Shown one piece after another: positions 1 through 64,000 of a stretch of DNA of 64,000 bases. The notes below the pieces were generated by a model. The model was not told the DNA's origin. It worked only from the letters and a program-made list of their open reading frames with translations, and made no database searches. The DNA is from Paracoccaceae bacterium (GTDB lineage: Bacteria > Pseudomonadota > Alphaproteobacteria > Rhodobacterales > Rhodobacteraceae). Position 1 is the first letter of the stretch; each line of letters opens with the position of its first letter. Made by a program: the position numbers and the translations under genes. The stretch is from contig JABURR010000094.1 in assembly GCA_014762635.1 (NCBI GenBank), positions 62,001 to 126,000 of the forward strand, written 5' to 3'.

Positions 1-308
1 CCGATCCGCGGGCGCGGTTTCATTGGGAAGACGCAACGCGATTCCGGTCTGCCGAGAAATTCGACACGGTGGTCATGAACCCGCCGTTCCATGTTGGCCG
101 GGCGGGCGATCCGGGCCTGGGGCGCGCCTTCATCGCGACCGCCGCCGCGATCCTGAAGCCCGCCGGAGAGCTATGGCTTGTGGCAAACCGCCATCTGCCT
201 TACGAAAAGCACATGGCAGAGCACTTCCGCGAGGTGCGGGAAATCAGCGGCGACAACCGCTTCAAGCTGCTCCACGCCGCACGCCCGCTGGCCCGCACGG
301 CCCGGTAG
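1..308 (+). CDS. rsmC: 16S rRNA (guanine-N2)-methyltransferase RsmC, C-terminal part
   Basis: The 5' end lies outside the window; the open frame runs from base 3 to the TAG at 306-308, about 101 residues. The visible part carries the NPPF motif of N2-guanine methyltransferases (MNPPFH) and the RsmC-like ending with LKPAGELWLVANRHLPYE and FKLLHA. RsmC methylates G1207 of 16S rRNA using S-adenosylmethionine. The next gene starts 31 bp downstream on the same strand. The RsmC assignment rests on the match of this C-terminal block to the family. Confidence 0.85.
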   Translation, partial: DPRARFHWEDATRFRSAEKFDTVVMNPPFHVGRAGDPGLGRAFIATAAAILKPAGELWLVANRHLPYEKHMAEHFREVREISGDNRFKLLHAARPLARTAR

Positions 309-339
309 AGCCCAGGTTCCCCCAACAGGATTCCCCAAG

Positions 340-1152
340 ATGACCTTCTCGATTTCCGGCAAGACAGCCATTGTGACCGGCGCCGCCAACGGTGTCGGGC
401 TGGCCATCGGACGCCATTTCGCCGAGCAGGGCGCCAACGTGGTCTTCGCCGACATGGACGAAGCCCGGCTGATCGCCGAAGTGGGCGAGGAAGCCGCGCG
501 GGAAGACAGCAACATCCGGTATTTCGCCGGAGATCTGCGCGAGAAGCTGACCATCGCCAACCTGCTGTCGACCACCATCGACGCGTTCGACCGGGTGGAT
601 ATCCTGGTGAATTCCAGCCGCCAGATGCGCGTGTCGGACCCGCTCAACCCCGATGACGATGCGGTCGAGGCGCTTCTGAGGCAAAACCTGATGACCAGCC
701 TGCGCATGACCCAGGTCGTGGCCAAGCGTATGATCGCCCAGGCCGAAGCGGATGGCGGCGCCGAGGGGCCGATCGGCTCGATCATCAACCTCTCGTCGAT
801 CGCGGCCCGGCGCACCCATGCGAATCTTTTGGCCTACTCGGTCTCGTCCGCGGCGCTTGACCAGATGACCCGGTCCATGGCGGTGGCGCTGGCGCCTCAA
901 AAGGTGCGGGTTAACGGCGTTGCCTTCGGCAGCGTGATGAGCGCCAGCCTGCAGGGCGCCTTGCTGGAAAACGAGGATTACCGGGACACGATCATCGAGA
1001 GTACGCCATTGGCCCGCATCGCCAGCCCGAGCGAGGTGGCCGAGGCGGCGCAGTTCCTTGCTTCGGACGGGGCCGGGTTCATGACCGGGCAAATCCTGAC
1101 GATCGACGGGGGCCGCACCCTGCTCGATGCGGTGGACACCCCGGCGCACTAG
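340..1152 (+). CDS. SDR-family protein lacking the catalytic lysine
   Basis: A 270-residue short-chain dehydrogenase/reductase. The ATG at 340 was chosen over the upstream in-frame start because the Rossmann fold begins here (TGAANGVG, residues 13-20) and AGGA lies about ten bases upstream. The C-terminal half has the usual GRTLLDAVD-type ending. The family's YxxxK catalytic motif reads Y166-S-V-S-S170, so the lysine is replaced by serine, and the NNAG segment reads NSSR (residues 91-94). Classical SDR catalysis needs that lysine, so this is probably a non-catalytic or altered family member. It follows rsmC and ends tail-to-tail with a lipoprotein gene, overlapping it by 4 bp. Confidence 0.85.
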   Translation: MTFSISGKTAIVTGAANGVGLAIGRHFAEQGANVVFADMDEARLIAEVGEEAAREDSNIRYFAGDLREKLTIANLLSTTIDAFDRVDILVNSSRQMRVSDPLNPDDDAVEALLRQNLMTSLRMTQVVAKRMIAQAEADGGAEGPIGSIINLSSIAARRTHANLLAYSVSSAALDQMTRSMAVALAPQKVRVNGVAFGSVMSASLQGALLENEDYRDTIIESTPLARIASPSEVAEAAQFLASDGAGFMTGQILTIDGGRTLLDAVDTPAH

Positions 1153-1526
1153 CCCTCGGGAAAGGCGCTCCGGCATTCGGCCACCGCGATGGCCGACCGC
1201 TGCTGCAATTCCGCGCGCTTGGCCAGAAGCTGGTTCAGCTTGCGCTGTTCGGCAGCCGGGTCGATGGCCTCGGGGATCTCGCGCCGCTCGGTGACCGGTT
1301 CGCTGCAGAAGGTGACGTTCCGGCTTGGCATCCCGCAGAAGGTGAAGCGCGTCCGCACAGTCGTTTCTTCGCGGATCGAATAGCCCCGCTCAAGGTTTTG
1401 CTGAGTCTCCGCGATAAGCTGGTCGACCACGCGCAGGTCCTCGGTCGCGGCGGTCTCACACCGCTCACGCGGGCTGGCGCAGCCGGACAGGACGACAAGG
1501 CAGGCAAGAACGAACGCATGGCGCAT
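1149..1526 (-). CDS. Small lipoprotein of unknown function
   Basis: 125 residues. The start at 1526 gives a clean lipoprotein signal peptide with a lipobox ending LSGC near residue 17; the longer in-frame start adds 21 unlikely residues. The mature part is charged and helical (EDLRVVDQLIAETQQNLERGYS, then ERREIPEAIDPAAEQRKLNQLLAKRAELQQR), so a short coiled coil is likely. Four or five cysteines occur in the mature part. I do not recognise a functional family. It shares 4 bp with the 3' end of the convergent SDR gene. Confidence 0.7.
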   Translation of the reverse strand: MRHAFVLACLVVLSGCASPRERCETAATEDLRVVDQLIAETQQNLERGYSIREETTVRTRFTFCGMPSRNVTFCSEPVTERREIPEAIDPAAEQRKLNQLLAKRAELQQRSAIAVAECRSAFPEG

Positions 1527-1566
1527 GGCAAGATCCCTGGAAACCTGAACACAGCCTAAGACGTGA

Positions 1567-1599
1567 AAACGCCCCGGCACAAGCGGCACCGGGGCGTTT
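1567..1599 (-). terminator. Intrinsic terminator downstream of thrS
   Basis: Perfect 11-bp inverted repeat, AAACGCCCCGG (1567-1577) and CCGGGGCGTTT (1589-1599), with an 11-nt loop. On the minus strand it is followed by TTTTCACG, which suits termination of thrS ending at 1623. Confidence 0.8.
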
Positions 1600-1622
1600 G
1601 AACGACTTGAGCGGTCCGGGGC

Positions 1623-3572
1623 CTAGCGCAGGTCGGGCGCGGTGGCCTCAAGGGTCAGGTCCGCCGCGATCTCGTCCAGAGACTTGGTCTCGGTGCGGTT
1701 CTCGCCCAATCGGCGGACCGAGACGGTGCGCTCCTCGACCTCGCGGTTGCCGATGGCCAGGATCACCGGGACCTTGCCCACCGAATGCTCGCGGACCTTG
1801 TAGTTGATCTTTTCGTTGCGGGTATCCGCCTCGGCGCGGATGCCCTTGGCACGCAGGGTCTCCACCACCTCGTTCACGTAGTCATCCGCGTCCGAGGTGA
1901 TCGACGCCACCACAACCTGCCGCGGCGCGAGCCAGAACGGCAGCTTGCCCGCGTGTTCCTCGATCAGGATACCGATGAACCGCTCGAACGAGCCCAGAAC
2001 CGCGCGGTGCAGCATGACCGGGCGATGTTTCGCGCCATCCTTGCCGATATAGGTGGCGTCCAGACGCTCGGGCAGGACGAAGTCCACCTGCAGCGTGCCG
2101 CATTGCCAGTCGCGCCCGATGGCGTCGGTCAGAACGAACTCCAGCTTCGGTCCGTAAAACGCGCCTTCGCCGGGGTTCAACTCGAACGACCAGCCCGCGG
2201 CCTCGGTCGCGGACTGGAGCGCGTGTTCGGCCCGATCCCACACATCGTCAGCCCCGGCACGCACGTCCGGCCGATCCGAGAACTTCACCTTGAAGCTGTC
2301 GAAGCCCAAGTCGCCGTAAACCTTGGAAAGGAACTCGATGAACCGCTTGGTCTCGGATTCGATCTGGCCTTCTTCGCAGAAGATATGCGCATCGTCCTGG
2401 GTAAAGCCGCGCACCCGCATGATCCCGTGCAGCGCGCCCGAGGGCTCATAGCGGTTGCAAGCGCCGAACTCGGCCATGCGCAGCGGCAGGTCGCGATAGG
2501 ACTTGAGGCCCTGGTTGAACACCTGCACGTGGCAGGGGCAGTTCATCGGCTTCAGCGCGTTGATCGCCTTTTCCCGGGCGTGTTCCTCGTCCACTTCGAC
2601 GATGAACATGTTTTCCTGGTATTTCTCCCAGTGGCCCGAGGCTTCCCAGAGCTTGCGATCCACCACCTGGGGCGTGTTCACCTCGACATAGCCGCCGCGT
2701 GTCTGCATCCGGCGCATGTAATCCTGCAGCGTTGTGTAGATCGACCATCCGTTCGGGTGCCAGAACACCTGGCCCGGCGCCTCTTCCTGCATGTGAAAGA
2801 GGTCCATCTCGCGGCCCAGCTTGCGGTGGTCGCGCTTGGCCGCTTCCTCGAGCATGTGCAGATGCGCCTTGAGGTCGTCGCGGTTCTTGAAGGCCACGCC
2901 ATAGATCCGCTGCAGCATCGGGCGCGAGCTGTCACCACGCCAGTAGGCGCCCGCCACGCTCATCAACTTGAACGCATCGGCAGGCACCTGGCCTGTGTGC
3001 TGGAGGTGCGGGCCACGGCAGAGGTCCTGCCAGTCGCCATGCCAGTACATGCGGATCGGCTGACCGTCATCGGGGATCGCCTGTACCAGCTCTACCTTGT
3101 AGTTCTCGCCGCTGGCCTCGTAATGGGCGATGGCACGGTCGCGGTCCCAGACCTCGGTCTTCACCGGGTCACGGGCGGCGATGATCTCGCGCATCTTCTT
3201 CTCGATGGCCCCCAGATCTTCGGGGGTGAAGGGCTCGGTGCGGTCGAAGTCGTAATACCAGCCGTTCTCGATCACCGGGCCGATGGTCACCTTCACATCG
3301 GGCCAGATCTCCTGCACGGCGCGGGCCATGATATGGGCGAGGTCGTGGCGGATCAGTTCCAACGCCTGCGCATCGTCCTGCATCGTGTGGATCGCGATCG
3401 AAGCGTCGCTGTCGATCGGCCACTGCAGATCCCAGTGCGCACCATCGACGGTGGCCGAGATCGCCTTCTTCTGCAGCGATTTCGAGATCGAGGCGGCAAC
3501 CTCGCCGGGCGTCACGCCCGCGTCGAACTCACGCGAATTGCCATCGGGGAATGTAAGGGAAATCTGGGCCAT
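1623..3572 (-). CDS. thrS: Threonyl-tRNA synthetase
   Basis: 649 residues, the usual bacterial length. The N-terminal TGS domain (about 1-62) is followed by the editing domain with its zinc-type motif (H76, H80, C185, H189). The class II catalytic core follows, with the zinc ligands C345 (MNCPCH) and H396 (DDAHIF), then the C-terminal anticodon-binding domain (about 545-640). It charges tRNA-Thr and removes mischarged serine in the cytoplasm. It appears monocistronic, with its own terminator downstream. About 200 bp separates its start from the divergent hydrolase gene. Confidence 0.98.
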
Positions 3573-3773
3573 CGGCCTTTCTCCTCGTCGGTTTGGCGCC
3601 CACGGAACGCCCGGTTGCGGGTATGTCGGCGGCAGAAATGGCCGGAGAGCCGCGCCGGGTCAAGCCGAAATCGCCGGAATTCCATGCTTGGTCCGGTGCT
3701 GGCACATGGTCCCGCGCCTTGCAATCCGGCCCCGCAGCGGCGAAACCCGGTCAGGACCAGAAACCGGGACGGG

Positions 3774-4529
3774 ATGATGACCGAACTTCTCAAGACGCCC
3801 TCGGGCCGCCGCATCGCCTTCAACCGCAGCCCCGGCGCAGGGCCGGGTGTGGTGTTCCTGGGCGGGTTCAAGTCCGACATGGAGGGCACGAAGGCCGTAC
3901 ATCTGGAAGCCTGGGCGCGGGCGCAGGGCCGGGCCTTCCTGCGGTTCGATTATTCCGGCCATGGTGAATCGTCCGAGGCCTTCACCGACGGCTGCATCGG
4001 TGACTGGGCCGAGGATGCCGAGGCCGCGATCACCAGCCTGACCGAAGGGCCGCAGATCCTCGTCGGCTCCAGCATGGGCGGGTGGATATCGCTGATCCTT
4101 GCCACCCGGATCCCCGACCGCATTGCCGGGATCGTCGGCATTGCCGCTGCCCCCGATTTCACCGAAGACAGCATGTGGGCCAATTTCACCGACCGGCAAA
4201 AGGCGGAACTGGCCGATACCGGGCAGGTGGCGCTGCCCTCGGACTACGGCGAGCCCTACATCATCACGCGAAGAATGATCGAGGATGGCCGCAATCACCT
4301 CGTCTTGCGCCAGCCCATGCCGCTGCCGTTCCCGGTGCGGCTCTTGCAGGGCACGGCGGATGCGGACGTGGAGCGCTCGGTCCCGCTGCGCATCCTCGAC
4401 CATGCCGAAGGCGCGGATATCCGGCTGACCCTTGTCAAAGGGGCGGATCACCGCTTCTCGACCCCCGAATGCCTGTGGCTGATCGAGAACAGCGTGGCCG
4501 AGGTTCTGGATATCGTCCTCAGCCGGTAA
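3774..4529 (+). CDS. Alpha/beta hydrolase
   Basis: 251 residues (250 if the second ATG at 3777 is used); GGGACGGG just upstream is a plausible ribosome site. An oxyanion-type loop (FLGGFKSDM) precedes the nucleophile elbow GSSMGG. The acid (GTADADV) and the histidine (KGADHRFS) complete a Ser-Asp-His triad. The sequence resembles small serine hydrolases of the ABHD10/acyl-glucuronidase type; the substrate is not known. It is divergent from thrS and is followed by a second, unrelated hydrolase on the same strand. Confidence 0.85.
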   Translation: MMTELLKTPSGRRIAFNRSPGAGPGVVFLGGFKSDMEGTKAVHLEAWARAQGRAFLRFDYSGHGESSEAFTDGCIGDWAEDAEAAITSLTEGPQILVGSSMGGWISLILATRIPDRIAGIVGIAAAPDFTEDSMWANFTDRQKAELADTGQVALPSDYGEPYIITRRMIEDGRNHLVLRQPMPLPFPVRLLQGTADADVERSVPLRILDHAEGADIRLTLVKGADHRFSTPECLWLIENSVAEVLDIVLSR

Positions 4530-4681
4530 CGGATTGAAGTTGCTGGCCCATGGGTCAGATGGGCGAAACCTCGCCGAGAGTGTCGCGCCGGGGACTCGGG
4601 GTCCGGGAATTGCGATCTGACAGGATTGACCGGGGGGCTGTGCATGGCAGTGTGAGGTCAAACGAGGCGACCGAGCAATTC

Positions 4682-5392
4682 ATGCGCGACCCACTGGTTC
4701 TTCTTCCGGCAATCTTGTGCGACGCGAGGCTTTTCCTCGCGCAGATCGCCATGTTTTCGGACCAGCGCCCGGTGATCTTCGCCCCCTTGGCCGAGGGTGA
4801 AACCATCGAGGAGATGGCCAAGGCCCTGCTGGAAAACCTGCCGCCGACATTCGCACTCGCCGGCATCGGCATGGGCGGCGTGGTTGCGATGGAGATCCTG
4901 CGCCGCGCCCCGGATCGCGTGACCCGCATCGCGCTCATGGACACCAATGCGCAGGCTGAGATGCCCAATGTCGCCGCCGAGCGGGAGTTGCTCATCGCCA
5001 AGGCCCGGGCCGGAAACCTCGCCGATGCGATCGGGACGGAGATGAAGGCAAGTTTCCTTGCCCAGGGACCGCACAAGGCGGAGATCCACCAGCTCGTCAT
5101 GGACATGGGAATGCGCCTCGGGGCCGAGACCTTCGTGCGCCACTCCCGGGCGATGATGCGCCGCCCGGACCAGCAGAAGACCCTCCGCACCGCGCGCGCG
5201 CCCGCGCTGGTGCTCTGCGGCGAAGAGGACCCGGTTTGCCCGGTGCGACGGCACGAATTCATCCAGACCCTGATGCCCGCCGCGACCCTGCGCGTCATCC
5301 CCGGCGCCGGGCACCTGCCGCCGCTGGAACAGCCCGAGGCGGTGAACCAGGCTTTCCGCGAGTGGCTCGACGCGCCGATGATCCTGAATTGA
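4682..5392 (+). CDS. Alpha/beta hydrolase
   Basis: 236 residues from the ATG at 4682; longer in-frame starts would add low-complexity residues not typical of the family. The fold begins at once with LVLLPAILCDARLF. The elbow, normally GxSxG, reads GIGMGG, with glycine replacing the nucleophile serine. Later triad positions look normal: D in GEEDPVCP and H in GAGHLPPLEQP. The enzyme may therefore use another nucleophile or be non-hydrolytic. No substrate can be inferred from the neighbours. Confidence 0.8.
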   Translation: MRDPLVLLPAILCDARLFLAQIAMFSDQRPVIFAPLAEGETIEEMAKALLENLPPTFALAGIGMGGVVAMEILRRAPDRVTRIALMDTNAQAEMPNVAAERELLIAKARAGNLADAIGTEMKASFLAQGPHKAEIHQLVMDMGMRLGAETFVRHSRAMMRRPDQQKTLRTARAPALVLCGEEDPVCPVRRHEFIQTLMPAATLRVIPGAGHLPPLEQPEAVNQAFREWLDAPMILN

Positions 5393-5452
5393 TCGCGCGG
5401 CCCTGGGGTGCCACAGTTGCCCCGCCAACCAAGCTGACCAAAGGGTGTCGCC

Positions 5453-6295
5453 ATGACCCAGCCGCCTGATGCCGATGCGCGCCGCGCCGTCGCGCCGGTG
5501 ATCTGCTACCCGACCGACACGCTCCCGGCGCCGGACATGGCGTTCTATGGCGCCGTCCGTGCGGGGCTGACCAAGGTAGGAGAAGTCACGGTCCCTGCGC
5601 GCGAGGCGCGCTGTGCCGAGATCCGCGCGGGGCAGGTCTTCCGCATCACCTCGGTCGAGGGGCCGCAGGTGGGCGATTTGAACCTGTGGAACCTTTCCGA
5701 CCTGTCCGAGCGGTTTTTCTCGGGCAAGACCAGGGCCTTGCACGGTACCCACGTCACCACCGGAGAGCGGCTCTGGAGCAGTTTTCCGCACCTGCGCCCG
5801 ATGGCCACGATCACCGCGGATACGCTGGGCTGGTACGGGATCGACGGGTTCGGGGGCTCGGTGCATGACGTGATCGGGACGCGCTGCGACCCCTATACCC
5901 ACAACCTTCTGAGCGGCGGGCAGTATCACCATTGCTGCCACTCGAACCTCACCCGGGCGCTGGCCGATCACCTTGGCATCCCGCGCGCCGAGGCCGAGCC
6001 GCATATCCATGACGTGCTCAACGTCTTCATGTGCACCGGTTTCACCCGGGACACGGGCCAGTACTTCATGAAGGCCAGCCCCGTAAGACCGGGAGATTAC
6101 CTGGAATTCTTCGCCGAGATCGACCTGCTGGCCTGCCTCAGCGCCTGCCCGGGTGGCGACTGTTCATCCGAGCATTCCAGCGACACGGCCGCCTGTCACC
6201 CCCTGCTGATCGAGGTCTTTGACCCCGCCCCCGGCAGCCTCGACGGCTGGTCCTCACCACCGCCCAACGGGTACGACCGCAGCCACGGTGCCTGA
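5453..6295 (+). CDS. DUF1989 / urea carboxylase-associated family protein
   Basis: 280 residues from ATG at 5453. The family signature is clear: RAGQVFRI, then GPQVGDLNLWN, the conserved HGTHVTTGERLWS block, and a cysteine/histidine-rich segment (GGQYHHCCHSNL) that could bind a metal. Members often sit beside urea carboxylase or allophanate hydrolase, but none is present here. Members of this fold include aminomethyltransferase-like and metal-binding proteins; the reaction is unknown to me. It ends 20 bp from the convergent thioesterase gene. Confidence 0.85.
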   Translation: MTQPPDADARRAVAPVICYPTDTLPAPDMAFYGAVRAGLTKVGEVTVPAREARCAEIRAGQVFRITSVEGPQVGDLNLWNLSDLSERFFSGKTRALHGTHVTTGERLWSSFPHLRPMATITADTLGWYGIDGFGGSVHDVIGTRCDPYTHNLLSGGQYHHCCHSNLTRALADHLGIPRAEAEPHIHDVLNVFMCTGFTRDTGQYFMKASPVRPGDYLEFFAEIDLLACLSACPGGDCSSEHSSDTAACHPLLIEVFDPAPGSLDGWSSPPPNGYDRSHGA

Positions 6296-6315
6296 CCTGA
6301 ACCCCCTCAATCCGC

Positions 6316-6726
6316 TCACCCACCCTTCCGATACCGAAACACACCCGTGCCGGTGGCGACGGTGAGGCCGGTTTCGTCCCGGATGATGCCTTCGGAGAAG
6401 AAGGTGGACTTGCCGCCCCCGGTGCGGCGGCCCTCGCCGATCAGGATCTCGCCCACGGGGCGCGACAGGAAGTTGGTGTTGAGCGAGAGCGTCATCGCCA
6501 GCACTTTCCGCTCGGGGTCGCCGGTGTAGCTGCCGGAAAAGCCCATCACCGTATCCAGAAGCACCGCGTAGATGCCGCCGTGGGGGATGCCGTAGCGGTT
6601 CATCAGTGGCGGGGTCAGGGGCAGTTCGAAGCGTGCGAAATCCTGTTCCCAGCCGGTGATGGTAAAGCCCAGATGCGCCTGCAGCGGATAGGGCGGCTCG
6701 ATCAAGTCAGGGTTCAGATCGGTCAT
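6316..6726 (-). CDS. PaaI-family hotdog thioesterase
   Basis: 136 residues with a single hotdog fold. The catalytic segment NRYGIPHGGIYAVLLDTVMG matches the PaaI type, with the general base in the HGG motif. It likely hydrolyses small acyl-CoA esters and may relieve CoA trapping during catabolism. Its start overlaps the stop of the IclR gene by 4 bp (ATGA), so both are probably translated from one transcript with the upstream thiolase and MaoC genes. Confidence 0.9.
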   Translation of the reverse strand: MTDLNPDLIEPPYPLQAHLGFTITGWEQDFARFELPLTPPLMNRYGIPHGGIYAVLLDTVMGFSGSYTGDPERKVLAMTLSLNTNFLSRPVGEILIGEGRRTGGGKSTFFSEGIIRDETGLTVATGTGVFRYRKGG

Positions 6727-7535
6727 GTGCGGGCTCCGTGATCCTGTTGGCTGAGCGCCTTGCCGGCCGCGATCAGACGGTCACCGTAATCCGCCATCAG
6801 CGCCTCGGGCGAGATCAGGAACGACGGGCCGCCGATGTTCATCGAATAAAGCCGATCGCCGTTGAGCGACCAGACCGGCACTGCGATGCCGTTCACTTCC
6901 TTGCGCCACGAGCCGAAGGAGGTGCAGTAGCCATGCTTGGCGTAGCTGGTCAGCGCCTCTTCCACGCTCTGGCGGATGCGGGTCTCTTCCTCGGGGCGTT
7001 CCTGGATCGCGAGATAGATCATGTGGGCGCGTTCCTCCTCGGACATGCCCGCAAGCGTGGCGCGGCCCATGGCGGAATGGAAAAGCGGCAGCCGCGCGCC
7101 CACGTTCATCGTCAGCGACACCGCCTGGGTCGAGCGGCGCACCGCCATGTAGACGATCTGCAGCCGGTGGCGTTCGCCCAGGGCGGCGGTCACATGGGGG
7201 TTCGGCCCTTCGCAGAGCTTGCGCATCTCTTCCTTGGCAAGCTCTCCGATCTCCATCCCCGAAAGCACACCATAGCCCAGCGCCAGCACCCCGGGGCCTA
7301 GGCGGTGGGTTCCGGTACGTTCGGAATGGACCAGGTAGCCCAGCTTGCGCAGCGTATAGGTCAGGCGGCTGACGGTGGGTTTCGGCAGGCCGGTGCGGGC
7401 CGCGATCTCCTGGTTGGTGAGCGTGGTCTCGTCGGGGCGGAAGCAGCGCAGAACCTCAAGCCCGCGCGCCAGGGCGGTCACGAAATTCCGGTCCTCGCCG
7501 GTTTCGAACTCATCGTCGTGCTTGTTCATCGCCAT
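6723..7535 (-). CDS. IclR-family transcriptional regulator
   Basis: 270 residues. The N-terminal winged helix (about 15-80) contains LTNQEIAARTGLPKPTVSRL and is followed by the C-terminal IclR effector domain with a conserved cysteine segment (YCTSFGSW). It lies inside the acyl-CoA catabolic operon, 58 bp after the thiolase gene, so the likely effector is an intermediate of that pathway. Palindromes in the divergent promoter at 9341-9478 are candidate operators. Confidence 0.9.
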   Translation of the reverse strand: MAMNKHDDEFETGEDRNFVTALARGLEVLRCFRPDETTLTNQEIAARTGLPKPTVSRLTYTLRKLGYLVHSERTGTHRLGPGVLALGYGVLSGMEIGELAKEEMRKLCEGPNPHVTAALGERHRLQIVYMAVRRSTQAVSLTMNVGARLPLFHSAMGRATLAGMSEEERAHMIYLAIQERPEEETRIRQSVEEALTSYAKHGYCTSFGSWRKEVNGIAVPVWSLNGDRLYSMNIGGPSFLISPEALMADYGDRLIAAGKALSQQDHGART

Positions 7536-7593
7536 AACTGGTCACCTCGCTATCCGGCCCGCCGGGGGGATTTCTGTCGGGTCGCAGAGTCCA

Positions 7594-8796
7594 TCACAAC
7601 ACCTCGAACAGCCCGGCCGCGCCCATGCCGCCGCCCACGCACATGGTGCAGACGACCCAGCGCGCGCCGCGGCGTTTGCCTTCGATCAGCGCGTGTCCCA
7701 CCATGCGCGCGCCCGACATGCCATAGGGATGCCCGATGGAAATCGCGCCGCCATCGACGTTGAGCAATTCGTCGGGGATGCCCAGCCGGTCGCGGCAGTA
7801 GAGAACCTGCACCGCGAAGGCCTCGTTCAACTCCCAAAGGCCGATGTCGTCCATCTTCAGCCCATGCCGTTCCAGCAGGCGCGGGACGGCGAAGACCGGG
7901 CCGATGCCCATTTCGTCAGGGGCGCAGCCCGCCACGGCCATGCCCGCGTAGCGGCCCAGCGGTTGCAGTCCGCGCCGTTCGGCCTCGCGCGCCTCCATCA
8001 GCACGGCGGCCGAGGCGCCGTCGGACAGCTGGCTGGCGTTGCCCGCGGTAATGAAGCGGCCCTCGGCGATGCGGAGGCCGTCCTTCTGAACGGGCTGGAG
8101 TTTCGCCAGGTCCTCAAGCGCCGTGCCGGGGCGGTTGCCTTCGTCTCGGGAAAGCGTCACTTCGCGGTCGCTGACCTCGCCGGTCTCGCGGTCCTTGACC
8201 TTCATGGTGGTGGTGATCGGCACGATTTCATCGTCGAAGCGCCCGGCTTGTTGCGCGGCGGCGGTGCGGGCCTGGGACTGGACGGCATAGGCGTCCTGCG
8301 CCTCGCGGCTGATGCCATAGCGGTCGGCCACCACCTCGGCGGTTTCCAGCATGGTCATGTAGATCTCGGGGCGACTGGCCACGAGGTCCGGGTCCTTGGC
8401 GCGGAAGGTGTTGCGGTGTTCGTTCTGCACCAGGCTGATCGATTCCACGCCGCCGCCCAGGGCAATCTCCATCCCGTCCGAGACGATCTGCTTTGCCGCC
8501 GTGGCGATGGCCATCATCCCGCTGGCGCATTGCCGGTCGAGCGACATGCCCGCGACTGTCTCGGGCAGGCCCGCGGCCAGCGCGGCCTGTCGCGCGATGT
8601 TGCCGCCGGTGCTGCCCTGTTGCAGCGCCGCGCCAAGGATCACGTCCTCGATCTCGCTACCCTCAAGGCCCGCGCGCTCTACCGCCGCGCCGATGGCATG
8701 GGCGGCAAGGCGCTGGCCCTGCGTGTCGTTGAACGCGCCGCGATAGGCCTTGCCGATGGGCGTGCGCGCGGTCGAAACGATGACGGCGTCTCTCAT
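7594..8796 (-). CDS. Acetyl-CoA C-acyltransferase (thiolase)
   Basis: 400 residues from ATG 8796, the normal start for the family ([17 protein letters not shown]). The upstream in-frame extension was rejected because it reads through the MaoC gene. The acylation cysteine ([10 protein letters not shown]), the NEAFA block, the histidine (GHPYGMSGA) and the second cysteine ([10 protein letters not shown]) are all present. It catalyses thiolytic cleavage of 3-ketoacyl-CoA or the reverse condensation. Its start overlaps the MaoC gene by 4 bp. With the MaoC and SDR genes it forms a hydration, oxidation and thiolysis set, the last steps of a beta-oxidation-like route. Confidence 0.93.
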
Positions 8797-9281
8797 GCCT
8801 TCTCTCCTTGTTGGGGGGCCGGTTCGAGGATCCTGAGTGTCAGCCAGTCCGCCACCAGCGCCGGGCGGTCCTGCCCTTCGATCTCCACAGTCACGTTCCA
8901 GCCCAGGGACAGTTCGCCGGGCCGCCGTTCCTCGCATCCGGTCAGGACGAAGCGCCCACGGACGCGGGTCCCTGAGGGCACCGGGCTCACGAAACGCATC
9001 CGGTCGAAGCCGTAGTTCACGCCCATGGCCGCGCCCTCGATCTCGGGCAGGGCCGTGCGCGCCAGTTCCGGCAGCAGCGAGAGGGTCAGGAAGCCGTGCG
9101 CGATGGTGCCGCCATAGGGGCTTTCGGCGGCGGCACGGGCCGGATCCACGTGGATGAATTGCCAGTCGCGGGTCACGTCGGCGAAGCCGTCGATCATCTT
9201 CTGATCCACGTTCAGCCAGTCCGACAGGCCGATCTCGGTTCCCTTGCGGGTCGCCAGTTCCTGGGGTGTTATCCTGTCCAT
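8793..9281 (-). CDS. MaoC-like enoyl-CoA hydratase
   Basis: 162 residues from ATG 9281. The hydratase 2 motif is present: D-W-Q-F-I-H followed by [16 protein letters not shown], giving the catalytic Asp and His of the hotdog fold. It is first in a minus-strand operon with thiolase, IclR and thioesterase, each joined by short overlaps or gaps. The predicted role is hydration of an enoyl-CoA before oxidation by the divergent SDR and cleavage by the thiolase. The native substrate is not evident. Confidence 0.9.
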
Positions 9282-9340
9282 CCGCCTTGCCCGGATTGCC
9301 CTTTGGCTGCCGCGGGGCGACAACCTCTCATTCCGTCACG

Positions 9341-9478
9341 GTTTTGCAATGCAAAACAAGATTTCGCAAGTCGCACAGGCGGGTTTCGGGCCACCGGCGC
9401 TGTTTTGACGCCATTTTTCCAACCAAAACGCCATTCCGCCGTGATTCTCCGCTCGCAGGTTTTCCGCATTGCAAAACC
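9341..9478. promoter_or_regulatory. Divergent promoter with candidate IclR operators
   Basis: The 250-bp region between the MaoC and SDR starts holds two related palindromes. One is GTTTTGCA-A-TGCAAAAC (9341-9357, perfect 8-bp arms). The other is GGTTTT-N9-AAAACC (9458-9478), whose core GCATTGCAAAAC equals 12 bases of the reverse complement of the first. Assignment to the IclR protein encoded at 6723-7535 is inference from context. Confidence 0.6.
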
Positions 9479-9531
9479 TCGTGCCGAAAATATACGATCC
9501 GCGCCAACAGGCGAGGATCAGGGAGAACGCC

Positions 9532-10308
9532 ATGAATCTGTTCGATCTATCGGGCAAGACAGCCCTCATCACCGGCTCGACCCGGGGTATCGGCAAGGCA
9601 ATCGCCGAGGCGATGGCCGAGGCGGGCGCGAAGGTGGTGATCTCGAGCCGCACCGCCGCCGATTGCGACAGGGTCGCGGCAGAGATCACCGAACGTGGCG
9701 GCGAGGCGCGCGCGATCCCCGCCAATATCTCGCGCCCCGAGGAGATCGAACAACTGGTGGCCACCACCGAAGCCGAACTGGGCCAGCCCGACATCCTTGT
9801 CTGCAATGCCGCGGTGAACCCCCATTTCGGCCCGTTCCTCGATGTGCCGGACGACGCCTTCGACAAGACGATCGAGGTCAACATCCGCTCGAATATGCGG
9901 CTTGCGCGGCGGGTGGTTCCGGGAATGCAGGAGAAGAAGGACGGCGCCATCGTCATCGTGTCGTCCATCGCGGCCTTCAAGGGGTCGATGAACCTCGGGC
10001 TTTACGCGGTGACCAAGGCCGCCGACGCGCAGATTGTCCGCAACCTGGCCGTGGCCTACGGGCGCGACGGGATCCGGGTGAACGGCATCGCGCCCGCCGT
10101 GGTGCGCACCGATTTCGCCCGCAAGCTCTGGGACACGCCCGAGCGTGAACGCAAGCTCTCGGCCAGCTACCCGCTGGGCCGGATCGGAGAGCCCGAGGAC
10201 ATCGCCGGGGCGGCGGTGTTCCTCTCGGCCAAGTCGGGTGCCTGGATGACCGGCCAAACACTCATCATCGACGGCGGCTGGTCGGTTTCGGACGGCTCAA
10301 ACGTGTGA
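9532..10308 (+). CDS. SDR-family oxidoreductase (3-ketoacyl-CoA/ACP reductase-like)
   Basis: 258 residues from ATG 9532, with GGGAGAA upstream; the longer start runs into the operator region. It has the cofactor motif TGSTRGIG, a variant CNAA in the NNAG position, and an intact YAVTK catalytic motif, unlike the SDR at 340. The C-terminal MTGQTLIIDGGWS is typical of classical SDRs. It is transcribed away from MaoC-thiolase-IclR and probably supplies the 3-hydroxyacyl-CoA dehydrogenase step under the same regulator. Confidence 0.9.
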   Translation: MNLFDLSGKTALITGSTRGIGKAIAEAMAEAGAKVVISSRTAADCDRVAAEITERGGEARAIPANISRPEEIEQLVATTEAELGQPDILVCNAAVNPHFGPFLDVPDDAFDKTIEVNIRSNMRLARRVVPGMQEKKDGAIVIVSSIAAFKGSMNLGLYAVTKAADAQIVRNLAVAYGRDGIRVNGIAPAVVRTDFARKLWDTPERERKLSASYPLGRIGEPEDIAGAAVFLSAKSGAWMTGQTLIIDGGWSVSDGSNV

Positions 10309-10328
10309 CCCGAACGCCGGCGTCTCCG

Positions 10329-11129
10329 TCAGGCGATCAGACCCAGCTCCGCGTCGCTCGCGCTTCCGGCGTATTTGTCGCGCGGGGGCCAGGGGCGGTC
10401 TTTCCAGTGCGGCTCGAACGTGAAGCTTGAGATCTTCCGACCCTCCACCAGTGCGCCGTTGCCCGCACCAAGCGCGTAATCGTAGTAGAGTTTTACGATC
10501 TCTTCCTCGGTGACCTGATTTGTCGCTTCATGGGCCATGCAGGCCTCTTTCCACGCGCGCACCCGGTCATAATCCGGCCCGTCCGGCAAGCTGAACCCTT
10601 CGTAGTAGTCGAGAAACCAGAAGCGTTTGAAGATCGGCGCAAAGACAGCCTCGGCCATCCCGAACCCGTCGAAAAGATAGGGGCCTTCGGGGCTGTGATG
10701 GAGCAGCAAGTCGTTGAGGTCGCGATAGAGGGACAGCAGCTTGCCGTTGAACTCATCACGGCGCGCGGGGTCCTGGTTCATCACGAACAGGTAGCCCGTG
10801 GTGGTAAACGGCCCTTCTCGGGCGATCAGCATCGACTCCACCGCATGTTCTTCGGGATCGCTCCGCCGCAGCAGCGGCGCGCCCAGCACTTCGTCGAGGT
10901 AGCGCAAGATCACCAGACTTTCCTTGATGATTGCGCCGTCGGGCGTCTCGAGCACGGGAAGGGCCGTCGTGCCGCGTGTCTTGGCCAGCAGGGCCGGATC
11001 GCGCGGCTTGGTGATGTCCACGACCCGGAACTCGACCGCATCCCGCCGCCCCCGCAAGGCCAGCAGAACCTCGAGGCGCTGGGAAAACGGGCAGACGGGG
11101 ATGTGGTAGACGATGTGTTTGGGGGTCAT
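10329..11129 (-). CDS. Glutathione S-transferase family protein
   Basis: 266 residues. The N-terminal thioredoxin-like domain has CPFSQR (residues 13-18) and the cis-proline/substrate segment ALPVLETPDGAIIKES; the C-terminal half is helical. C13 and the serine at 16 could act as the catalytic thiol or hydroxyl, as in beta- or omega-like classes. It lies 56 bp downstream of the tartrate dehydratase gene on the same strand and may be cotranscribed. The substrate is unknown. Confidence 0.85.
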   Translation of the reverse strand: MTPKHIVYHIPVCPFSQRLEVLLALRGRRDAVEFRVVDITKPRDPALLAKTRGTTALPVLETPDGAIIKESLVILRYLDEVLGAPLLRRSDPEEHAVESMLIAREGPFTTTGYLFVMNQDPARRDEFNGKLLSLYRDLNDLLLHHSPEGPYLFDGFGMAEAVFAPIFKRFWFLDYYEGFSLPDGPDYDRVRAWKEACMAHEATNQVTEEEIVKLYYDYALGAGNGALVEGRKISSFTFEPHWKDRPWPPRDKYAGSASDAELGLIA

Positions 11130-11185
11130 GGTCTTGATGTAGCGGTGAGCTGACAGAACGGAAGGGATCGGTGCGCTTGCACCCC

Positions 11186-12349
11186 CTACTCCGCCAAAGC
11201 CCGCATCTCCTGGATCAGGTCGGACTTGCCTTCGAAACCGATGCCGGGCAGGTCGGGCATGGTGATGTGGCCGTCGATGACCTCGACCCCGTCGGGAAAG
11301 CCGCCGTAGGGCTGGAACAGGTCCGGGTAGCTTTCATTGCCGCCCAGCCCCAGCCCCGCCGCGATGTTGAGTGACATCTGGTGCCCGCCGTGGGGGATGC
11401 AGCGGCGCGGGGACCAGCCAAACTGCTCCAGCACGTCGAGGGTGCGCAGGTATTCCACCAGCCCGTAGGACAGGGCGCAGTCGAATTGCAGCCAGTCCCG
11501 GTCGGGGCGCATCCCGCCATGGCGCAGCAGGTTGCGGGCGTCCTGGTGGGAAAAGAGGTTCTCCCCGGTGGCCATGGGGGCGGGGTAGAACTCGGACATG
11601 GCCGCCTGCAGGGCATAGTCCAGCGGGTCGCCGATCTCCTCGTACCAGAAGATCGGGTAGTCCCGCAGCATTTTGGCATAGGCGATGGCGGTTTCCAGGT
11701 CGAAGCGGCCGTTGGCGTCCACGGCAAGCTGCGCGTCATTGCCGATCTCGTCCAGCACCGCCTCGATCCGGCGGCGGTCTTCGTCCAGCGGGGCGCCGCC
11801 GATCTTCATCTTCACCACCGTGTAGCCACGATCCACGTAGCTGCGCATCTCGGCGCGCAGGGCGGTGTCGTCCTTGCCGGGGTAGTAATACCCGCCCGCG
11901 GCATAGACGAAGACGCGGGGATCGGCTTCGATCCCCTTCATCTCGGCCAGCATACGGAAAAGCGGCTTGCCCGCGATCTTGGCCACCGCGTCCCAGACCG
12001 CCATGTCGATGGTCCCGACCGCGACCGAGCGTTCGCCGTGGCCGCCGGGTTTTTCATTGGTCATCATCGCGGCCCAGACCTTCCCTGGGTCGATGTTGTC
12101 GTCCGCTTCGGTCAGCAGGCTTTTCGGGTCGGCCTCGAGCACCCGGTCGCGGAACCGCTCGCGGATCAGCCCGCCCTGCCCGTAGCGCCCGTTGGAATTG
12201 AAGCCGTAGCCCACCACCCGGCGCCCGTCGCGTTCCACATCGGTGACCACGGCCACAAGGCTCGCGGTCATTTTCGAAAAGTCGATATAGGCGTTGCGGA
12301 TCGGCGAGGCGATCGGCTTGGTCACTTCGAGGATGTCGACGATGCGCAT
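11186..12349 (-). CDS. tarD: D(-)-tartrate dehydratase (enolase superfamily)
   Basis: 387 residues. Predicted catalytic positions follow the Bradyrhizobium japonicum TarD pattern with an offset of about two: the KxK motif K180/K182, metal ligands D211 (VDANGRFD), E237 and E263, and the general acid/base histidine at 320 (PHGGHQ). The family converts D-tartrate to oxaloacetate with Mg2+. The dense match of active-site blocks favours TarD over mandelate racemase or galactarate dehydratases. No tartrate transporter is visible here; a GST-family gene follows. Confidence 0.82.
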   Translation of the reverse strand: MRIVDILEVTKPIASPIRNAYIDFSKMTASLVAVVTDVERDGRRVVGYGFNSNGRYGQGGLIRERFRDRVLEADPKSLLTEADDNIDPGKVWAAMMTNEKPGGHGERSVAVGTIDMAVWDAVAKIAGKPLFRMLAEMKGIEADPRVFVYAAGGYYYPGKDDTALRAEMRSYVDRGYTVVKMKIGGAPLDEDRRRIEAVLDEIGNDAQLAVDANGRFDLETAIAYAKMLRDYPIFWYEEIGDPLDYALQAAMSEFYPAPMATGENLFSHQDARNLLRHGGMRPDRDWLQFDCALSYGLVEYLRTLDVLEQFGWSPRRCIPHGGHQMSLNIAAGLGLGGNESYPDLFQPYGGFPDGVEVIDGHITMPDLPGIGFEGKSDLIQEMRALAE

Positions 12350-12452
12350 GTCTGCGGGCCTCCGGTCATGGACTGTGCGCCGCAGGGGCGCCCGATGTCA
12401 GGGAATAACGGAGTGAGAGACGAAGGCAATATCTGCGCAGGGGAGAGGCCGC

Positions 12453-12932
12453 CTATTCCTCTTCAGCCGTCAGTTCGGGCGTGTCACCGTTAGCCTGCCA
12501 GATCATGTAGTTCAGATAGGCCGCGAAGCTGATCCAGAGCAGGTAGGGGAGCATCATCACACCCGCGCCGATGCTGAGGAAGAAGAACGACACCGTCGCG
12601 CCGAAGACCGCGATCCAGAGCGCGCCCATTACGATCAGCGCCGCACGAACCCGGTGCAATCCGAAGAAGACCGGCGTCCAGAGCACGTTGAACGCGATCT
12701 GCATGGACCAAAACGCCATGCCGAGGGCGTTGCCGGGCATGACCGCAGCGCTGGCCGCGGCGGAGGCGATGAACAGGTAGAGAATGCCCCATGCCACCGG
12801 GAAGGCCCAGTTGGGGGGTGTCCACTCGGGCTTTTCCAGGGCTTCGTACCAGTCACCGGGCTTGAACAGCATTCCGGTGGCACCCCCGGCCCCGCAGGCC
12901 GCAAAGAAAATGAAGAACAGTAACCAATCCAT
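12453..12932 (-). CDS. tspO: TspO/MBR-family membrane protein (CrtK)
   Basis: 159 residues with five hydrophobic segments. Family signatures include W-Y-x-x-L-x-K-P-x-W-x-P-P (WYEALEKPEWTPPNW) and FNVLWTPVFFGL. TspO binds tetrapyrroles. In Rhodobacter it is encoded inside the photosynthesis gene cluster (crtK) and modulates carotenoid and bacteriochlorophyll gene expression. Here it lies beside crtI on the same strand, as in those clusters, but crtB is missing between them. Confidence 0.93.
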   Translation of the reverse strand: MDWLLFFIFFAACGAGGATGMLFKPGDWYEALEKPEWTPPNWAFPVAWGILYLFIASAAASAAVMPGNALGMAFWSMQIAFNVLWTPVFFGLHRVRAALIVMGALWIAVFGATVSFFFLSIGAGVMMLPYLLWISFAAYLNYMIWQANGDTPELTAEEE

Positions 12933-13037
12933 GCATCGATCTTACGAAATCCGCGCGGCAGGTCCAGCGTCCTGATGCCAGGCAGGCGGCTCTCTGCCGG
13001 GATCATCCGTGCCGGGTTCCTTTTCCCGGGCTCTGGC

Positions 13038-14573
13038 CTATTCGGCGGCGATACCCATCATCGGGTCCGACGCATCCGGAACAAGCCCGGCCAGAATCTC
13101 GGCCGAGCGCAGGACGCCCGTCACACCCGCGCCGGGCTGGGTCCCCGCACCGACGAGAAAAAGTCCCTCGGCCTCTTCGCTGGCGATATGCGGGCGGAAC
13201 CAGCCGGATTGCAGGAAGTCGGGCGCCAGGGAAAACCCGGCGCCATGGAGGTAGTTATACCGATCCCGAAAATGCTCGGGCGTGAAGACGAGACTGGCGG
13301 TGACGGCATTCTGAAAACCCGGGATGATCCGTCCAAGCATGGTCGCGATCTTGCGGCGGTAGGTCTCGGCCTGGCGCTTCCAGTCCACGGGGTTATCGAA
13401 ATCCAGGTTCGGGGCGGGCGCCATGGCACAAAAAGTGTCGTCGCCGCGCGGGGCGGCGGAGGGATCCGTCGCCGTCGGTCGGTGCAGGATGAAGCTGGTC
13501 TCGAGCGGCAATTGCCCACCGCGGGACACCTCTTCCATCAGGCCCTTGTACGTGCGACCGTTCACGATGGTGTGGTGCCCTACGTCCGGCCAACGCATCC
13601 GTGTCCTCCGGGTTCCGAAATGCCACAGGAACGTGCCCATGGTTGGACGCAGACGCGCCAGTCGCTCCCTGGTCCAGCGGCCGCGAATCTGGTGCCGCAT
13701 GAGGTGCCCATAGGTGTGGTGCGGATCCGCGTTCGAAACGACGATATCGGACTTCAGAATCCGCCCGTCTGCCAGCCGGACCCCCTCGGCCCGTCCTCCG
13801 CGCAGGCGGATTTCATCGACCTCGGCGCCGAGAATGAACTCTCCACCCTGCCGGCGGATCACCGAGGCCATGGCCTTGGCAACGGCGCCCATTCCACCGA
13901 TCGGGTAATGGACCCCGTATTCCCGGGTCAGATGGGAAAGATAGAGGTGCATGGAGGATGTCCGGAACGGATCACACCCCACGATCAACGGGTGAGAACT
14001 GAACGCCATGCGCAAGCGCGGATCCCGGACCCTGCGGGCGACATGGGTATATAGCGCACGATCGGCACGCAGGGCCGCCAGGGTCGGGAGGACCTTCAGC
14101 ATTTCCCGCTTGCGATGAATCGGGTGGGTACCGAATGTCTCGACGAAGGCGCGGTAGCGACGCTCGGAATCCCGAACCAGGCGGTCATAGCCTGCGAGAT
14201 CGCCCGGTGCGATCCGTGAAACCTCCTTGCGGGTGGCCTCGGCCGAGGGCTGGGCTATGAAACTCGCCCCGCCGGGCCAACGGATTTCATAGTACGGATC
14301 GAGTTGACGCAACTCCACCTCGGCGTCGAAATCACGGCCACACGCCCCCCACAGGCTGCGAAAGACCGCTGGGGTGGTAACAATGGATGGCCCGAGGTCG
14401 AACCGGTGCCCGTCCTGGACGCGCGTGGTGCCACATCCACCCGGCATATCGAGCTTGTCGATCACGGTCACCCGATAGCCCTTGGCGCCCAGCCGCATCG
14501 CCGCAGCCAGACCGCCAAGACCAGCTCCGATAACAAGTGCGCTCAAGGCTTTCCGGGCGGCGGGTCGCGTCAT
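13038..14573 (-). CDS. crtI: Phytoene desaturase CrtI
   Basis: 511 residues, the normal CrtI length. The N-terminal FAD motif reads VIGAGLGGLAAAMRLGAKG, followed by PGGCGTTRVQDGHRFDLGPS. The C-terminal signature is GLFLVGAGTQPGAGV. CrtI inserts double bonds into phytoene at the membrane, giving neurosporene or lycopene. The gene is divergent from the bchI-like gene, with TGT-N12-ACA sites in the shared promoter. No phytoene synthase is in the window, so the pathway depends on genes elsewhere or is incomplete. Confidence 0.93.
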   Translation of the reverse strand: MTRPAARKALSALVIGAGLGGLAAAMRLGAKGYRVTVIDKLDMPGGCGTTRVQDGHRFDLGPSIVTTPAVFRSLWGACGRDFDAEVELRQLDPYYEIRWPGGASFIAQPSAEATRKEVSRIAPGDLAGYDRLVRDSERRYRAFVETFGTHPIHRKREMLKVLPTLAALRADRALYTHVARRVRDPRLRMAFSSHPLIVGCDPFRTSSMHLYLSHLTREYGVHYPIGGMGAVAKAMASVIRRQGGEFILGAEVDEIRLRGGRAEGVRLADGRILKSDIVVSNADPHHTYGHLMRHQIRGRWTRERLARLRPTMGTFLWHFGTRRTRMRWPDVGHHTIVNGRTYKGLMEEVSRGGQLPLETSFILHRPTATDPSAAPRGDDTFCAMAPAPNLDFDNPVDWKRQAETYRRKIATMLGRIIPGFQNAVTASLVFTPEHFRDRYNYLHGAGFSLAPDFLQSGWFRPHIASEEAEGLFLVGAGTQPGAGVTGVLRSAEILAGLVPDASDPMMGIAAE

Positions 14574-14588
14574 GGTAAGATTCTACTG

Positions 14589-14606
14589 TGTCCAGATTCA
14601 TTTACA
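14589..14606. promoter_or_regulatory. TGT-N12-ACA site, PpsR/CrtJ type
   Basis: TGTCCAGATTCATTTACA, 15 bp upstream of the crtI start codon. It fits the TGT-N12-ACA consensus bound by PpsR/CrtJ repressors at carotenoid and bacteriochlorophyll promoters. A second copy lies at 14664-14681. The regulator itself is not in the window. Confidence 0.65.
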
Positions 14607-14663
14607 ACAAGCAATTTGATCAAAAAATCGCAAAACAATTTTCTTTTATGTTTACATACTGTG

Positions 14664-14681
14664 TGTCATCTTTGATTTACA
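14664..14681. promoter_or_regulatory. TGT-N12-ACA site, PpsR/CrtJ type (second)
   Basis: TGTCATCTTTGATTTACA, centred 75 bp from the first site and about 120 bp upstream of the bchI-like start. It lies in the AT-rich stretch 14580-14680, the only such stretch nearby, as expected of the divergent crtI/bchI promoter. Confidence 0.65.
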
Positions 14682-14802
14682 GTGGTGGCGCTTGCCTTGC
14701 TTAGGCCGTGCGCCGGGGCGAGATGGTGGCAGATCGCCTGAAGGTTGCGATTGCGGGGCTGTGGGGGAAACAGGCCGCCTTGCGCAAGAAAAGAGAGGCC
14801 GA

Positions 14803-15825
14803 ATGACCCAGCCCTACCCGTTTTCGGCCGTCGTCGGTCAGGACCAGGCCAAGCTTGCCGTAATCCTCTGCGCGATCGATCCGGGGATCGGCGGCGCGCT
14901 GATTTTCGGGCCGCGGGGAACCGGGAAGTCGACCATCCTTCGCGGGCTGGCAGGGTTGTTGCCGCCGATCCGCCAGGTCGAAGATTGCCCGCTCAATTCC
15001 GAGGACCCCGGGGATTGCCCGGACTGGACCGGGATTTGCTCACATAAAATCGTTCTGGCGCCCACCCCTGTCGTTGACCTGGTTCCGGGTGAGAGCGCAG
15101 AAGGTTTGAGCGGGTCCGTCGAGACTTCGGGTCCGTCCTCGACGGGCGGCATGATTTTCCGCCCCGGACAACTTGCCCGCGCCAATCGCGGTTATCTCAA
15201 CATCGATGAAGCCAACCTGATCGCAGGGCAGGTCCTGGAGCGCCTGCTGGACGTGATCCGCTCGGGCGAGAACAGGCTCGACGAAGAAGGTCATTCGATC
15301 CGGCATACGTCGCGCTTCGTGCCGATGGGGGCCTGCGATCCGGCCGATGGGCCGGTGGAACCGGATCTACTTGGCCTTTTCGGCCTGACAGCCCGATCCG
15401 ACACCCTGCGCGATATCGACGGGCGGGTCGAGGTGATCCGCCGTCGTCACGCCCATAGCACCGAGACGGATCGGTTTCTGGAAGACTGGGCGCCACAGGA
15501 TGCGCGACTGGCAGCCGAGATAGCCGCAGCCCGCGAGGCGCTGGCCAATATCACGGTGTCCGAGATGGCGATCCGGAATGCGGCAGAGCTTGTCCGTTGG
15601 CTGGAACTGGAAGGTCACGACGGGGAAACCGCCCTGATCCGGGCGGCACGGGCGCTCGCCGCCTACGAAGGCGCGTCCGTCGTCGATGCGTCGCATCTTG
15701 GCCGCGCCGCGCCGCTGGCGCTGCGCCATCGTCTAAAGGACTATCCGCTTGGCCGCAGCGGCGCCTGCGCGGTGGAAGCCGCCGTGGAAGACCTGTTCGG
15801 AGATTTCCGGACGGCGGCAGAATGA
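14803..15825 (+). CDS. BchI-like magnesium chelatase ATPase, catalytically degenerate
   Basis: 340 residues from ATG 14803, preceded by AAGAGAGG. The opening PYPFSAVVGQDQAKLAVIL and the RANRGYLNIDEANL and VEVIRRRHAHSTETDRFLEDW blocks are clearly BchI. Walker A (GPRGTGKST, 36-44) and Walker B (D135-E136) are intact. The sensor 1 asparagine of the usual GSGNPEEG is aspartate (GACDP, D179), and the arginine finger of LLDRFG is lost (LLGLFG, L192). BchI normally forms an AAA+ hexamer driving Mg insertion into protoporphyrin IX, so this copy is unlikely to do so normally. It overlaps the bchD-like gene by 4 bp. Confidence 0.85.
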   Translation: MTQPYPFSAVVGQDQAKLAVILCAIDPGIGGALIFGPRGTGKSTILRGLAGLLPPIRQVEDCPLNSEDPGDCPDWTGICSHKIVLAPTPVVDLVPGESAEGLSGSVETSGPSSTGGMIFRPGQLARANRGYLNIDEANLIAGQVLERLLDVIRSGENRLDEEGHSIRHTSRFVPMGACDPADGPVEPDLLGLFGLTARSDTLRDIDGRVEVIRRRHAHSTETDRFLEDWAPQDARLAAEIAAAREALANITVSEMAIRNAAELVRWLELEGHDGETALIRAARALAAYEGASVVDASHLGRAAPLALRHRLKDYPLGRSGACAVEAAVEDLFGDFRTAAE

Positions 15826-17357
15826 CGCCCCAGGTCGATCTCTGGACCCGGGCCGAGCTGGCCCTGACCCTGCTGGCCGTGGATCCGGTCGGGTTGGGCG
15901 GCATGTGGCTGCGCTCCAGCGCGGGCCCGGTCCGCGACCGGCTCGTGTCGGGCTTCGATGTGCTTCCGATCCCGCTGCGCCGTGTCCAGGCCGAGATCGG
16001 GGACGGGGCGCTCATGGGCGGGATCGATCTGGCCACCTCCCTGGGCGCGGGCCGGATCCTGTTCGGGCGCGCCGGCCTTGGGGAGCCCTCGGCGCTGCTT
16101 CTGAGATTGGCCGAACATTGCCCAACGGGGCTGGCGGCCTGGCTGGGCCGCGCGCTGGATGACCGTCAGCATTGCCTTCTGGCGCTGGACGAGGTGTCCG
16201 AGCCCGGAACCGCCCTGCCCCCGGCGATTTCGGAACGTCTGGGCCTTTGTGTCGCGCTCGACGGGCTGGCCGAGGCCGAATGCCCGCCGCTGGAACTGAA
16301 CCACGGGCTGATCGGACGGTCCCGCGACCGGCTGCCCTTCGTGTTCCTGCCGCCGGATGCGCCGGGCGACCTGGCGATCCTCGCGGCGCGGCTGGGCGTG
16401 GACAGCCTGCGCGCCCCGATCCTGGCGCTGAACGCGGCCAAGGCCTCGGCAGCGCTTTTCGGACGCGGCACCGTGGTCGAGGATGACCTGATCCTTGCCG
16501 CAGAACTGGTTCTGTCGCATCGGATGCCGTCCCCGGATGCCGAGGTGGCGCGGGATGCGACCCTGGAACGGCTCTCGCCTTCGGTGCAGAAATTCCTGTC
16601 GGCGCAGCGCCCCGAGACATCGCGGCGGGGCGGGGCGGTTGGTGCCCGTGCGCACCGCCGCGCTCGGCCCGAGCCGCGCTGGACCGAGACGCCCGACAAG
16701 GGTGCGCGGGTCGACCTCGTGGCCAGCCTCCGGGCCGCGGCGCCGATTCAGAAGGCGGCCATGACGCAAAGCGCGGAGGGGCCGGCAATTCACCTCGATC
16801 CGCCGGGCAATCCCGCCGAGGCCCCGGCATCCGAGGGTGAGCGGCTGCTGATCTTCGTGGTCGATGCATCAGGACCCTTTGCGATGGCGCGCATGACCGA
16901 GGCAAAGGCCGCCGTCGCGATGATCCCGGACGCGGAGGCGCTGGTGCGTGACAATGTCACCCTTCTGGCCTGCGGGGCGGAAGGCCCGACCCTGGAACTT
17001 CTGCCCGCGCCGCTGCTCGGGTCGGCCAGCGCGACACGGGCTGGCGAGTCCTTGGGAAGCCCGTTGACCGGGGGGTTGCGGCTTGCGGCCGTGATCGCCG
17101 GGGAGGCCCTCGCCAAGGGCATGGAGCCGATCCTCGCCGTGCTCTGCGATGGGCATTCGGCCCCGGATGACGGCGCCGTGCAGGCGATGCGCGATCTGCG
17201 CGCGCTGGATCTTCTGGGCGTGGTGATCGACAGTAGCCCGAAGCCGGAGCCGTTGCTCGAGACCCTGGCCCGCGAGATGGCAGCGCCCTACCTGTCACTG
17301 CCGCAGGCCGCGGCCACGGGTATTTCAGCGGTTCTGGGCGCGGCCCTGACCGACTAG
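15822..17357 (+). CDS. BchD-like magnesium chelatase subunit, degenerate MIDAS
   Basis: 511 residues from ATG 15822, overlapping the bchI-like gene by 4 bp as in photosynthesis clusters. The N-terminal AAA-like domain lacks a Walker A, as is normal for BchD (about 1-260). A basic/proline-rich linker is followed by the C-terminal von Willebrand A domain from about 340. The MIDAS DxSxS reads D348-A-S-G-P352, so the last serine is proline. The GGTPL threonine segment reads GSPLTGG, while the later aspartate (CDGHS) remains. BchD normally bridges BchI and BchH. No bchO follows; a terminator lies downstream. Confidence 0.82.
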   Translation: MTPQVDLWTRAELALTLLAVDPVGLGGMWLRSSAGPVRDRLVSGFDVLPIPLRRVQAEIGDGALMGGIDLATSLGAGRILFGRAGLGEPSALLLRLAEHCPTGLAAWLGRALDDRQHCLLALDEVSEPGTALPPAISERLGLCVALDGLAEAECPPLELNHGLIGRSRDRLPFVFLPPDAPGDLAILAARLGVDSLRAPILALNAAKASAALFGRGTVVEDDLILAAELVLSHRMPSPDAEVARDATLERLSPSVQKFLSAQRPETSRRGGAVGARAHRRARPEPRWTETPDKGARVDLVASLRAAAPIQKAAMTQSAEGPAIHLDPPGNPAEAPASEGERLLIFVVDASGPFAMARMTEAKAAVAMIPDAEALVRDNVTLLACGAEGPTLELLPAPLLGSASATRAGESLGSPLTGGLRLAAVIAGEALAKGMEPILAVLCDGHSAPDDGAVQAMRDLRALDLLGVVIDSSPKPEPLLETLAREMAAPYLSLPQAAATGISAVLGAALTD

Positions 17358-17382
17358 ACCAACGGTGATTTCAAGCAAAAAG

Positions 17383-17406
17383 CCCCGCCGCAAGGATGCG
17401 GCGGGG
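17383..17406 (-). terminator. Intrinsic terminator of ccrM (possibly bidirectional)
   Basis: Perfect 9-bp stem CCCCGCCGC/GCGGCGGGG with a 6-nt loop. On the minus strand it is followed by CTTTTTG, which suits ccrM ending at 17474. It also lies 26 bp after the bchD-like stop and could terminate that transcript. Confidence 0.8.
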
Positions 17407-17473
17407 TAAGTCGTGCCGTGGTTTGGCCACAGGCACCGGCGGTAACTGTTTGTTTTTTCAGAAGGATGGATGC

Positions 17474-18607
<1,134 letters not shown>

Positions 18608-18624
18608 CTATTTGAACCCAAGAT

Positions 18625-18663
18625 GAGTCAAAGGTGATTCGCAGTCAATTTCTTTTTTGAATC
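18625..18663. promoter_or_regulatory. Cluster of three GANTC sites upstream of ccrM
   Basis: GAGTC (18625-18629), GATTC (18635-18639) and GAATC (18659-18663) lie within 39 bp, 54-92 bp upstream of the ccrM start; the last overlaps the rnhB stop codon. In Caulobacter, GANTC sites in the ccrM leader make expression methylation-sensitive. The same role here is inference. Confidence 0.55.
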
Positions 18664-19300
18664 AGCGTGTTACAGAATGTTCTTGATACAAGATATTGTG
18701 CACCGGTGCGAAGCTTCTTCTATGGTGTGGGGTCACCCCTAGCGTTTTCAGCGCCTCTAGGTGCGCCTTGGTCGGGTAACCGGCGTTCTTTTCCCATCCG
18801 TAGCCGGGGTGCTGACGCGCCAAATCCTCCATCAACCGGTCGCGTTCGACCTTGGCGATGATCGAGGCTGCCGCGATCGACAGGCTGCGCGCATCGCCCT
18901 TGACCACCGCTTCGGCGGAACAGGGCAGCGGATCGGGCAGGCGATTTCCGTCCACAAGCAGGTGATCGGGCGGCGTCTTCAGCCCCGCCACGGCCCGCCG
19001 CATGGCCAGAAGCGAGGCCTGAAGGATGTTGATCTGGTCGATCTCTTCCACGCTGACATGGACGACCGAGACATCCGCCACGGCCCGGATCTCATCGTAA
19101 AGCGCATCGCGCCGCCGCGCGGTCAGCGCCTTGGAGTCGTTCAACCCGACGGGGATGTTTTCGGGATCAAGCCGCACCGCGGCTGCCGTCACCGGCCCGG
19201 CCAGCGGGCCGCGACCGACCTCGTCCACGCCGGCCACAAGGTGCGCGCCCCGGTCCAGGGCGGCGGTTTCAAAACTGAAATCGGGGGTCGATCGGGGCAT
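18662..19300 (-). CDS. rnhB: Ribonuclease HII
   Basis: 212 residues. The catalytic [14 protein letters not shown] motif (D26, E27) is present, with later acidic residues in LLVDGN and [23 protein letters not shown]. The enzyme cuts RNA in RNA-DNA hybrids, including single ribonucleotides, in the cytoplasm. It precedes ccrM on the same strand, a pairing common in Rhodobacterales. Confidence 0.97.
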
Positions 19301-19343
19301 GGGCCCTTAGAACCGTGCCGCGCGGCCGGTGGCAAGAAAAAAG

Positions 19344-19370
19344 GGGGCGGTGGCTTTCGCCAACCGCCCC
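19344..19370 (-). terminator. Intrinsic terminator
   Basis: GGGGCGGTGGC (19344-19354), loop TTTC, then GCC-A-ACCGCCCC (19359-19370) with one bulged A. On the minus strand it runs into CTTTTTTCTTG, so it most likely ends the small exported-protein gene whose stop is at 19422. Confidence 0.75.
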
Positions 19371-19421
19371 AAGTGGGGACGCGGTGCAATGGGACGTAAT
19401 ACCGCGTCCGGGACTGGAAAC

Positions 19422-19979
19422 TCAGTCGTCGTAGCGTCGGTAGCGGCGATAGCTGCCGGAATGACGGTCGCCATCGCGGTAGTCGTGGTCACGGCGGCGG
19501 TCCCAGCCGCGACCCGAGTCACCGATGCGGAACCCGTTGTGGCGCAGGCAGGGGACACGATAGAGGTGGCGGCGATTGTCACCGATCCGCAGCGTGTCAC
19601 GGCACTGGCGCGGCAGGTTGGCGGCACCTTCTCCGCGACGCTCGATGCAGCGCTGGGCCACGTAATTCATCCGCTGGCCCCGGAATTCCACCCGGCGGAT
19701 ACAGTCGGCAGGGACAATCCCACGGGCGCGCGGCGCATGGCGATAGCGGGGCTGGTAGCGCGGGCGCTCATCATAGCGGTAGCGATCCGAATGGGTCAGG
19801 GTCACGGCCGGGGCGTCGCGCTTCTCGCTTGCGACGGCGGCCAGCGTGCCCAGGAGAACAAGCGCTCCGATGGCACGCACGGCATCGTCCGTGTCGGCCT
19901 TGGCGGGGCGGGCGTTCAGGCCGCCGACGGCCAGGGCCGTGGCCAGGATCGCGGCGGTCATGATCTTGTACTTGTTCAT
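19422..19979 (-). CDS. Exported basic Arg/Tyr-rich protein of unknown function
   Basis: 185 residues from ATG 19979, where a signal peptide begins (hydrophobic about 7-22, ending ARPAKA). The longer in-frame start reads through the promoter and was rejected. The mature protein is rich in Arg, Tyr and Asp, with repeated RYR, DRYRYD and RRYRRY runs toward the end. It has four cysteines (DCIRR, RCIER, QCRD, PCLRH) that could form two disulfides. I do not recognise a family. It is divergent from a second small exported protein. Confidence 0.75.
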   Translation of the reverse strand: MNKYKIMTAAILATALAVGGLNARPAKADTDDAVRAIGALVLLGTLAAVASEKRDAPAVTLTHSDRYRYDERPRYQPRYRHAPRARGIVPADCIRRVEFRGQRMNYVAQRCIERRGEGAANLPRQCRDTLRIGDNRRHLYRVPCLRHNGFRIGDSGRGWDRRRDHDYRDGDRHSGSYRRYRRYDD

Positions 19980-20072
19980 CGTCTTTCCTTTCTCGTGCGG
20001 TCGAACGGACAGGCCGAACGTGATGGAAAGACCGTGGCGCCGGGGCAGGTGGCTAAACAATATCGGCAGGCT

Positions 20073-20085
20073 GCTATCGGATAGC
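20073..20085. promoter_or_regulatory. 13-bp palindrome in a divergent promoter
   Basis: GCTATC-G-GATAGC, perfect arms, midway between the divergent starts at 19979 and 20148. It is a candidate operator for one or both small exported proteins. The regulator is unknown. Confidence 0.35.
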
Positions 20086-20147
20086 GTCCCGCGCGGCGTG
20101 GCTTTGTTATTGAATATCAACCGGCGTCGCGTCAGTGTCTGCACATC

Positions 20148-20432
20148 ATGAAACGCTTCCTCTCCTCCCTCCTCCTGGCAATCCTCCTCTCCGGGCCGGC
20201 TTTTGCCGACTGCTATGCCGACTACAAGGCGAAGCGGGACAATCCGCTTCGACTGCATTACGGGGTGATCGAATTGCCGGAGGCCGCCTGTTCAACCGAT
20301 GCCGCACGATCGGAAATCGACAGCCGCATCGGGCGCGATGGCTGGCAACTTTTGACCGTCGTGTCTGTGTTCGATGAAAACGGGTTGAACCAGCGGCGCG
20401 AGGCCGCTGGCGATTTCTTTCTGCGCTACTGA
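20148..20432 (+). CDS. Small exported protein of unknown function
   Basis: 94 residues with a clear signal peptide (KRFLSSLLLAILLSGPAFA, cleavage near residue 20). The mature part has a conserved-looking core, IGRDGWQLLTVVSVFDENGLNQRREAAGDFFLRY, reminiscent of small DUF4177-like domains, and two cysteines. No catalytic motif is visible. It ends 13 bp before the convergent gene at 20446. Confidence 0.7.
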   Translation: MKRFLSSLLLAILLSGPAFADCYADYKAKRDNPLRLHYGVIELPEAACSTDAARSEIDSRIGRDGWQLLTVVSVFDENGLNQRREAAGDFFLRY

Positions 20433-20445
20433 GCCGTTTCAGGCC

Positions 20446-21120
20446 TCAGCGCCACGTCGTGTAGCCGATGGTCAGTGTCTTCGGTGACCCGCCCGAGACA
20501 TTGTTCAAGCGGAACTGGCTGATCCGGCCCTCATTCGTCTTCATGCAGACATAGGACCCCACGGGCACATCCGACAGCGACACGCGTGACGTGGTCATCC
20601 GTGCCGAGGCGCAGCCGTCGCGGCCACGGTTGGAGCGATTGCCGACGCCGATGCGCGCACCGTTGATCGGGGTCAGGTAGAGGAGACTCGCGGTCTCGGC
20701 CTGGAACCAGAGGTCCGCCCCGTTGCTGCCGATGGATCCGTTATCGAAATTGACCTGGTAGGTCTGACGAAGCTGCACCTCGCCGGTGGAATAGGTCGGT
20801 CCCGGCGTCGCGCGAGCTGCGCATTCGAACCCGCCGCGCACCGCGCGGCAGTCGCCCTCGGGCGCGTAACGCTGGATGCTTCCGGCGGGGCCGTAAACGC
20901 ATTGCAGCGCCTTGCGGCCGCCGGAAAAGGTGATGATCCGGGTGTCCGTGAGGCTGTTTGCGATCGGTGTATTCCACCACCCGTTGGGCAGATTCGTGGT
21001 AACCTCGCTTTGGATCTGGCTGACCGGGCAGCGTATGGTTTCCGCGCTGGCGGCGGGCGCCAGAAGCATCAAGGCAAGGGTGGCAAGGGCAAAACGGCCC
21101 GGGATACATGTAAATTTCAT
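20446..21120 (-). CDS. Exported protein of unknown function
   Basis: 224 residues from ATG 21120, chosen because a typical signal peptide begins there (cleavage after PAASA). The much longer in-frame start extends antisense through the neighbouring gene. The mature part contains several cysteines (TIRCPVS, ALQCVYG, GDCRAV, FECAA, DGCASA, YVCMKT), suggesting a disulfide-stabilised beta-rich periplasmic or secreted domain. It is divergent from the membrane regulator at 21275. No family is recognised. Confidence 0.75.
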   Translation of the reverse strand: MKFTCIPGRFALATLALMLLAPAASAETIRCPVSQIQSEVTTNLPNGWWNTPIANSLTDTRIITFSGGRKALQCVYGPAGSIQRYAPEGDCRAVRGGFECAARATPGPTYSTGEVQLRQTYQVNFDNGSIGSNGADLWFQAETASLLYLTPINGARIGVGNRSNRGRDGCASARMTTSRVSLSDVPVGSYVCMKTNEGRISQFRLNNVSGGSPKTLTIGYTTWR

Positions 21121-21274
21121 GATCAGCACTCCTTCTGAACGATATGCCCCCACCCAACAGGCGGATGGTCGCCGCAATCTAGCACATTTGTCGCTTCGCC
21201 GTGCCAGCTGGGCATACCCGACTTGACGCCTGCCCTTGTGCTGCCAACTATGCCGCACCCGACGGAGGCCGCCC

Positions 21275-21991
21275 TTGACCGATACACCGCCCCCCGAACC
21301 GCAGACCGCCTTGCGCGTATCCGTGCCGGGCAATCGTGTCGTCTTTGGCGGCATTGCCGCCATCGTGCTGATTCTGGCCACAACCGCAGTGGTGATCTTT
21401 GCCAGCCTGCCCGATGCCAACGCCTTCAACGCTCGGGTTGAGCAGCTCTTTGTCGAAAATGCCGATCTTACCTCCAACGCCGAATTACGCCTGCTGGAGA
21501 TTCTCGCCCAGTCTGGCACGTCGTTTTCCGAGGTTCTGGCCTCATACCGGGCCGTTATCTTCATCCTGCTGATCTTTGCGACCGCCCTTTTGATCGCAGC
21601 GGTTGTGTTCCTGGTCACGATCATCGCACTCAATCGTCGCATGTCGGAAGTTGAACGGCAGGGGATCCAGGTCTCCTCGCTTCTGATCAGTCGCGACGAG
21701 CGCGCGGTCTACCTCAACAACATGGAACTCAAGCTCACCGAGGCGGCGATCGAGACGCTCGCCGTGCTGGCCGAGGCGCGGATGGACGAGGACGTTCTGT
21801 CGGGGGCCGAGATCGAGGCGATGATCTCGGGCCGGGACGCGTCCGATTGCGAGGAAGCCGCCGGCGCGACCCGGATCAAGCGCCTGCGCGACGCGCTGGG
21901 CAACCAGATCGTCAGCGAACTTCTGATCAAGAACATCGCGCGGCGCGGCTACATGCTGGCCATCGACAAGGGTGTCATCCGCATGATCTGA
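21275..21991 (+). CDS. Membrane-anchored winged-helix regulator, N-terminal TM and C-terminal wHTH
   Basis: 238 residues if translation begins at TTG 21275, which has GGAGG seven bases upstream; the TTG at 21236 has no such site. TM1 (about 22-44) and TM2 (about 94-120) flank a roughly 50-residue loop predicted periplasmic. The cytoplasmic C-terminal half carries a winged helix like that of OmpR/PhoB: LKLTEAAIETLAVLAE, then TRIKRLRDALGN and the wing RRGYMLAI. ToxR/CadC proteins have the opposite order, with DNA binding first. Binding targets are unknown. An MFS gene begins 28 bp downstream on the same strand. Confidence 0.75.
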   Translation: MTDTPPPEPQTALRVSVPGNRVVFGGIAAIVLILATTAVVIFASLPDANAFNARVEQLFVENADLTSNAELRLLEILAQSGTSFSEVLASYRAVIFILLIFATALLIAAVVFLVTIIALNRRMSEVERQGIQVSSLLISRDERAVYLNNMELKLTEAAIETLAVLAEARMDEDVLSGAEIEAMISGRDASDCEEAAGATRIKRLRDALGNQIVSELLIKNIARRGYMLAIDKGVIRMI

Positions 21992-22019
21992 TCGGGCCGA
22001 AACCGACCCGGGACCCGCG

Positions 22020-23348
22020 ATGCTGCACCTCTTTTCCAACCGGACCTTCGCCCGCCTGTTTGCCGCGCAGGTCGTGGCGCTTCTGGGCACGGGGCTGATG
22101 ACCGTGGCGCTGGCGCTCTTGGCCTATGACCTGGCGGGCGCGGATGCGGGCAAGGTTCTGGGCACGGCGCTGGCGATCAAGATGGTCGCCTATGTGGGGC
22201 TATCGCCGCTGGCCGCCGCGCTTTTCGGGCATCTTCCAAGGCGCGCCGTCCTGGTGGCGGCCGACCTTGTGCGCGCGGGGGCGGCCCTATCGCTGCCCTT
22301 CCTGGCCGAGGTCTGGCAGGTCTACCTAGCGATCTTCGTGCTGCAGGCGGCCTCGGCCAGTTTCACGCCCACGTTCCAGGCCACGATCCCGGACGTGCTG
22401 CCCGAGGAGGAGGACTACACCCGCGCCCTCTCGCTCTCGCGGCTGGCCTATGACCTCGAGAACCTGCTGAGCCCGGCGATCGCCGGTCTGCTGCTCTCGC
22501 TCATGGGGTTCCACTGGCTTTTCGCGGGGACCGTGGCCGGGTTCCTGCTCTCGGCTATGCTGGTCATGGCCAGCGCGATCCCGGCGGCGGAAAAGGGCAA
22601 GGCCCGCGGTTTCCGCGATCGGCTGGTACGCGGGACGTGGATCTACCTCTCCACCCCGCGGCTGCGGGGGCTTCTGGCGCTGAACCTCGCGGCGGCCTCG
22701 GCGGCTGCCTTCGTGCTGGTGAACTCGGTGGTGCTGGTGCGCAGCACCTACGGGCAGGATGAACGCGCGCTGGCGCTGGCCATGGCCTGCTTCGGGCTGG
22801 GCTCCATGGCGGTGGCGCTGGCCCTGCCAAGGGTGCTGGCGCGCACCGGCGACCGGCTTGTGATGTTCGCCGCCGCCGCGCTGCTGGGCGGGGTGCACTT
22901 GGTTGCCGGTCTGGTTCAGGCCCGCACCGGCTGGTTTCCCTGGCCTGCGCTGCTGGTCCTCTGGGGCCTGAGCGGCGCGTTCTACACGGCGGTTCTGACG
23001 CCATCGGGCAGGCTCTTGCGCCGCTCGGCCCATGCCGAGGATCGCCCCGCCGTCTTCACCGCGCAATTCGCCCTGTCCCATGCCTGCTGGCTTCTGACCT
23101 ATACGCTTGCTGGCTGGGGAACCGATCTACTCGGGCTGGCGGGGATCATGGCGCTGCTGGGCGGGCTGTCGCTGGCTGGCACGGGGCTCGCGCTGATCCT
23201 CTGGCCCGGCGCCACCTCGCAAGAGATCGAACACGCCCACCCCGACCTGCCCGACGACCACCCGCACCTGATGGGCGCCCAAGCCCACCGGCACCGCCAC
23301 GCCGTGGTGATCGACGACGAACACCGGGCCTGGCCAACGCAGGGGTGA
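22020..23348 (+). CDS. MFS transporter with histidine-rich C-terminal tail
   Basis: 442 residues with about twelve hydrophobic segments in two halves, like the MFS_3/enterobactin-exporter group. Loop signatures include LSRLAYDLENLLSPAIAGLLLS. After the last membrane segment there is a 38-residue tail with eight histidines (HAHPDLPDDHPH, then HRHRH), unusual for this group and suggestive of divalent-metal binding. It follows the membrane regulator closely and may be its target or effector partner. The substrate cannot be inferred. Confidence 0.85.
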   Translation: MLHLFSNRTFARLFAAQVVALLGTGLMTVALALLAYDLAGADAGKVLGTALAIKMVAYVGLSPLAAALFGHLPRRAVLVAADLVRAGAALSLPFLAEVWQVYLAIFVLQAASASFTPTFQATIPDVLPEEEDYTRALSLSRLAYDLENLLSPAIAGLLLSLMGFHWLFAGTVAGFLLSAMLVMASAIPAAEKGKARGFRDRLVRGTWIYLSTPRLRGLLALNLAAASAAAFVLVNSVVLVRSTYGQDERALALAMACFGLGSMAVALALPRVLARTGDRLVMFAAAALLGGVHLVAGLVQARTGWFPWPALLVLWGLSGAFYTAVLTPSGRLLRRSAHAEDRPAVFTAQFALSHACWLLTYTLAGWGTDLLGLAGIMALLGGLSLAGTGLALILWPGATSQEIEHAHPDLPDDHPHLMGAQAHRHRHAVVIDDEHRAWPTQG

Positions 23349-23411
23349 ATTGGGCGGAGAGAGTGTCTAGGGTCACGCATAAAGCCGACTTTGAAACACG
23401 CGAGTCAAACC

Positions 23412-23807
23412 ATGCAACGACCGGTCATGAAATCGCTCTGGGACGAGGTGTTCCCGCCGGAACACGACTCTTACGACAGCGACATAACGGACATATCTTA
23501 TCCCGATGATCCCTATCGTCCAGCGACCATGGAGAAATTGGAGATCACGTTGGAGCTCTATCCCTATGACGAGAACGACGTCAAAGGCGAGACGATCCAC
23601 CGCAAGATCATTGCCCATGGCGCCTATGTCTTCAACTGGCCTCCGCGCGAGTTCATCGTCAATCAGATGCTGAAATCGATCGATGTGTACCCGGATATCA
23701 TTCGGCTGGACATTGTCACCACTGGCTCACTCTTACGCTTCGAATGCGACAGCTACGAGATTGTGAACTTTGAGCCGAACGGCGCTGACGAGTGCAGCGA
23801 TCCGTGA
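23412..23807 (+). CDS. Hypothetical acidic protein
   Basis: About 131 residues if started at ATG 23412 (138 from the in-frame ATG at 23391). It is acidic and aromatic, with PPEHDSYDSDITDISYPDDPY near the start and then a beta-rich segment (LEITLELYPYDENDVKGE). GC content and codon use look lower than in neighbours, which hints at acquisition. No membrane segment or known motif is seen. It could be an immunity-type or structural small protein; no function is assigned. Confidence 0.55.
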   Translation: MQRPVMKSLWDEVFPPEHDSYDSDITDISYPDDPYRPATMEKLEITLELYPYDENDVKGETIHRKIIAHGAYVFNWPPREFIVNQMLKSIDVYPDIIRLDIVTTGSLLRFECDSYEIVNFEPNGADECSDP

Positions 23808-23859
23808 GACGTTCCGTGGCCTGATCCTTTATACCTCTATACCTCCGGTCCTGCCGTAG

Positions 23860-24187
23860 GCCGGGCTGAAGCCCGGCACATCTATCCCACCACCGACCAC
23901 CCCGTTAACTGCCCTAGGCGGCTCTTGGGGCCAACGCAAAATTCCGATGAAAACCCGATAGAATTCCGATGGTTTTCCGATTTGGGAAAACCTTGGATTT
24001 CAGATGGTTAACCCCTGATTCGGGGCGGCGCCACCAGTGGTGGGCAAACCGCTCGGTGATCCGCGTCCGTGCGGGGGCGACCCCAGGTCTGGAGGCGCGT
24101 GGCCTCGACGCTCACGGGAAATATTCCCGCTTCATGCTCGAAAACCGCCGCCCCTCGAGGAAATCGTTTCCGCCGGGAAAATTTCCC
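23860..24187. promoter_or_regulatory. Structured intergenic region upstream of the rhodanese gene
   Basis: No gene is seen in 23808-24239. The stretch holds: a hairpin GCCGGGCT-GA-AGCCCGGC (23860-23877); four CCGAT copies starting at 23944, 23955, 23966 and 23977, exactly 11 bp apart; an inverted repeat GGTTTTCC-N6-GGAAAACC (23971-23978/23985-23992); and two similar palindromes, GGGAAATATTCCC (24116-24128) and GGGAAA-A-TTTCCC (24175-24187). The last ends 52 bp before the next start codon. The phased repeats suggest a regulator binding one helical face. Confidence 0.5.
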
Positions 24188-24239
24188 ATGTTATATGGCG
24201 ATAAATAAATATCTGAATTTTGGACTGAGAGGGTCAGGG

Positions 24240-25007
24240 ATGACGGACAATCCGGAGATGAGTTTTCAGCGAAAAAGCCTGTTTCAACAGGGATACCACC
24301 ATTTTTCCGAGGCGGAGCTGGCCCAGCTCGAGTGGGGGCTGAGGTTCACCCCCGCGGTCTGTGCGTCGATCGCAGCCGTGGCGCTCTACATGCAGGCGCC
24401 CTATGCGCTTCTGGTGATCTCGTTCCTGGGTCTCTACGCCTTCTTCTTTCCGGCACACCATCCGATGGACCTGATCTATAACCACGCCGTCCGGCATCTG
24501 TTCGGCGCCGTGGCCCTGCCCGAGAACCCCTTGCCGCGCCGCATGGCCTGCCTGGCGACCGGCTCCATGACCCTGATCGCGGCCCTTCTTTTCCTGAACG
24601 ACATGCCGCAACTGGCCCTTGTCGTCGGGGTCGCGCTTCTGTGTCTGCAGGTGGTCGTCATCACCACCCATTTCTGCCTGATGTCCTGGATCTACGAATA
24701 CACCATGCGCGCGCTGGGCATGTGGGAAAAGGCCGCGCCGGTCGATGTCGCCCGGGACTGGCTGAAGAACGGGGGCGTGCTGGTCGACGTGCGCAGCCAG
24801 AACGAACATGCGGCGGACCCGGTGCCGAACTCGGTGAACCTGCCGCTGGAAAACCTGGACGACAACCTCGACGAGTTCCGCAAGATCAAGGCGGTCCTGT
24901 TCTGCCAGTCCGGCGCGCGGTCGCATTTGGCGCAGAACAAGCTGCGAAATCACGGGATCGAGGAAACCGTCAACCTTGGCGCCCGGCGGCGGGTCGACGA
25001 ACTCTGA
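24240..25007 (+). CDS. Membrane protein with C-terminal rhodanese domain
   Basis: 255 residues from ATG 24240, preceded by GAGAGGG. The N-terminal half has four hydrophobic segments (about 40-155) of a DUF4395-like type (FFFPAHHPMDLIYNHAVR). The C-terminal rhodanese domain runs from DVARDWLKNGGVLVDVRSQNEH to the active loop FCQSGARS, with the catalytic cysteine. A role in persulfide or sulfur handling at the membrane is likely. It sits beside tRNA-Arg, which is encoded on the opposite strand downstream. Confidence 0.82.
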   Translation: MTDNPEMSFQRKSLFQQGYHHFSEAELAQLEWGLRFTPAVCASIAAVALYMQAPYALLVISFLGLYAFFFPAHHPMDLIYNHAVRHLFGAVALPENPLPRRMACLATGSMTLIAALLFLNDMPQLALVVGVALLCLQVVVITTHFCLMSWIYEYTMRALGMWEKAAPVDVARDWLKNGGVLVDVRSQNEHAADPVPNSVNLPLENLDDNLDEFRKIKAVLFCQSGARSHLAQNKLRNHGIEETVNLGARRRVDEL

Positions 25008-25041
25008 GACGGCGTTACCTGCCGTCGACGCTTGGTTTGCC

Positions 25042-25118
25042 TGGCGACCCCGGCAGGATTCGAACCTGCAACCTGCCCCTTAGGAGGGGGCTGCTCTATC
25101 CAGTTGAGCCACGGGGCC
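25042..25118 (-). tRNA. tRNA-Arg(CCT)
   Basis: A 77-nt cloverleaf on the minus strand with the 3' CCA encoded (25042-25044). The acceptor stem GGCCCCG pairs with CGGGGTC (one G-U). The anticodon loop CTCCTAA gives anticodon CCT, reading AGG. The T arm has GCAGG-TTCGAAT-CCTGC. A single copy is seen, and no duplicated 3' end or integrase marks it as an attachment site here. Confidence 0.96.
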
Positions 25119-25258
25119 GCTTGCTGCCTTTTTCGCGGGAAAGCGCCTGAAGCGCAACTGATGAAAGGGGAAGTCGAAAAAGGGGGAATGCGTTTGGCCC
25201 ACCTTCCCCCTCTCCGCTCCGGCGTGTGGTCGACGGAATCGACAGCGCCCGAATTACC

Positions 25259-25318
25259 AGTTAGCGCTAACTTAGTCCGATATCGAGACTTGGACAAGAC
25301 CTCTGTTTGGCGCTAACA
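25259..25318. promoter_or_regulatory. Paired LacI-type operators
   Basis: A perfect 14-bp palindrome AGTTAGCGCTAACT (25259-25272) and a second site TTTGGCGCTAACA (about 25306-25318) share the GCGCTAAC core. Their centres are about 47 bp apart, 35-94 bp upstream of the LacI-family gene. The spacing allows a looped dimer pair. Autoregulation is the likely use. Confidence 0.7.
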
Positions 25319-25352
25319 CTTGGGACAGGAAAATTCATGAGGAAGACCCCCC

Positions 25353-26387
25353 GTGAACAGTGACCCCCTGCATTCCGGCAAGCGCCCCCTGACGCTTCGA
25401 GATGTGTCCGAGGCCTCAGGTGTCAGCGAAATGACCGTCAGCCGGGTGCTCCGCAACCGTGGTGATGTCTCGGACAAGACACGTGCCAAGGTCCTCGAGG
25501 CCGCGAAGCAGCTTGGCTACGTCCCGAACAAGATCGCCGGAGCCCTGGCATCGAGCCGGGTGAACCTTGTCGCGGTTATCATCCCCTCGCTCTCGAACAT
25601 GGTGTTCCCCGAGGTGATGACCGGCATTTCCGAGATCTTCGACGACACCCCTCTGCAGCCCGTGGTCGGCGTGACCAACTACCACCCCGAACGCGAGGAG
25701 CGGGTTCTGTACGAAATGCTGTCCTGGCGGCCCTCCGGTGTCATCATCGCGGGGCTGGAGCACAGCGATCCGTCGCGTGCGATGCTGGAGGCCGCAGGCA
25801 TCCCCATCGTCGAGATCATGGATGTGGACGGGGAACCGGTCGACGCGGTCGTGGGGATCTCCCACCGCCGGGCGGGCCGGGAAATGGCCAGTGCCATCGT
25901 CGAGCAGGGATACCGGCGGATCGGGTTCCTCGGCACCAAGATGCCCCTCGACCACCGCGCGCGAAAACGGTTCGAAGGCTTCACCCAAGCGCTTGCCAAG
26001 CACGGGATCGAGGTCGCGGACCAGGAGTTCTATTCTGGCGGTTCGGCCCTCGCCAAGGGGCGGGAGATGACCGAAACGATCCTGAAGCGGACGCCGGACC
26101 TGGATTTCCTTTATTATTCCAACGACATGATCGGTGCGGGCGGCTTGCTTTATTGCCTGGACAAGGGGATCGACGTGCCCGGGCAGATCGGCCTCGCTGG
26201 GTTCAACGGGGTGGAACTGCTGGACGGGCTTCCGCGCAGGCTTGCCACCATGGATGCAGGACGGATCGAAACCGGCCGCACCGCCGCGCGCATCATCGCC
26301 GAACATGCCGGCCAGAGCAGCGCGGGCGCCGAACGTGTCGTGCTGACACCACAGTTGGACTTCGGCGACACGCTCAACCGGAGCTAG
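25353..26387 (+). CDS. LacI-family transcriptional regulator, GntR-like
   Basis: 344 residues from GTG 25353, with GAGGAAG upstream. The N-terminal HTH TLRDVSEASGVSEMTVSRVLRN and hinge NKIAGALASSRVN are typical of LacI. The periplasmic-binding-like effector domain resembles gluconate repressors of the LacI family. No sugar kinase, transporter or catabolic gene is adjacent, so the regulon must lie elsewhere. The stop overlaps the 3' end of the convergent glycosyltransferase gene by 4 bp. Confidence 0.9.
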   Translation: MNSDPLHSGKRPLTLRDVSEASGVSEMTVSRVLRNRGDVSDKTRAKVLEAAKQLGYVPNKIAGALASSRVNLVAVIIPSLSNMVFPEVMTGISEIFDDTPLQPVVGVTNYHPEREERVLYEMLSWRPSGVIIAGLEHSDPSRAMLEAAGIPIVEIMDVDGEPVDAVVGISHRRAGREMASAIVEQGYRRIGFLGTKMPLDHRARKRFEGFTQALAKHGIEVADQEFYSGGSALAKGREMTETILKRTPDLDFLYYSNDMIGAGGLLYCLDKGIDVPGQIGLAGFNGVELLDGLPRRLATMDAGRIETGRTAARIIAEHAGQSSAGAERVVLTPQLDFGDTLNRS

Positions 26388-27325
26388 GGGCATAGACCTC
26401 CGTCAAACAGCCTTTCCCAAAGGTCTCTTTGCGCGGCCTTGGGCCGCTGCTGCCGGATTTCGTTGGCATTCTCTCCGGCCAAGGCCGCGATCCGGTTCGG
26501 GGCGTCGATCAATCCAGACACCGCATCGCTCCAGGCTTGACGGCAGTCCGGCAAGGAGTGGCACCTTTCGGGCCCGAGACCATGCCGCCCAGCCCAGCCC
26601 TGCGAGGCGACCAAAGCCGCGCCGAACTGGGCGTATTCCTGTGCCTTGTTCGCGGACCGCGCCGCGTTGAACTTTCCGTCGAGGCAAGGGTAAAGCCCGA
26701 TGTCGAAACGCCTGCCCGCCATCCAGCGCCGGTAGTCGGGCCATGACAGGGCCGGAACCACCTCGACACGGGAGTCGTATTTCCAACAGGCTGGGATCGG
26801 GTGGTTGGCGGTCACTGTCAGGTGGAACTCCGCGCCGGTTTCAAGCAATTCTTCCAGAACGGGGCGGATGAAAAGAAAATCCGCGCGATGGCTCCATGCT
26901 CCGAGGAAGGCAATCCGCGGAACATCCGCCACGGCGGGCATCGCAGCGTCAGGCCAAGCCGGGTCCATCGTGACAACGGGCGTATCTGGCCTGAGCGTCC
27001 GGTATCGAGCCGAAAGGTATTCCGACCCCGTCACGATGATATCCGCCCGTTTCTCGAGCGACAGCCCCGCCCAGGCCTCGTCCCGCAACAGCTTGGCGCG
27101 GTAGAGCGGCGGCAGCGAGGGATCGACCAGCCCCCCACGCCAGTCATCGTCGATCAGGTAGATCAGCCAGGAATGCTCCGGCAGGTGCGCCAACCCCCGA
27201 TGGTGCCGCATGACGATCAATGTCTGGCCCCGGCGGAAGACGGTCGGCGCCAGTCGCTCGATCTGACCCGTGCGCAGCAGATCGGCGCAGGAAAAACCGA
27301 GGTAGAGGTCAGCGGTCGCGCTCAC
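26384..27325 (-). CDS. Glycosyltransferase-like protein of the capsule locus
   Basis: 313 residues. It looks like a single GT-B type transferase: a nucleotide-side segment with IVTGSEYLSARY, IAFLGAWSHRADF and the late RSANKAQEYAQFGAALVASQGWAG block, typical of GT1/GT4-like folds. The donor and acceptor are unknown. Its start overlaps the stop of the KpsS-like gene by 4 bp (ATGA), so the two are probably translated together. It is the last gene of the minus-strand capsule locus. Confidence 0.75.
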   Translation of the reverse strand: MSATADLYLGFSCADLLRTGQIERLAPTVFRRGQTLIVMRHHRGLAHLPEHSWLIYLIDDDWRGGLVDPSLPPLYRAKLLRDEAWAGLSLEKRADIIVTGSEYLSARYRTLRPDTPVVTMDPAWPDAAMPAVADVPRIAFLGAWSHRADFLFIRPVLEELLETGAEFHLTVTANHPIPACWKYDSRVEVVPALSWPDYRRWMAGRRFDIGLYPCLDGKFNAARSANKAQEYAQFGAALVASQGWAGRHGLGPERCHSLPDCRQAWSDAVSGLIDAPNRIAALAGENANEIRQQRPKAAQRDLWERLFDGGLCP

Positions 27326-28575
27326 CCCGCCTCCTGCAAGCGCCGGACCATCTCCGCCACCGCTGCCTCGCGCCCCTCGGGGTCGTAGAAGGAGCCTTTC
27401 ACCTGGATCGTCCCAAGGGCCCGTTCAAAGCTGGAAAAGAAGGCCCGGTCCACAGGTTCGGGCCTTTGCCAGAACCGGTCCAGCCCGGCCTGATGGGTCA
27501 GCCCCGGCAGATCGTAGATCGCCAGCCCCAGCGCACAGACCGGAACGCCCGCGCGCAGGGCATGGATCCCGGTGGTGGAATTCACGGTGACCAGCCCGGC
27601 GCTGCCCGCGATCCACGCCTCCAGATTTCCGCCACGCACGGTGTGAACGCGCGACTCGATCTCCGCACTGAGAGCCATCCGGGCAACCCGCGCGAACCAG
27701 CGGCCCAGCCCGTTGTCGAGCGGATGGAGCTTCACCACGAGTTCCAGGCCCGGTGGGCTGAAGCGCGCGAAGGAGGAGATGACCTCTTCGAGGAAATCCC
27801 GCAGATCCCGGTAGGGTGAGGCCGCGCGGATCTGGTAATCCGTCGCCATCTGCAGGGCCACGAGGATATAGCGGCGATGGTCCCGCCGCATTTCCCGTTG
27901 CAACGCTATCGCCCGCGCCTCGCGCCGCCGCGCCAGCACAAGCTCAGGAAGCCAGCTCAGGTAGTCGAACGGCGGCCAGACCGCCCGGTCGCTTCGGTAG
28001 AAGGGATAGAGCAGACGCCCGGCTTCGGCTGACAGGTGGAACGAAACCTCCTGCGTGGCCTCTGCGGCAAAGGAATGGCTGTAGCGCTGCACCGTATCGG
28101 GCTTCGGCGCGTGACCCGCAAGCGCTTCAATCGCATTCCGGTCACGCGGAAAGGACGACCAAGGCCCCATCCCGCCGGGTTCAAGGGTCAACCAATCCGG
28201 TCGCAGGTAGCCATGCTCCACGGCCCAGGTTCGGCAGCCCACCCCCTCAGCCCCCTCGCGCCCGACCACGTGATAGGGCTGGCGGTCGGCGTAATAGAGC
28301 ACATCCGTCACCCCCTCGGTTAGGATCAGCCGCTCCAGCCACCCGCGCCATGCCGAGAACCGGCCCCGAAAACTGATGGCCCCGCCCGCATCCCAGAACA
28401 GCGCATCGGCGAGGCAAAAATGAACCTTAACCACCCGGTAACCCTGCGCCTGCAAGCCTTGCGCCAGCCGGGGCCAGAACCGCGAGGGATGGCCTTGCAA
28501 GAACAGGAACACGCGGCGCTCGTTTCGGAACTGGGTGGCCCGCACCCCCTGCAAATGAAGATCGTGAAGTGTCAT
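27322..28575 (-). CDS. KpsS-like capsule polysaccharide protein (paralogue A)
   Basis: 417 residues from ATG 28575; upstream in-frame codons belong to the divergent gene. It has the Capsule_synth (KpsS/KpsC) pattern: FLFLQGHPSRFWPRLAQGL at the N terminus, AVEHGYLRPDWLTLEPGG, VVKLHPLDN, and SAGLVTVNSTTGIHALRAG with its conserved Asn-Ser-Thr. KpsS in E. coli adds the first Kdo to the lipid anchor of group 2 capsules; rhizobial RkpJ is a homologue. Its start codon lies only 20 bp from that of a divergent paralogue. Confidence 0.85.
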   Translation of the reverse strand: MTLHDLHLQGVRATQFRNERRVFLFLQGHPSRFWPRLAQGLQAQGYRVVKVHFCLADALFWDAGGAISFRGRFSAWRGWLERLILTEGVTDVLYYADRQPYHVVGREGAEGVGCRTWAVEHGYLRPDWLTLEPGGMGPWSSFPRDRNAIEALAGHAPKPDTVQRYSHSFAAEATQEVSFHLSAEAGRLLYPFYRSDRAVWPPFDYLSWLPELVLARRREARAIALQREMRRDHRRYILVALQMATDYQIRAASPYRDLRDFLEEVISSFARFSPPGLELVVKLHPLDNGLGRWFARVARMALSAEIESRVHTVRGGNLEAWIAGSAGLVTVNSTTGIHALRAGVPVCALGLAIYDLPGLTHQAGLDRFWQRPEPVDRAFFSSFERALGTIQVKGSFYDPEGREAAVAEMVRRLQEAG

Positions 28576-28595
28576 GAGACCGAAGACCTCCGACG

Positions 28596-29831
28596 ATGTT
28601 CGACCAAAGCCCACCTGACATTCTTGACGGGCGCAGGCTCGTCTTCCTGCAAGGCCCATCCTCGCCCTTCTTCGGACGTGTCGCCCGCGCCTGCCAGGCG
28701 CTCGGGGCCGAGACCCTGCGGATCGGTTTCGCCCCGGGCGACCGTCTTTACTGGCCCGCTCGGGCCGGGCGCTACATCGCCTACCGGGGGCGCCCCGAGG
28801 ACTTTCCCGGATGGCTGGAAAAGACACTGTTCGCGATCGACGCCACGGATCTGGTCATGCTCGGGGATGGGCGGCCCTATCATCGCATGGCGATCGACCT
28901 GCTGCGCGGAACGCCCGGCGGCCCGACCCCGTGGATCGTCGAACAAGGCTACATGCGCCCCGACCTTATCGCCATCGAACCTTGGGGGCGCGGTGCGCGA
29001 TCGACCATCCCAAAGGCGTTCAGACAAGAAATTCCATCCCCGCCCCCCGCGTTGCCGAGCGCCCCGCCTGCGGATTCCTTCCTCCGCTATGGGCTTCTGG
29101 ACATGGGCTACCACCTGCCCAACCTGTTCTTGGGCCCTTTGCTGTACCCCCACTACCGACCCTACGCGCTGGACGGGCCGGTCCGGGAATATGCCGGATG
29201 GGCTGCCAAGGCCCTGCATCGGCCCCTGCGCCGACAGATGACGGTAAAGGCCCAAGCCCGCATCGCGCAGCACACAGGGCCGATTTTTCTGTTTCCGCTG
29301 CAACTCGCCACGGATTTCCAGTTGCGGCGCGATGGAACCGGGGCGCCGCAGGAACAGGTGATCGATCAAGTTCTGACCTCCTTCCACGCCCATGCCCCGA
29401 AGGACGCGCTGTTGGTGATCAAGGAGCACCCGCTCGACAACACGCTTCGGCCTTGGTGGCGGGCGGCGGATCGAAACGAGCCGAGCGTCTTTTACCTGCC
29501 CTCGGGCGATATCTCGGTGCTGCTTGCCCGTGTCAGTGGCGTCGTCACGATCAACAGCACCGTGGGCCTTGCCGCGATCCTGCATGGCATTCCATGCCAT
29601 GTTCTGGGTCGCGCGATCTTTGACATGCCGGAACTGACCCACAGCGGCGATCCCGACCGGTTCTGGACTGAGCCGATGACGCCCGATCCCGCGTTTGCCA
29701 AGCGGTTCGCGGGGTTTCTCATGCACTACCATGTGCCCGGCACCTTCGACGGGCCCGGCGCCAAGGTTGGGGCCGAGAACGTCGCGAAACGCTTGGCGCG
29801 ACCCTTTCCGACACTCACTCATCGGACCTGA
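28596..29831 (+). CDS. KpsS-like capsule polysaccharide protein (paralogue B)
   Basis: 411 residues. It shares the block order of paralogue A: FLQGPSSPFFGRVARA, IVEQGYMRPDLIAIEPWG, LLVIKEHPLDNT and SGVVTINSTVGLAAILHG, so the two arose by duplication. A lipid-linked Kdo or related transferase role is inferred from KpsS. It is the only plus-strand gene in the capsule locus, lying head-to-head with paralogue A and overlapping the oxoamine synthase gene tail-to-tail by 13 bp, with no space for an ordinary promoter. Confidence 0.85.
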   Translation: MFDQSPPDILDGRRLVFLQGPSSPFFGRVARACQALGAETLRIGFAPGDRLYWPARAGRYIAYRGRPEDFPGWLEKTLFAIDATDLVMLGDGRPYHRMAIDLLRGTPGGPTPWIVEQGYMRPDLIAIEPWGRGARSTIPKAFRQEIPSPPPALPSAPPADSFLRYGLLDMGYHLPNLFLGPLLYPHYRPYALDGPVREYAGWAAKALHRPLRRQMTVKAQARIAQHTGPIFLFPLQLATDFQLRRDGTGAPQEQVIDQVLTSFHAHAPKDALLVIKEHPLDNTLRPWWRAADRNEPSVFYLPSGDISVLLARVSGVVTINSTVGLAAILHGIPCHVLGRAIFDMPELTHSGDPDRFWTEPMTPDPAFAKRFAGFLMHYHVPGTFDGPGAKVGAENVAKRLARPFPTLTHRT

Positions 29832-31126
29832 CCCGCGAACTTCGGGGCATGTGGCAGCCAATGCGCCGTCGCGGCCACGGCCTCGCGGATCATCCCCTCG
29901 TCATGGTTGACGGTGACGAAGAACCGCAAGCGCGCTGCCCGGTCCGGCACCGCGGGAGCCATCACCGGCATCACGTTGATCCCCTCGTCCAGCAGCTTGC
30001 CCGAGAGCCACGCAGCGCGGTGGGAACTTCCGACCATCACCGGGATCACCGCGTATCCCTGCGCCGGGCCGTAATCGAGACCGGCGGATCGCGCCACCTC
30101 GAGGAAGCGGCGAGAGAGGGCGCGCAGCTTTTGAACCCGGTCAGGTTCCCGCTCCAGCACTGCAAGCGCCGCCGAAGCGGCCCCGGCCATCGGCGGCGGC
30201 AGGCCCACTGAATAGACGAACCCTGGCGCGGTGTGGCGCAAAAGGTCGATCAACTCGGCGCGTCCGCCGATCACCCCGCCGCAGGAGGCCAGCGCCTTCG
30301 AAAGCGTCCCCATGCGGATGTCGATACCGGCCGGATCGATGCCCTGTTCCTCGGGCAACCCCCGGCCCGTGGCACCCAGCACGCCCAGCCCATGTGCCTC
30401 GTCCAGCATCAGCCAGGCATCGTGCTCCCGCGCCAGGGCCACATATTGCGCCAGATCCGGGCAATCGCCATCCATGGAATAGAGCGACTCAATGGCGATC
30501 AGTGCGCGGCCATATCGCGACCGATTCAAGCAAAGCCAATCCCCCAGCCAGCGCCAATCACTGTGCGGCACCGGTTGGTGCGTGGCACCCGAGGTGCGAA
30601 TGCCCTCGTAGATCGAGTTATGCGCCAGCGCATCCGACAGCACCACGTCACCCGGCCCCACGAGGCTGCGGATCACCGCGACATTCGCCGCGTGGCCCGA
30701 AACAAAGGTCAGCGCCGCCTCCACCCCGAGGAACTCGGCCAGTTGCCGCTCGAGTTCTCCATGACAGGCCGCCTCTCCGCCCACGAGGCGCGAGGCCCCG
30801 GCCGATGCGCCCCAGGTTTCCGTGGCCCTGGCCATGGCTGTCATGACCTCCGGTCTTCGGTAAAGCCCGAGGTAATCATAGGACGAAAAGTCCCGAACCC
30901 AGCGCCCGCCAATCCTGACCTCGGCCCCCCGCCGGGCTTCGACGATGCGGTCGAACGGCGAAACCAGACCCAGTTGCGCGGCGGCGCTCCGGATCATCTC
31001 CATGCGGCGGAGCGCTGGCAAAGTGCAGAACTCGCGCGCTGACACCGTGCCTGAACCCGACGCCGACGGCATGTCACCGCGCCGTTTCTCCAATTGAGCG
31101 AGCAAATCCCGGGTCTCGGGCGTCAT
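29819..31126 (-). CDS. Alpha-oxoamine synthase (RkpG/AONS-like), PLP-dependent
   Basis: 435 residues, longer than biotin-pathway BioF by an N-terminal extension of about 50. The core is intact: the AHNS histidine (H169), DEAH (D242, H245) and the PLP lysine K277 in GTLSKALAS. The family condenses an amino acid with an acyl thioester, losing CO2. Here the gene overlaps the polyketide synthase stop by 4 bp, so the acyl donor is probably the ACP-bound chain. The arrangement is that of rhizobial rkpA-rkpG, where these proteins are needed for K-antigen capsule. It could also be described as BioF- or serine palmitoyltransferase-like. Confidence 0.85.
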   Translation of the reverse strand: MTPETRDLLAQLEKRRGDMPSASGSGTVSAREFCTLPALRRMEMIRSAAAQLGLVSPFDRIVEARRGAEVRIGGRWVRDFSSYDYLGLYRRPEVMTAMARATETWGASAGASRLVGGEAACHGELERQLAEFLGVEAALTFVSGHAANVAVIRSLVGPGDVVLSDALAHNSIYEGIRTSGATHQPVPHSDWRWLGDWLCLNRSRYGRALIAIESLYSMDGDCPDLAQYVALAREHDAWLMLDEAHGLGVLGATGRGLPEEQGIDPAGIDIRMGTLSKALASCGGVIGGRAELIDLLRHTAPGFVYSVGLPPPMAGAASAALAVLEREPDRVQKLRALSRRFLEVARSAGLDYGPAQGYAVIPVMVGSSHRAAWLSGKLLDEGINVMPVMAPAVPDRAARLRFFVTVNHDEGMIREAVAATAHWLPHAPKFAGQVR

Positions 31127-34100
31127 GCGCTGTCCTCCATCGCAAGATGCTGCCGAGCCAGCCTCTCGGCCTCGTCTGGCCCGTGGCAGGGGGCCACGAT
31201 CAACCGGGCGATCTCGCCCAGGGTCAGCGCCTCGAGCCCCGGAAGGGCCAGGTCAGCCCCCAAAACCTCCTCCGTCGACAGGCGGAAACTCATCGCAGCA
31301 AGGCTGTCGACCCCGATCTCGCTCAAGCGGCGATGCACGTCGATCTCTGCCGGGTCCTGCCGCAGAAGACGTCCCAGTTCCTCCTGCAGAACCGCCAGAA
31401 CCTTGCCCCGCGCTTCCTTCGGCCCGAGATCGGCGATCAGCGCCCGAAGATCGCGCAGCGACTCTGCCCGCTCCGGCAAGTCCATCAGCTCAAACAGCGG
31501 ACCGGCCAGAACCGGCAAATCCTGCCGCAACCGCGCCCAGCGCATCGGCGCGATGGTGAGCGTCGCACCCGGATCTTCCGCGCGCAGGACCTCTTCCAGC
31601 CGATCCAGCGCCTGCCTCACCGTCATCGGTTCGGCCCAGACCCCAAGCCTTTCGCGCAGTTCCGGGTCCCGCGACAAGAGACCGACATCTGCGATCGGGC
31701 CGAATGCGATGGCCAAGGCGGGCAGCCCCTCGGCCCATCGCCTCTTGGCCAGCCCCTCCATGAAGGCATTTGCTGCCGCATAGGCACCCTGCCCGGGCGT
31801 GCCGATCCGGGCCGAGACGGACCCGAAGAACCACAGGTGACGTGGGTCCAAGCAGCGCGCGAGCCGGTCCATGTTGCACGCGCCCGCCACCTTGGGCGCC
31901 AGAACCCGGGCGATCCGCTCCGCATCCACAGCATCAAGGGGCGCATCATCATAGACACCCGCGCAATGCACCGCCCCGGAAAGCCCCCCGTTTTCGGCGA
32001 TTTCCTCCGCCAAGGCATCCATCGCAGCGGCATCTGCCACGTCGCAGGTTCGGACCTCGACCGACACGCCGGTACGTCGGAGATGATCAAGGGCCGAACC
32101 GTCCGCCTGCCCGCTGCGGCCTATTAGCCACAACCGGGTCGCGCCCTTGTCCGCCAACCATTCCGCGACGGCGAGGCCCACGCCGGATGTTCCGCCGGTG
32201 ATCAACCAGTTGCCGTAAAAATCCAGAGTCGATGATGACCCTTGCGGAACCGGCTCTCGGGGCGGCTCGACGATAACCTTCCCGATATGCCCGGCATCCC
32301 GCATGAGCCTGAACGCCTCACCCACGTCCTCCGCCGGAAACGCCCGGAATGGGAGCGGCTGGAGCCGCTTCTCGGTCAGATTTTTCGCAAGGCGGGCGAG
32401 GACCGGTCGCAGGACTTCTGGCCGCGCGGCCAGAACCTCGTCAAGATCGAGGGCGAAGTAGCTCACGTTCCGCCGCAGCGCACGGGTGTGCAAAGGCGCA
32501 TTCTCCGCGAAGTCGCGTTTGCCCAACTCGACAAAACGCCCGAACGGCCCGAGGTACGCCAGGCTTCGGGCGCCCCCCTCGCCGGACAGGCTGTTCAGCA
32601 CCACGTCCACGCCGCGCCCTTCGGTGACATTGCGCACCAGATCCTCGACCGCGCCGGATCGGCTGTCGGCCACGTGATCGATACCCAAGGCCCGCAGAAA
32701 ACGCCGCTTCTCCGGGCTGCCCGCCGTGGCGATGACCTTGGCGTCGGCGGCTCTTGCGATCTGAACGGCCGCGAAGCCGACACCCCCCGCCGCCCCGTGG
32801 ATCAAAACGATTTCGCCCCGGGTCAGGCGGGCCAGCTCCGTCAAGGCGTAGTCGGCGGTCAGGAAAGCGACCGGAAGGGTCCCCCCCGCTTGTGGCGTCA
32901 CGTCAGGGGGCAGCGCCAGCACCATGCCTTCGGGCACCGTGACATGGCTCGCGAAGGCATCCGGCGCGATGCAGGCGACGGGTTGCCCCACCTGCAGACC
33001 CGTGTCCGGGCCCGCGCGCAGAACATGGCCGGTACATTCCATCCCGAGTCCTGTGCCGAGATATCCGTTCTCGACCATTTCCGGCGGCAGTAGCCCTTGG
33101 GCCAGCATCACGTCGCGGAAATTGAGCGCCGTAGCCGTGACCTCGATTTCCACCTCGCCCGGGCCAGGGGCACGGCGTGACGCAATCTCCCAGGTGAAGC
33201 CCTCAAGCCGCAGATTGCGCCGCGCGAGGGAAAGTTTCCATCTTCCCTCTGGCTTGGACGGTTCGCGTTCGGCCTTTGGTACGATTCTCGGGGTGAAGGC
33301 CCCCTCGGGCGTGACGCGCAGTTCGACCTCCTCCGATCGGGATATCAGGTCTGCCAACCGTGCGTGCGCCACCGCCCCGGAAACGATCACCGCGCGCATA
33401 TCGCAGCCGGATTCGTTTGCCAGAACCCGGCGCCAGGCAAAGAGCATGTCGGCCTCTGGACCGCCACAGGCGAGAAGCCAGATCGGGCTGCACGGCCGCT
33501 TTTCACGGCATTGGTTCAGGATACCGGCCATGACGGCTGCGATCCCGTCCCCCTCGACCGCCCAAACCGGGATGGCGCCTTCACCAGCTTCCGTGACTCG
33601 CCGGAGGCCCTCGGCCAACGGCCCTGTCCCCCTGATATCCAGCGCCCGGAGATTTGGCTCGGCCGCGCTGCCTTTCCGGTGCAGCGCGACAACCCCCGGG
33701 GAGCTCTCCAGCACCGTCCGTTCGAGGTCCAAACCACTGGCCCGGAAATCCGCCTCCAGCCGCGTGAGGCTACATCCAAAGGCGTCCGGCTGGCCAATCT
33801 GGCCAAGCTCGTCGGGCGCGCCCTCGAGGCAGAGCGTTTCAACCGACCTGGCGGCGATCCGGGCGACGTCCTCACGGGTTTCGGCTGATGCCCATCGGGA
33901 GAGGCCCAACCCTACCACCAGATCGAATCGGGTCGACCTCAGGTCGCCCAGCGCAGCCAGGCGGACCCGGCCCAGTTCCGAACGCGCCCGGTGCGGTCCG
34001 GCACCCTGTTCCGGCACGATGGTCAGGTGAGCCCCATGCCGGCGAGCGGCGGCGGCCAGAGACGGCGGTACATCCCCCACGAGAAGAATCCGACGCGGTG

Positions 34101-37100
34101 CGCCCTTTTTGGCCCCGTCCAGAACCGCCGATGCCGCGCGAACAAGATCAAAGGTTGGCCGCCCCCCGGCCCCCTCCACAGCCGCCAATCCCGTCCAAAG
34201 CAGGTCACTCGCGCCCGGCGCGGCCTCCGCGATGGCCCGAAGGATCGTGTTCGCCTCGGGCCAGGGGCATTTGCCCGTGGACAGGTTTCCGAGCCGGTTG
34301 CTGGCATCCCATGCAAGTCGCGCGCCCAACGCCTCGCGTAAAAGGTTTTCCGGGCATTTGGCGTCATCCTGCAGTGCCATCTTCCGGATCACCGGACCAA
34401 GGAACGGGGACGTGCCGCCCGCCACCGGCACCTCGATCTCGTCCCAAAGGTCAGGCTCCGGCTTCGGGCTGGGCATGGGGCGGAGGCGCAGGCCGTCCAG
34501 CCACAAGAACACCCGTCCAGACCTCTCCGAGAACCGGATATCGGCGACAACACCTTCGCCAGCCTGCCGTCGGACAGTCACCTCCACGCCCGCGATCCGC
34601 CCGGGGCTGCCCATGCGCACCCGCTCCACGCCGGTCGGGATCAGGGCACCCCCCCGGCCTTGCCCGATGATCGCGGCCACCGCATGCAGCCCGGCATCCG
34701 CCGCGCAGGGGTCAAACAGGAGTTCCGGGTCGTTCGGCGGCAGGTCGATCCGGCCGAAAGCACGGCTCCCCTCGCATCGGACCGACGAAAGCCCCCTGAA
34801 CGCCGACCCGTAGTCCATGCCTGCCGACGCAAGCGCCGTGTAGAGTTCATCCGTAGGCTCGCCCTCGCCGGCCACCAGGCATTCGGTCCGTGCGGGGGAA
34901 GCCGTCAGAACGCTGGCGCGAGCGATCGTGGTGAATGTCCCGTCGCGCCCCGTTTCAAACGTCAACCGCCGCGATGGGGCATCGAACCGCGTCCGCGTTT
35001 CAAGAACATGGTCGTCAGGCACCTCCAGCGCCTGCAGGAAATCGACATCGCGCAATTCGACGCCCGTGCCACCCTCGCACTCACGCGCGGCGGCGGCCAG
35101 GGTTTCGAGGACTGCCGTCGCGGGGAAAAGAGCCCGCCCCCCGATCCGGTGATCCCCGAGCCAGGGGCGGCGAATGCGCGCGATATGCCCACTCCAGCAG
35201 GGGTGTTCCGCGTCCTGACGCGCGCCGAGAAACCCATGCGGCGGCCGCTGCCCGAACAGGTCTGCACCACGGGTCGGCTCAAACCGATAGTCCTTCCGAT
35301 CGAACGGATAGGGCGGCAGGTCCGGCATCGTCGCGGGTCGTTCCCCGAGCATCGCCGCCTCGTCCAGCGCGCCCCCTGCGGCGATCACGTCTCGGGCAAT
35401 CTCGTCGGGGTTCCGGGGCGGGTCGGTCTGGGACAATCCGGCGATTACCTGACCACTTGCTCCGACCTGTTCCAGCGTGTCTCGGATCGACCCCGCCAGA
35501 ACGGCCTTGGGAGAGACCTCCACGAATAATTCGAACCCATCCCCGGCCAATGCCTCCACGGTCTGCCGGAACGCGACCGGCTCCAGCGCATTGCGCCCCC
35601 AATAGCCCGCCGTCGGCGCCCCTTTGAACCGCTGACCTTGCCACCCCGAATAAAACGGAATCTGCGGGACGTGTGCCTTGATGCCCGCCAATGGACCAAC
35701 GATTTGATGCAATGGCGGAGCAAGCATCGGGTTGTGATAGGCATAGGGGACCGGTAGCCGCCGTGCCGCGATCCGGGCAGATTTTGCGGCCTGCAGAAGC
35801 GCCTCGACCACGCAGGGCTCACCGCTGACCGTGACATTGTCCGGCGCGTTCTCTGCGGCGATGGCAACGGGCAAAGCCTGCGTCTGGATGAGATTTTCCA
35901 CCGCGCCCCGCGATGCCGCCAGAACCGCCATGGCGCCGGTGCCGCGCAACGGCGCGAAGGCCGCCGCGCGGCTTGCGACCACTTTTGCACCCGCCGATTC
36001 CGACAGCGCCCCCACGACGACGGCAGCCGCGACCTCGCCCATTGAGTGGCCAAGAACCGCCGCCGGGCGCAGCCCCTTTGCGGCGAGGGCGCGACAGAGC
36101 GCGACCTGAAGGGCAAAGAGCAGGGGTTGCGCGACTTCGGCTCGGGTCAAGTCTAGCGAGGGGCCGGTCGTTAAAAGGCGCGACGTGATATCGACTCCAC
36201 CCGCCGCAACGATATGGCGTGCCACCCGCCGGAACACGCGGCGGAATACCGGGTCGTTTCGATACGTTTCCCGCGCCATGCCCCGCCAGAGGGCCCCGTT
36301 TCCGCAAAATACGAAGACCACGGGCATAGGTTCGGGGCGATTTGCTGCGCGGGGCACCCCAGAACCCTTGGTGGCTTGCGCGAGGGAGGCCCTGAGAGTC
36401 CCGGCGTCACCTGCGGGCAGGCACATTCGGAGCCGGTGGCGCGGAAGACACCGGTTGGCCGCCGCAACTGCACGGGATAGATCCGCGCCTTCGTTCCTGC
36501 AAACTTGCTGCCAATCCCTGGCCATGCTCTCCAACGCCGGACGCGTCGCAGCCGTCAGCAAAAGCGCTTTCGGCATCGGTGGAACTGGATGGGTCTTGCC
36601 CGGTGCCAAATCCGGTTGCCGGATCACCGCATGGGCATTTACCCCACCGAAGCCGAAGGCACTGACCCCGGCGAGCCAGGGGGATTGTCGTTCGGGCAAT
36701 GCGCGCGTTGCGTCTGGAAGGTCGAGGTTATGCGCCGCGAAGTCTATTGCCGGATTGGGCTGCGTGGCGTGCGGGACACCGGGCAGAATGCCGTTCTCAA
36801 GCGTCAACTGCGCCTTGATCAACCCAACCAGGCCTGCCGCCGGTTCGAGATGTCCGAAATGCGCCTTTGCCGCACCAAGAGGAAGCGGCATCGACCGGTT
36901 CTGCCCAAGGCTCTGGCCCAAGGCTGCGGCCTCGATCGGGTCGCCGACAGCGGTTCCGGTGCCATGTGCCTCCACAAAGGCAAGGTCCTCGGGGGAGGCG
37001 CCTGCCGCGGCCAGCGTCGACGCGACCAGCGCCGCCTGCCGCTCCCGCGAGGGATGCGCCAAGGCGGTTCCGGCGCCGTCGCTGTTTGTTGCCGTAGCGC

Positions 37101-37902
37101 AGAGTATCCCCCGCGCCCCAACAGCCAAACGCCGCGCCACTTCCATCCGTTGCAACAGGACGACCACCGCGCCCTCGGCGCGCAGGTAGCCATCAGCGCC
37201 CGCTGCGAAGGGGCGGCACTGCCCGCTGGGCGAGAGCATCCCGGCCTGCGAAAACCCTACGAAGGGGATCGGCGACAGCAGAAGGTTCACGCCCCCCACT
37301 ACCGCGGTCTCGATCTCTCCGGTCTCTAGTGCCTGCCTTGCCTGGTGCAGCGCCACGAGGCTCGAGGAACAGGCCGTGTCCACGGTCAGGCTCGGCCCCC
37401 GGAAATCCAAGTGCTGCGAGATCCGGTTGGCCAGGATCGACAGCGTGTTGCCCAGCATGAAACGGGGCCCCATCGCCGCCGGGTCCTGCAGCGCAAGGGT
37501 CGAATGGTCCGCAGCAGAGGCCCCAATGAAGACACCCACCGCGTCGCGGTCCAGCCGGGCCGGATCACAGCCCGCATGATCGAAGGCCCGCGCGACGGTT
37601 TCCAGCAGGATGCGTTGCTGCGGGTCCATCTGTACCGCTTCGGCCGGGGAGATGCCGAAGAAAGCCGCATCGAAGCCGAAAGGGTCATCCAGAACGCCCG
37701 CCCGGCGCGTGACCGATCGGCCTGGCCCGGTGCCCAGGAACCTGTCCGAGGACCAGCGGCTCTCCGGCACCTCCGAAATTACGCACCGGCCGGAACGGAT
37801 CACCTCCCATGCCTCAGCTGCGGTTTCGGCCCCGGGCAGGCGGGCGGCGTATCCGATGATGGCGATGTCGGCCAAAGGCTCCTCCGGGCGGGTTCGGGTC
37901 AC
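31123..37902 (-). CDS. Reducing type I polyketide/fatty-acid synthase, RkpA-like
   Basis: 2259 residues from a GTG at 37902. Domains in order: KS (C178 in TACSS, H313, H351); AT (S620 in GHSMGE, with YAYH at 720-723); DH (H918xxxGxxxxP and D1069); a central region of about 1170-1540 resembling a degenerate methyltransferase/structural KR; ER (LNFRDVML, GAAGGVG near 1703); KR (GGTSGVG, S2028, Y2041); ACP (S2200 in GVDSL). There is no thioesterase. It should build a reduced chain by iteration, with the downstream oxoamine synthase as likely release enzyme. The closest described arrangement is Sinorhizobium RkpA, which makes a lipid for capsule export. Confidence 0.92.
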   Translation of the reverse strand: MTRTRPEEPLADIAIIGYAARLPGAETAAEAWEVIRSGRCVISEVPESRWSSDRFLGTGPGRSVTRRAGVLDDPFGFDAAFFGISPAEAVQMDPQQRILLETVARAFDHAGCDPARLDRDAVGVFIGASAADHSTLALQDPAAMGPRFMLGNTLSILANRISQHLDFRGPSLTVDTACSSSLVALHQARQALETGEIETAVVGGVNLLLSPIPFVGFSQAGMLSPSGQCRPFAAGADGYLRAEGAVVVLLQRMEVARRLAVGARGILCATATNSDGAGTALAHPSRERQAALVASTLAAAGASPEDLAFVEAHGTGTAVGDPIEAAALGQSLGQNRSMPLPLGAAKAHFGHLEPAAGLVGLIKAQLTLENGILPGVPHATQPNPAIDFAAHNLDLPDATRALPERQSPWLAGVSAFGFGGVNAHAVIRQPDLAPGKTHPVPPMPKALLLTAATRPALESMARDWQQVCRNEGADLSRAVAAANRCLPRHRLRMCLPAGDAGTLRASLAQATKGSGVPRAANRPEPMPVVFVFCGNGALWRGMARETYRNDPVFRRVFRRVARHIVAAGGVDITSRLLTTGPSLDLTRAEVAQPLLFALQVALCRALAAKGLRPAAVLGHSMGEVAAAVVVGALSESAGAKVVASRAAAFAPLRGTGAMAVLAASRGAVENLIQTQALPVAIAAENAPDNVTVSGEPCVVEALLQAAKSARIAARRLPVPYAYHNPMLAPPLHQIVGPLAGIKAHVPQIPFYSGWQGQRFKGAPTAGYWGRNALEPVAFRQTVEALAGDGFELFVEVSPKAVLAGSIRDTLEQVGASGQVIAGLSQTDPPRNPDEIARDVIAAGGALDEAAMLGERPATMPDLPPYPFDRKDYRFEPTRGADLFGQRPPHGFLGARQDAEHPCWSGHIARIRRPWLGDHRIGGRALFPATAVLETLAAAARECEGGTGVELRDVDFLQALEVPDDHVLETRTRFDAPSRRLTFETGRDGTFTTIARASVLTASPARTECLVAGEGEPTDELYTALASAGMDYGSAFRGLSSVRCEGSRAFGRIDLPPNDPELLFDPCAADAGLHAVAAIIGQGRGGALIPTGVERVRMGSPGRIAGVEVTVRRQAGEGVVADIRFSERSGRVFLWLDGLRLRPMPSPKPEPDLWDEIEVPVAGGTSPFLGPVIRKMALQDDAKCPENLLREALGARLAWDASNRLGNLSTGKCPWPEANTILRAIAEAAPGASDLLWTGLAAVEGAGGRPTFDLVRAASAVLDGAKKGAPRRILLVGDVPPSLAAAARRHGAHLTIVPEQGAGPHRARSELGRVRLAALGDLRSTRFDLVVGLGLSRWASAETREDVARIAARSVETLCLEGAPDELGQIGQPDAFGCSLTRLEADFRASGLDLERTVLESSPGVVALHRKGSAAEPNLRALDIRGTGPLAEGLRRVTEAGEGAIPVWAVEGDGIAAVMAGILNQCREKRPCSPIWLLACGGPEADMLFAWRRVLANESGCDMRAVIVSGAVAHARLADLISRSEEVELRVTPEGAFTPRIVPKAEREPSKPEGRWKLSLARRNLRLEGFTWEIASRRAPGPGEVEIEVTATALNFRDVMLAQGLLPPEMVENGYLGTGLGMECTGHVLRAGPDTGLQVGQPVACIAPDAFASHVTVPEGMVLALPPDVTPQAGGTLPVAFLTADYALTELARLTRGEIVLIHGAAGGVGFAAVQIARAADAKVIATAGSPEKRRFLRALGIDHVADSRSGAVEDLVRNVTEGRGVDVVLNSLSGEGGARSLAYLGPFGRFVELGKRDFAENAPLHTRALRRNVSYFALDLDEVLAARPEVLRPVLARLAKNLTEKRLQPLPFRAFPAEDVGEAFRLMRDAGHIGKVIVEPPREPVPQGSSSTLDFYGNWLITGGTSGVGLAVAEWLADKGATRLWLIGRSGQADGSALDHLRRTGVSVEVRTCDVADAAAMDALAEEIAENGGLSGAVHCAGVYDDAPLDAVDAERIARVLAPKVAGACNMDRLARCLDPRHLWFFGSVSARIGTPGQGAYAAANAFMEGLAKRRWAEGLPALAIAFGPIADVGLLSRDPELRERLGVWAEPMTVRQALDRLEEVLRAEDPGATLTIAPMRWARLRQDLPVLAGPLFELMDLPERAESLRDLRALIADLGPKEARGKVLAVLQEELGRLLRQDPAEIDVHRRLSEIGVDSLAAMSFRLSTEEVLGADLALPGLEALTLGEIARLIVAPCHGPDEAERLARQHLAMEDSA

Positions 37903-37936
37903 CCCCGAACAGCACCGCAGGATGGTTAATAGCGCG

Positions 37937-40096
37937 TTACTTTTGCCTCAGAGCCGCCGCGAGGTCGCGAGGCTCGCCACCAATCAGGGCCGGATCCAGG
38001 GAGTGTCCGTTCGGCGCTTGCCGCACGGCCTCCCCCTGCGCACCGATGTCGAAAGCATAGACCGGCAGGCCCGTGGCCAGCGCCTCGTGCACGGTGAAGC
38101 AAAAGGTTTCGGGCCATATCGAGGGGATGAACCACGCGCCGATACGGTAGCGGCGGGCAAGCGCGGCAATCTCGGCCCGATCGTAGGGGCCGTGGGCCCT
38201 GATCCGAGGATGCGCAAAGGCCGGGTCGAGTTTTCCAATGACCGAGAGGCCAAGCCCATTGTTGGCCCTGGCAAGCCGATGAATAACCTCACCTCCCTTG
38301 TCGCGCCCGATATTGCCCAGAACTCCCAACGCTGCGCCGTGGCAAGGGTCAAGCGGCGCGGGCGCCCATGGCACGAAATGGGGCTCGATTCTCGCTTTGG
38401 CCGCGACTTCGGGGAGTATGCGGCGCAGGTATTCCAAACTGGATCCAGAGAAGACGATGATGTCCCCGGTGCGCCCCAGAATATCGCGCCAACTTTCCCG
38501 CCAATCGAGGATCGAAGACACCCCGCCCTTGGCCGCGATTGGTAGGTTCCGAAAGCAGGCCGCGCAGGTTTCTGCATCCGGCAGACCGCAGAACCTGCCA
38601 CCCGCACCGACCAGCGTATGAGAAGGGCAGAGCGGGAAATGATCATGGAAAAGAACCGTTAGCCGGTCCTCGGGGTACAGGCAGGCCTGCACCTTCTGGA
38701 GAAGATCGAAGGGCGATAGCGGTCCGACAAGACAGGAATAGATCACGTGCTTGGTTTCAGGGATGCCGAGATAGCCGGGCAAATCCTCGACGGGAACCTG
38801 GCCGATCAGCGGGGCATCGCCCCCATGCACCTCAAGCGTCAAAAGGGCCCCGTTCGCCGTTGGACGCAGAACCAGCGCCCCGCAGCGGGCCTCATGCAGC
38901 CGGTCCTGCAGCCAAAGCTCCGCCCCTCCGCCCAACCGATGCGCGAGATAGATCGGCACCTCGCCATCCCCAAGGGCGCCGATTGCCAGCGCGAGCCGCG
39001 GGCCGATCAGGGGGTCTTCCTTGCGAAAGAGGCTCACCGACGCGTCGAAGTCCGGATAGCGCCGTGACAGGCGGTGCGCCCCGTCCTGCCGCAGCCTATG
39101 CCGGTCATCGCCGAAGGATCGCCCCCCGCGGTGCGCCACGAAAAGCGACCCGAGCCCGAGATGGGCCGCGCCGAGCGCCGCCGTCTTGCGGCACCAGTCG
39201 ACCTCTTCGCCGTAGCCACGGCCGAAGGCAGGATCGAGGCCCGGCACCCGGTCAAGCCAGGTGCGGCTCATGGCCATGCAGAACCCGACGCCGGTCGGGG
39301 CCTTCGCCTGGGCACACGTCCAGTTCAGCCGGGCGGCGATGCGGTCTATGCGTCGTGCCTGATCTTCCCGCGCGCCCGGAACGGTGAATATTTCGGCGTT
39401 GTCAGACATCGGCGTGACCGAGGCCACGCCCGCGTCGGTAAGGATGGGGGCGATCAGGCGGTCCAGCCAGCGGTCTGGCACCATCGCATCGCTGTTCAGC
39501 AGGACCACATGGCCGGTACAGTCGGAAAGGGCGCGGTTGACCGTTCCGACGAAGCCGAGGTTTTCCTCATTGATCGTCAGGCGCGTGTTCGGACGTGCCG
39601 CCTGCACATCGCGCAGAAGGGGCAGAATGCGCGGATCGGTCGAGGTATCATCGACCAAATGGAGCCTGTGGGCCGCGGCGGTGTAGCGCAGCAGGGCGTC
39701 GAGACAGTCGCGCAGATCGTCATGGGCGTTGAAGACCGGCAGGATGATGTCGACCGGCTCTGCCAGCTTCGGGACGGGCTGAGGTGCGAAGATCGCGTGC
39801 GCGGCAATCGGTTCCGACGTCGCGCCACCAAGGAGCGCCTGCTCCAACCGGTCACCTGCCGCGCTGTCTCCGCGCAAGAGATATGCCATCAAGTATCGGC
39901 GATGCCGGAACGGGAAGAAGGTCAGCAGCCCAAGCGTCCGACCCCAGGATAGCAGGTCGCCCTTTCCCCCGCGCGAAGCGTGGTGCCGCTGCAGAACCCA
40001 AAGGGCCTTTCGCAACCGGGCCGCGAGAAGGCGCGCATTCGTCCGCGCGGCGGACCGGGCAAAAGGCGCCTTGCTCAAGCCGGGGATGGAGGGCAT
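37937..40096 (-). CDS. Two-domain glycosyltransferase (GT2 + GT-B)
   Basis: 719 residues. The N-terminal GT-A domain (about 115-340) has VDIILPVFNAHDDL, LVDDTSTD and the metal motif in LLNSDA (201-204), typical of GT2. The C-terminal half (about 430-719) is a GT4-type GT-B fold with GNIGRDKGGEVIHRLARAN and the E-x7-E-like PETFCFTVHEALATGLP. Such fusions add two sugars in series. The gene lies 34 bp upstream of the polyketide synthase and probably heads the capsule operon. Confidence 0.85.
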   Translation of the reverse strand: MPSIPGLSKAPFARSAARTNARLLAARLRKALWVLQRHHASRGGKGDLLSWGRTLGLLTFFPFRHRRYLMAYLLRGDSAAGDRLEQALLGGATSEPIAAHAIFAPQPVPKLAEPVDIILPVFNAHDDLRDCLDALLRYTAAAHRLHLVDDTSTDPRILPLLRDVQAARPNTRLTINEENLGFVGTVNRALSDCTGHVVLLNSDAMVPDRWLDRLIAPILTDAGVASVTPMSDNAEIFTVPGAREDQARRIDRIAARLNWTCAQAKAPTGVGFCMAMSRTWLDRVPGLDPAFGRGYGEEVDWCRKTAALGAAHLGLGSLFVAHRGGRSFGDDRHRLRQDGAHRLSRRYPDFDASVSLFRKEDPLIGPRLALAIGALGDGEVPIYLAHRLGGGAELWLQDRLHEARCGALVLRPTANGALLTLEVHGGDAPLIGQVPVEDLPGYLGIPETKHVIYSCLVGPLSPFDLLQKVQACLYPEDRLTVLFHDHFPLCPSHTLVGAGGRFCGLPDAETCAACFRNLPIAAKGGVSSILDWRESWRDILGRTGDIIVFSGSSLEYLRRILPEVAAKARIEPHFVPWAPAPLDPCHGAALGVLGNIGRDKGGEVIHRLARANNGLGLSVIGKLDPAFAHPRIRAHGPYDRAEIAALARRYRIGAWFIPSIWPETFCFTVHEALATGLPVYAFDIGAQGEAVRQAPNGHSLDPALIGGEPRDLAAALRQK

Positions 40097-40190
40097 CGGG
40101 ACCGGACCTTTGTCGATGGAGCTGGGTCCGGTGTGGCCGGGAAGGTTTCAAGGAATCCTTAACCCTGAAGAAATGCTGTCTTTCGCGGGT

Positions 40191-42029
40191 CTAGGCGGAG
40201 GTCTCGACGAGGAGTTCCTGCACTTTTGCCTTCACCAGCGGCTTCGACAGGAAATCGTTCATGCCGGCCTCGAAGCAGCTGTCCACGTCTTCCTGCAGCA
40301 CACTGGCGGTGAGCGCGATGATGCGGGTGCCCGTATTCGGGCCTTCGCTTTCACGGATCCTCCGTGTCGCCTCAAGCCCGTCCATCTCGGGCATGTGCAT
40401 GTCCATGAGGACCAGGTCGAACGAGTGTTCCCCGGCTGCGGACACCGCGTCCTTGCCGGACTCGACCGCCGTCACCTCGAAGCCGAGATCCTGCAGGATC
40501 GCGGTGGCCACGGTACGATTGACGAAATTGTCGTCTGCCACCAGCACCTTGCGCATCTCGGGAGATGCCGCGACCGGGGCGCGGGGTGTGGGCACCCGCT
40601 CTTGTACGATGACCTCTTCGACCTTGGTTTCGGGGACGTCGGCCTCCACCCGCTCCAACGGCAGGGTGAACCAGAATTTGCTGCCGCGCTCGGGTGCGCT
40701 CTCCACGCCGATCTCGCCGCCGAAAGCCGAGACGAGCGCCTTGGTGATGGACAGTCCCAAGCCGCTGCCGCCGAACCGACGGGTGCGACCATCATCGACC
40801 TGCTCGAACCGTTCGAAGATACGCCCATGTTCACTCGTTGGAATCCCGATGCCGGTGTCGATCACCTCGAACCGCAGGATGCCGTCGGCGTCGGGGGCTG
40901 CGCAGACCCGGACTGTCACGCCGCCACGTTCGGTGAACTTGATCGCGTTGCCCACCAGGTTGATCAGGACCTGCCGCAAGCGATCCTCGTCGCCATCATA
41001 GTTGCCGCGCACATCGTCCGCGATTTCGGAGTTCAGGTAGAGGTTCTTCGTCTCGGCCGGGGCCTGCAGGATGTCCAGAACGTTGCCGACAAGCCCGTCC
41101 AGGCCGAACCGCTCCTTGCGCAGGGTGATCATCCCGGCTTCGAGCTTGCTGAGGTCGAGGATGTCGTCGACGATCGACAAGAGCGCCTTGCCGGACTTCT
41201 GGATCGTCTCCACCTGATTGCGCTGGGATTGAGACAGGTCCCCGTCGAGAAGCAGTTCCGCCACGGGGATCACCCCGTTGAGCGGGGTCCGGATCTCGTG
41301 GCTCATGGTGGCGAGGAAGCGCGACTTGGCCTCCAGCGCGGCTTCGGCCTCGGTCCGGGCGACCTTGAGCGACACGGTATTCTCGAAGATCTGCGATCGC
41401 ATGTCCGAGAAGCTTTGGGCAAGACGCCCGACCTCGTCGGAGGAGGCCTCGGGCAGACGGGCCGAGAAGTTGCCCGCCGACATCTCGTCGGCGGCGGTCG
41501 CAAGAACGCTGAGGCGGCGCGTTACCAGCCGGTCCAGCAGATACCCCATCAGGAACATCGCCGACATGAGGAAGGCAAAGGCCAGGATGGCCATGCGAGC
41601 CTCTTCGCGATGGAGGATACGGATCTCTTCCGCCAGGTCGACGGTGACATCGAGAGTGCCGAAAGTATCGCCCCGAAACCCGATCACATGTCTTGCGCGC
41701 ACGAGGTTCGGCCCATCGACCGCCTCGGGCGTCGACAGGGGGTAGATGCGCCGCCCATCCGGGCGATAAAGGGACAGCTCGAGCCAATCAGGGTGACGGT
41801 CCTTGACGTGATCAAGGGTCTCATAGGCCGCCGCGTACTGGCCGCTGAGCAGGAAAGGCAACAGGCCATCCACGAGAATCTCGACTTGCCGATGCACGTC
41901 GCGGGTTTTGGCTTCGGTCAGCACCACCGCAACGCGGGGCAACCAGACAAAGTGAAAGAAGCCAGCGATGGCAACGGTCACCGCAAGAACGATGACCGTG
42001 AAACGCCTGCGGATCGATTGGTTCTTCAT
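40191..42029 (-). CDS. Hybrid sensor histidine kinase (HK1)
   Basis: 612 residues. TM1 (about 12-30), a periplasmic sensor of about 115 residues, TM2 (147-166), HAMP (about 167-220), HisKA with H244 (TMSHEIRTPLNG), HATPase (GNAIKFT at 360, GSGLGLSI at 421) and a C-terminal receiver (494-610, D543). No HPt domain follows, so phosphotransfer to a DNA-binding regulator needs a separate HPt. It lies 25 bp after a periplasmic binding-protein gene that likely delivers its signal, and a LuxR-type regulator is divergent from that gene. Confidence 0.93.
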   Translation of the reverse strand: MKNQSIRRRFTVIVLAVTVAIAGFFHFVWLPRVAVVLTEAKTRDVHRQVEILVDGLLPFLLSGQYAAAYETLDHVKDRHPDWLELSLYRPDGRRIYPLSTPEAVDGPNLVRARHVIGFRGDTFGTLDVTVDLAEEIRILHREEARMAILAFAFLMSAMFLMGYLLDRLVTRRLSVLATAADEMSAGNFSARLPEASSDEVGRLAQSFSDMRSQIFENTVSLKVARTEAEAALEAKSRFLATMSHEIRTPLNGVIPVAELLLDGDLSQSQRNQVETIQKSGKALLSIVDDILDLSKLEAGMITLRKERFGLDGLVGNVLDILQAPAETKNLYLNSEIADDVRGNYDGDEDRLRQVLINLVGNAIKFTERGGVTVRVCAAPDADGILRFEVIDTGIGIPTSEHGRIFERFEQVDDGRTRRFGGSGLGLSITKALVSAFGGEIGVESAPERGSKFWFTLPLERVEADVPETKVEEVIVQERVPTPRAPVAASPEMRKVLVADDNFVNRTVATAILQDLGFEVTAVESGKDAVSAAGEHSFDLVLMDMHMPEMDGLEATRRIRESEGPNTGTRIIALTASVLQEDVDSCFEAGMNDFLSKPLVKAKVQELLVETSA

Positions 42030-42054
42030 GATCCTGCTGCCTCCAACCTTCTGA

Positions 42055-42918
42055 TCAGTTGGTTACAGCTTCAATGTAGAAGTCTTCAAGGTGCATTTCC
42101 TTAAGGATCTCGTAGTCGGACACCTTCGCCGGAACGGCCTCGAGGAGGGGAACCTGCTTGAGCAATTCCTGGCCTTCCGGGGTCATGGCCAGGTCCAGGA
42201 ATGCCTGCCGCACGGCCTCTGCAACCTCGCGCGGAACCCGGGGATGCACGGTGATCGGATGCGGTGGCAGCTTGCGGGTTTCGTAGATGATACGCAGCTG
42301 GTCCCGGATCTCGGGGTCGAGCGAGCGGAAGGTGCCCATGACACCCCCTGCCGCCTCGGCTTCTCCCAGGGCAACGTTCAGATAGGCCGAGCTGTGCGTC
42401 GCCACGTAGCGCGGTTTCACGCTGATGTTGTGAATGCGATCCAACTCCGCCCGCATCAGTAGCGATGCACCCAACGCATTCGGGGCGGGAAAGGCGACAC
42501 GCTTTCCGTCGAGGTCCGCGACCGACTGATACGGGCTGTCCTTGTGAACCACCAGCACGCCGAAAAGCTGCCGTGCACCGTCGCGGATCAACGGCTCGTA
42601 GCCCTCCGCCTCGAAGGCAACCAGCGAGTGATAGGGGTTCATATAAGCGAAATCGAACTCGCCATTCGCGAAGGATTGCTCGAAATCGGGAATTCGTGGA
42701 GACCCGACCATGTGAAGTTCGTGCCCGACCCGGCTTTCGATCTCGGCAAGTATCGGCGTCCAGATTGCCGAAAGCTTTCGCGCCTCGAACTGAGGGACGA
42801 CGCCGAACGAATACCCGGCTTCCGCCGCCGAGGGCGTCGGCAGGGCCGCGACAAGTGAAACTGCGCCCCCGAAAAGGAAGCTTCTGCAGGTGGTCAGGAA
42901 GTCGGGACGAACAAACAT
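42055..42918 (-). CDS. PhnD-like periplasmic solute-binding protein
   Basis: 287 residues with a signal peptide (cleavage near PSAAEA). PhnD/phosphonate-type fold: SFGVVPQFEARKLSAIWTPI, FDFAYMNPYHSLVAF, LFGVLVVHKDSPYQSVADLDGKRVAFP. No ABC permease or ATPase is encoded nearby, and the gene is paired with a hybrid histidine kinase 25 bp downstream, so it is probably a sensory co-receptor. The ligand (phosphonate, phosphite, phosphate or other) cannot be told from the sequence. Confidence 0.87.
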   Translation of the reverse strand: MFVRPDFLTTCRSFLFGGAVSLVAALPTPSAAEAGYSFGVVPQFEARKLSAIWTPILAEIESRVGHELHMVGSPRIPDFEQSFANGEFDFAYMNPYHSLVAFEAEGYEPLIRDGARQLFGVLVVHKDSPYQSVADLDGKRVAFPAPNALGASLLMRAELDRIHNISVKPRYVATHSSAYLNVALGEAEAAGGVMGTFRSLDPEIRDQLRIIYETRKLPPHPITVHPRVPREVAEAVRQAFLDLAMTPEGQELLKQVPLLEAVPAKVSDYEILKEMHLEDFYIEAVTN

Positions 42919-42977
42919 GTCGAGTTCCTCGAATAGACGGTTTCCTCAGTTATCGCTGCGCCGCGGCGGCACGAATA

Positions 42978-42993
42978 CTATCCAAAAGTGTAG
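42978..42993. promoter_or_regulatory. 6-4-6 palindrome, copy d (weak)
   Basis: CTATCC-AAAA-GTGTAG, matching CTATCC-N4-GGATAG at 10 of 12 positions, in the divergent promoter between the binding-protein gene (start 42918) and response regulator RR1 (start 43172). It shares the 10-mer CTATCCAAAA with copy c. The rest of 42919-43171 shows no gene. Confidence 0.45.
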
Positions 42994-43171
42994 GATGGCG
43001 AGGCAAAGGGATATCGCCTTCAACGAGCGTTTCCAGATGGGCCAAAAAAGGTACTTTTGATCCATAATCTGCACAGATTTGCATGTATTTTCTGGAACGG
43101 GCGCAAATGCCGTGCCAAAAGGGAAATGAGCGGCCAACACACGCCGCAGGCGAGCGGGACTTATTTCGAGC

Positions 43172-43777
43172 ATGAAGATTCTTGTCGCAGACGATCACGA
43201 CCTTGTACGCGAGACCATCGCTCTCCTGATTGGTCGCGATGAAAACACGACGGTGGTTCAGGCCTCCACACTTGACGAGGCCTTGGCCGAAATCAAATCG
43301 GCCGGAGACATCGACATTACCCTTCTCGACTACGACATGCCGGGCATGAACGGGCTTGAAGGCCTCAAGAGGGCGCTGGAGGCCACCGGCGGACGCCCGG
43401 TGGCGATCATTTCCGGCACCGCGAACAAATCCGTGGCCGACGAGGCGCTCAAGCTTGGCGCGGCGGGGTTCCTGCCCAAGACGATCCCGTCGAAGTCGCT
43501 TCTCAACATCCTCAAGTTCATGGCCATGGGCGAAACCTATGCGCCGCTCGACCTGATGACCGCCGAGGAGGAAGACGATACCTCCAGCGACCTGACCCAG
43601 CGCGAGCGGCAGGTCTTGAAAGGCATCGCCGAAGGCAAGGCCAACAAGGAGATCGCGCGGGATTACGACCTTCAGGAAGTGACCGTGAAGCTCCACGTCA
43701 AGAACGTTTGCCGCAAGCTCTCGGCCAAGAACCGCACCCACGCCGCGATGATCGCCCGGGACCGCAACCTCGTCTGA
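43172..43777 (+). CDS. LuxR/FixJ-type response regulator RR1
   Basis: 201 residues. The receiver has D7, D8, the phospho-acceptor D53 (LLDYDMPGMNG) and the conserved lysine in PKTIP; the C-terminal HTH is LTQRERQVLKGIAEGKANKEIARDYDLQEVTVKLHV. It is about half identical to RR2 (56272-56874) by eye, and both end NRTHAA-x-IARDxxLV. It is divergent from the binding-protein/HK1 operon and probably its output. Copy d of the palindrome lies in its promoter. Confidence 0.93.
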   Translation: MKILVADDHDLVRETIALLIGRDENTTVVQASTLDEALAEIKSAGDIDITLLDYDMPGMNGLEGLKRALEATGGRPVAIISGTANKSVADEALKLGAAGFLPKTIPSKSLLNILKFMAMGETYAPLDLMTAEEEDDTSSDLTQRERQVLKGIAEGKANKEIARDYDLQEVTVKLHVKNVCRKLSAKNRTHAAMIARDRNLV

Positions 43778-43803
43778 GGCTGCGGCGCCCAATGGCGAAA
43801 GGC

Positions 43804-45219
43804 CTAGCGGTTCTCGATCAGCGCGCGCACCATCTCGACCCGGTTGTCCACGATCTCGCGGCTACGGCTGGCCTCGATATTGAGCCGCAGCAGCGGTTCG
43901 GTGCTGGATGAACGCAGGTTGAGGCGCCACTCGGGGAAGCTCATGCTGATCCCGTCGAGGCCGTCCATTTCCACTGCGGCGGCGCCTAGCGCATCGATCA
44001 CCCGGGCCATCGCCGCATCCGGGTTGGCGATCTTGAAGTTGATCTCGCCCGAGGAGGGGAATTTCGCCTGCATCTCGCCCACCAGGGCCGAGAGGGGCTG
44101 CCCGGTGGTCGACATCCGCTCGATCACCTTCAGCCAGGGGATCATGCCGCTGTCGCAATACATGAAATCCGCGAAATAGTGGTGCGCCGACATTTCGCCA
44201 CCATAGATCGCCCCCGCGTCACGCATCATGCGTTTCACATGGGCGTGGCCGGTTTTCGAGACCACGGCCTCGCCACCGAACCGCGCCACGATATCGCGGG
44301 TGTTCCACAGCACGCGCGGGTCATGGACGATGCGCTCACCGGGCGCCTCTTCGAGGAAGGCCGCCGCGAGGAGGCCGACCAAATATTCGCCATCGACGAA
44401 GGCACCGGTCTCGTCGAAGAAGAAACATCGGTCGAAGTCGCCGTCCCACGCAATCCCGAGGTCTGCACCGGTTTCGCGCACCGCGTCAGCCGTCGCCGCC
44501 CGGTTCTCGGGCAACAGAGGGTTCGGGATGCCGTTCGGGAAGGTGCCATCCGGATCGTGCTGGATCCGGTGCACGTCCAGAACCGCACCGGCGGCCTGCA
44601 ACTCTTGCAAAATGGCGTCGAACGCCTGCCCGCCAACACCGTTCCCCGCGTTGACCACCAGCTTCAGCGGGCGGAGTTGGTCGGGTTGGACGAATGATGC
44701 GACCTTGCGCGCGTAGTGCTTGCGCACCGAGACGTGGCTTCGGGTGCCCCGCCGAAGATCGTAGCGGAATTCAAGTCGGTCGGTCAGGAACTCGTGCTTG
44801 ATCGCGTCGAATTCCTCCTGCGTCAGGGGGCGGCTGCCCGGACCCACCATCTTGAAGCCGTTGTAGTCGATCGGGTTGTGCGAGGCCGTCACCTCGATCC
44901 CGCCGCTGGCGCCAAGGTGCGCGGTTGCGAAATAGACCTCTTCGGTGCCCGACAGGCCGATGTCGGCCACGTCCATTCCGATGTCGAGAAGCCCCTCGAT
45001 GAGCGCTTCCTGCATCGCCGGGCTGCTGTCGCGGCAGTCCCGCCCGACCACCACCATTCCGGGCGACATGACCTTGGCATAGGCCCGGCCGATCCGCCAC
45101 GCGGTCTCTTCGTTGAAGTCATTCCCGATCTGGCCGCGAATGTCATAGGCCTTGAAACAGGAGGCCGCGGCGGGGCTGCCCGACGGGCGCCCCGGGTACC
45201 GAAACTCATGCACGCTCAT
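43804..45219 (-). CDS. manB: Phosphomannomutase/phosphoglucomutase
   Basis: 471 residues from ATG 45219 (longer starts rejected). AlgC/ManB architecture: CFKAYDIRGQIG, the phosphoserine loop VTASHNPIDYNG, the metal loop DGDFDRCFFF and the C-terminal RSSSTEPLLRLNIEA. It interconverts mannose-6-phosphate and mannose-1-phosphate, feeding GDP-mannose synthesis by the overlapping manC gene (14 bp shared). It is the last gene of the exopolysaccharide operon. Confidence 0.95.
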   Translation of the reverse strand: MSVHEFRYPGRPSGSPAAASCFKAYDIRGQIGNDFNEETAWRIGRAYAKVMSPGMVVVGRDCRDSSPAMQEALIEGLLDIGMDVADIGLSGTEEVYFATAHLGASGGIEVTASHNPIDYNGFKMVGPGSRPLTQEEFDAIKHEFLTDRLEFRYDLRRGTRSHVSVRKHYARKVASFVQPDQLRPLKLVVNAGNGVGGQAFDAILQELQAAGAVLDVHRIQHDPDGTFPNGIPNPLLPENRAATADAVRETGADLGIAWDGDFDRCFFFDETGAFVDGEYLVGLLAAAFLEEAPGERIVHDPRVLWNTRDIVARFGGEAVVSKTGHAHVKRMMRDAGAIYGGEMSAHHYFADFMYCDSGMIPWLKVIERMSTTGQPLSALVGEMQAKFPSSGEINFKIANPDAAMARVIDALGAAAVEMDGLDGISMSFPEWRLNLRSSSTEPLLRLNIEASRSREIVDNRVEMVRALIENR

Positions 45220-46630
45220 AGATGTCCTCGTACCTGACAATGTCGTCCTCACCAAGGTAACCGCCGGTTTGCACCTCTATCAGACGAAGGGGGAACTTGC
45301 CGGGATTTGCAAGGCGGTGAACTTCTCCCAGCGGGATGTAGACGGACTGGTTTTCACCGACGAGCTTCTCCTCGGAACCAATCGTCACGGTCGCCGTGCC
45401 CTCGACCACGACCCAATGTTCGGCACGGTGCACGTGGCTTTGAAGCGAGAGCTTGCCGCCCGGCTTCACCACGATGGACTTGACCTGGTAGCGCGAGCCC
45501 AGGGCCAATGTTTCGTAATATCCCCAAGGCCGGTGATGGCGGGGGAATTCCTCGGCCTGCGGGGCGCGGGCCAGTTTCAGCGCGGTCACCGCCTCGCCAA
45601 CGTCCTGGGTGGCGTCCAGATCGGTGATCAGAACCGCATCCCGGGTGGCGACGGCCGCGATGTTGCGCAGCCCGATCCCGACCACCTGAACCGAGTCGTC
45701 ATCGGACCGCAGCAGCGTGTCCTTGCAATGCAGCGCGGTGGCAGCACCCGTCAGGCCGACGCCATCGCCATCGCGATCGCTTTCCTGCCAGACCGAGCGC
45801 CAGCTTCCCAGATCGTTCCACCCGGCGGAAACCGGCACGACAGAGCCGATCTCGTGCTCCATGATCGCGTAGTCGATCGAGATATCGGGAGCGTCCACGA
45901 AGCTGTTGGCCAGGCGGAAGAAATCGAGGTCGTGCTTGCCGTCGCGCACGGCGGTTTTGACCGCGGAGCGCAGCTTCGGCGCGTGGCGGGCAAAGGCAGC
46001 GCGAATGGTGCGGACCGAGAACAGGAAGATCCCCGCGTTCCAGACATAGCTGCCCGAGGCGACCATACGCTCGGCGGTTTCCTGATCCGGCTTCTCGGTG
46101 AACTGGACGTAGGTCTGCGCCTCTTCATCCGGGGCTTCCGGATCGGCGAGCTCGATATATCCAAAGCCGGTTTCCGGACCGGTCGGGCGGATGCCGAAGG
46201 TCACGATCTCGCCACCGCGGGCGCGTTCGGCCCCGGCGGCCAGGGCGCGGCCAAAGCTCATCGTGTCGCGGATCAGGTGATCGGAGGGCGCCACCAGGAT
46301 CAGGGCATCCGGATCGTCCTGGGCAATGATCTCGGCCGCGGCGCAGATCGCCGGGGCGGTGTTGCGGCTGACCGGTTCGATGACGATCTTGTGCCCGCGA
46401 GAACCAATCTCGTCCATCTGCTCACCCACGGTGAAGCGATAGTCGTTCGCCGTCATCAGGACCGGGGCAGCGCATCCAATATCCTCCATCCGCCGCACGG
46501 TCGTCTGCAGCAGGCTTTCCTCGCCGGTGAGGCGGGCGAACTGCTTGGGCATGCTCTTGCGGGAGACGGGCCAGAGGCGTTTGCCGCTGCCGCCACACAG
46601 GATAACGGGGCGAATGATACTATTGGACAT
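45206..46630 (-). CDS. manC: Mannose-1-phosphate guanylyltransferase / mannose-6-phosphate isomerase
   Basis: 474 residues from ATG 46630. The nucleotidyltransferase half opens with VILCGGSGKRLWPVSRKSMPKQF. The C-terminal type II isomerase cupin has HRPWGYYETL, QSHVHRAEHWVVVEGTA and GEVHRLANPG. It makes GDP-mannose for the polysaccharide. It overlaps manB by 14 bp and starts 17 bp after the flippase stop, so the three are tightly coupled. Confidence 0.96.
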   Translation of the reverse strand: MSNSIIRPVILCGGSGKRLWPVSRKSMPKQFARLTGEESLLQTTVRRMEDIGCAAPVLMTANDYRFTVGEQMDEIGSRGHKIVIEPVSRNTAPAICAAAEIIAQDDPDALILVAPSDHLIRDTMSFGRALAAGAERARGGEIVTFGIRPTGPETGFGYIELADPEAPDEEAQTYVQFTEKPDQETAERMVASGSYVWNAGIFLFSVRTIRAAFARHAPKLRSAVKTAVRDGKHDLDFFRLANSFVDAPDISIDYAIMEHEIGSVVPVSAGWNDLGSWRSVWQESDRDGDGVGLTGAATALHCKDTLLRSDDDSVQVVGIGLRNIAAVATRDAVLITDLDATQDVGEAVTALKLARAPQAEEFPRHHRPWGYYETLALGSRYQVKSIVVKPGGKLSLQSHVHRAEHWVVVEGTATVTIGSEEKLVGENQSVYIPLGEVHRLANPGKFPLRLIEVQTGGYLGEDDIVRYEDIYERA

Positions 46631-46647
46631 GGCGGGCTCCTTTGATG

Positions 46648-47973
46648 TCACGCGGACGGTGAAGAGATGATTGACGAACGGTCGTCACGAGAGAGGATCC
46701 GGATCAGGCACAGGATCAGAACCAGAGCCGCCAGCGCGAGCTGGCACCCCAACTTGAGCGTCAGAAGGCCCGCCAGCCCCTGCGGGCCTTCTGACGCAAG
46801 CTCCAGGATCACGAAGACCTGGAGGGGGGACGCGATGATCACGGCAAGGATGCCCGAGCGGTCGCCAAGACCGGCAAGGAACGTCGCCGCGAGATAGCTG
46901 AAAGTGAACGCGATCGAGGCCAGACCCGCCATCCACAGATGGGGCGCAGCCGGAAGATAGGAAGCGCCGACGACAAGCCGCAGAAGGGCTTCGGGCGCGA
47001 AGATGGTGGCGGCTCCGAACGGGATGGCAACTGCCAGAAAAAGCCATCCTGCCGGAGCCGCCTGCGCAAGCGGAGAGAAGCCGGTGCGCGAGGTGGAGGC
47101 CACCGCCGGCAGCAGGGCCGCGGCAAGGCCGAAACAGGCGAAGAACTGAATACGCTGAAACAAGGCGAAGGCAGCGACATATCCGGCTTCGGTATCCGAC
47201 AGCAGGAACTGCGCCAGCACCACATCGCCGTCCAGAAGAATGACCTGGGCAACCTGAAGGGCCGCGAAGGGCAGGGCCGCGATGCCGATGGCCCGGGCAA
47301 CCGGCAGCGCGTCCGAGGTCGCGCCCTCAGCGGCGGGCAGTTCATTGCGGATGACGAACCACCCGGCAAAGATCGACAGGGCGATCGCGGCAACCACGCC
47401 TTCAAGGCCAAGGCCCGCATGCCAGGCACCGATGCCCCCGGCAAGGCGAACGCCCATCTCGGCATTGGCCGACAGGATCACGGGGCGCACCGCAAGCTGG
47501 CCGATTACGACCCCGCGCAGAAGGCTCAGCGGTGCGGTGAAGGGAAGCGAGGCGAACAGGATCAGCAAGGCCCATTCGGAGCCAAGCCCAAGATGGCTGT
47601 GCAGGGCGGTGAACAGGAACAGCGCGGCCACGACGGGAAAAAGAGCCAGCAGCGCCACGAAGGCCCGGCTGTTGATCCGCGCGATCTGCGTCAGCAACCC
47701 GGCGTCAGTGCCATCGGCCCGCGCGACAAGGTGGCTGACGGACATCTGAAGCGCGCCGAGAATGCCCAGCAGCGCCAGTTTGATCGTCATCAGGGTTGCA
47801 AGGTCGGCAAAAAGCTCGGGTCCCATCCACCGGCTGAACAGCATGTTGAAAGCCAGATTTCCGGCATTCACCACGTTGGTGGAGAGGAAGATCAGCAGCA
47901 CGGGGCTCGCCAGTGCGGCGGCAAGCCCTGCGGGGCCGATCTTGCCCGGGGAATATGTGTCGACCGATGCCAT
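46648..47973 (-). CDS. Polysaccharide flippase-like membrane protein
   Basis: 441 residues with about twelve hydrophobic segments, resembling the Wzx/MurJ-like polysaccharide-transport group (LSTNVVNAGNLAFNMLFSRWMGPELFADLATLMTI). It probably flips a lipid-linked oligosaccharide across the inner membrane for the exopolysaccharide. One nucleotide separates its start from the upstream glycosyltransferase stop. A perfect 16-bp inverted repeat lies in its 3' coding region (46758-46797). Confidence 0.85.
   Translation of the reverse strand: MASVDTYSPGKIGPAGLAAALASPVLLIFLSTNVVNAGNLAFNMLFSRWMGPELFADLATLMTIKLALLGILGALQMSVSHLVARADGTDAGLLTQIARINSRAFVALLALFPVVAALFLFTALHSHLGLGSEWALLILFASLPFTAPLSLLRGVVIGQLAVRPVILSANAEMGVRLAGGIGAWHAGLGLEGVVAAIALSIFAGWFVIRNELPAAEGATSDALPVARAIGIAALPFAALQVAQVILLDGDVVLAQFLLSDTEAGYVAAFALFQRIQFFACFGLAAALLPAVASTSRTGFSPLAQAAPAGWLFLAVAIPFGAATIFAPEALLRLVVGASYLPAAPHLWMAGLASIAFTFSYLAATFLAGLGDRSGILAVIIASPLQVFVILELASEGPQGLAGLLTLKLGCQLALAALVLILCLIRILSRDDRSSIISSPSA
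46758..46797. repeat. 16-bp perfect inverted repeat inside the flippase gene
   Basis: GCGTCAGAAGGCCCGC (46758-46773) and GCGGGCCTTCTGACGC (46782-46797) with an 8-nt loop. It lies 110-150 bp before the flippase stop. It could affect mRNA stability or expression of the downstream manC-manB genes. Confidence 0.6.
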
Positions 47974-47974
47974 A

Positions 47975-48868
47975 TCAGGCGGTCAGGTAAACGGGTTCGA
48001 GGGAAGCGAAAGCGAGCTCTGCGTCCCCTGCCGTCTGGACGGGGGAGGGAAACCCGCCCAGACGGCTTTGCGCGATCAGGCGCAACATTTGCAGACCACT
48101 CTTTACCACAGCCCTCCCGGAAACCTTGGAGCCAGCAACTTCGCTCCACTCGGCAAGCGGCATCTCGTAGAAGGCACGGGTGCGATCGGACGACCCGTCG
48201 GAGATGCGCGTGAACAACTCGACATCAAAAAGCCAACCCGCGGTGAACGGTTGCGCCAGGGCGCGGCGCAGGTTGGCGGTATTTCTCAGCATCTTCGCGC
48301 CGCACTGGGTGTCGCCGATCGGCAGGCGCACGGCCACGCGGGCCAGCGTCGCGCAGATCCGCGAGATGCAGCGGCGGGCGACGGTCCGCTCGATCCGGTG
48401 GCCGAGCATGACCCGGCGGGAACCGAAGATCACTTCGAGATCCGAGAACCGGTTCGCGACGCGGGCGAAATCGACGATCGCATCAAGCGGGGTGGCCAGG
48501 TCGGCATCCCAGTAGCCCACGTGGCGGACGCGCTTGGTGGTCGCGAAGAGCAGGCCCTGGCGAACGGCCTCGGCCTTGCCCGAGTTCTTCTTCAGGCGCA
48601 GGACGTCGATCCGCTCGGGGCAGACCGCGTGAAGCGTGGAGAGAACCTCGAGGGTGGCATCCTTGCTGCCGTCGTCGACGAAGACCAGGGAGACCTCGGG
48701 GGTCTCGGCCAGGAAGCGCAGGAAGGCTGCGCTGTCGAGCCGCTCGGCTTCGTTGTAGCAGGGCACCACGATGGAAATCTGGGTGCTCCGAGACTGACGT
48801 TCCGCGGGGGACGGAACAAGGCCACGGGGAGGAGTGGCGGGTAGGTCGATCTTGGTCAGAACAGTCAT
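47975..48868 (-). CDS. GT2-family glycosyltransferase
   Basis: 297 residues from ATG 48868, preceded by AGAGGTGC. GT-A fold, dolichyl-phosphate-glucose-synthase-like: SIVVPCYNEAERL, FVDDGSKDAT, GYWDADLATP with the metal motif, and the acceptor block DTQCGAKML. It may make a polyprenyl-phosphate sugar or extend the repeat. Palindrome copy b lies about 140 bp upstream of its start, before the previous gene's stop, so this gene may head its own transcript. Confidence 0.88.
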   Translation of the reverse strand: MTVLTKIDLPATPPRGLVPSPAERQSRSTQISIVVPCYNEAERLDSAAFLRFLAETPEVSLVFVDDGSKDATLEVLSTLHAVCPERIDVLRLKKNSGKAEAVRQGLLFATTKRVRHVGYWDADLATPLDAIVDFARVANRFSDLEVIFGSRRVMLGHRIERTVARRCISRICATLARVAVRLPIGDTQCGAKMLRNTANLRRALAQPFTAGWLFDVELFTRISDGSSDRTRAFYEMPLAEWSEVAGSKVSGRAVVKSGLQMLRLIAQSRLGGFPSPVQTAGDAELAFASLEPVYLTA

Positions 48869-49010
48869 CGGAGCACCTCTTAAAACCTTTCCAACTTTAT
48901 GCTTCATCAGGGCCATTCGAGTCTCAGTGCCCGAGGAATAGGTTTGCGTGTCAGAAGGTTACTGGGCTGGTCGGTGGGGTAGGCGGCACTCGTCTTTGGG
49001 GTGGTGCCGC

Positions 49011-49026
49011 CTATCCTTTCGGATGG
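49011..49026. promoter_or_regulatory. 6-4-6 palindrome, copy b
   Basis: CTATCC-TTTC-GGATGG, 11 of 12 arm positions matching CTATCC-N4-GGATAG. It sits in the gap between the GT stop (49028) and the GT2 start (48868), so it would act on the minus-strand GT2-flippase-manC-manB unit. Confidence 0.55.
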
Positions 49027-49027
49027 G

Positions 49028-50254
49028 TCAGGCGGGGAGGTTTTCGCCGCTCTCGACCGGGGATTCGGTGATTCCCGCCTGCAGGCGCCGGAATTTTTCC
49101 ACGTGGAACTCGATGACCTGCGAGAACGGCATCCCGAGAGACGCGAGTCGGTTGCCTTCAGCGATCTCTGCGGCAAGCTCTCCGTCCCGCAGCAGGCGCG
49201 CGATCGCGGCGGCCATGCCGGGGGCATCGCCCGGGGCATAGTTTTCGCCGGTCAGCCCCTCGTCCTGGCAGAGATCCACGAAATCGCCGATCCGCGGGAA
49301 CACCGGGACGGTGCCATAGCTGGCGGCCTGGTGCAGAACGCCCGAGCTGCCGGTGGTCGAGTTGTAATCGAAGACGCAAAGCCGTGCGTTCCCGAAGAAC
49401 TCGGGGATGTCCTCCTCGGCGACATAGCCGTGGAAGATCACGCCGGGATCATCGCGGCGCGCCTCGGCAACCTCTTTCAGGTAGCCCGGGGTGCTGGGGT
49501 GATCGGTCCCGCCGATGACCAGCTCCAGATCCGGGTTGTCGCCCCCCTCGCGCAGCAGGTCGAAGGCCTCGAGCAGCGTTTCGAGCCGCTTGTAGGTGCC
49601 GAACTTGCCCATGGTCACGATCCGTGCGAGACGATCGGCAAGGGCCGGCATGTCCTGTCGGTCGGTGTCGAAGGTACCATGCGGCACCAGCGTGACGTCG
49701 GCCTTGGGGAAACGCTCCTGCAGCAGATCGGCGTAGCTGCTGAGCGTCACGGTGACATAGCTGGAGGCCATCATCGCGCGGGTCACGACCTCTCCGCCGG
49801 CCTTCACGATGCGCTGCCGGATCGGCTGGCCGCGCAGGATCGTCTTTTCGAGGTCGATCCCGGCCAGGATGTTATGGGCAATAAGCCCGCTCGGGTATCC
49901 CATGGCGCGGGTCAGGGCCGGGGCCAGGAGGCCCAGCGCCGCCGGAATTTCCCGGTCCCCGAAGCTCGCGGTCTGCAGGTTGAACAGGACGCCGTCCGGC
50001 CGCGTGGCCCGGATCGCCTTCAGGATCGCCGGGCCCGCGGTGACGGAGTTGTAGGACCAGACCCGGCGGACCCTGATCTTGGGGTCCAGAACGAATTCCG
50101 GGGCGGGCTCGTCCAGCAGGTCCGCGATGACCGTGACGCTTTCCACGTCGGGTCGGTCCGCGAGGCCACGCGCCAGGTGGTACCCGTATTCATTGAGGCT
50201 CTGCAGTCCCGGGGGGAAGGCGCTGACCAGGGCAATGTGCAGCCGGTTTTCCAT
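49028..50254 (-). CDS. GT1/GT4-family glycosyltransferase
   Basis: 408 residues from ATG 50254 (the long in-frame extension upstream runs through the intergenic region and was rejected). GT-B fold: SAFPPGLQSLNEYGYHLARGL, IVTMGKFGTYKRLETLLEAFD, VFHGYVAEEDIPEFF-type loop and the nucleotide-binding TTGSSGVLHQAASYGTVPVFP. It is cytoplasmic and acts on the lipid-linked repeat. Copy c of the palindrome lies about 210 bp upstream. Confidence 0.88.
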   Translation of the reverse strand: MENRLHIALVSAFPPGLQSLNEYGYHLARGLADRPDVESVTVIADLLDEPAPEFVLDPKIRVRRVWSYNSVTAGPAILKAIRATRPDGVLFNLQTASFGDREIPAALGLLAPALTRAMGYPSGLIAHNILAGIDLEKTILRGQPIRQRIVKAGGEVVTRAMMASSYVTVTLSSYADLLQERFPKADVTLVPHGTFDTDRQDMPALADRLARIVTMGKFGTYKRLETLLEAFDLLREGGDNPDLELVIGGTDHPSTPGYLKEVAEARRDDPGVIFHGYVAEEDIPEFFGNARLCVFDYNSTTGSSGVLHQAASYGTVPVFPRIGDFVDLCQDEGLTGENYAPGDAPGMAAAIARLLRDGELAAEIAEGNRLASLGMPFSQVIEFHVEKFRRLQAGITESPVESGENLPA

Positions 50255-50465
50255 GTTTCGTCTCCTGATATGTGGAGACGCGCCTTGCCCCGGGAAGGCC
50301 GGGTCCATGCTAGGGCAGAGAGCCGGTCGGAACCGCGGGACGACGCGTCCCGCCGTCGAAAATTCCTTGAGGCAATATGCAATTTGCGCCCCCGGGGGTC
50401 GCTTTGGCATTGGGCTAGCCGATGGCGGCTTTCGGACAGGTGCGGACCCGATCGGATACCGCCAC

Positions 50466-50481
50466 CTCACCTTTTGGATAG
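50466..50481. promoter_or_regulatory. 6-4-6 palindrome, copy c (weak)
   Basis: CTCACC-TTTT-GGATAG on the plus strand; on the minus strand CTATCC-AAAA-GGTGAG, 10 of 12 positions matching. It lies in the 239-bp gap between the glycoside hydrolase stop (50494) and the glycosyltransferase start (50254). No gene is seen in that gap. Confidence 0.45.
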
Positions 50482-50493
50482 GTTTCGGCCGCC

Positions 50494-52014
50494 CTAGTTG
50501 GTGGCGCCTTGGGACAACCACGCCTTGAACAGCGTTCGGACTGTTTCAGCAGCGGGCTTTTCCCGGTCCCCATCGGCAAGCAATCCGAAGCCGGACTGCA
50601 GCCCGCGGACCCAAGGGGAGGCGCCGACGACGCTGGCGTCGGGGTCGGCGAAGTCGTGCAGGGTCCAGACAAAGATGCCGTCGGCATCTTGCAGCGCCTC
50701 GATCCGGTCACCCAGGCGCGTCGCCTGCGCGGCCTCGGATCCCGGGAAGCTCGCCGCCACGGACCAGGAGCTTTCGCCGATCTCGGTGACGATCACGCGC
50801 TTGCCACCAGACAATTCACGCACCTCGTCAAGCCGGGCCGCTGCCCCTTCCAGCGGGGCGTAGTCGTGGTAGCTGACCACATCCAGCAGGTCGACCAGGG
50901 TTCCGCCGTGGGAGGCCGCTGACCAGCCGATGGTCAGCGGCAGGTCGGGCGCGTCCTGCCGGATGACCGCAATCATCGTGCGCAACCAGGCTTCAACCGT
51001 GGCCGTGCCATGGGCCGGGTAGTCGAGGTCAGGCTCGTTCTTCAGATCGACCAGAACCACCGAGGGCGAGGCCTGCAAGACCGGCAGCACGGTTTCGAGG
51101 TAGCGCACATCCTCGGCCCAGGTTCCCGGCGCATAGCCGGGGCGGAGGTCAAAGAGGGTCGGGATCGTGTGCAGGCCCAGATCTTCGGCCGAGCGCAGGA
51201 AGGTTTCAAGCTTGGCGATATTCCCGGCGCTGATCTCGGGATCGAGGAAATCCGCGCGGGGGAGGAAGAACCGGACGCTGTTCGCCCCCAGTTCGGCGAT
51301 CTTCTCAAGGTCGGCACGGACAAGGTCCGCATCGAACTCCGGCCAGAAGCCGCGCCAGGGGGTCTCGGCGGGATAGTAGTTTAGCCCGGCCATCTCAGGG
51401 ATGTCCGAACCTGTCAGATCGGTCTGGATCGGGGCCACATCGACCCGTTCATGGCTGAACACCCGCCAGCCCGTGGTTTCGTTCATCAGTGTCGTGACAG
51501 TCCGGTCCTCGCCCATCCCGAAATAGGTTAGGCGATCGCCCTCGGTCGCATAGCGCACCACCAGTGCATCCGACCGCACCTGAAGTACCGAGCCATCCAG
51601 GTGGAACATCTCGGGCCGCGCGGTCTGGCGCAGGATGACCATCTGCGTGCCATCCTCCACGGCCTGCCGGGCGGATATCCCGGCGCGCTGCAGCGCTACG
51701 CCCGAGAAATAGTCGGGCAGGATATCCGTGTGACCGGTGGTCATGGCGCTGGCATGAGCCTGCCACGCCATCGAGATCGCCCGACCGACCCGGTATTCGT
51801 CGTATTCCGTGAAGGGCCGAACCAGGGCGCGCGTGGCCGGTTCCCAGCCAACGCTGGAGAAATGCGGCGCAACCGGGGAAAGCGCATCGCTGAGGTATTG
51901 ATGCAGAACCCGGCGCTCGGTCGCGCTTTCCAATGCGCGCGCTGACACGAAGACCAGAGTCACGAGGATCACCGCGAACAGGGTTACGGTCAGGATCTTG
52001 GCGCGTTTCTTCAT
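50494..52014 (-). CDS. Membrane-anchored glycoside hydrolase, GH5/GH39-like
   Basis: 506 residues with an N-terminal anchor or signal (about 8-25), then roughly 200 residues of unassigned periplasmic domain, then a TIM barrel from about 205. Catalytic glutamates of clan GH-A are visible: the acid/base E327 in VDLKNEP and the nucleophile in VIVTEIGESSW (E411 likely). It resembles PslG, the hydrolase of the Pseudomonas Psl exopolysaccharide system. It probably trims or processes the polymer in the periplasm. It shares 4 bp (ATGA) with the upstream gene. Confidence 0.82.
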   Translation of the reverse strand: MKKRAKILTVTLFAVILVTLVFVSARALESATERRVLHQYLSDALSPVAPHFSSVGWEPATRALVRPFTEYDEYRVGRAISMAWQAHASAMTTGHTDILPDYFSGVALQRAGISARQAVEDGTQMVILRQTARPEMFHLDGSVLQVRSDALVVRYATEGDRLTYFGMGEDRTVTTLMNETTGWRVFSHERVDVAPIQTDLTGSDIPEMAGLNYYPAETPWRGFWPEFDADLVRADLEKIAELGANSVRFFLPRADFLDPEISAGNIAKLETFLRSAEDLGLHTIPTLFDLRPGYAPGTWAEDVRYLETVLPVLQASPSVVLVDLKNEPDLDYPAHGTATVEAWLRTMIAVIRQDAPDLPLTIGWSAASHGGTLVDLLDVVSYHDYAPLEGAAARLDEVRELSGGKRVIVTEIGESSWSVAASFPGSEAAQATRLGDRIEALQDADGIFVWTLHDFADPDASVVGASPWVRGLQSGFGLLADGDREKPAAETVRTLFKAWLSQGATN

Positions 52015-53096
52015 TCTGCGACCTCCACGGTGCGGTCTTCAAGGTCGGCGGCTGTCAGGGCCAGGGTGTTCGTGCCGAGGGGGCTCATCACCTCGAGCCG
52101 GATCGGGAAGTCCCGGGGGCTGATCGGGAACATCGCCGAGATCATCCCGTCCCGCAGCCAGCCGGTATATCCTGCTTCCACGCTCTGTGCGGAAATCACC
52201 GTCAGCTCCACCGGGGCGCCGTCGTTCAACACGTGTCCCATGTCGGTCAGGAACGGGCCGACGGTGATCTCCACCGCGTCGATGTCGGCAAGGGGCATCG
52301 CGGTTGCTTCAAGTTCTCCGCTCTGCCGGACAGGATCGACGCGCAGCGGGTCCGCGCCAGAAGACATGGCGCCCAGAGCAAGGTGAACCGATCCGGCCGG
52401 GGGCATGTCGCGGGTCAGGATCGTCGTCTCGGCCCGCGCGTCGAGAACCGTGGCCGAGGCCAGCCCGTGCATGCCGCCGGGGTGGCTCAGGATGGCTTGC
52501 AGGGCAATACCGTCCTCGACCGGGTTGCCGAACCTGTCCGCAAGCGGGGCCGAGGCGAATTGGTGGAACTGCTCGGTGCGCATCGCCTCGGCTGACGGGG
52601 CCACCACGGGCTGCACCGAGGCAATATCCGACACAACGCGATAGGTGGCGCGATTGGACTGGCGACGGCCCGCGCCGACCCCGGCGTGATAAATCCGCGC
52701 GACCGGGTCGGGCCGGAACAGATGATCGGCAATGCCGGACCGGGTGGTTTCCTCGACCCGCTTCGGCCCAAGGGTGAAATCGCTGCCCGTCCCGTCGGGG
52801 ACAAGGTTTCCAAGGGCATCCAGAACGACCGTCACCGCGTGGGCTTCGTCCTTTCCGGCAACCAGGCTCTTGGGGCCAAGGAAGAAGAGAACCGTTTCGA
52901 CCTCTCCGGGCGCAATCAGGGACGCCTCAGCCTTTTCCGGATCGACCGCTTCGACCAGCCCGGCCCAGGCATCGCGCCCGTCGCGGGCCTCGTCCGTCGG
53001 GAACAGGCCGAAGGCATCCGTGGTGAAGGCGCCCTCGGCCAAGGCCTCATGGGTCATGGAAAGAAGGGCAAAACCGAAGACAAGGATCGGGCGCAT
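52011..53096 (-). CDS. Exported protein of the exopolysaccharide operon, unknown function
   Basis: 361 residues with a signal peptide (cleavage near EALA-EG). The mature part is beta-rich with repeated domain-like segments (KAEASLIAPGEVETVLFFLG, VTVVLDALGNLVPDGTG, and a second half of similar length), suggesting Ig-like folds. It has no cysteine motif or enzyme signature. Overlap with the hydrolase gene and 9-bp spacing to the large membrane-protein gene place it firmly in the operon. It may scaffold synthase or hydrolase components. Confidence 0.75.
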   Translation of the reverse strand: MRPILVFGFALLSMTHEALAEGAFTTDAFGLFPTDEARDGRDAWAGLVEAVDPEKAEASLIAPGEVETVLFFLGPKSLVAGKDEAHAVTVVLDALGNLVPDGTGSDFTLGPKRVEETTRSGIADHLFRPDPVARIYHAGVGAGRRQSNRATYRVVSDIASVQPVVAPSAEAMRTEQFHQFASAPLADRFGNPVEDGIALQAILSHPGGMHGLASATVLDARAETTILTRDMPPAGSVHLALGAMSSGADPLRVDPVRQSGELEATAMPLADIDAVEITVGPFLTDMGHVLNDGAPVELTVISAQSVEAGYTGWLRDGMISAMFPISPRDFPIRLEVMSPLGTNTLALTAADLEDRTVEVAE

Positions 53097-53105
53097 GGGA
53101 CTACC

Positions 53106-56100
53106 TCAGAACAACGGATCATGGGTCATCGACGTCACCAGCAGGCGCATCGAGCGGTACCCGGTCTCGGGATCAAGCGGCAGGGTTCCCGCGTCGGCGC
53201 CGGGCAGGCTCAGATCCGCCTGCATCTGGCTGCCGTTGGTCAGGATCTTTCCGGTGGGGATCTCGGCGATGACCTCGATCTCCTCGCGGGCGGGGAGGGC
53301 CAAAGAGAACGGCGCGCTCTGGCCCGGGTAGAGGTTCGTTTCCACGAACCCGGCCTCGGCCCAAATCGGGCTGCCATCCAGCCCGAACAGCAAAACGTTG
53401 ATCCGCGTGATCGTGGCGGTTTTGGTGCCGGTGTTGACCGCAAGCCCTGTCAGGACCGGGGCGCCGTCGACAAGCTCCGCACGGATCCCGTTCAGGGACA
53501 CGCCGCGATAGAGGTCGCGCCCGGTCACGAGCGCCCGCGCCTCCATCGAGGCGGCATCGGGCGCGGCCTCAAGCTCGGGCGGGATGAACAGTGTCGGGTC
53601 GAATTCGCCCCGGGTCTCGGCGGCTTCCAGCGACAGGACGCCCTCGAAATCCACCCGGAACCCGGCACTTTCGGCCGGCAGCAGGCGCTGGCCATTGACT
53701 CGCCCGGCAGCCTGCCAGGCCAGTGTCTTTTCCGTGCCCTCGAGATTGGCGAAGAGGGTGACGGCGGCAGGGTCCGCATCGGCATTGGTCACCTGGCCCA
53801 GGACGGAGTAGCGACCATCCCGGCGGACTACCCGCGCCCCGTCGATCGCGATCCGGGGGCGATCCAGCCGATCCCGGTGCAGATCCGTATCGGCCCGCGG
53901 CTGGCGACGGCCGACCACGTTCCAAGCTACCTCGCCCTGCCGCTGCAGCCGGACCGGCGTCTGGACCGGGCGAAGCCCCATCGGGACAACGAACCAGTGA
54001 TCCCCGCGCTTTACCGTCCGCAGCACCAGGGTCTCGGTCCGCATGTCCACGGCGGTAAGCCAATGGAGCTTGACCTCCCAATCCCGCAGGGTCGGGCTGG
54101 TCTGGGTCTGCTTGATGTCCATGTCGGCAAGCTTGCCATAGGAGGCCAGCAAGCCGCCCTTCCAGCGCCAGTTGAACATCACCTCTTCGAAATCGCCGCG
54201 GGTTTCGGGGTCGAGCAGGGCATAGGCGCCGTCGAACCGGCGGAAATCGAGATTGTCGAAATAGGCCGCGATGACCTGATCGGGCGCCAGGGGCGTCGCC
54301 GCCTTTCGCATGAGCATCGTGGCAAGGCCAGAGGCAGAGATTACCGTCGCCAAGCCGAGGGCCAGCACGATCAGCCGGACCCGCCGGGGATTGGTAAAGC
54401 CGCCCGGGGCCTCCTGCACTGGTCGAAACTCGGAGAGTTTGGCCCCGAAGTTGCGCCGCAATGCGCTGAGCGCGAAGAGAAGCCCCGCCGACAGAAGCGC
54501 TGCCGGGGGCAGGATGCCCCACATCATCGCATGACTGCGCGGAATCTCGATCCGGGGCTGGAACAGTGGCAGCGGCGAGATATCGGGCTTTTCCCAGACC
54601 ACCACCCCGTTCGAAAGGCGGTTCAGCCGGGTCCAGCCGCTGAAATGCAGAAGCGGATCATAGAAGGCGTCATTGGAAAAGACGTATTTCAAGTGATACC
54701 GCTCGGCATTCTCGATGAACTGCCGCAGAGAGCCTAGGCCCGGAACCCCGAGGTATTTCGCGTTTTCCAGCCGCTCGACCGAAAATCGTGTCATGTCGGG
54801 CAGGCGGCGTGCGGAATGGTAATTCCCGTCAACCGATTGCGCGGTGGTCTGGGCCGAGACATAGGCGAACTGATCCCCGAACCCGAGCGTGAGATAGCGC
54901 CAGCGGTCATGCTCGTCCTCGTCGAGGAAGCGCGCGATGGGCGTCGGGTCGATGAAATCCGGCTGGGTCGGCTGGATCGTGGGAAGGATCGCGGCGAAGA
55001 CGGCGATCCCGGTCATGCCCCCGAAGATGCCGCCCACGATCAGGCGATGCACCCCCTGGCCAAGCGCGCGGCGTACGGCCTCGCCCGAGCGGCCATGCAG
55101 CAGACCGTCGAACATCAACCCCAGGAACGGCAGGATCAGGATCGTCGCCCAGAAGGTGAAGCGGTCCAGCGTCAGGATGTCGAAGGCGCCTCGCAGGATC
55201 GCGCGCGAGATCGGCGTGGTGCCCCCGGTTCCAAGGATGAAGCACAGGATCACCGACAGCCCCAACGGCCAGAGCCGCGTGGTGAAGGTCTTGTAGACGG
55301 CATAGGGCAGGAACAGGATCGCCATGCCCCAGGGCAGGGCGAAGAAGATGAACCCCAGGTCAAGCCGCTCGATGAAGCTTTCGCGGCTGCCGTGGGGGAT
55401 CGGCACCTGGGTAATCGGATCGCTGATCGACCAGTACCAATAGGGGAAAACCGTGATCACGATGGCCGAGAGCATGAAGACCGCCAGGACCAGGCCGCGT
55501 GCGAAGGGCGCGACAAAACGGCGGGCGCGGCGCAGGCGGGATGCGCCGGGCATCGGCGACAGCTCAGCCACTGCGCGCAGGGCCTGAAGCGCCAGCGGAA
55601 TGATGAACAGGACGCCGCCGAAGATCGTCGTGACGTGATGGGCCGCAGTGGTGGCGGCGGCGAAGACCACCGCGGTGACGAAATCCTTGAACTTGCCAAA
55701 GACGATCCAGCGATAAACCGATGGCAGCCCGTTCAGGAAGATCCCCAGCGAGCAGATCGTGGGCAACTGGCCGAACAGGTGAATCGTTTCCGAGATCGAC
55801 GACGACAGCGTCAGCGCCACGGCCGCGTAACCGGCCGCCCGGGGCCGAACCCAGAGCAGCGCGAAGCGATAGACCCCGATCACCAGCAGGATCAGCCCGG
55901 TCATCTGCACCACGATGAACGCCGCCCTGAGCGGCATCACATACATCAGCGCGCCCATGGCCATATGGGTGCCCGGCGGATAGGAGGTCGTCGCGAACCC
56001 GGTGTACCAGCGCGGCTCCCACGGGTCGAACCAGCTCCGGTGATAGTGGTCCCCGAAGAACATGTGGATATAGGCGTCGTAGGTATTGCCGTGGGTGAAC

Positions 56101-56198
56101 GGCAAAAGCCCGCCATGAAACAGGACAGCCGCCGCCAGCGCTACCAGCAGAAGGCGCAGGCCCTGGCTTTCTTCCTGTCGGTCCGTGGCCTGGCTCAT
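53106..56198 (-). CDS. Large membrane protein, PTPS-related/GT-C-like with periplasmic C-terminal domains
   Basis: 1030 residues. The first half has about nine to eleven membrane segments with an early periplasmic acidic/histidine loop (GNTYDAYIHMFFGDHYHRSW) like GT-C transferases. Residues around 450-580 form a soluble stretch, then two more hydrophobic segments near 590 and 650. The C-terminal third is soluble and beta-rich (DKIAA-type YFDNLDFRRFDGAYALLDPETRGDF resembles NTF2-like folds). It is a candidate polymerase or lipid-linked sugar transferase; no Wzy is otherwise seen. It heads the operon. Confidence 0.7.
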   Translation of the reverse strand: MSQATDRQEESQGLRLLLVALAAAVLFHGGLLPFTHGNTYDAYIHMFFGDHYHRSWFDPWEPRWYTGFATTSYPPGTHMAMGALMYVMPLRAAFIVVQMTGLILLVIGVYRFALLWVRPRAAGYAAVALTLSSSISETIHLFGQLPTICSLGIFLNGLPSVYRWIVFGKFKDFVTAVVFAAATTAAHHVTTIFGGVLFIIPLALQALRAVAELSPMPGASRLRRARRFVAPFARGLVLAVFMLSAIVITVFPYWYWSISDPITQVPIPHGSRESFIERLDLGFIFFALPWGMAILFLPYAVYKTFTTRLWPLGLSVILCFILGTGGTTPISRAILRGAFDILTLDRFTFWATILILPFLGLMFDGLLHGRSGEAVRRALGQGVHRLIVGGIFGGMTGIAVFAAILPTIQPTQPDFIDPTPIARFLDEDEHDRWRYLTLGFGDQFAYVSAQTTAQSVDGNYHSARRLPDMTRFSVERLENAKYLGVPGLGSLRQFIENAERYHLKYVFSNDAFYDPLLHFSGWTRLNRLSNGVVVWEKPDISPLPLFQPRIEIPRSHAMMWGILPPAALLSAGLLFALSALRRNFGAKLSEFRPVQEAPGGFTNPRRVRLIVLALGLATVISASGLATMLMRKAATPLAPDQVIAAYFDNLDFRRFDGAYALLDPETRGDFEEVMFNWRWKGGLLASYGKLADMDIKQTQTSPTLRDWEVKLHWLTAVDMRTETLVLRTVKRGDHWFVVPMGLRPVQTPVRLQRQGEVAWNVVGRRQPRADTDLHRDRLDRPRIAIDGARVVRRDGRYSVLGQVTNADADPAAVTLFANLEGTEKTLAWQAAGRVNGQRLLPAESAGFRVDFEGVLSLEAAETRGEFDPTLFIPPELEAAPDAASMEARALVTGRDLYRGVSLNGIRAELVDGAPVLTGLAVNTGTKTATITRINVLLFGLDGSPIWAEAGFVETNLYPGQSAPFSLALPAREEIEVIAEIPTGKILTNGSQMQADLSLPGADAGTLPLDPETGYRSMRLLVTSMTHDPLF

Positions 56199-56222
56199 GA
56201 CTTTCGGCGCCTGTTATTGCGT

Positions 56223-56260
56223 TCGACGATCCGATGCGTCCAGCCGCATCGGATCGTCGA
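56223..56260. terminator. Long perfect hairpin between the operon and RR2
   Basis: A 16-bp perfect stem, TCGACGATCCGATGCG (56223-56238) and CGCATCGGATCGTCGA (56245-56260), with a 6-nt loop. It lies 12 bp after the RR2 stop codon on the minus strand, before the exopolysaccharide operon. No U-tract follows, so it may be a terminator, an attenuator, or an mRNA-stabilising stem. Confidence 0.55.
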
Positions 56261-56271
56261 CCGTCGACAGC

Positions 56272-56874
56272 TCAGACGAGCTTCTTGTCCCGCGCGATGA
56301 TTGCCGCGTGGGTCCGGTTCATGGCGCCGATCTTGCGCCGCATGGAGGTAACATGAAGTTTCACGGTGACCTCCTGGATGCCCAGGTCGCGGGCGATGTC
56401 CTTGTTGGACTGCCCCTTGCAGATGCCGCGCAGCACGTCGCGCTCGCGCGGGGAGAGGATCGAATCCGGATCCTCGGCGGGCTTCTGCATGAAATCCACC
56501 GGCGCGTAGATCTCGCCGGCCGCCATGAATTTCGCCGCGCTTGCCATGGAACGGGAGGCCAGGGTCTTGGGAATGAATCCCGCCGCACCGGCCGCGATCG
56601 CCTTGTCGACGATGGCCCGCGGCACGTCGCCGGACAGGATCGCCACGGGGCGATCCTCGTTGGCCTTCTTCATTCTCAGAAAGCCGTTCAACCCGTCCAT
56701 GTCAGGCATGTTGTAGTCCAGCAGCACCAGGTCATAGCTACCGGATCTCTTGATGTCCGAGATCGCATCGCCGAGACTACTGGCGGTGCGCACCTCTTCT
56801 ATTCCCGATGACTTCAGGAAGGCGGCGATGGTCTCGTGGACCAGCTCGTGATCGTCAGCAACCAGAATTCGCAT
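56272..56874 (-). CDS. LuxR/FixJ-type response regulator RR2
   Basis: 200 residues. Receiver with D7, D8 and D53 (LLDYNMPDMDG); C-terminal HTH LSPRERDVLRGICKGQSNKDIARDLGIQEVTVKLHV. The recognition-helix segment QEVTVKLHV is identical to RR1, so the two may bind the same DNA. It is divergent from the COG3915-like gene and HK2, and only about 70 bp upstream of the exopolysaccharide operon on the same strand, with a hairpin between. Confidence 0.93.
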   Translation of the reverse strand: MRILVADDHELVHETIAAFLKSSGIEEVRTASSLGDAISDIKRSGSYDLVLLDYNMPDMDGLNGFLRMKKANEDRPVAILSGDVPRAIVDKAIAAGAAGFIPKTLASRSMASAAKFMAAGEIYAPVDFMQKPAEDPDSILSPRERDVLRGICKGQSNKDIARDLGIQEVTVKLHVTSMRRKIGAMNRTHAAIIARDKKLV

Positions 56875-57070
56875 TACTCTTACCCTTCAATACTTGAACG
56901 CGTTCAGTTGGTCCTGCGAGGCATCCATCTTTGGTCTAAGGTCAGGTCCCCACCACCGCCGTTGAAACCAACCGTTTTGTAAAAACCTCGCAAAAATAGG
57001 GATATAGAATAATCGATCTGCGGCCAATCAGGCGTAAGTATTGGTGGGATAGTGCAAAAGGAAACGCGAC

Positions 57071-57086
57071 CTATCCCAATGGATAG
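57071..57086. promoter_or_regulatory. 6-4-6 palindrome, copy a (perfect)
   Basis: CTATCC-CAAT-GGATAG, perfect 6-bp arms, in the divergent region between RR2 (start 56874) and the COG3915-like gene (start 57176). It is the best copy of the motif also found at 42978, 49011 and 50466. The 301-bp gap (56875-57175) holds no gene. Confidence 0.6.
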
Positions 57087-57175
57087 AATTCTATTCCTAT
57101 GCATTGATGACCCGGTCCGAGAGGTGTGACACCTTCTGTCCTGTCGCCAGAGACTGACAGCAAAGGTTTCCAGTT

Positions 57176-57688
57176 ATGTGCAAGTATCGAGTTCCAGCGG
57201 CCGTCACGGCCGCGCTGTTTCTCTGGGTCGGAACTGCTTCGGCATCCGACCTTCCCATGCCCGAAGGCGAGGTTGTCCTGACCGTGTCGGGAAACATCGC
57301 CACAGCAAATGACGGAGATCGCGCCCTGTTCGATCTTTCGATGTTGCAGGGCATGGGGGCGACACGAATTTCCACCTCGACCATCTGGACCGACGGGGTG
57401 CAGAGCTTCACCGGCGTGCCCCTGTACATTCTGCTGGAGGAACTGGGCGTGACCGGCGGGACGCTCCGCGCGACGGCAATCAATGACTACACGGTCGAGA
57501 TACCGGTCACCGACGTCGGAGAGACGTTCCCGATCATCGCCTACCTACGCAATAGCGAGGTAATGTCCATCCGGGACAAGGGCCCGCTGTGGATAGTTTA
57601 CCCGTATGACCTGAGCCCGGAATACCGGACCGAAACATCCTATGCGCAGAGCATCTGGCAGCTTGATCGCATCGAAGTGGTGGAGTGA
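57176..57688 (+). CDS. Periplasmic COG3915-like (molybdopterin-oxidoreductase-type fold) protein
   Basis: 170 residues with a signal peptide (cleavage near TASA-SD). The pattern VLTVSGNIATANDG, LSMLQGMGATRISTSTIWTDGVQSFTGVPLYILLEELG and the end RTETSYAQSIWQLDRIEV resembles the small COG3915 group related to the sulfite-oxidase molybdopterin fold, but I see no cofactor cysteine. It is encoded 4 bp before HK2, so it probably acts as a periplasmic sensory partner. The ligand is unknown. Confidence 0.75.
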   Translation: MCKYRVPAAVTAALFLWVGTASASDLPMPEGEVVLTVSGNIATANDGDRALFDLSMLQGMGATRISTSTIWTDGVQSFTGVPLYILLEELGVTGGTLRATAINDYTVEIPVTDVGETFPIIAYLRNSEVMSIRDKGPLWIVYPYDLSPEYRTETSYAQSIWQLDRIEVVE

Positions 57689-57692
57689 CGCC

Positions 57693-60272
57693 ATGGCAAG
57701 CTCTGCACAGCGCGACACATATGCGATGACAGCCAGGCCACGTGCTGGTCTGGCCTTGATCGGACTGGTGATCTGCGCCTTGGGTATCATCTATCTTGCC
57801 TCGGACATTCGTCCGAGGATCGAAGAGTTGGCGACCTCCAATTCGGATACGATCCAATGGTCCCTCGGCCAAGCCGAGGTCGAGCTGCTTGCGCTTCAGG
57901 CCGCTGTACGCGCGCCTTCGACCGGTGGCGCGGTGGATTTTCAGGAAGTCCGCCGTCGGTTCGATGTCTTCTACAGTCGCATGGACACGATCGCTCGGGG
58001 GGCGCAGTATGCGCGAATCTTGGAAATCTCGCGAAACCGAGAGACCCTGGCTGCCGTTGACAGGTTCCTCGATTTTGGTTCAGGCATGTTTGAGGGACGT
58101 GAAGCTTTTTCCCCATCCGATCTGTCGGCGATGGATCAGGCAATTTCTCGGATCCGGCCCGCAATACGAAGTCTGAGCCTAAGCGCAGTCGGCCTGTTCG
58201 CGAAGGATGCAGACGCGAAACGCGCCGAGGTGTCGAACTTGTTGCTCGAGGTGGCCGGCCTGACGCTCATCCTAGTCGCGACGCTCTTCGTCTTCTCGTC
58301 GCTTTTTCTGCACCTGGTCTATGTGAATAGATCCCGCGTGTTGGAGCAGGCGCGCACGACGTCCCGTCTGGCGGCCGTGATTTCCACCTCGCTAGACGCG
58401 ATCATCGTCGTTGATCGGTCAGGTCGGATTCTAGAGTTCAATTCGGCAGCCGAGGATATTTTCGGCTATTCGAAGCGCGAAGCCTTTCATCAGGACATGG
58501 GTGATCTGATCATCCCCAAGCACCTGAGGGCGGCCCATGAGGCCGGCATGGAACGCTACAGGAAGACCGGCGAGCGCCGCGTCACCGGCAAGGGGCTTCT
58601 GAGGCTGGAAGCCATGCGCAAGGACGGATCGGTGTTTCCGGTGGAAATGTCGATTTCCGCAGCCGGAAGCGTCGGCGACGAGATCTTCGTGTCCTTCCTG
58701 CGCGACATCTCAACCAGGGTCGCGGCGGAAAAGGAACTGGTGGAAGCCCGTGACAAGGCTCTTGCCGGGGAACAGGCCAAGGCTGACCTCCTCGCCGTGA
58801 TGAGCCACGAGATGCGCACCCCCCTCAACGGCGTGCTGGGCACGATGGACCTCTTGCGGACGACCCCGCTGAACCAGCAGCAGAAATCGTACCTCGAGAT
58901 CATGCGTATGTCCGGAAACCTTCTGCTGCATCACCTGAACGGTGTGCTCGAGATATCCAAGCTCGACTCGGGCAGTGTCGAGATTGCCTCTGTTCCCTTC
59001 GATGCCAACGAGATGGTCAGGGAGATCGCCGAAAGCCAGAAGGGCCTTGCCAAGAGTGCTGGTAATACCTTGAGCGTCGAGACCTCCGATCCCACGATGG
59101 ACAACGTTGTCGGGGACGTGATGCGGGTCCAGCAGGTGCTGCTGAACCTCGTGAACAACGCGATCAAGTTCACCCGCAACGGCCATGTGAGCATCGAGTG
59201 CCAGCGGCTTGGCGGCGGAGAGATGGTCGAGTTCCGCGTCAAGGACAACGGAATCGGCATCAGCGCCAAGAACCTGTCGCGGATATTCGACGACTTCGTC
59301 ACGCTGGACGCCAGTTTCAGCCGCCGCACGGAAGGCACCGGCCTGGGCCTGGGTATCTGTCGGCGGGTCGCCGAGGCCCTGGGTGGCCAGATCAACGTGC
59401 GCAGCCAACCGGGCGTGGGCAGCGTCTTTACCTTCCGCGTTCCATTGTCATCGGCTGGCGGCAGGCTTTCCAACGCGGCAACCAAACGCCTGCCCAAGAC
59501 CCTCACCGATCTTTCGCCACGCAACACGCCCCTCTACGTGCTGCTTGTCGAAGACAACCACGTGAACCGCGTGGTGGCGCGCGAAATGCTGGAAAAGCTC
59601 GGCCACATTATCAGCGAGGCCCACAACGGGCGCGAGGCTGTCGCACTGGCCAAGAAATTCGCGTTCGATCTCATCCTGATGGACATCAGCATGCCCGAGA
59701 TGGACGGGGTGACGGCCGCGCGCAAGATTCACGAGACGTGTGAATTGAACAAGACCGTTCCGATCGTTGCCCTGACAGCAAATGTGCTGCCGAAGGATAT
59801 CGAGTACTATGAAGATTCTGGAATGTCGGCCACGGTGACCAAGCCCGTGTCGACCGCAGACCTTGCGGAGGTGATCATGTCTGTTGTCTTGAAATCCCCG
59901 AAATTCACCAAAGAGGAACCCCAGCCGATGCAAGAGACGGACCTGATTGATTTGTCCCTGTTCGAAACCATGCAGCGAGACCTGGGCGAAGACCGGATGG
60001 CCGCATTGGTGAAAAACTTCCTGTCCGACGCCGAGCCCCGGGTCGAAGCCCTGCTGGGCTGGGGAGAGGTCACGACGGATCCGTCGGGGCTCAAGGCCGA
60101 GGTACACAAGCTGGCCGGATCCGCCGCCGTCTTCGGTGCCGTCCGTCTGCAACGACTTCTGAGCGGGATCGAGACCGCGCTGCGTCAGTCGGACTTCGCG
60201 TCTGCGTCGCAGGGCATGTCGAAAGTAGAGGACGTCTGGAGGGACACGCGCGAGGTTCTCGCCGCAGTCTGA
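57693..60272 (+). CDS. Hybrid sensor histidine kinase with receiver and HPt (HK2)
   Basis: 859 residues from ATG 57693, with GGAG upstream. TM1 (about 19-37), a periplasmic sensor, TM2 (about 185-210), PAS (about 223-340), HisKA with H372 (MSHEMRTPLNG), HATPase (NNAIKFT at 488; GTGLGLGI at 548), receiver (about 614-730, D664) and a C-terminal HPt with H805 (EVHKLAGSAAVFG). It is a full phosphorelay in one chain, and the only HPt I find in the window. It likely feeds RR2, encoded divergently. Confidence 0.93.
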   Translation: MASSAQRDTYAMTARPRAGLALIGLVICALGIIYLASDIRPRIEELATSNSDTIQWSLGQAEVELLALQAAVRAPSTGGAVDFQEVRRRFDVFYSRMDTIARGAQYARILEISRNRETLAAVDRFLDFGSGMFEGREAFSPSDLSAMDQAISRIRPAIRSLSLSAVGLFAKDADAKRAEVSNLLLEVAGLTLILVATLFVFSSLFLHLVYVNRSRVLEQARTTSRLAAVISTSLDAIIVVDRSGRILEFNSAAEDIFGYSKREAFHQDMGDLIIPKHLRAAHEAGMERYRKTGERRVTGKGLLRLEAMRKDGSVFPVEMSISAAGSVGDEIFVSFLRDISTRVAAEKELVEARDKALAGEQAKADLLAVMSHEMRTPLNGVLGTMDLLRTTPLNQQQKSYLEIMRMSGNLLLHHLNGVLEISKLDSGSVEIASVPFDANEMVREIAESQKGLAKSAGNTLSVETSDPTMDNVVGDVMRVQQVLLNLVNNAIKFTRNGHVSIECQRLGGGEMVEFRVKDNGIGISAKNLSRIFDDFVTLDASFSRRTEGTGLGLGICRRVAEALGGQINVRSQPGVGSVFTFRVPLSSAGGRLSNAATKRLPKTLTDLSPRNTPLYVLLVEDNHVNRVVAREMLEKLGHIISEAHNGREAVALAKKFAFDLILMDISMPEMDGVTAARKIHETCELNKTVPIVALTANVLPKDIEYYEDSGMSATVTKPVSTADLAEVIMSVVLKSPKFTKEEPQPMQETDLIDLSLFETMQRDLGEDRMAALVKNFLSDAEPRVEALLGWGEVTTDPSGLKAEVHKLAGSAAVFGAVRLQRLLSGIETALRQSDFASASQGMSKVEDVWRDTREVLAAV

Positions 60273-60282
60273 CGTTCTCGCG

Positions 60283-60315
60283 GCGATCCCGGCACCGCAC
60301 CCCAGCCGGGATCGC
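60283..60315 (+). terminator. Intrinsic terminator of HK2
   Basis: Perfect 11-bp stem GCGATCCCGGC (60283-60293) and GCCGGGATCGC (60305-60315), followed by TCAAGTTTTC. It lies 10 bp after the HK2 stop and 9 bp before the 3' end of the convergent phosphorylase gene. Confidence 0.7.
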
Positions 60316-60323
60316 TCAAGTTT

Positions 60324-61028
60324 TCAGCCGAAGGCGGCGTCCAGCGCGATCTCGATCATATCGCCGAAGCTTTTCTCGCGCTCGCTCGATGGCAGCGACT
60401 CTCCGGTCAGAAGATGGTCGCTCACGGTCAGGACCGAAAGCGCCCGGCGCCCATGTCGGGCCGCCAGGTTGTAAAGTTCAGCCGTTTCCATTTCGACCGC
60501 CAGGATCCCGTGGCGAGTCATGAGTTCGTTCAGGTCGGGCCGTTCGTCATAGAAAACATCTGACGAATAGATTCCCCCGACATGATGCGGAACGCTGCGG
60601 GATTCGGCGGAGCTTGCCGCCGCTTTCAACAAGGACCAGTCCGCGCAGGGGGCGAATTGGAGCTCCCTGAAAATACCGCTCGACGGTGTGGAAATCGTCG
60701 AGGCGGTCATGGCGATGATGACATCGCGCAGTTTCACGCGCTCCTGCATCGCACCGGTAGACCCGATCCGGATCAGCGTCCGTGCCCCGAAATCCCGGAT
60801 CAATTCATTCACGTAAATGGACAGGGAGGGCATTCCCATTCCGGATCCGTGAATGGTGACCGGGTTTCCTTTCCAGGTCCCGGTGAAGCCAAGCATGCCC
60901 CGCACCTCGTTCACGAGACGCGGGGAGGTCAGGAAATTTTCGGCCGCCCATTTGGCACGGTACGGATCACCGGGAAGCAAAACGGTTTCGGCGATATCGC
61001 CGGGATTGGCCCCGATGTGAACGGTCAT
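60324..61028 (-). CDS. deoD: Purine nucleoside phosphorylase, DeoD type
   Basis: 234 residues from ATG 61028 ([21 protein letters not shown]), the normal DeoD start. Signature RIGSTGAMQ and the ligand segment [28 protein letters not shown] with DHL are present. It phosphorolyses purine nucleosides to free base and ribose-1-phosphate. It starts 5 bp after the stop of the HvrA-like gene on the same strand, so cotranscription is possible. Confidence 0.95.
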
Positions 61029-61033
61029 CTGGT

Positions 61034-61345
61034 TCAGATGGCCAGATCGTCCGGCGAAACACCCTTGGCCAGCGCATCCTTGAACCACGCCGGCTGGCGT
61101 CCGCGACCGCTCCAGGTGTCAGAGGGGTTTTCCGGATTCCGGTATTTCGGCACCGAAGCAGATTTCCCGGATTTCCGCTTGCCCGACACTTCATCGAGGC
61201 TGAACCCGAATTGACGGACGGCTTCTTCAGCCGCTTTGCGCGCTTCTTCCTTGCGACGCTGATCGAGCGTTTTGAGCGCCAGTTTCACATCGGCCTGAAG
61301 CTTTTCGAGTTCTTTTTTTGAAAGAGAATAGAGATCGATGTCCAT
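61034..61345 (-). CDS. H-NS-family nucleoid protein, HvrA-like
   Basis: 103 residues from ATG 61345 ([16 protein letters not shown]). The N-terminal half is a coiled coil for dimerisation; the C-terminal DNA-binding core has the H-NS signature [11 protein letters not shown]. Rhodobacter HvrA, a homologue, modulates photosynthesis genes and is one candidate for binding AT-rich stretches such as 14580-14680. The 188-bp gap upstream (61346-61533) shows no gene and presumably holds its promoter. Confidence 0.9.
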
Positions 61346-61533
61346 TTCAGAGTCCCCCAGCATTGGAATTTAGACATACTAGCAAGAATTCTGCCCTAAA
61401 TATAATCAATCTGGCGAAAGAAAACAAAAAAGTATTGGGTATCGAAAATTATTCCGATTTCGCAAAGTTGACCCAGGGTCACCCTTCTTTTCCGGAGGTC
61501 TGTCTCGAGCGACTCGAGGGAATTCAATCTCTG

Positions 61534-63495
61534 TTATTCCGCCGCAACCGCTTCGGGATCTGCCAGCGCAACGATATCGAACATGATTCGATTCAATTCG
61601 AAGTCCTTTGGCGTGTAGATCTTCGCGACGCCCATTGCGCGCAGGTGCTGTGCGTCATCCTCTGGAATGATGCCGCCGACAATGACCGGAACATGGCCCA
61701 ATCCTTCCGCGCGGACGCGGTCCATGACCTCCGCGATCAGGGGCAGATGCGACCCGGACAGGATCGATAGCCCGATCACATGGGCATCTTGCTCTTTCGC
61801 GGCTTCGACGATTTCCGATGGGGTCAGACGGATGCCCTCGTAATGGATGTCCATGCCGCAGTCCCGCGCGCGGGCGGCGATCTGCTCGGCACCGTTGGAA
61901 TGGCCATCCAGCCCCGGTTTGCCGACCAGGAACTTCAGGCGCCGCCCCAGGCGATCCGACACCGCGTCCACCGATGCGCGGATCTCATCCAGCCCCTCGG
62001 TCCGGTTCGAGGGGTTCCGGCTCACGCCGGTGGGGGCCCGGTACTGCCCGAAGGCCGCGCGGATCACGTCGGCCCACTCGCCGGTGGTGGCGCCCGCCTT
62101 CGCCGCCTCGATCGAGGGCGTCATGATATTGGCGCCGGTCTGGGCCGCTTCGCGCACCTTGGCCAGAGCGGCCTGCACAGCGGTTTCGTGGCGATCCGCA
62201 CGCCAGGCTTCAAGCCGCGCGATCTGGTCGGCTTCGGCATCCTTGTCAGCCACCATGATCGCCTCGGGGCCGGACGTCAGCGGAGAGGGCTCGCCGCTCT
62301 GCCAGCGATTCACGCCCACGACCGTGGTTTCGCCCGCCTCGATCCGGGAAATACGCTCGGCGTTGGCCTCGACCAGGCGGCCCTTCATGTAGTCGATCGC
62401 CTGAACCGCCCCGCCCATGCCGTCGATCTGCGCAAGCTCGGCGCGCGCGCCTTCTTTCAAAGCCTCGACCTTGGCGGTCACCACCGGGTTGCCGTCGAAA
62501 AGGTCGCCGTATTCCAGCAGGTCGGTCTCGTAGGCCAGGATCTGCTGCATCCTGAGCGACCATTGCTGATCCCAAGGGCGCGGCAGGCCCAGCGCCTCGT
62601 TCCAGGCCGGAAGCTGCACCGCGCGGGCGCGGGCGTTCTTCGACAGCGTCACCGCCAGCATTTCCAGCAGGATACGGTAGACGTTGTTTTCCGGCTGCTG
62701 CTCGGTCAGGCCCAGCGAATTGACCTGAACGCCATAGCGAAAGCGGCGGTACTTGGCGTCCTCGACACCGTAGCGATCCCGGCAGATCTCGTCCCAAAGC
62801 TCCACGAAGGCGCGCATCTTGCACATCTCGGTCACGAAGCGGATGCCCGCGTTCACGAAGAAGGAAATCCGCCCCACCATCGAGGGGAAATCCGCCGCAT
62901 CCACCTTGCCCTTCAGGTCATCCAGCACGGCCGTCGCCGTGGCAAGCGCGAAGGCCAGTTCCTGTTCCGGCGTCGCCCCGGCCTCCTGCAGGTGGTAGGA
63001 ACAGACGTTCATCGGGTTCCACTTCGGCAGGTTCGCTCGCGTATAAGCGGCGACGTCCGTGATCATCCGCAAGCTGGGCTTCGGCGGGCAGATATAGGTG
63101 CCCCGGCTGAGGTATTCCTTGACGATGTCGTTCTGAACCGTGCCCTGCAGGGCGGCGATATCGGCGCCCTGTTCCTCGGCCACGGCGATATAGAGGGCCA
63201 ACAGCCACGGCGCCGTGGCGTTGATCGTCATCGAGGTGTTCATCTTTTCGAGCGGGATCTGGTCGAACAGCGCCCGCATGTCGCCCAGGTGCGCCACCGG
63301 GACACCGACCTTGCCGACCTCACCACGGGCGAGTTCGTGATCGCTGTCGTAGCCGGTCTGAGTCGGCAGATCGAAAGCCACCGAAAGCCCGGTTTGCCCC
63401 TTGGCAAGGTTCCCGCGATAAAGCGCGTTCGACGCCTTGGCCGTGGAATGGCCGGCATAGGTACGGAAAAGCCAGGGTCTGTCGTGCTCGGTCAT
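61534..63495 (-). CDS. ecm: Ethylmalonyl-CoA mutase
   Basis: 653 residues from ATG 63495 (MTEHDRPWLFRTYAGHSTAKASNA). The N-terminal mutase barrel includes FDLPTQTGYDSDHELARGEVGKVGVPV and TSMTINATAPWLLALY. The C-terminal cobalamin domain has the B12 motif DGHSNG (DxHxxG). The enzyme converts ethylmalonyl-CoA to methylsuccinyl-CoA in the ethylmalonyl-CoA pathway for acetyl-CoA assimilation. The close match of blocks to Rhodobacter Ecm and the length favour Ecm over methylmalonyl-CoA mutase. No ccr gene is in the window. Confidence 0.93.
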   Translation of the reverse strand: MTEHDRPWLFRTYAGHSTAKASNALYRGNLAKGQTGLSVAFDLPTQTGYDSDHELARGEVGKVGVPVAHLGDMRALFDQIPLEKMNTSMTINATAPWLLALYIAVAEEQGADIAALQGTVQNDIVKEYLSRGTYICPPKPSLRMITDVAAYTRANLPKWNPMNVCSYHLQEAGATPEQELAFALATATAVLDDLKGKVDAADFPSMVGRISFFVNAGIRFVTEMCKMRAFVELWDEICRDRYGVEDAKYRRFRYGVQVNSLGLTEQQPENNVYRILLEMLAVTLSKNARARAVQLPAWNEALGLPRPWDQQWSLRMQQILAYETDLLEYGDLFDGNPVVTAKVEALKEGARAELAQIDGMGGAVQAIDYMKGRLVEANAERISRIEAGETTVVGVNRWQSGEPSPLTSGPEAIMVADKDAEADQIARLEAWRADRHETAVQAALAKVREAAQTGANIMTPSIEAAKAGATTGEWADVIRAAFGQYRAPTGVSRNPSNRTEGLDEIRASVDAVSDRLGRRLKFLVGKPGLDGHSNGAEQIAARARDCGMDIHYEGIRLTPSEIVEAAKEQDAHVIGLSILSGSHLPLIAEVMDRVRAEGLGHVPVIVGGIIPEDDAQHLRAMGVAKIYTPKDFELNRIMFDIVALADPEAVAAE

Positions 63496-63834
63496 GGGGC
63501 ACCCGTCATGTTGCAGTGCAGCATTCTTACGGCAGGCAATAATATTTCGCAATGGGCAATATTTGGGTTCTATTGTGACCCTTGAGAATCGGGGCGGTAT
63601 GATGTCCGATTGCGCCCGCGTTCGCTGAACCGTCGCGTGCATTGGGGGAACCACGGTAATAGACCGGCCTGCGCTTTCATCAATCGGGCCTCGCGCACAG
63701 GTCACGTTCTCCAGTGCACAATCCAAGGTGTTTTTCGCAGATTGAATCGCGTTTAGACACGTACTTGCCCAATTTCGGCCAAGATGCCGTGGGCAGATTG
63801 TTTCCGGGTTGGCAATAGAAGCCCGGTCTGAGGC
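63496..63834. promoter_or_regulatory. ecm upstream region
   Basis: 339 bp without a supported gene. Near the ecm start an imperfect inverted repeat TATTTCGCAATGGGCAATATT (about 63543-63563) and a later TTGCCCAAT (about 63765) hint at a regulator site with a TTGC/GCAA core. Assignment to a short-chain acyl-CoA regulator of the PccR/ScfR type would be speculative. Confidence 0.3.
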
Positions 63835-64000
63835 TCAGTCCAAAGGCAATGTAGTATGATGTATTCGCCACGTGGCAATGTTGATCAAAGGCAGAAGCGC
63901 ATCGCGCTCCGCCTCCAGATGCCGGAAGAGGTATCGCAGGAAGAAACGGTCCCGGATAAGCCGGTAGCACCACGACCGCAGGAGGGGAAAATCCTTCAGG
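63835..64000 (-). CDS. C-terminal end of an unidentified protein
   Basis: Fifty-four residues open to the window edge, ending at a TGA at 63835-63837 on the minus strand. The frame has the high third-position GC expected here (about 80% by hand) and a protein-like composition (SWCYRLIRDRFFLRYLFRHLEAERDALLPLINIATW). The overlapping plus-strand ORF from 63856 has poorer codon use. It is on the same strand as ecm and upstream of it. No family could be assigned. Confidence 0.5.
   Translation of the reverse strand, partial: LKDFPLLRSWCYRLIRDRFFLRYLFRHLEAERDALLPLINIATWRIHHTTLPLD

Follow-up and report, generated by a model that had tools for sequence, protein, structure and literature searches.

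A palindromic 16-bp sequence as the predicted operator of a NarL-type response regulator family at exopolysaccharide loci

RcsB, VpsT and CsgD are LuxR/FixJ-fold regulators of exopolysaccharide (EPS) and biofilm. To our knowledge, only in few bacteria have operators of NarL-type regulators been identified. NarL/NarP-type operators are 7-2-7 inverted heptamers, for example TACCCCTAAAGGGGTA (PMC4549865). EmbRS and BmfRS of Rubrivivax gelatinosus combine regulators carrying a receiver (REC) and a LuxR-type helix-turn-helix (HTH) with sensor kinases, and they control exopolysaccharide and biofilm (PMC3684757). NosP/FIST proteins with a hybrid kinase are reported to form nitric-oxide systems (PMC12570481, PMC11237717). 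Among open-access papers, none was found that describes the response regulator (RR) family or motif reported here; subscription journals may contain one. For Rhodobacteraceae/Roseobacter, no EPS regulator of this kind was found in the literature, and searches with the motif letters gave unrelated sequences. The regulon is apparently an undescribed one, of a known regulator kind.

We analysed a 64-kb stretch of DNA from a Paracoccaceae bacterium (the window, meaning this whole stretch), in which a palindrome, CTATCC-N4-GGATAG, recurs within a block of EPS and regulatory genes (Table 1). A re-scan of the sequence recovered the four copies, a to d, that a preliminary description had listed, with the same positions and mismatch counts. 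All four are intergenic, as had also been claimed: none overlaps coding sequence if the GT1 start is placed at the ATG near 50254, which is preceded by AGGAGACGAAAC (an AGGAG-type RBS). Only four gaps between 40,191 and 60,272 exceed 100 bp (253, 111, 239 and 301 bp), and every one of them contains a single copy. The sites in these gaps cut the co-directional string of genes into three units, RR2-bigTM-hyp-GH, GT1 and GT2-flippase-GMP-PMM; we infer the flippase role of the flippase-like gene behind GT2. Divergent units meet at copy d (RR1 and PhnD-kinase 1), and a further divergent unit, sensor-kinase 2, lies at copy a.

Table 1. Genes, palindrome copies and additional half-sites of the EPS block, in window coordinates
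Feature	Coordinates	Strand	Location	Remarks
Hybrid histidine kinase 1 (HAMP, HisKA, HATPase, REC)	40191..42029	-
PhnD-like periplasmic binding protein (PF12974)	42055..42918	-	divergent from RR1
Copy d, CTATCCAAAAGTGTAG	42978..42993	.	divergent gap PhnD-like / RR1	10/12; predicted operator
RR1, NarL/FixJ-type response regulator (REC + GerE HTH)	43172..43777	+
Flippase-like, mannose-1-P guanylyltransferase (GMP) and phosphomannomutase (PMM) genes	43804..47973	-	packed tightly behind GT2
GT2, family-2 glycosyltransferase	47975..48916	-
Copy b, CTATCCTTTCGGATGG	49011..49026	.	between GT1 stop and GT2 start	11/12; predicted operator
GT1, family-4-type glycosyltransferase	49028..50254	-
GTATCC half-site	50454..50459	-	22 bp from copy c, GT1 side	by eye
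Copy c, CTCACCTTTTGGATAG	50466..50481	.	between GH stop and GT1 start	10/12; predicted operator
GH5-like cellulase-fold protein	50494..52014	-		below curated cut-off
1030-aa multi-membrane protein	53106..56198	-		EPS-locus marker; no Pfam
RR2, paralogous NarL/FixJ-type response regulator	56272..56874	-		53-54% identity to RR1
Candidate GGGATAG half-site	57046..57052	+	RR2 side of copy a	by eye
Copy a, CTATCCCAATGGATAG	57071..57086	.	divergent gap RR2 / SUOX-like sensor gene	12/12; predicted operator
Degenerate second site, CTATTCCTATGCATTG	57091..57106	+	20 bp from copy a, sensor side	5.4 bits (matrix)
Small exported SUOX-like protein, predicted sensor partner	57176..57688	+		weak PF00174 match; no Moco cysteine
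Hybrid histidine kinase 2 (PAS, HisKA, HATPase, REC, Hpt)	57642..60272	+

By sequence, both RR1 and RR2 belong to the canonical NarL type of response regulator. Both scored above the curated cut-offs for PF00072 (E = 4e-21 and 4e-22 for RR1 and RR2, respectively) and PF00196 (1e-20 and 2e-19), and the receiver residues D7, D8, D53, S81 and K103 and the recognition-helix KLH were invariant among 14 aligned RR-family members. Orthology to NarL or FixJ was not supported: RR1 and RR2 reached 113.7 and 94.2 bits with the NarL model (NF007935; equivalog cut-off 250 bits) and 97.7 and 76.2 bits with the FixJ model (NF006900; cut-off 255 bits). Nor are they CsgD by sequence, as model NF007505 aligned with the HTH only and scored far under its cut-off. 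Among the named genomes, the only near match was a 47%-identical RR in Pseudooceanicola; the rest were distant. The match of the predicted sensor partner to the sulfite-oxidase family lay under the cut-off; its molybdenum-coordinating cysteine is absent, and no cysteine is conserved across 14 orthologues.

Within the window, the strict pattern CTATCC-N4-GGATAG was found five times at up to two mismatches versus 1.4 expected, a modest enrichment (3 of 100 shuffles reached five). The same search of the 3.55-Mb genome gave no excess, with 63 matches versus 81 for the reversed control; at up to one mismatch, three places remained, two of them in this window. Because it showed no genome-wide excess, the strict pattern is a poor scanning tool and was replaced by a relaxed consensus and a weight matrix. 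Its enrichment being modest or absent, significance therefore comes from other tests. The relaxed consensus, CTAYMC-N4-GKRTAG, was learned from relatives; its only exact matches genome-wide are copies a and d, which lie in the two regulator gaps, and allowing one mismatch gave 21 matches versus 99 for the control.

The matrix spans 18 bp and was built from 34 RR-upstream sites of relatives that already resembled the consensus, and the window was never in the training set. It reads C-T-A-T-(C/A)-C, a W-rich centre and G-(G/T)-A-T-A-G, with C and G flanks; in its half-site consensus, CTATCC/CTATAC, T stands at position 4 in 88% and C at position 6 in 100%. Copies a (22.4 bits), d (21.6 bits), b (20.9 bits) and c (15.1 bits) ranked first to fourth in the window, and the next match scored 10.6 bits. 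Two matches to the reversed matrix in the window, at 15.5 and 17.4 bits, exceed the score of copy c, so that copy c is weak alone and within reach of chance; as a putative operator it draws mainly on its positional conservation in relatives (see below). In the RR loci of relatives (1.095 Mb), 81 sites reached at least 18 bits versus 2 with the reversed matrix. These sites did not show a similar density inside coding regions: 11 of the 81 lay deep in called genes, in DNA of which 90.6% is called coding.

Co-occurrence of the palindrome with the regulator was followed in 149 genomes, one per genus of the same family (probably Rhodobacteraceae in the broad sense). With RR2 as the query and a threshold of E <= 1e-40, the RR family was present in 64 genomes, or about two in five of the genera sampled, and absent from 85. 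An exact CTATMC-N4-GKATAG occurred in 42/64 genomes with the family versus 10/85 without (Fisher p = 6.6e-12); the reversed-pattern control did not differ with RR-family presence (p = 0.39). Exact sites were enriched in the 64 genomes with the family (74, control 44) and depleted in the 85 without (12, control 42). Among the sites listed, 40 of 75 palindromes had an RR-family gene at a distance of 12 kb or less, versus 0 of 75 control sites. With about ten of the lowest-scoring RR genes left out, a site matching at 11 or more of 12 positions lay within 350 bp upstream of 35/81 RR genes versus 1/81 for the reversed control, and a 12/12 site upstream of 20/81 versus 0. The co-occurrence test was free of selection on the palindrome, as was the upstream test apart from the omitted weakest RR genes. 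At 34 of 82 RR loci, many of them lacking a SUOX-like neighbour, the stretch examined held no site of at least 16 bits. Overall, the palindrome accompanies the RR family across these 149 genera.

In a tree of the RR family, both the RR1 clade and the RR2 clade include members with sites, so the operator specificity is probably older than the paralogue split, and both paralogues probably read the same sites. A sub-case of the operator reading, in which only one of RR1 and RR2 uses the sites and its paralogue has moved on to another operator or competes, is possible though rather unlikely. It would fit the recognition helix of RR2, in which the segment KLHVTSM (family consensus KLHVKTL) has T in place of a nearly universal K/R; however, the motif stands in promoters of both clades in relatives, and near-perfect copies occupy both regulator gaps of the window.

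We also surveyed the genes next to the sites in relatives, counting loci L143-L162, which had been chosen for their palindromes, as context only. The neighbours were the SUOX-like sensor (28), RR (26), Wzc-like GNVR (9), WecG/priming sugar transferase (8) and Wza (4), and further Wzx flippases, pyruvyl transferase, AlgE-type export, HlyD/Alg44-like and UDPG/GMD-dehydrogenase genes; several sites adjoined genes of unknown or unrelated function. Full Wza/Wzx-type loci carried two to five sites each (at least 16 bits). The SUOX-like gene adjoins an RR gene in most relatives. At five loci (L145, L193, L197, L200 and L228), a FIST-domain protein replaces it beside the RR, with a hybrid kinase between the two genes in L145, and the sites persist. 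Because the sites stay in loci that have a FIST/NosP-type instead of a SUOX-like sensor, the RR is the common factor. No other factor is shared by all loci, and this speaks against the rival account that some other protein, encoded elsewhere, binds the palindrome and has the RR genes merely as targets. In favour of that account, co-occurrence demonstrates linkage and not binding; we nevertheless consider it improbable, since the RR is shared by loci that differ in both sensor type and EPS type, the palindromes are depleted where the RR is absent and enriched where it is present, and the inner spacing fits the NarL-type 7-2-7 site (PMC4549865).

The 1030-aa membrane protein was found in 4 of 198 genomes, this genome included, and three other genera carry the same EPS locus. 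In the first (G136; L239/L240), the two best matrix matches of 39 kb fell in the GH-GT1 gap (CTATCCCTTGGCATAG, 19.8 bits, L239) and at the GT1-GT2 junction (CCCTACCAAGGGATAG, 14.3 bits), the latter overlapping the 3' end of GT1. In the second (G184; L241), the three best matches were in the GH-GT1 (ATATCCTTTTGGATAG, 19.1 bits), RR-sensor (13.6 bits) and GT1-GT2 (12.4 bits) gaps. The best match in the third (G182; L242), whose contig stops before the GT genes, was in the RR-sensor gap (CTATACTTTAGGATAT, 20.2 bits). Comparison of orthologous promoters therefore bore out the conservation of the motif: sites are kept in the examinable a, b and c gaps, with syntenic counterparts of copy a in L241 and L242, and those of copy c in L239 and L241 at the GH stop or just after it. 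Copy d lacks a syntenic counterpart in these genera. The gap DNA of this locus has otherwise diverged (about 50-63% column identity), and the longest fully conserved run in the GT1-GT2 gap alignment is GGATAG.

The palindrome might act as an RNA hairpin, a terminator or attenuator, in place of a DNA operator: its arms are inverted repeats around a 4-nt loop, and copy b overlaps with a longer repeat of this kind (48977-48989 / 49004-49016). However, at least one stem pair is broken in 40/84 sites on the plus strand and 35/84 on the other; pairing is thus not rigidly kept, which argues against a hairpin. With T-runs in only 3/84 sites, placement in divergent promoter gaps and no Rfam family there, we rejected this explanation as highly improbable. 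That a loose palindrome clustered here by chance, as the lack of a genome excess at two mismatches might suggest, is scarcely credible given the first four ranks with an independent matrix, the family-wide co-occurrence, the positional conservation of a, b and c, and the exact match of copy d to the relatives' consensus.

We conclude that the palindrome is very probably the operator of the RR1/RR2 NarL-type family, with a 7-2-7-like geometry, and serves autoregulation and EPS control. The preliminary description had proposed a site of RR1 and/or RR2 with these two roles, and that proposal is supported by the positions and rarity of the sites, their co-occurrence with the RR family, their conserved placement and the EPS genes beside them. 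We infer direct binding, phosphorylation dependence, sharing of sites by RR1 and RR2, the sign of control and the kinase pairing. In the predicted scheme, the SUOX-like protein with kinase 2 and the PhnD-like protein with kinase 1, paired by adjacency, would phosphorylate the regulator, and a dimer of regulator HTH domains would then bind CTATCC-N4-GGATAG. Each copy would serve a single transcription start region: copy a the RR2-bigTM-hyp-GH unit and the divergent sensor-kinase 2, copy c GT1, copy b GT2-flippase-GMP-PMM, and copy d RR1 and the divergent PhnD-kinase 1. The outcome would be feedback on regulators and sensors together with joint control of exopolysaccharide synthesis. On the sensor side of the sites, a second degenerate TATCC-like half-site recurs at +20/21 bp (two helical turns), position +26 being C in 83% of 30 sites. 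This spacing suggests a second, cooperatively bound dimer, and copy a shows the same family feature at +20 (CTATTCCTATGCATTG).

For the family as a whole, we lean towards an EPS switch in which one regulator-operator pair is joined to alternative sensor modules (Moco-less SUOX-like, NosP-like FIST or PhnD-like, each with a hybrid kinase) and to unrelated EPS pathways (Wza/Wzx-type, alginate-type and that of this locus), so that in some lineages polymer production would be linked to nitric oxide or to a different redox cue. A 16-bp operator would predict the EPS regulon from sequence in dozens of genera, making its regulator, targets and sensors testable, and unannotated EPS loci could be assigned to the regulator through their operators.

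Compared with described systems, the locus resembles EmbRS and BmfRS, by description, in regulator type and in its predicted control of EPS, those systems acting on exopolysaccharide and biofilm in a photosynthetic proteobacterium; it differs from them in bacterial class and sensor architectures, and no operator description was found in PMC3684757. The five relatives' loci above, in which a FIST-domain gene accompanies the RR, resemble the reported NosP/FIST systems (PMC12570481, PMC11237717), unlike the window's locus, where no FIST gene was detected. RcsB, VpsT and CsgD share the HTH superfamily and EPS/biofilm control (RcsB and VpsT by general description). Relative to NarL/NarP, the predicted targets here are EPS genes together with the cassette of the regulator itself, the kinase side is a hybrid histidine kinase with SUOX-like, FIST or PhnD-like partners, and the half-site is CTA[TC][CA]C rather than the NarL TACCCC (TACCCC-TAAA-GGGGTA). 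The predicted operator nonetheless has the form of the NarL/NarP sites: a two-fold symmetric site for a GerE-type HTH dimer, of 16-bp geometry, with identical inner CC-N4-GG spacing, an A/T-rich centre and additional half-sites at some promoters.

A 1030-aa multi-membrane protein encoded in the exopolysaccharide (EPS) block is uncharacterised and polymer-related: we found no match to it in Pfam or NCBIfam, and the protein with the same EPS gene order occurred in only 4 of the 198 sampled genera, its own included. The EPS block, together with a double glycosyltransferase, directly adjoins a type I polyketide synthase gene.

Copy b of the palindrome is overlapped by an inverted repeat, which in effect contributes an extra GGGTAG half-site ∼34 bp from the copy. 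Among the sites examined in the genome, the top matrix score outside the EPS locus belonged to CTATACTAAGGTATTG, which may mark a further regulon member.

Features discussed, with coordinates
Feature	Location	Strand	Remark
Multi-membrane protein, 1030 aa	window 53106-56198	-	
SUOX-like small exported protein	window 57176-57685	+	weak PF00174 match
Type I polyketide synthase, 2259 aa	window 31123-37902	-	
Inverted repeat	window 48977-49016		13-nt arms GGGTAGGCGGCAC / GTGCCGCCTATCC, 14-nt loop
Matrix site CTATACTAAGGTATTG	G000 C37:35429-35444 (L170)		19.1 bits
FIST-domain (NosP-like) gene	L145:4273-5430		
FIST-domain (NosP-like) gene	L193:9474-10673		
FIST-domain (NosP-like) gene	L197:1957-3207		
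FIST-domain (NosP-like) gene	L200:8943-10100		
FIST-domain (NosP-like) gene	L228:11101-12453		

The SUOX-like protein, whose weak match is of the sulfite-oxidase type, has no conserved cysteine and is possibly a sensor that has lost its molybdenum cofactor. No other partner accompanies the RR1/RR2 regulator family so constantly. At five loci, a NosP-like FIST gene replaces this putative sensor, with the same regulator and the same predicted operator nearby. Alginate-type genes (UDPG/GMD dehydrogenase) adjoin the FIST gene in three of these (L145, L197, and L200), two of which also carry a mannose-1-P guanylyltransferase.
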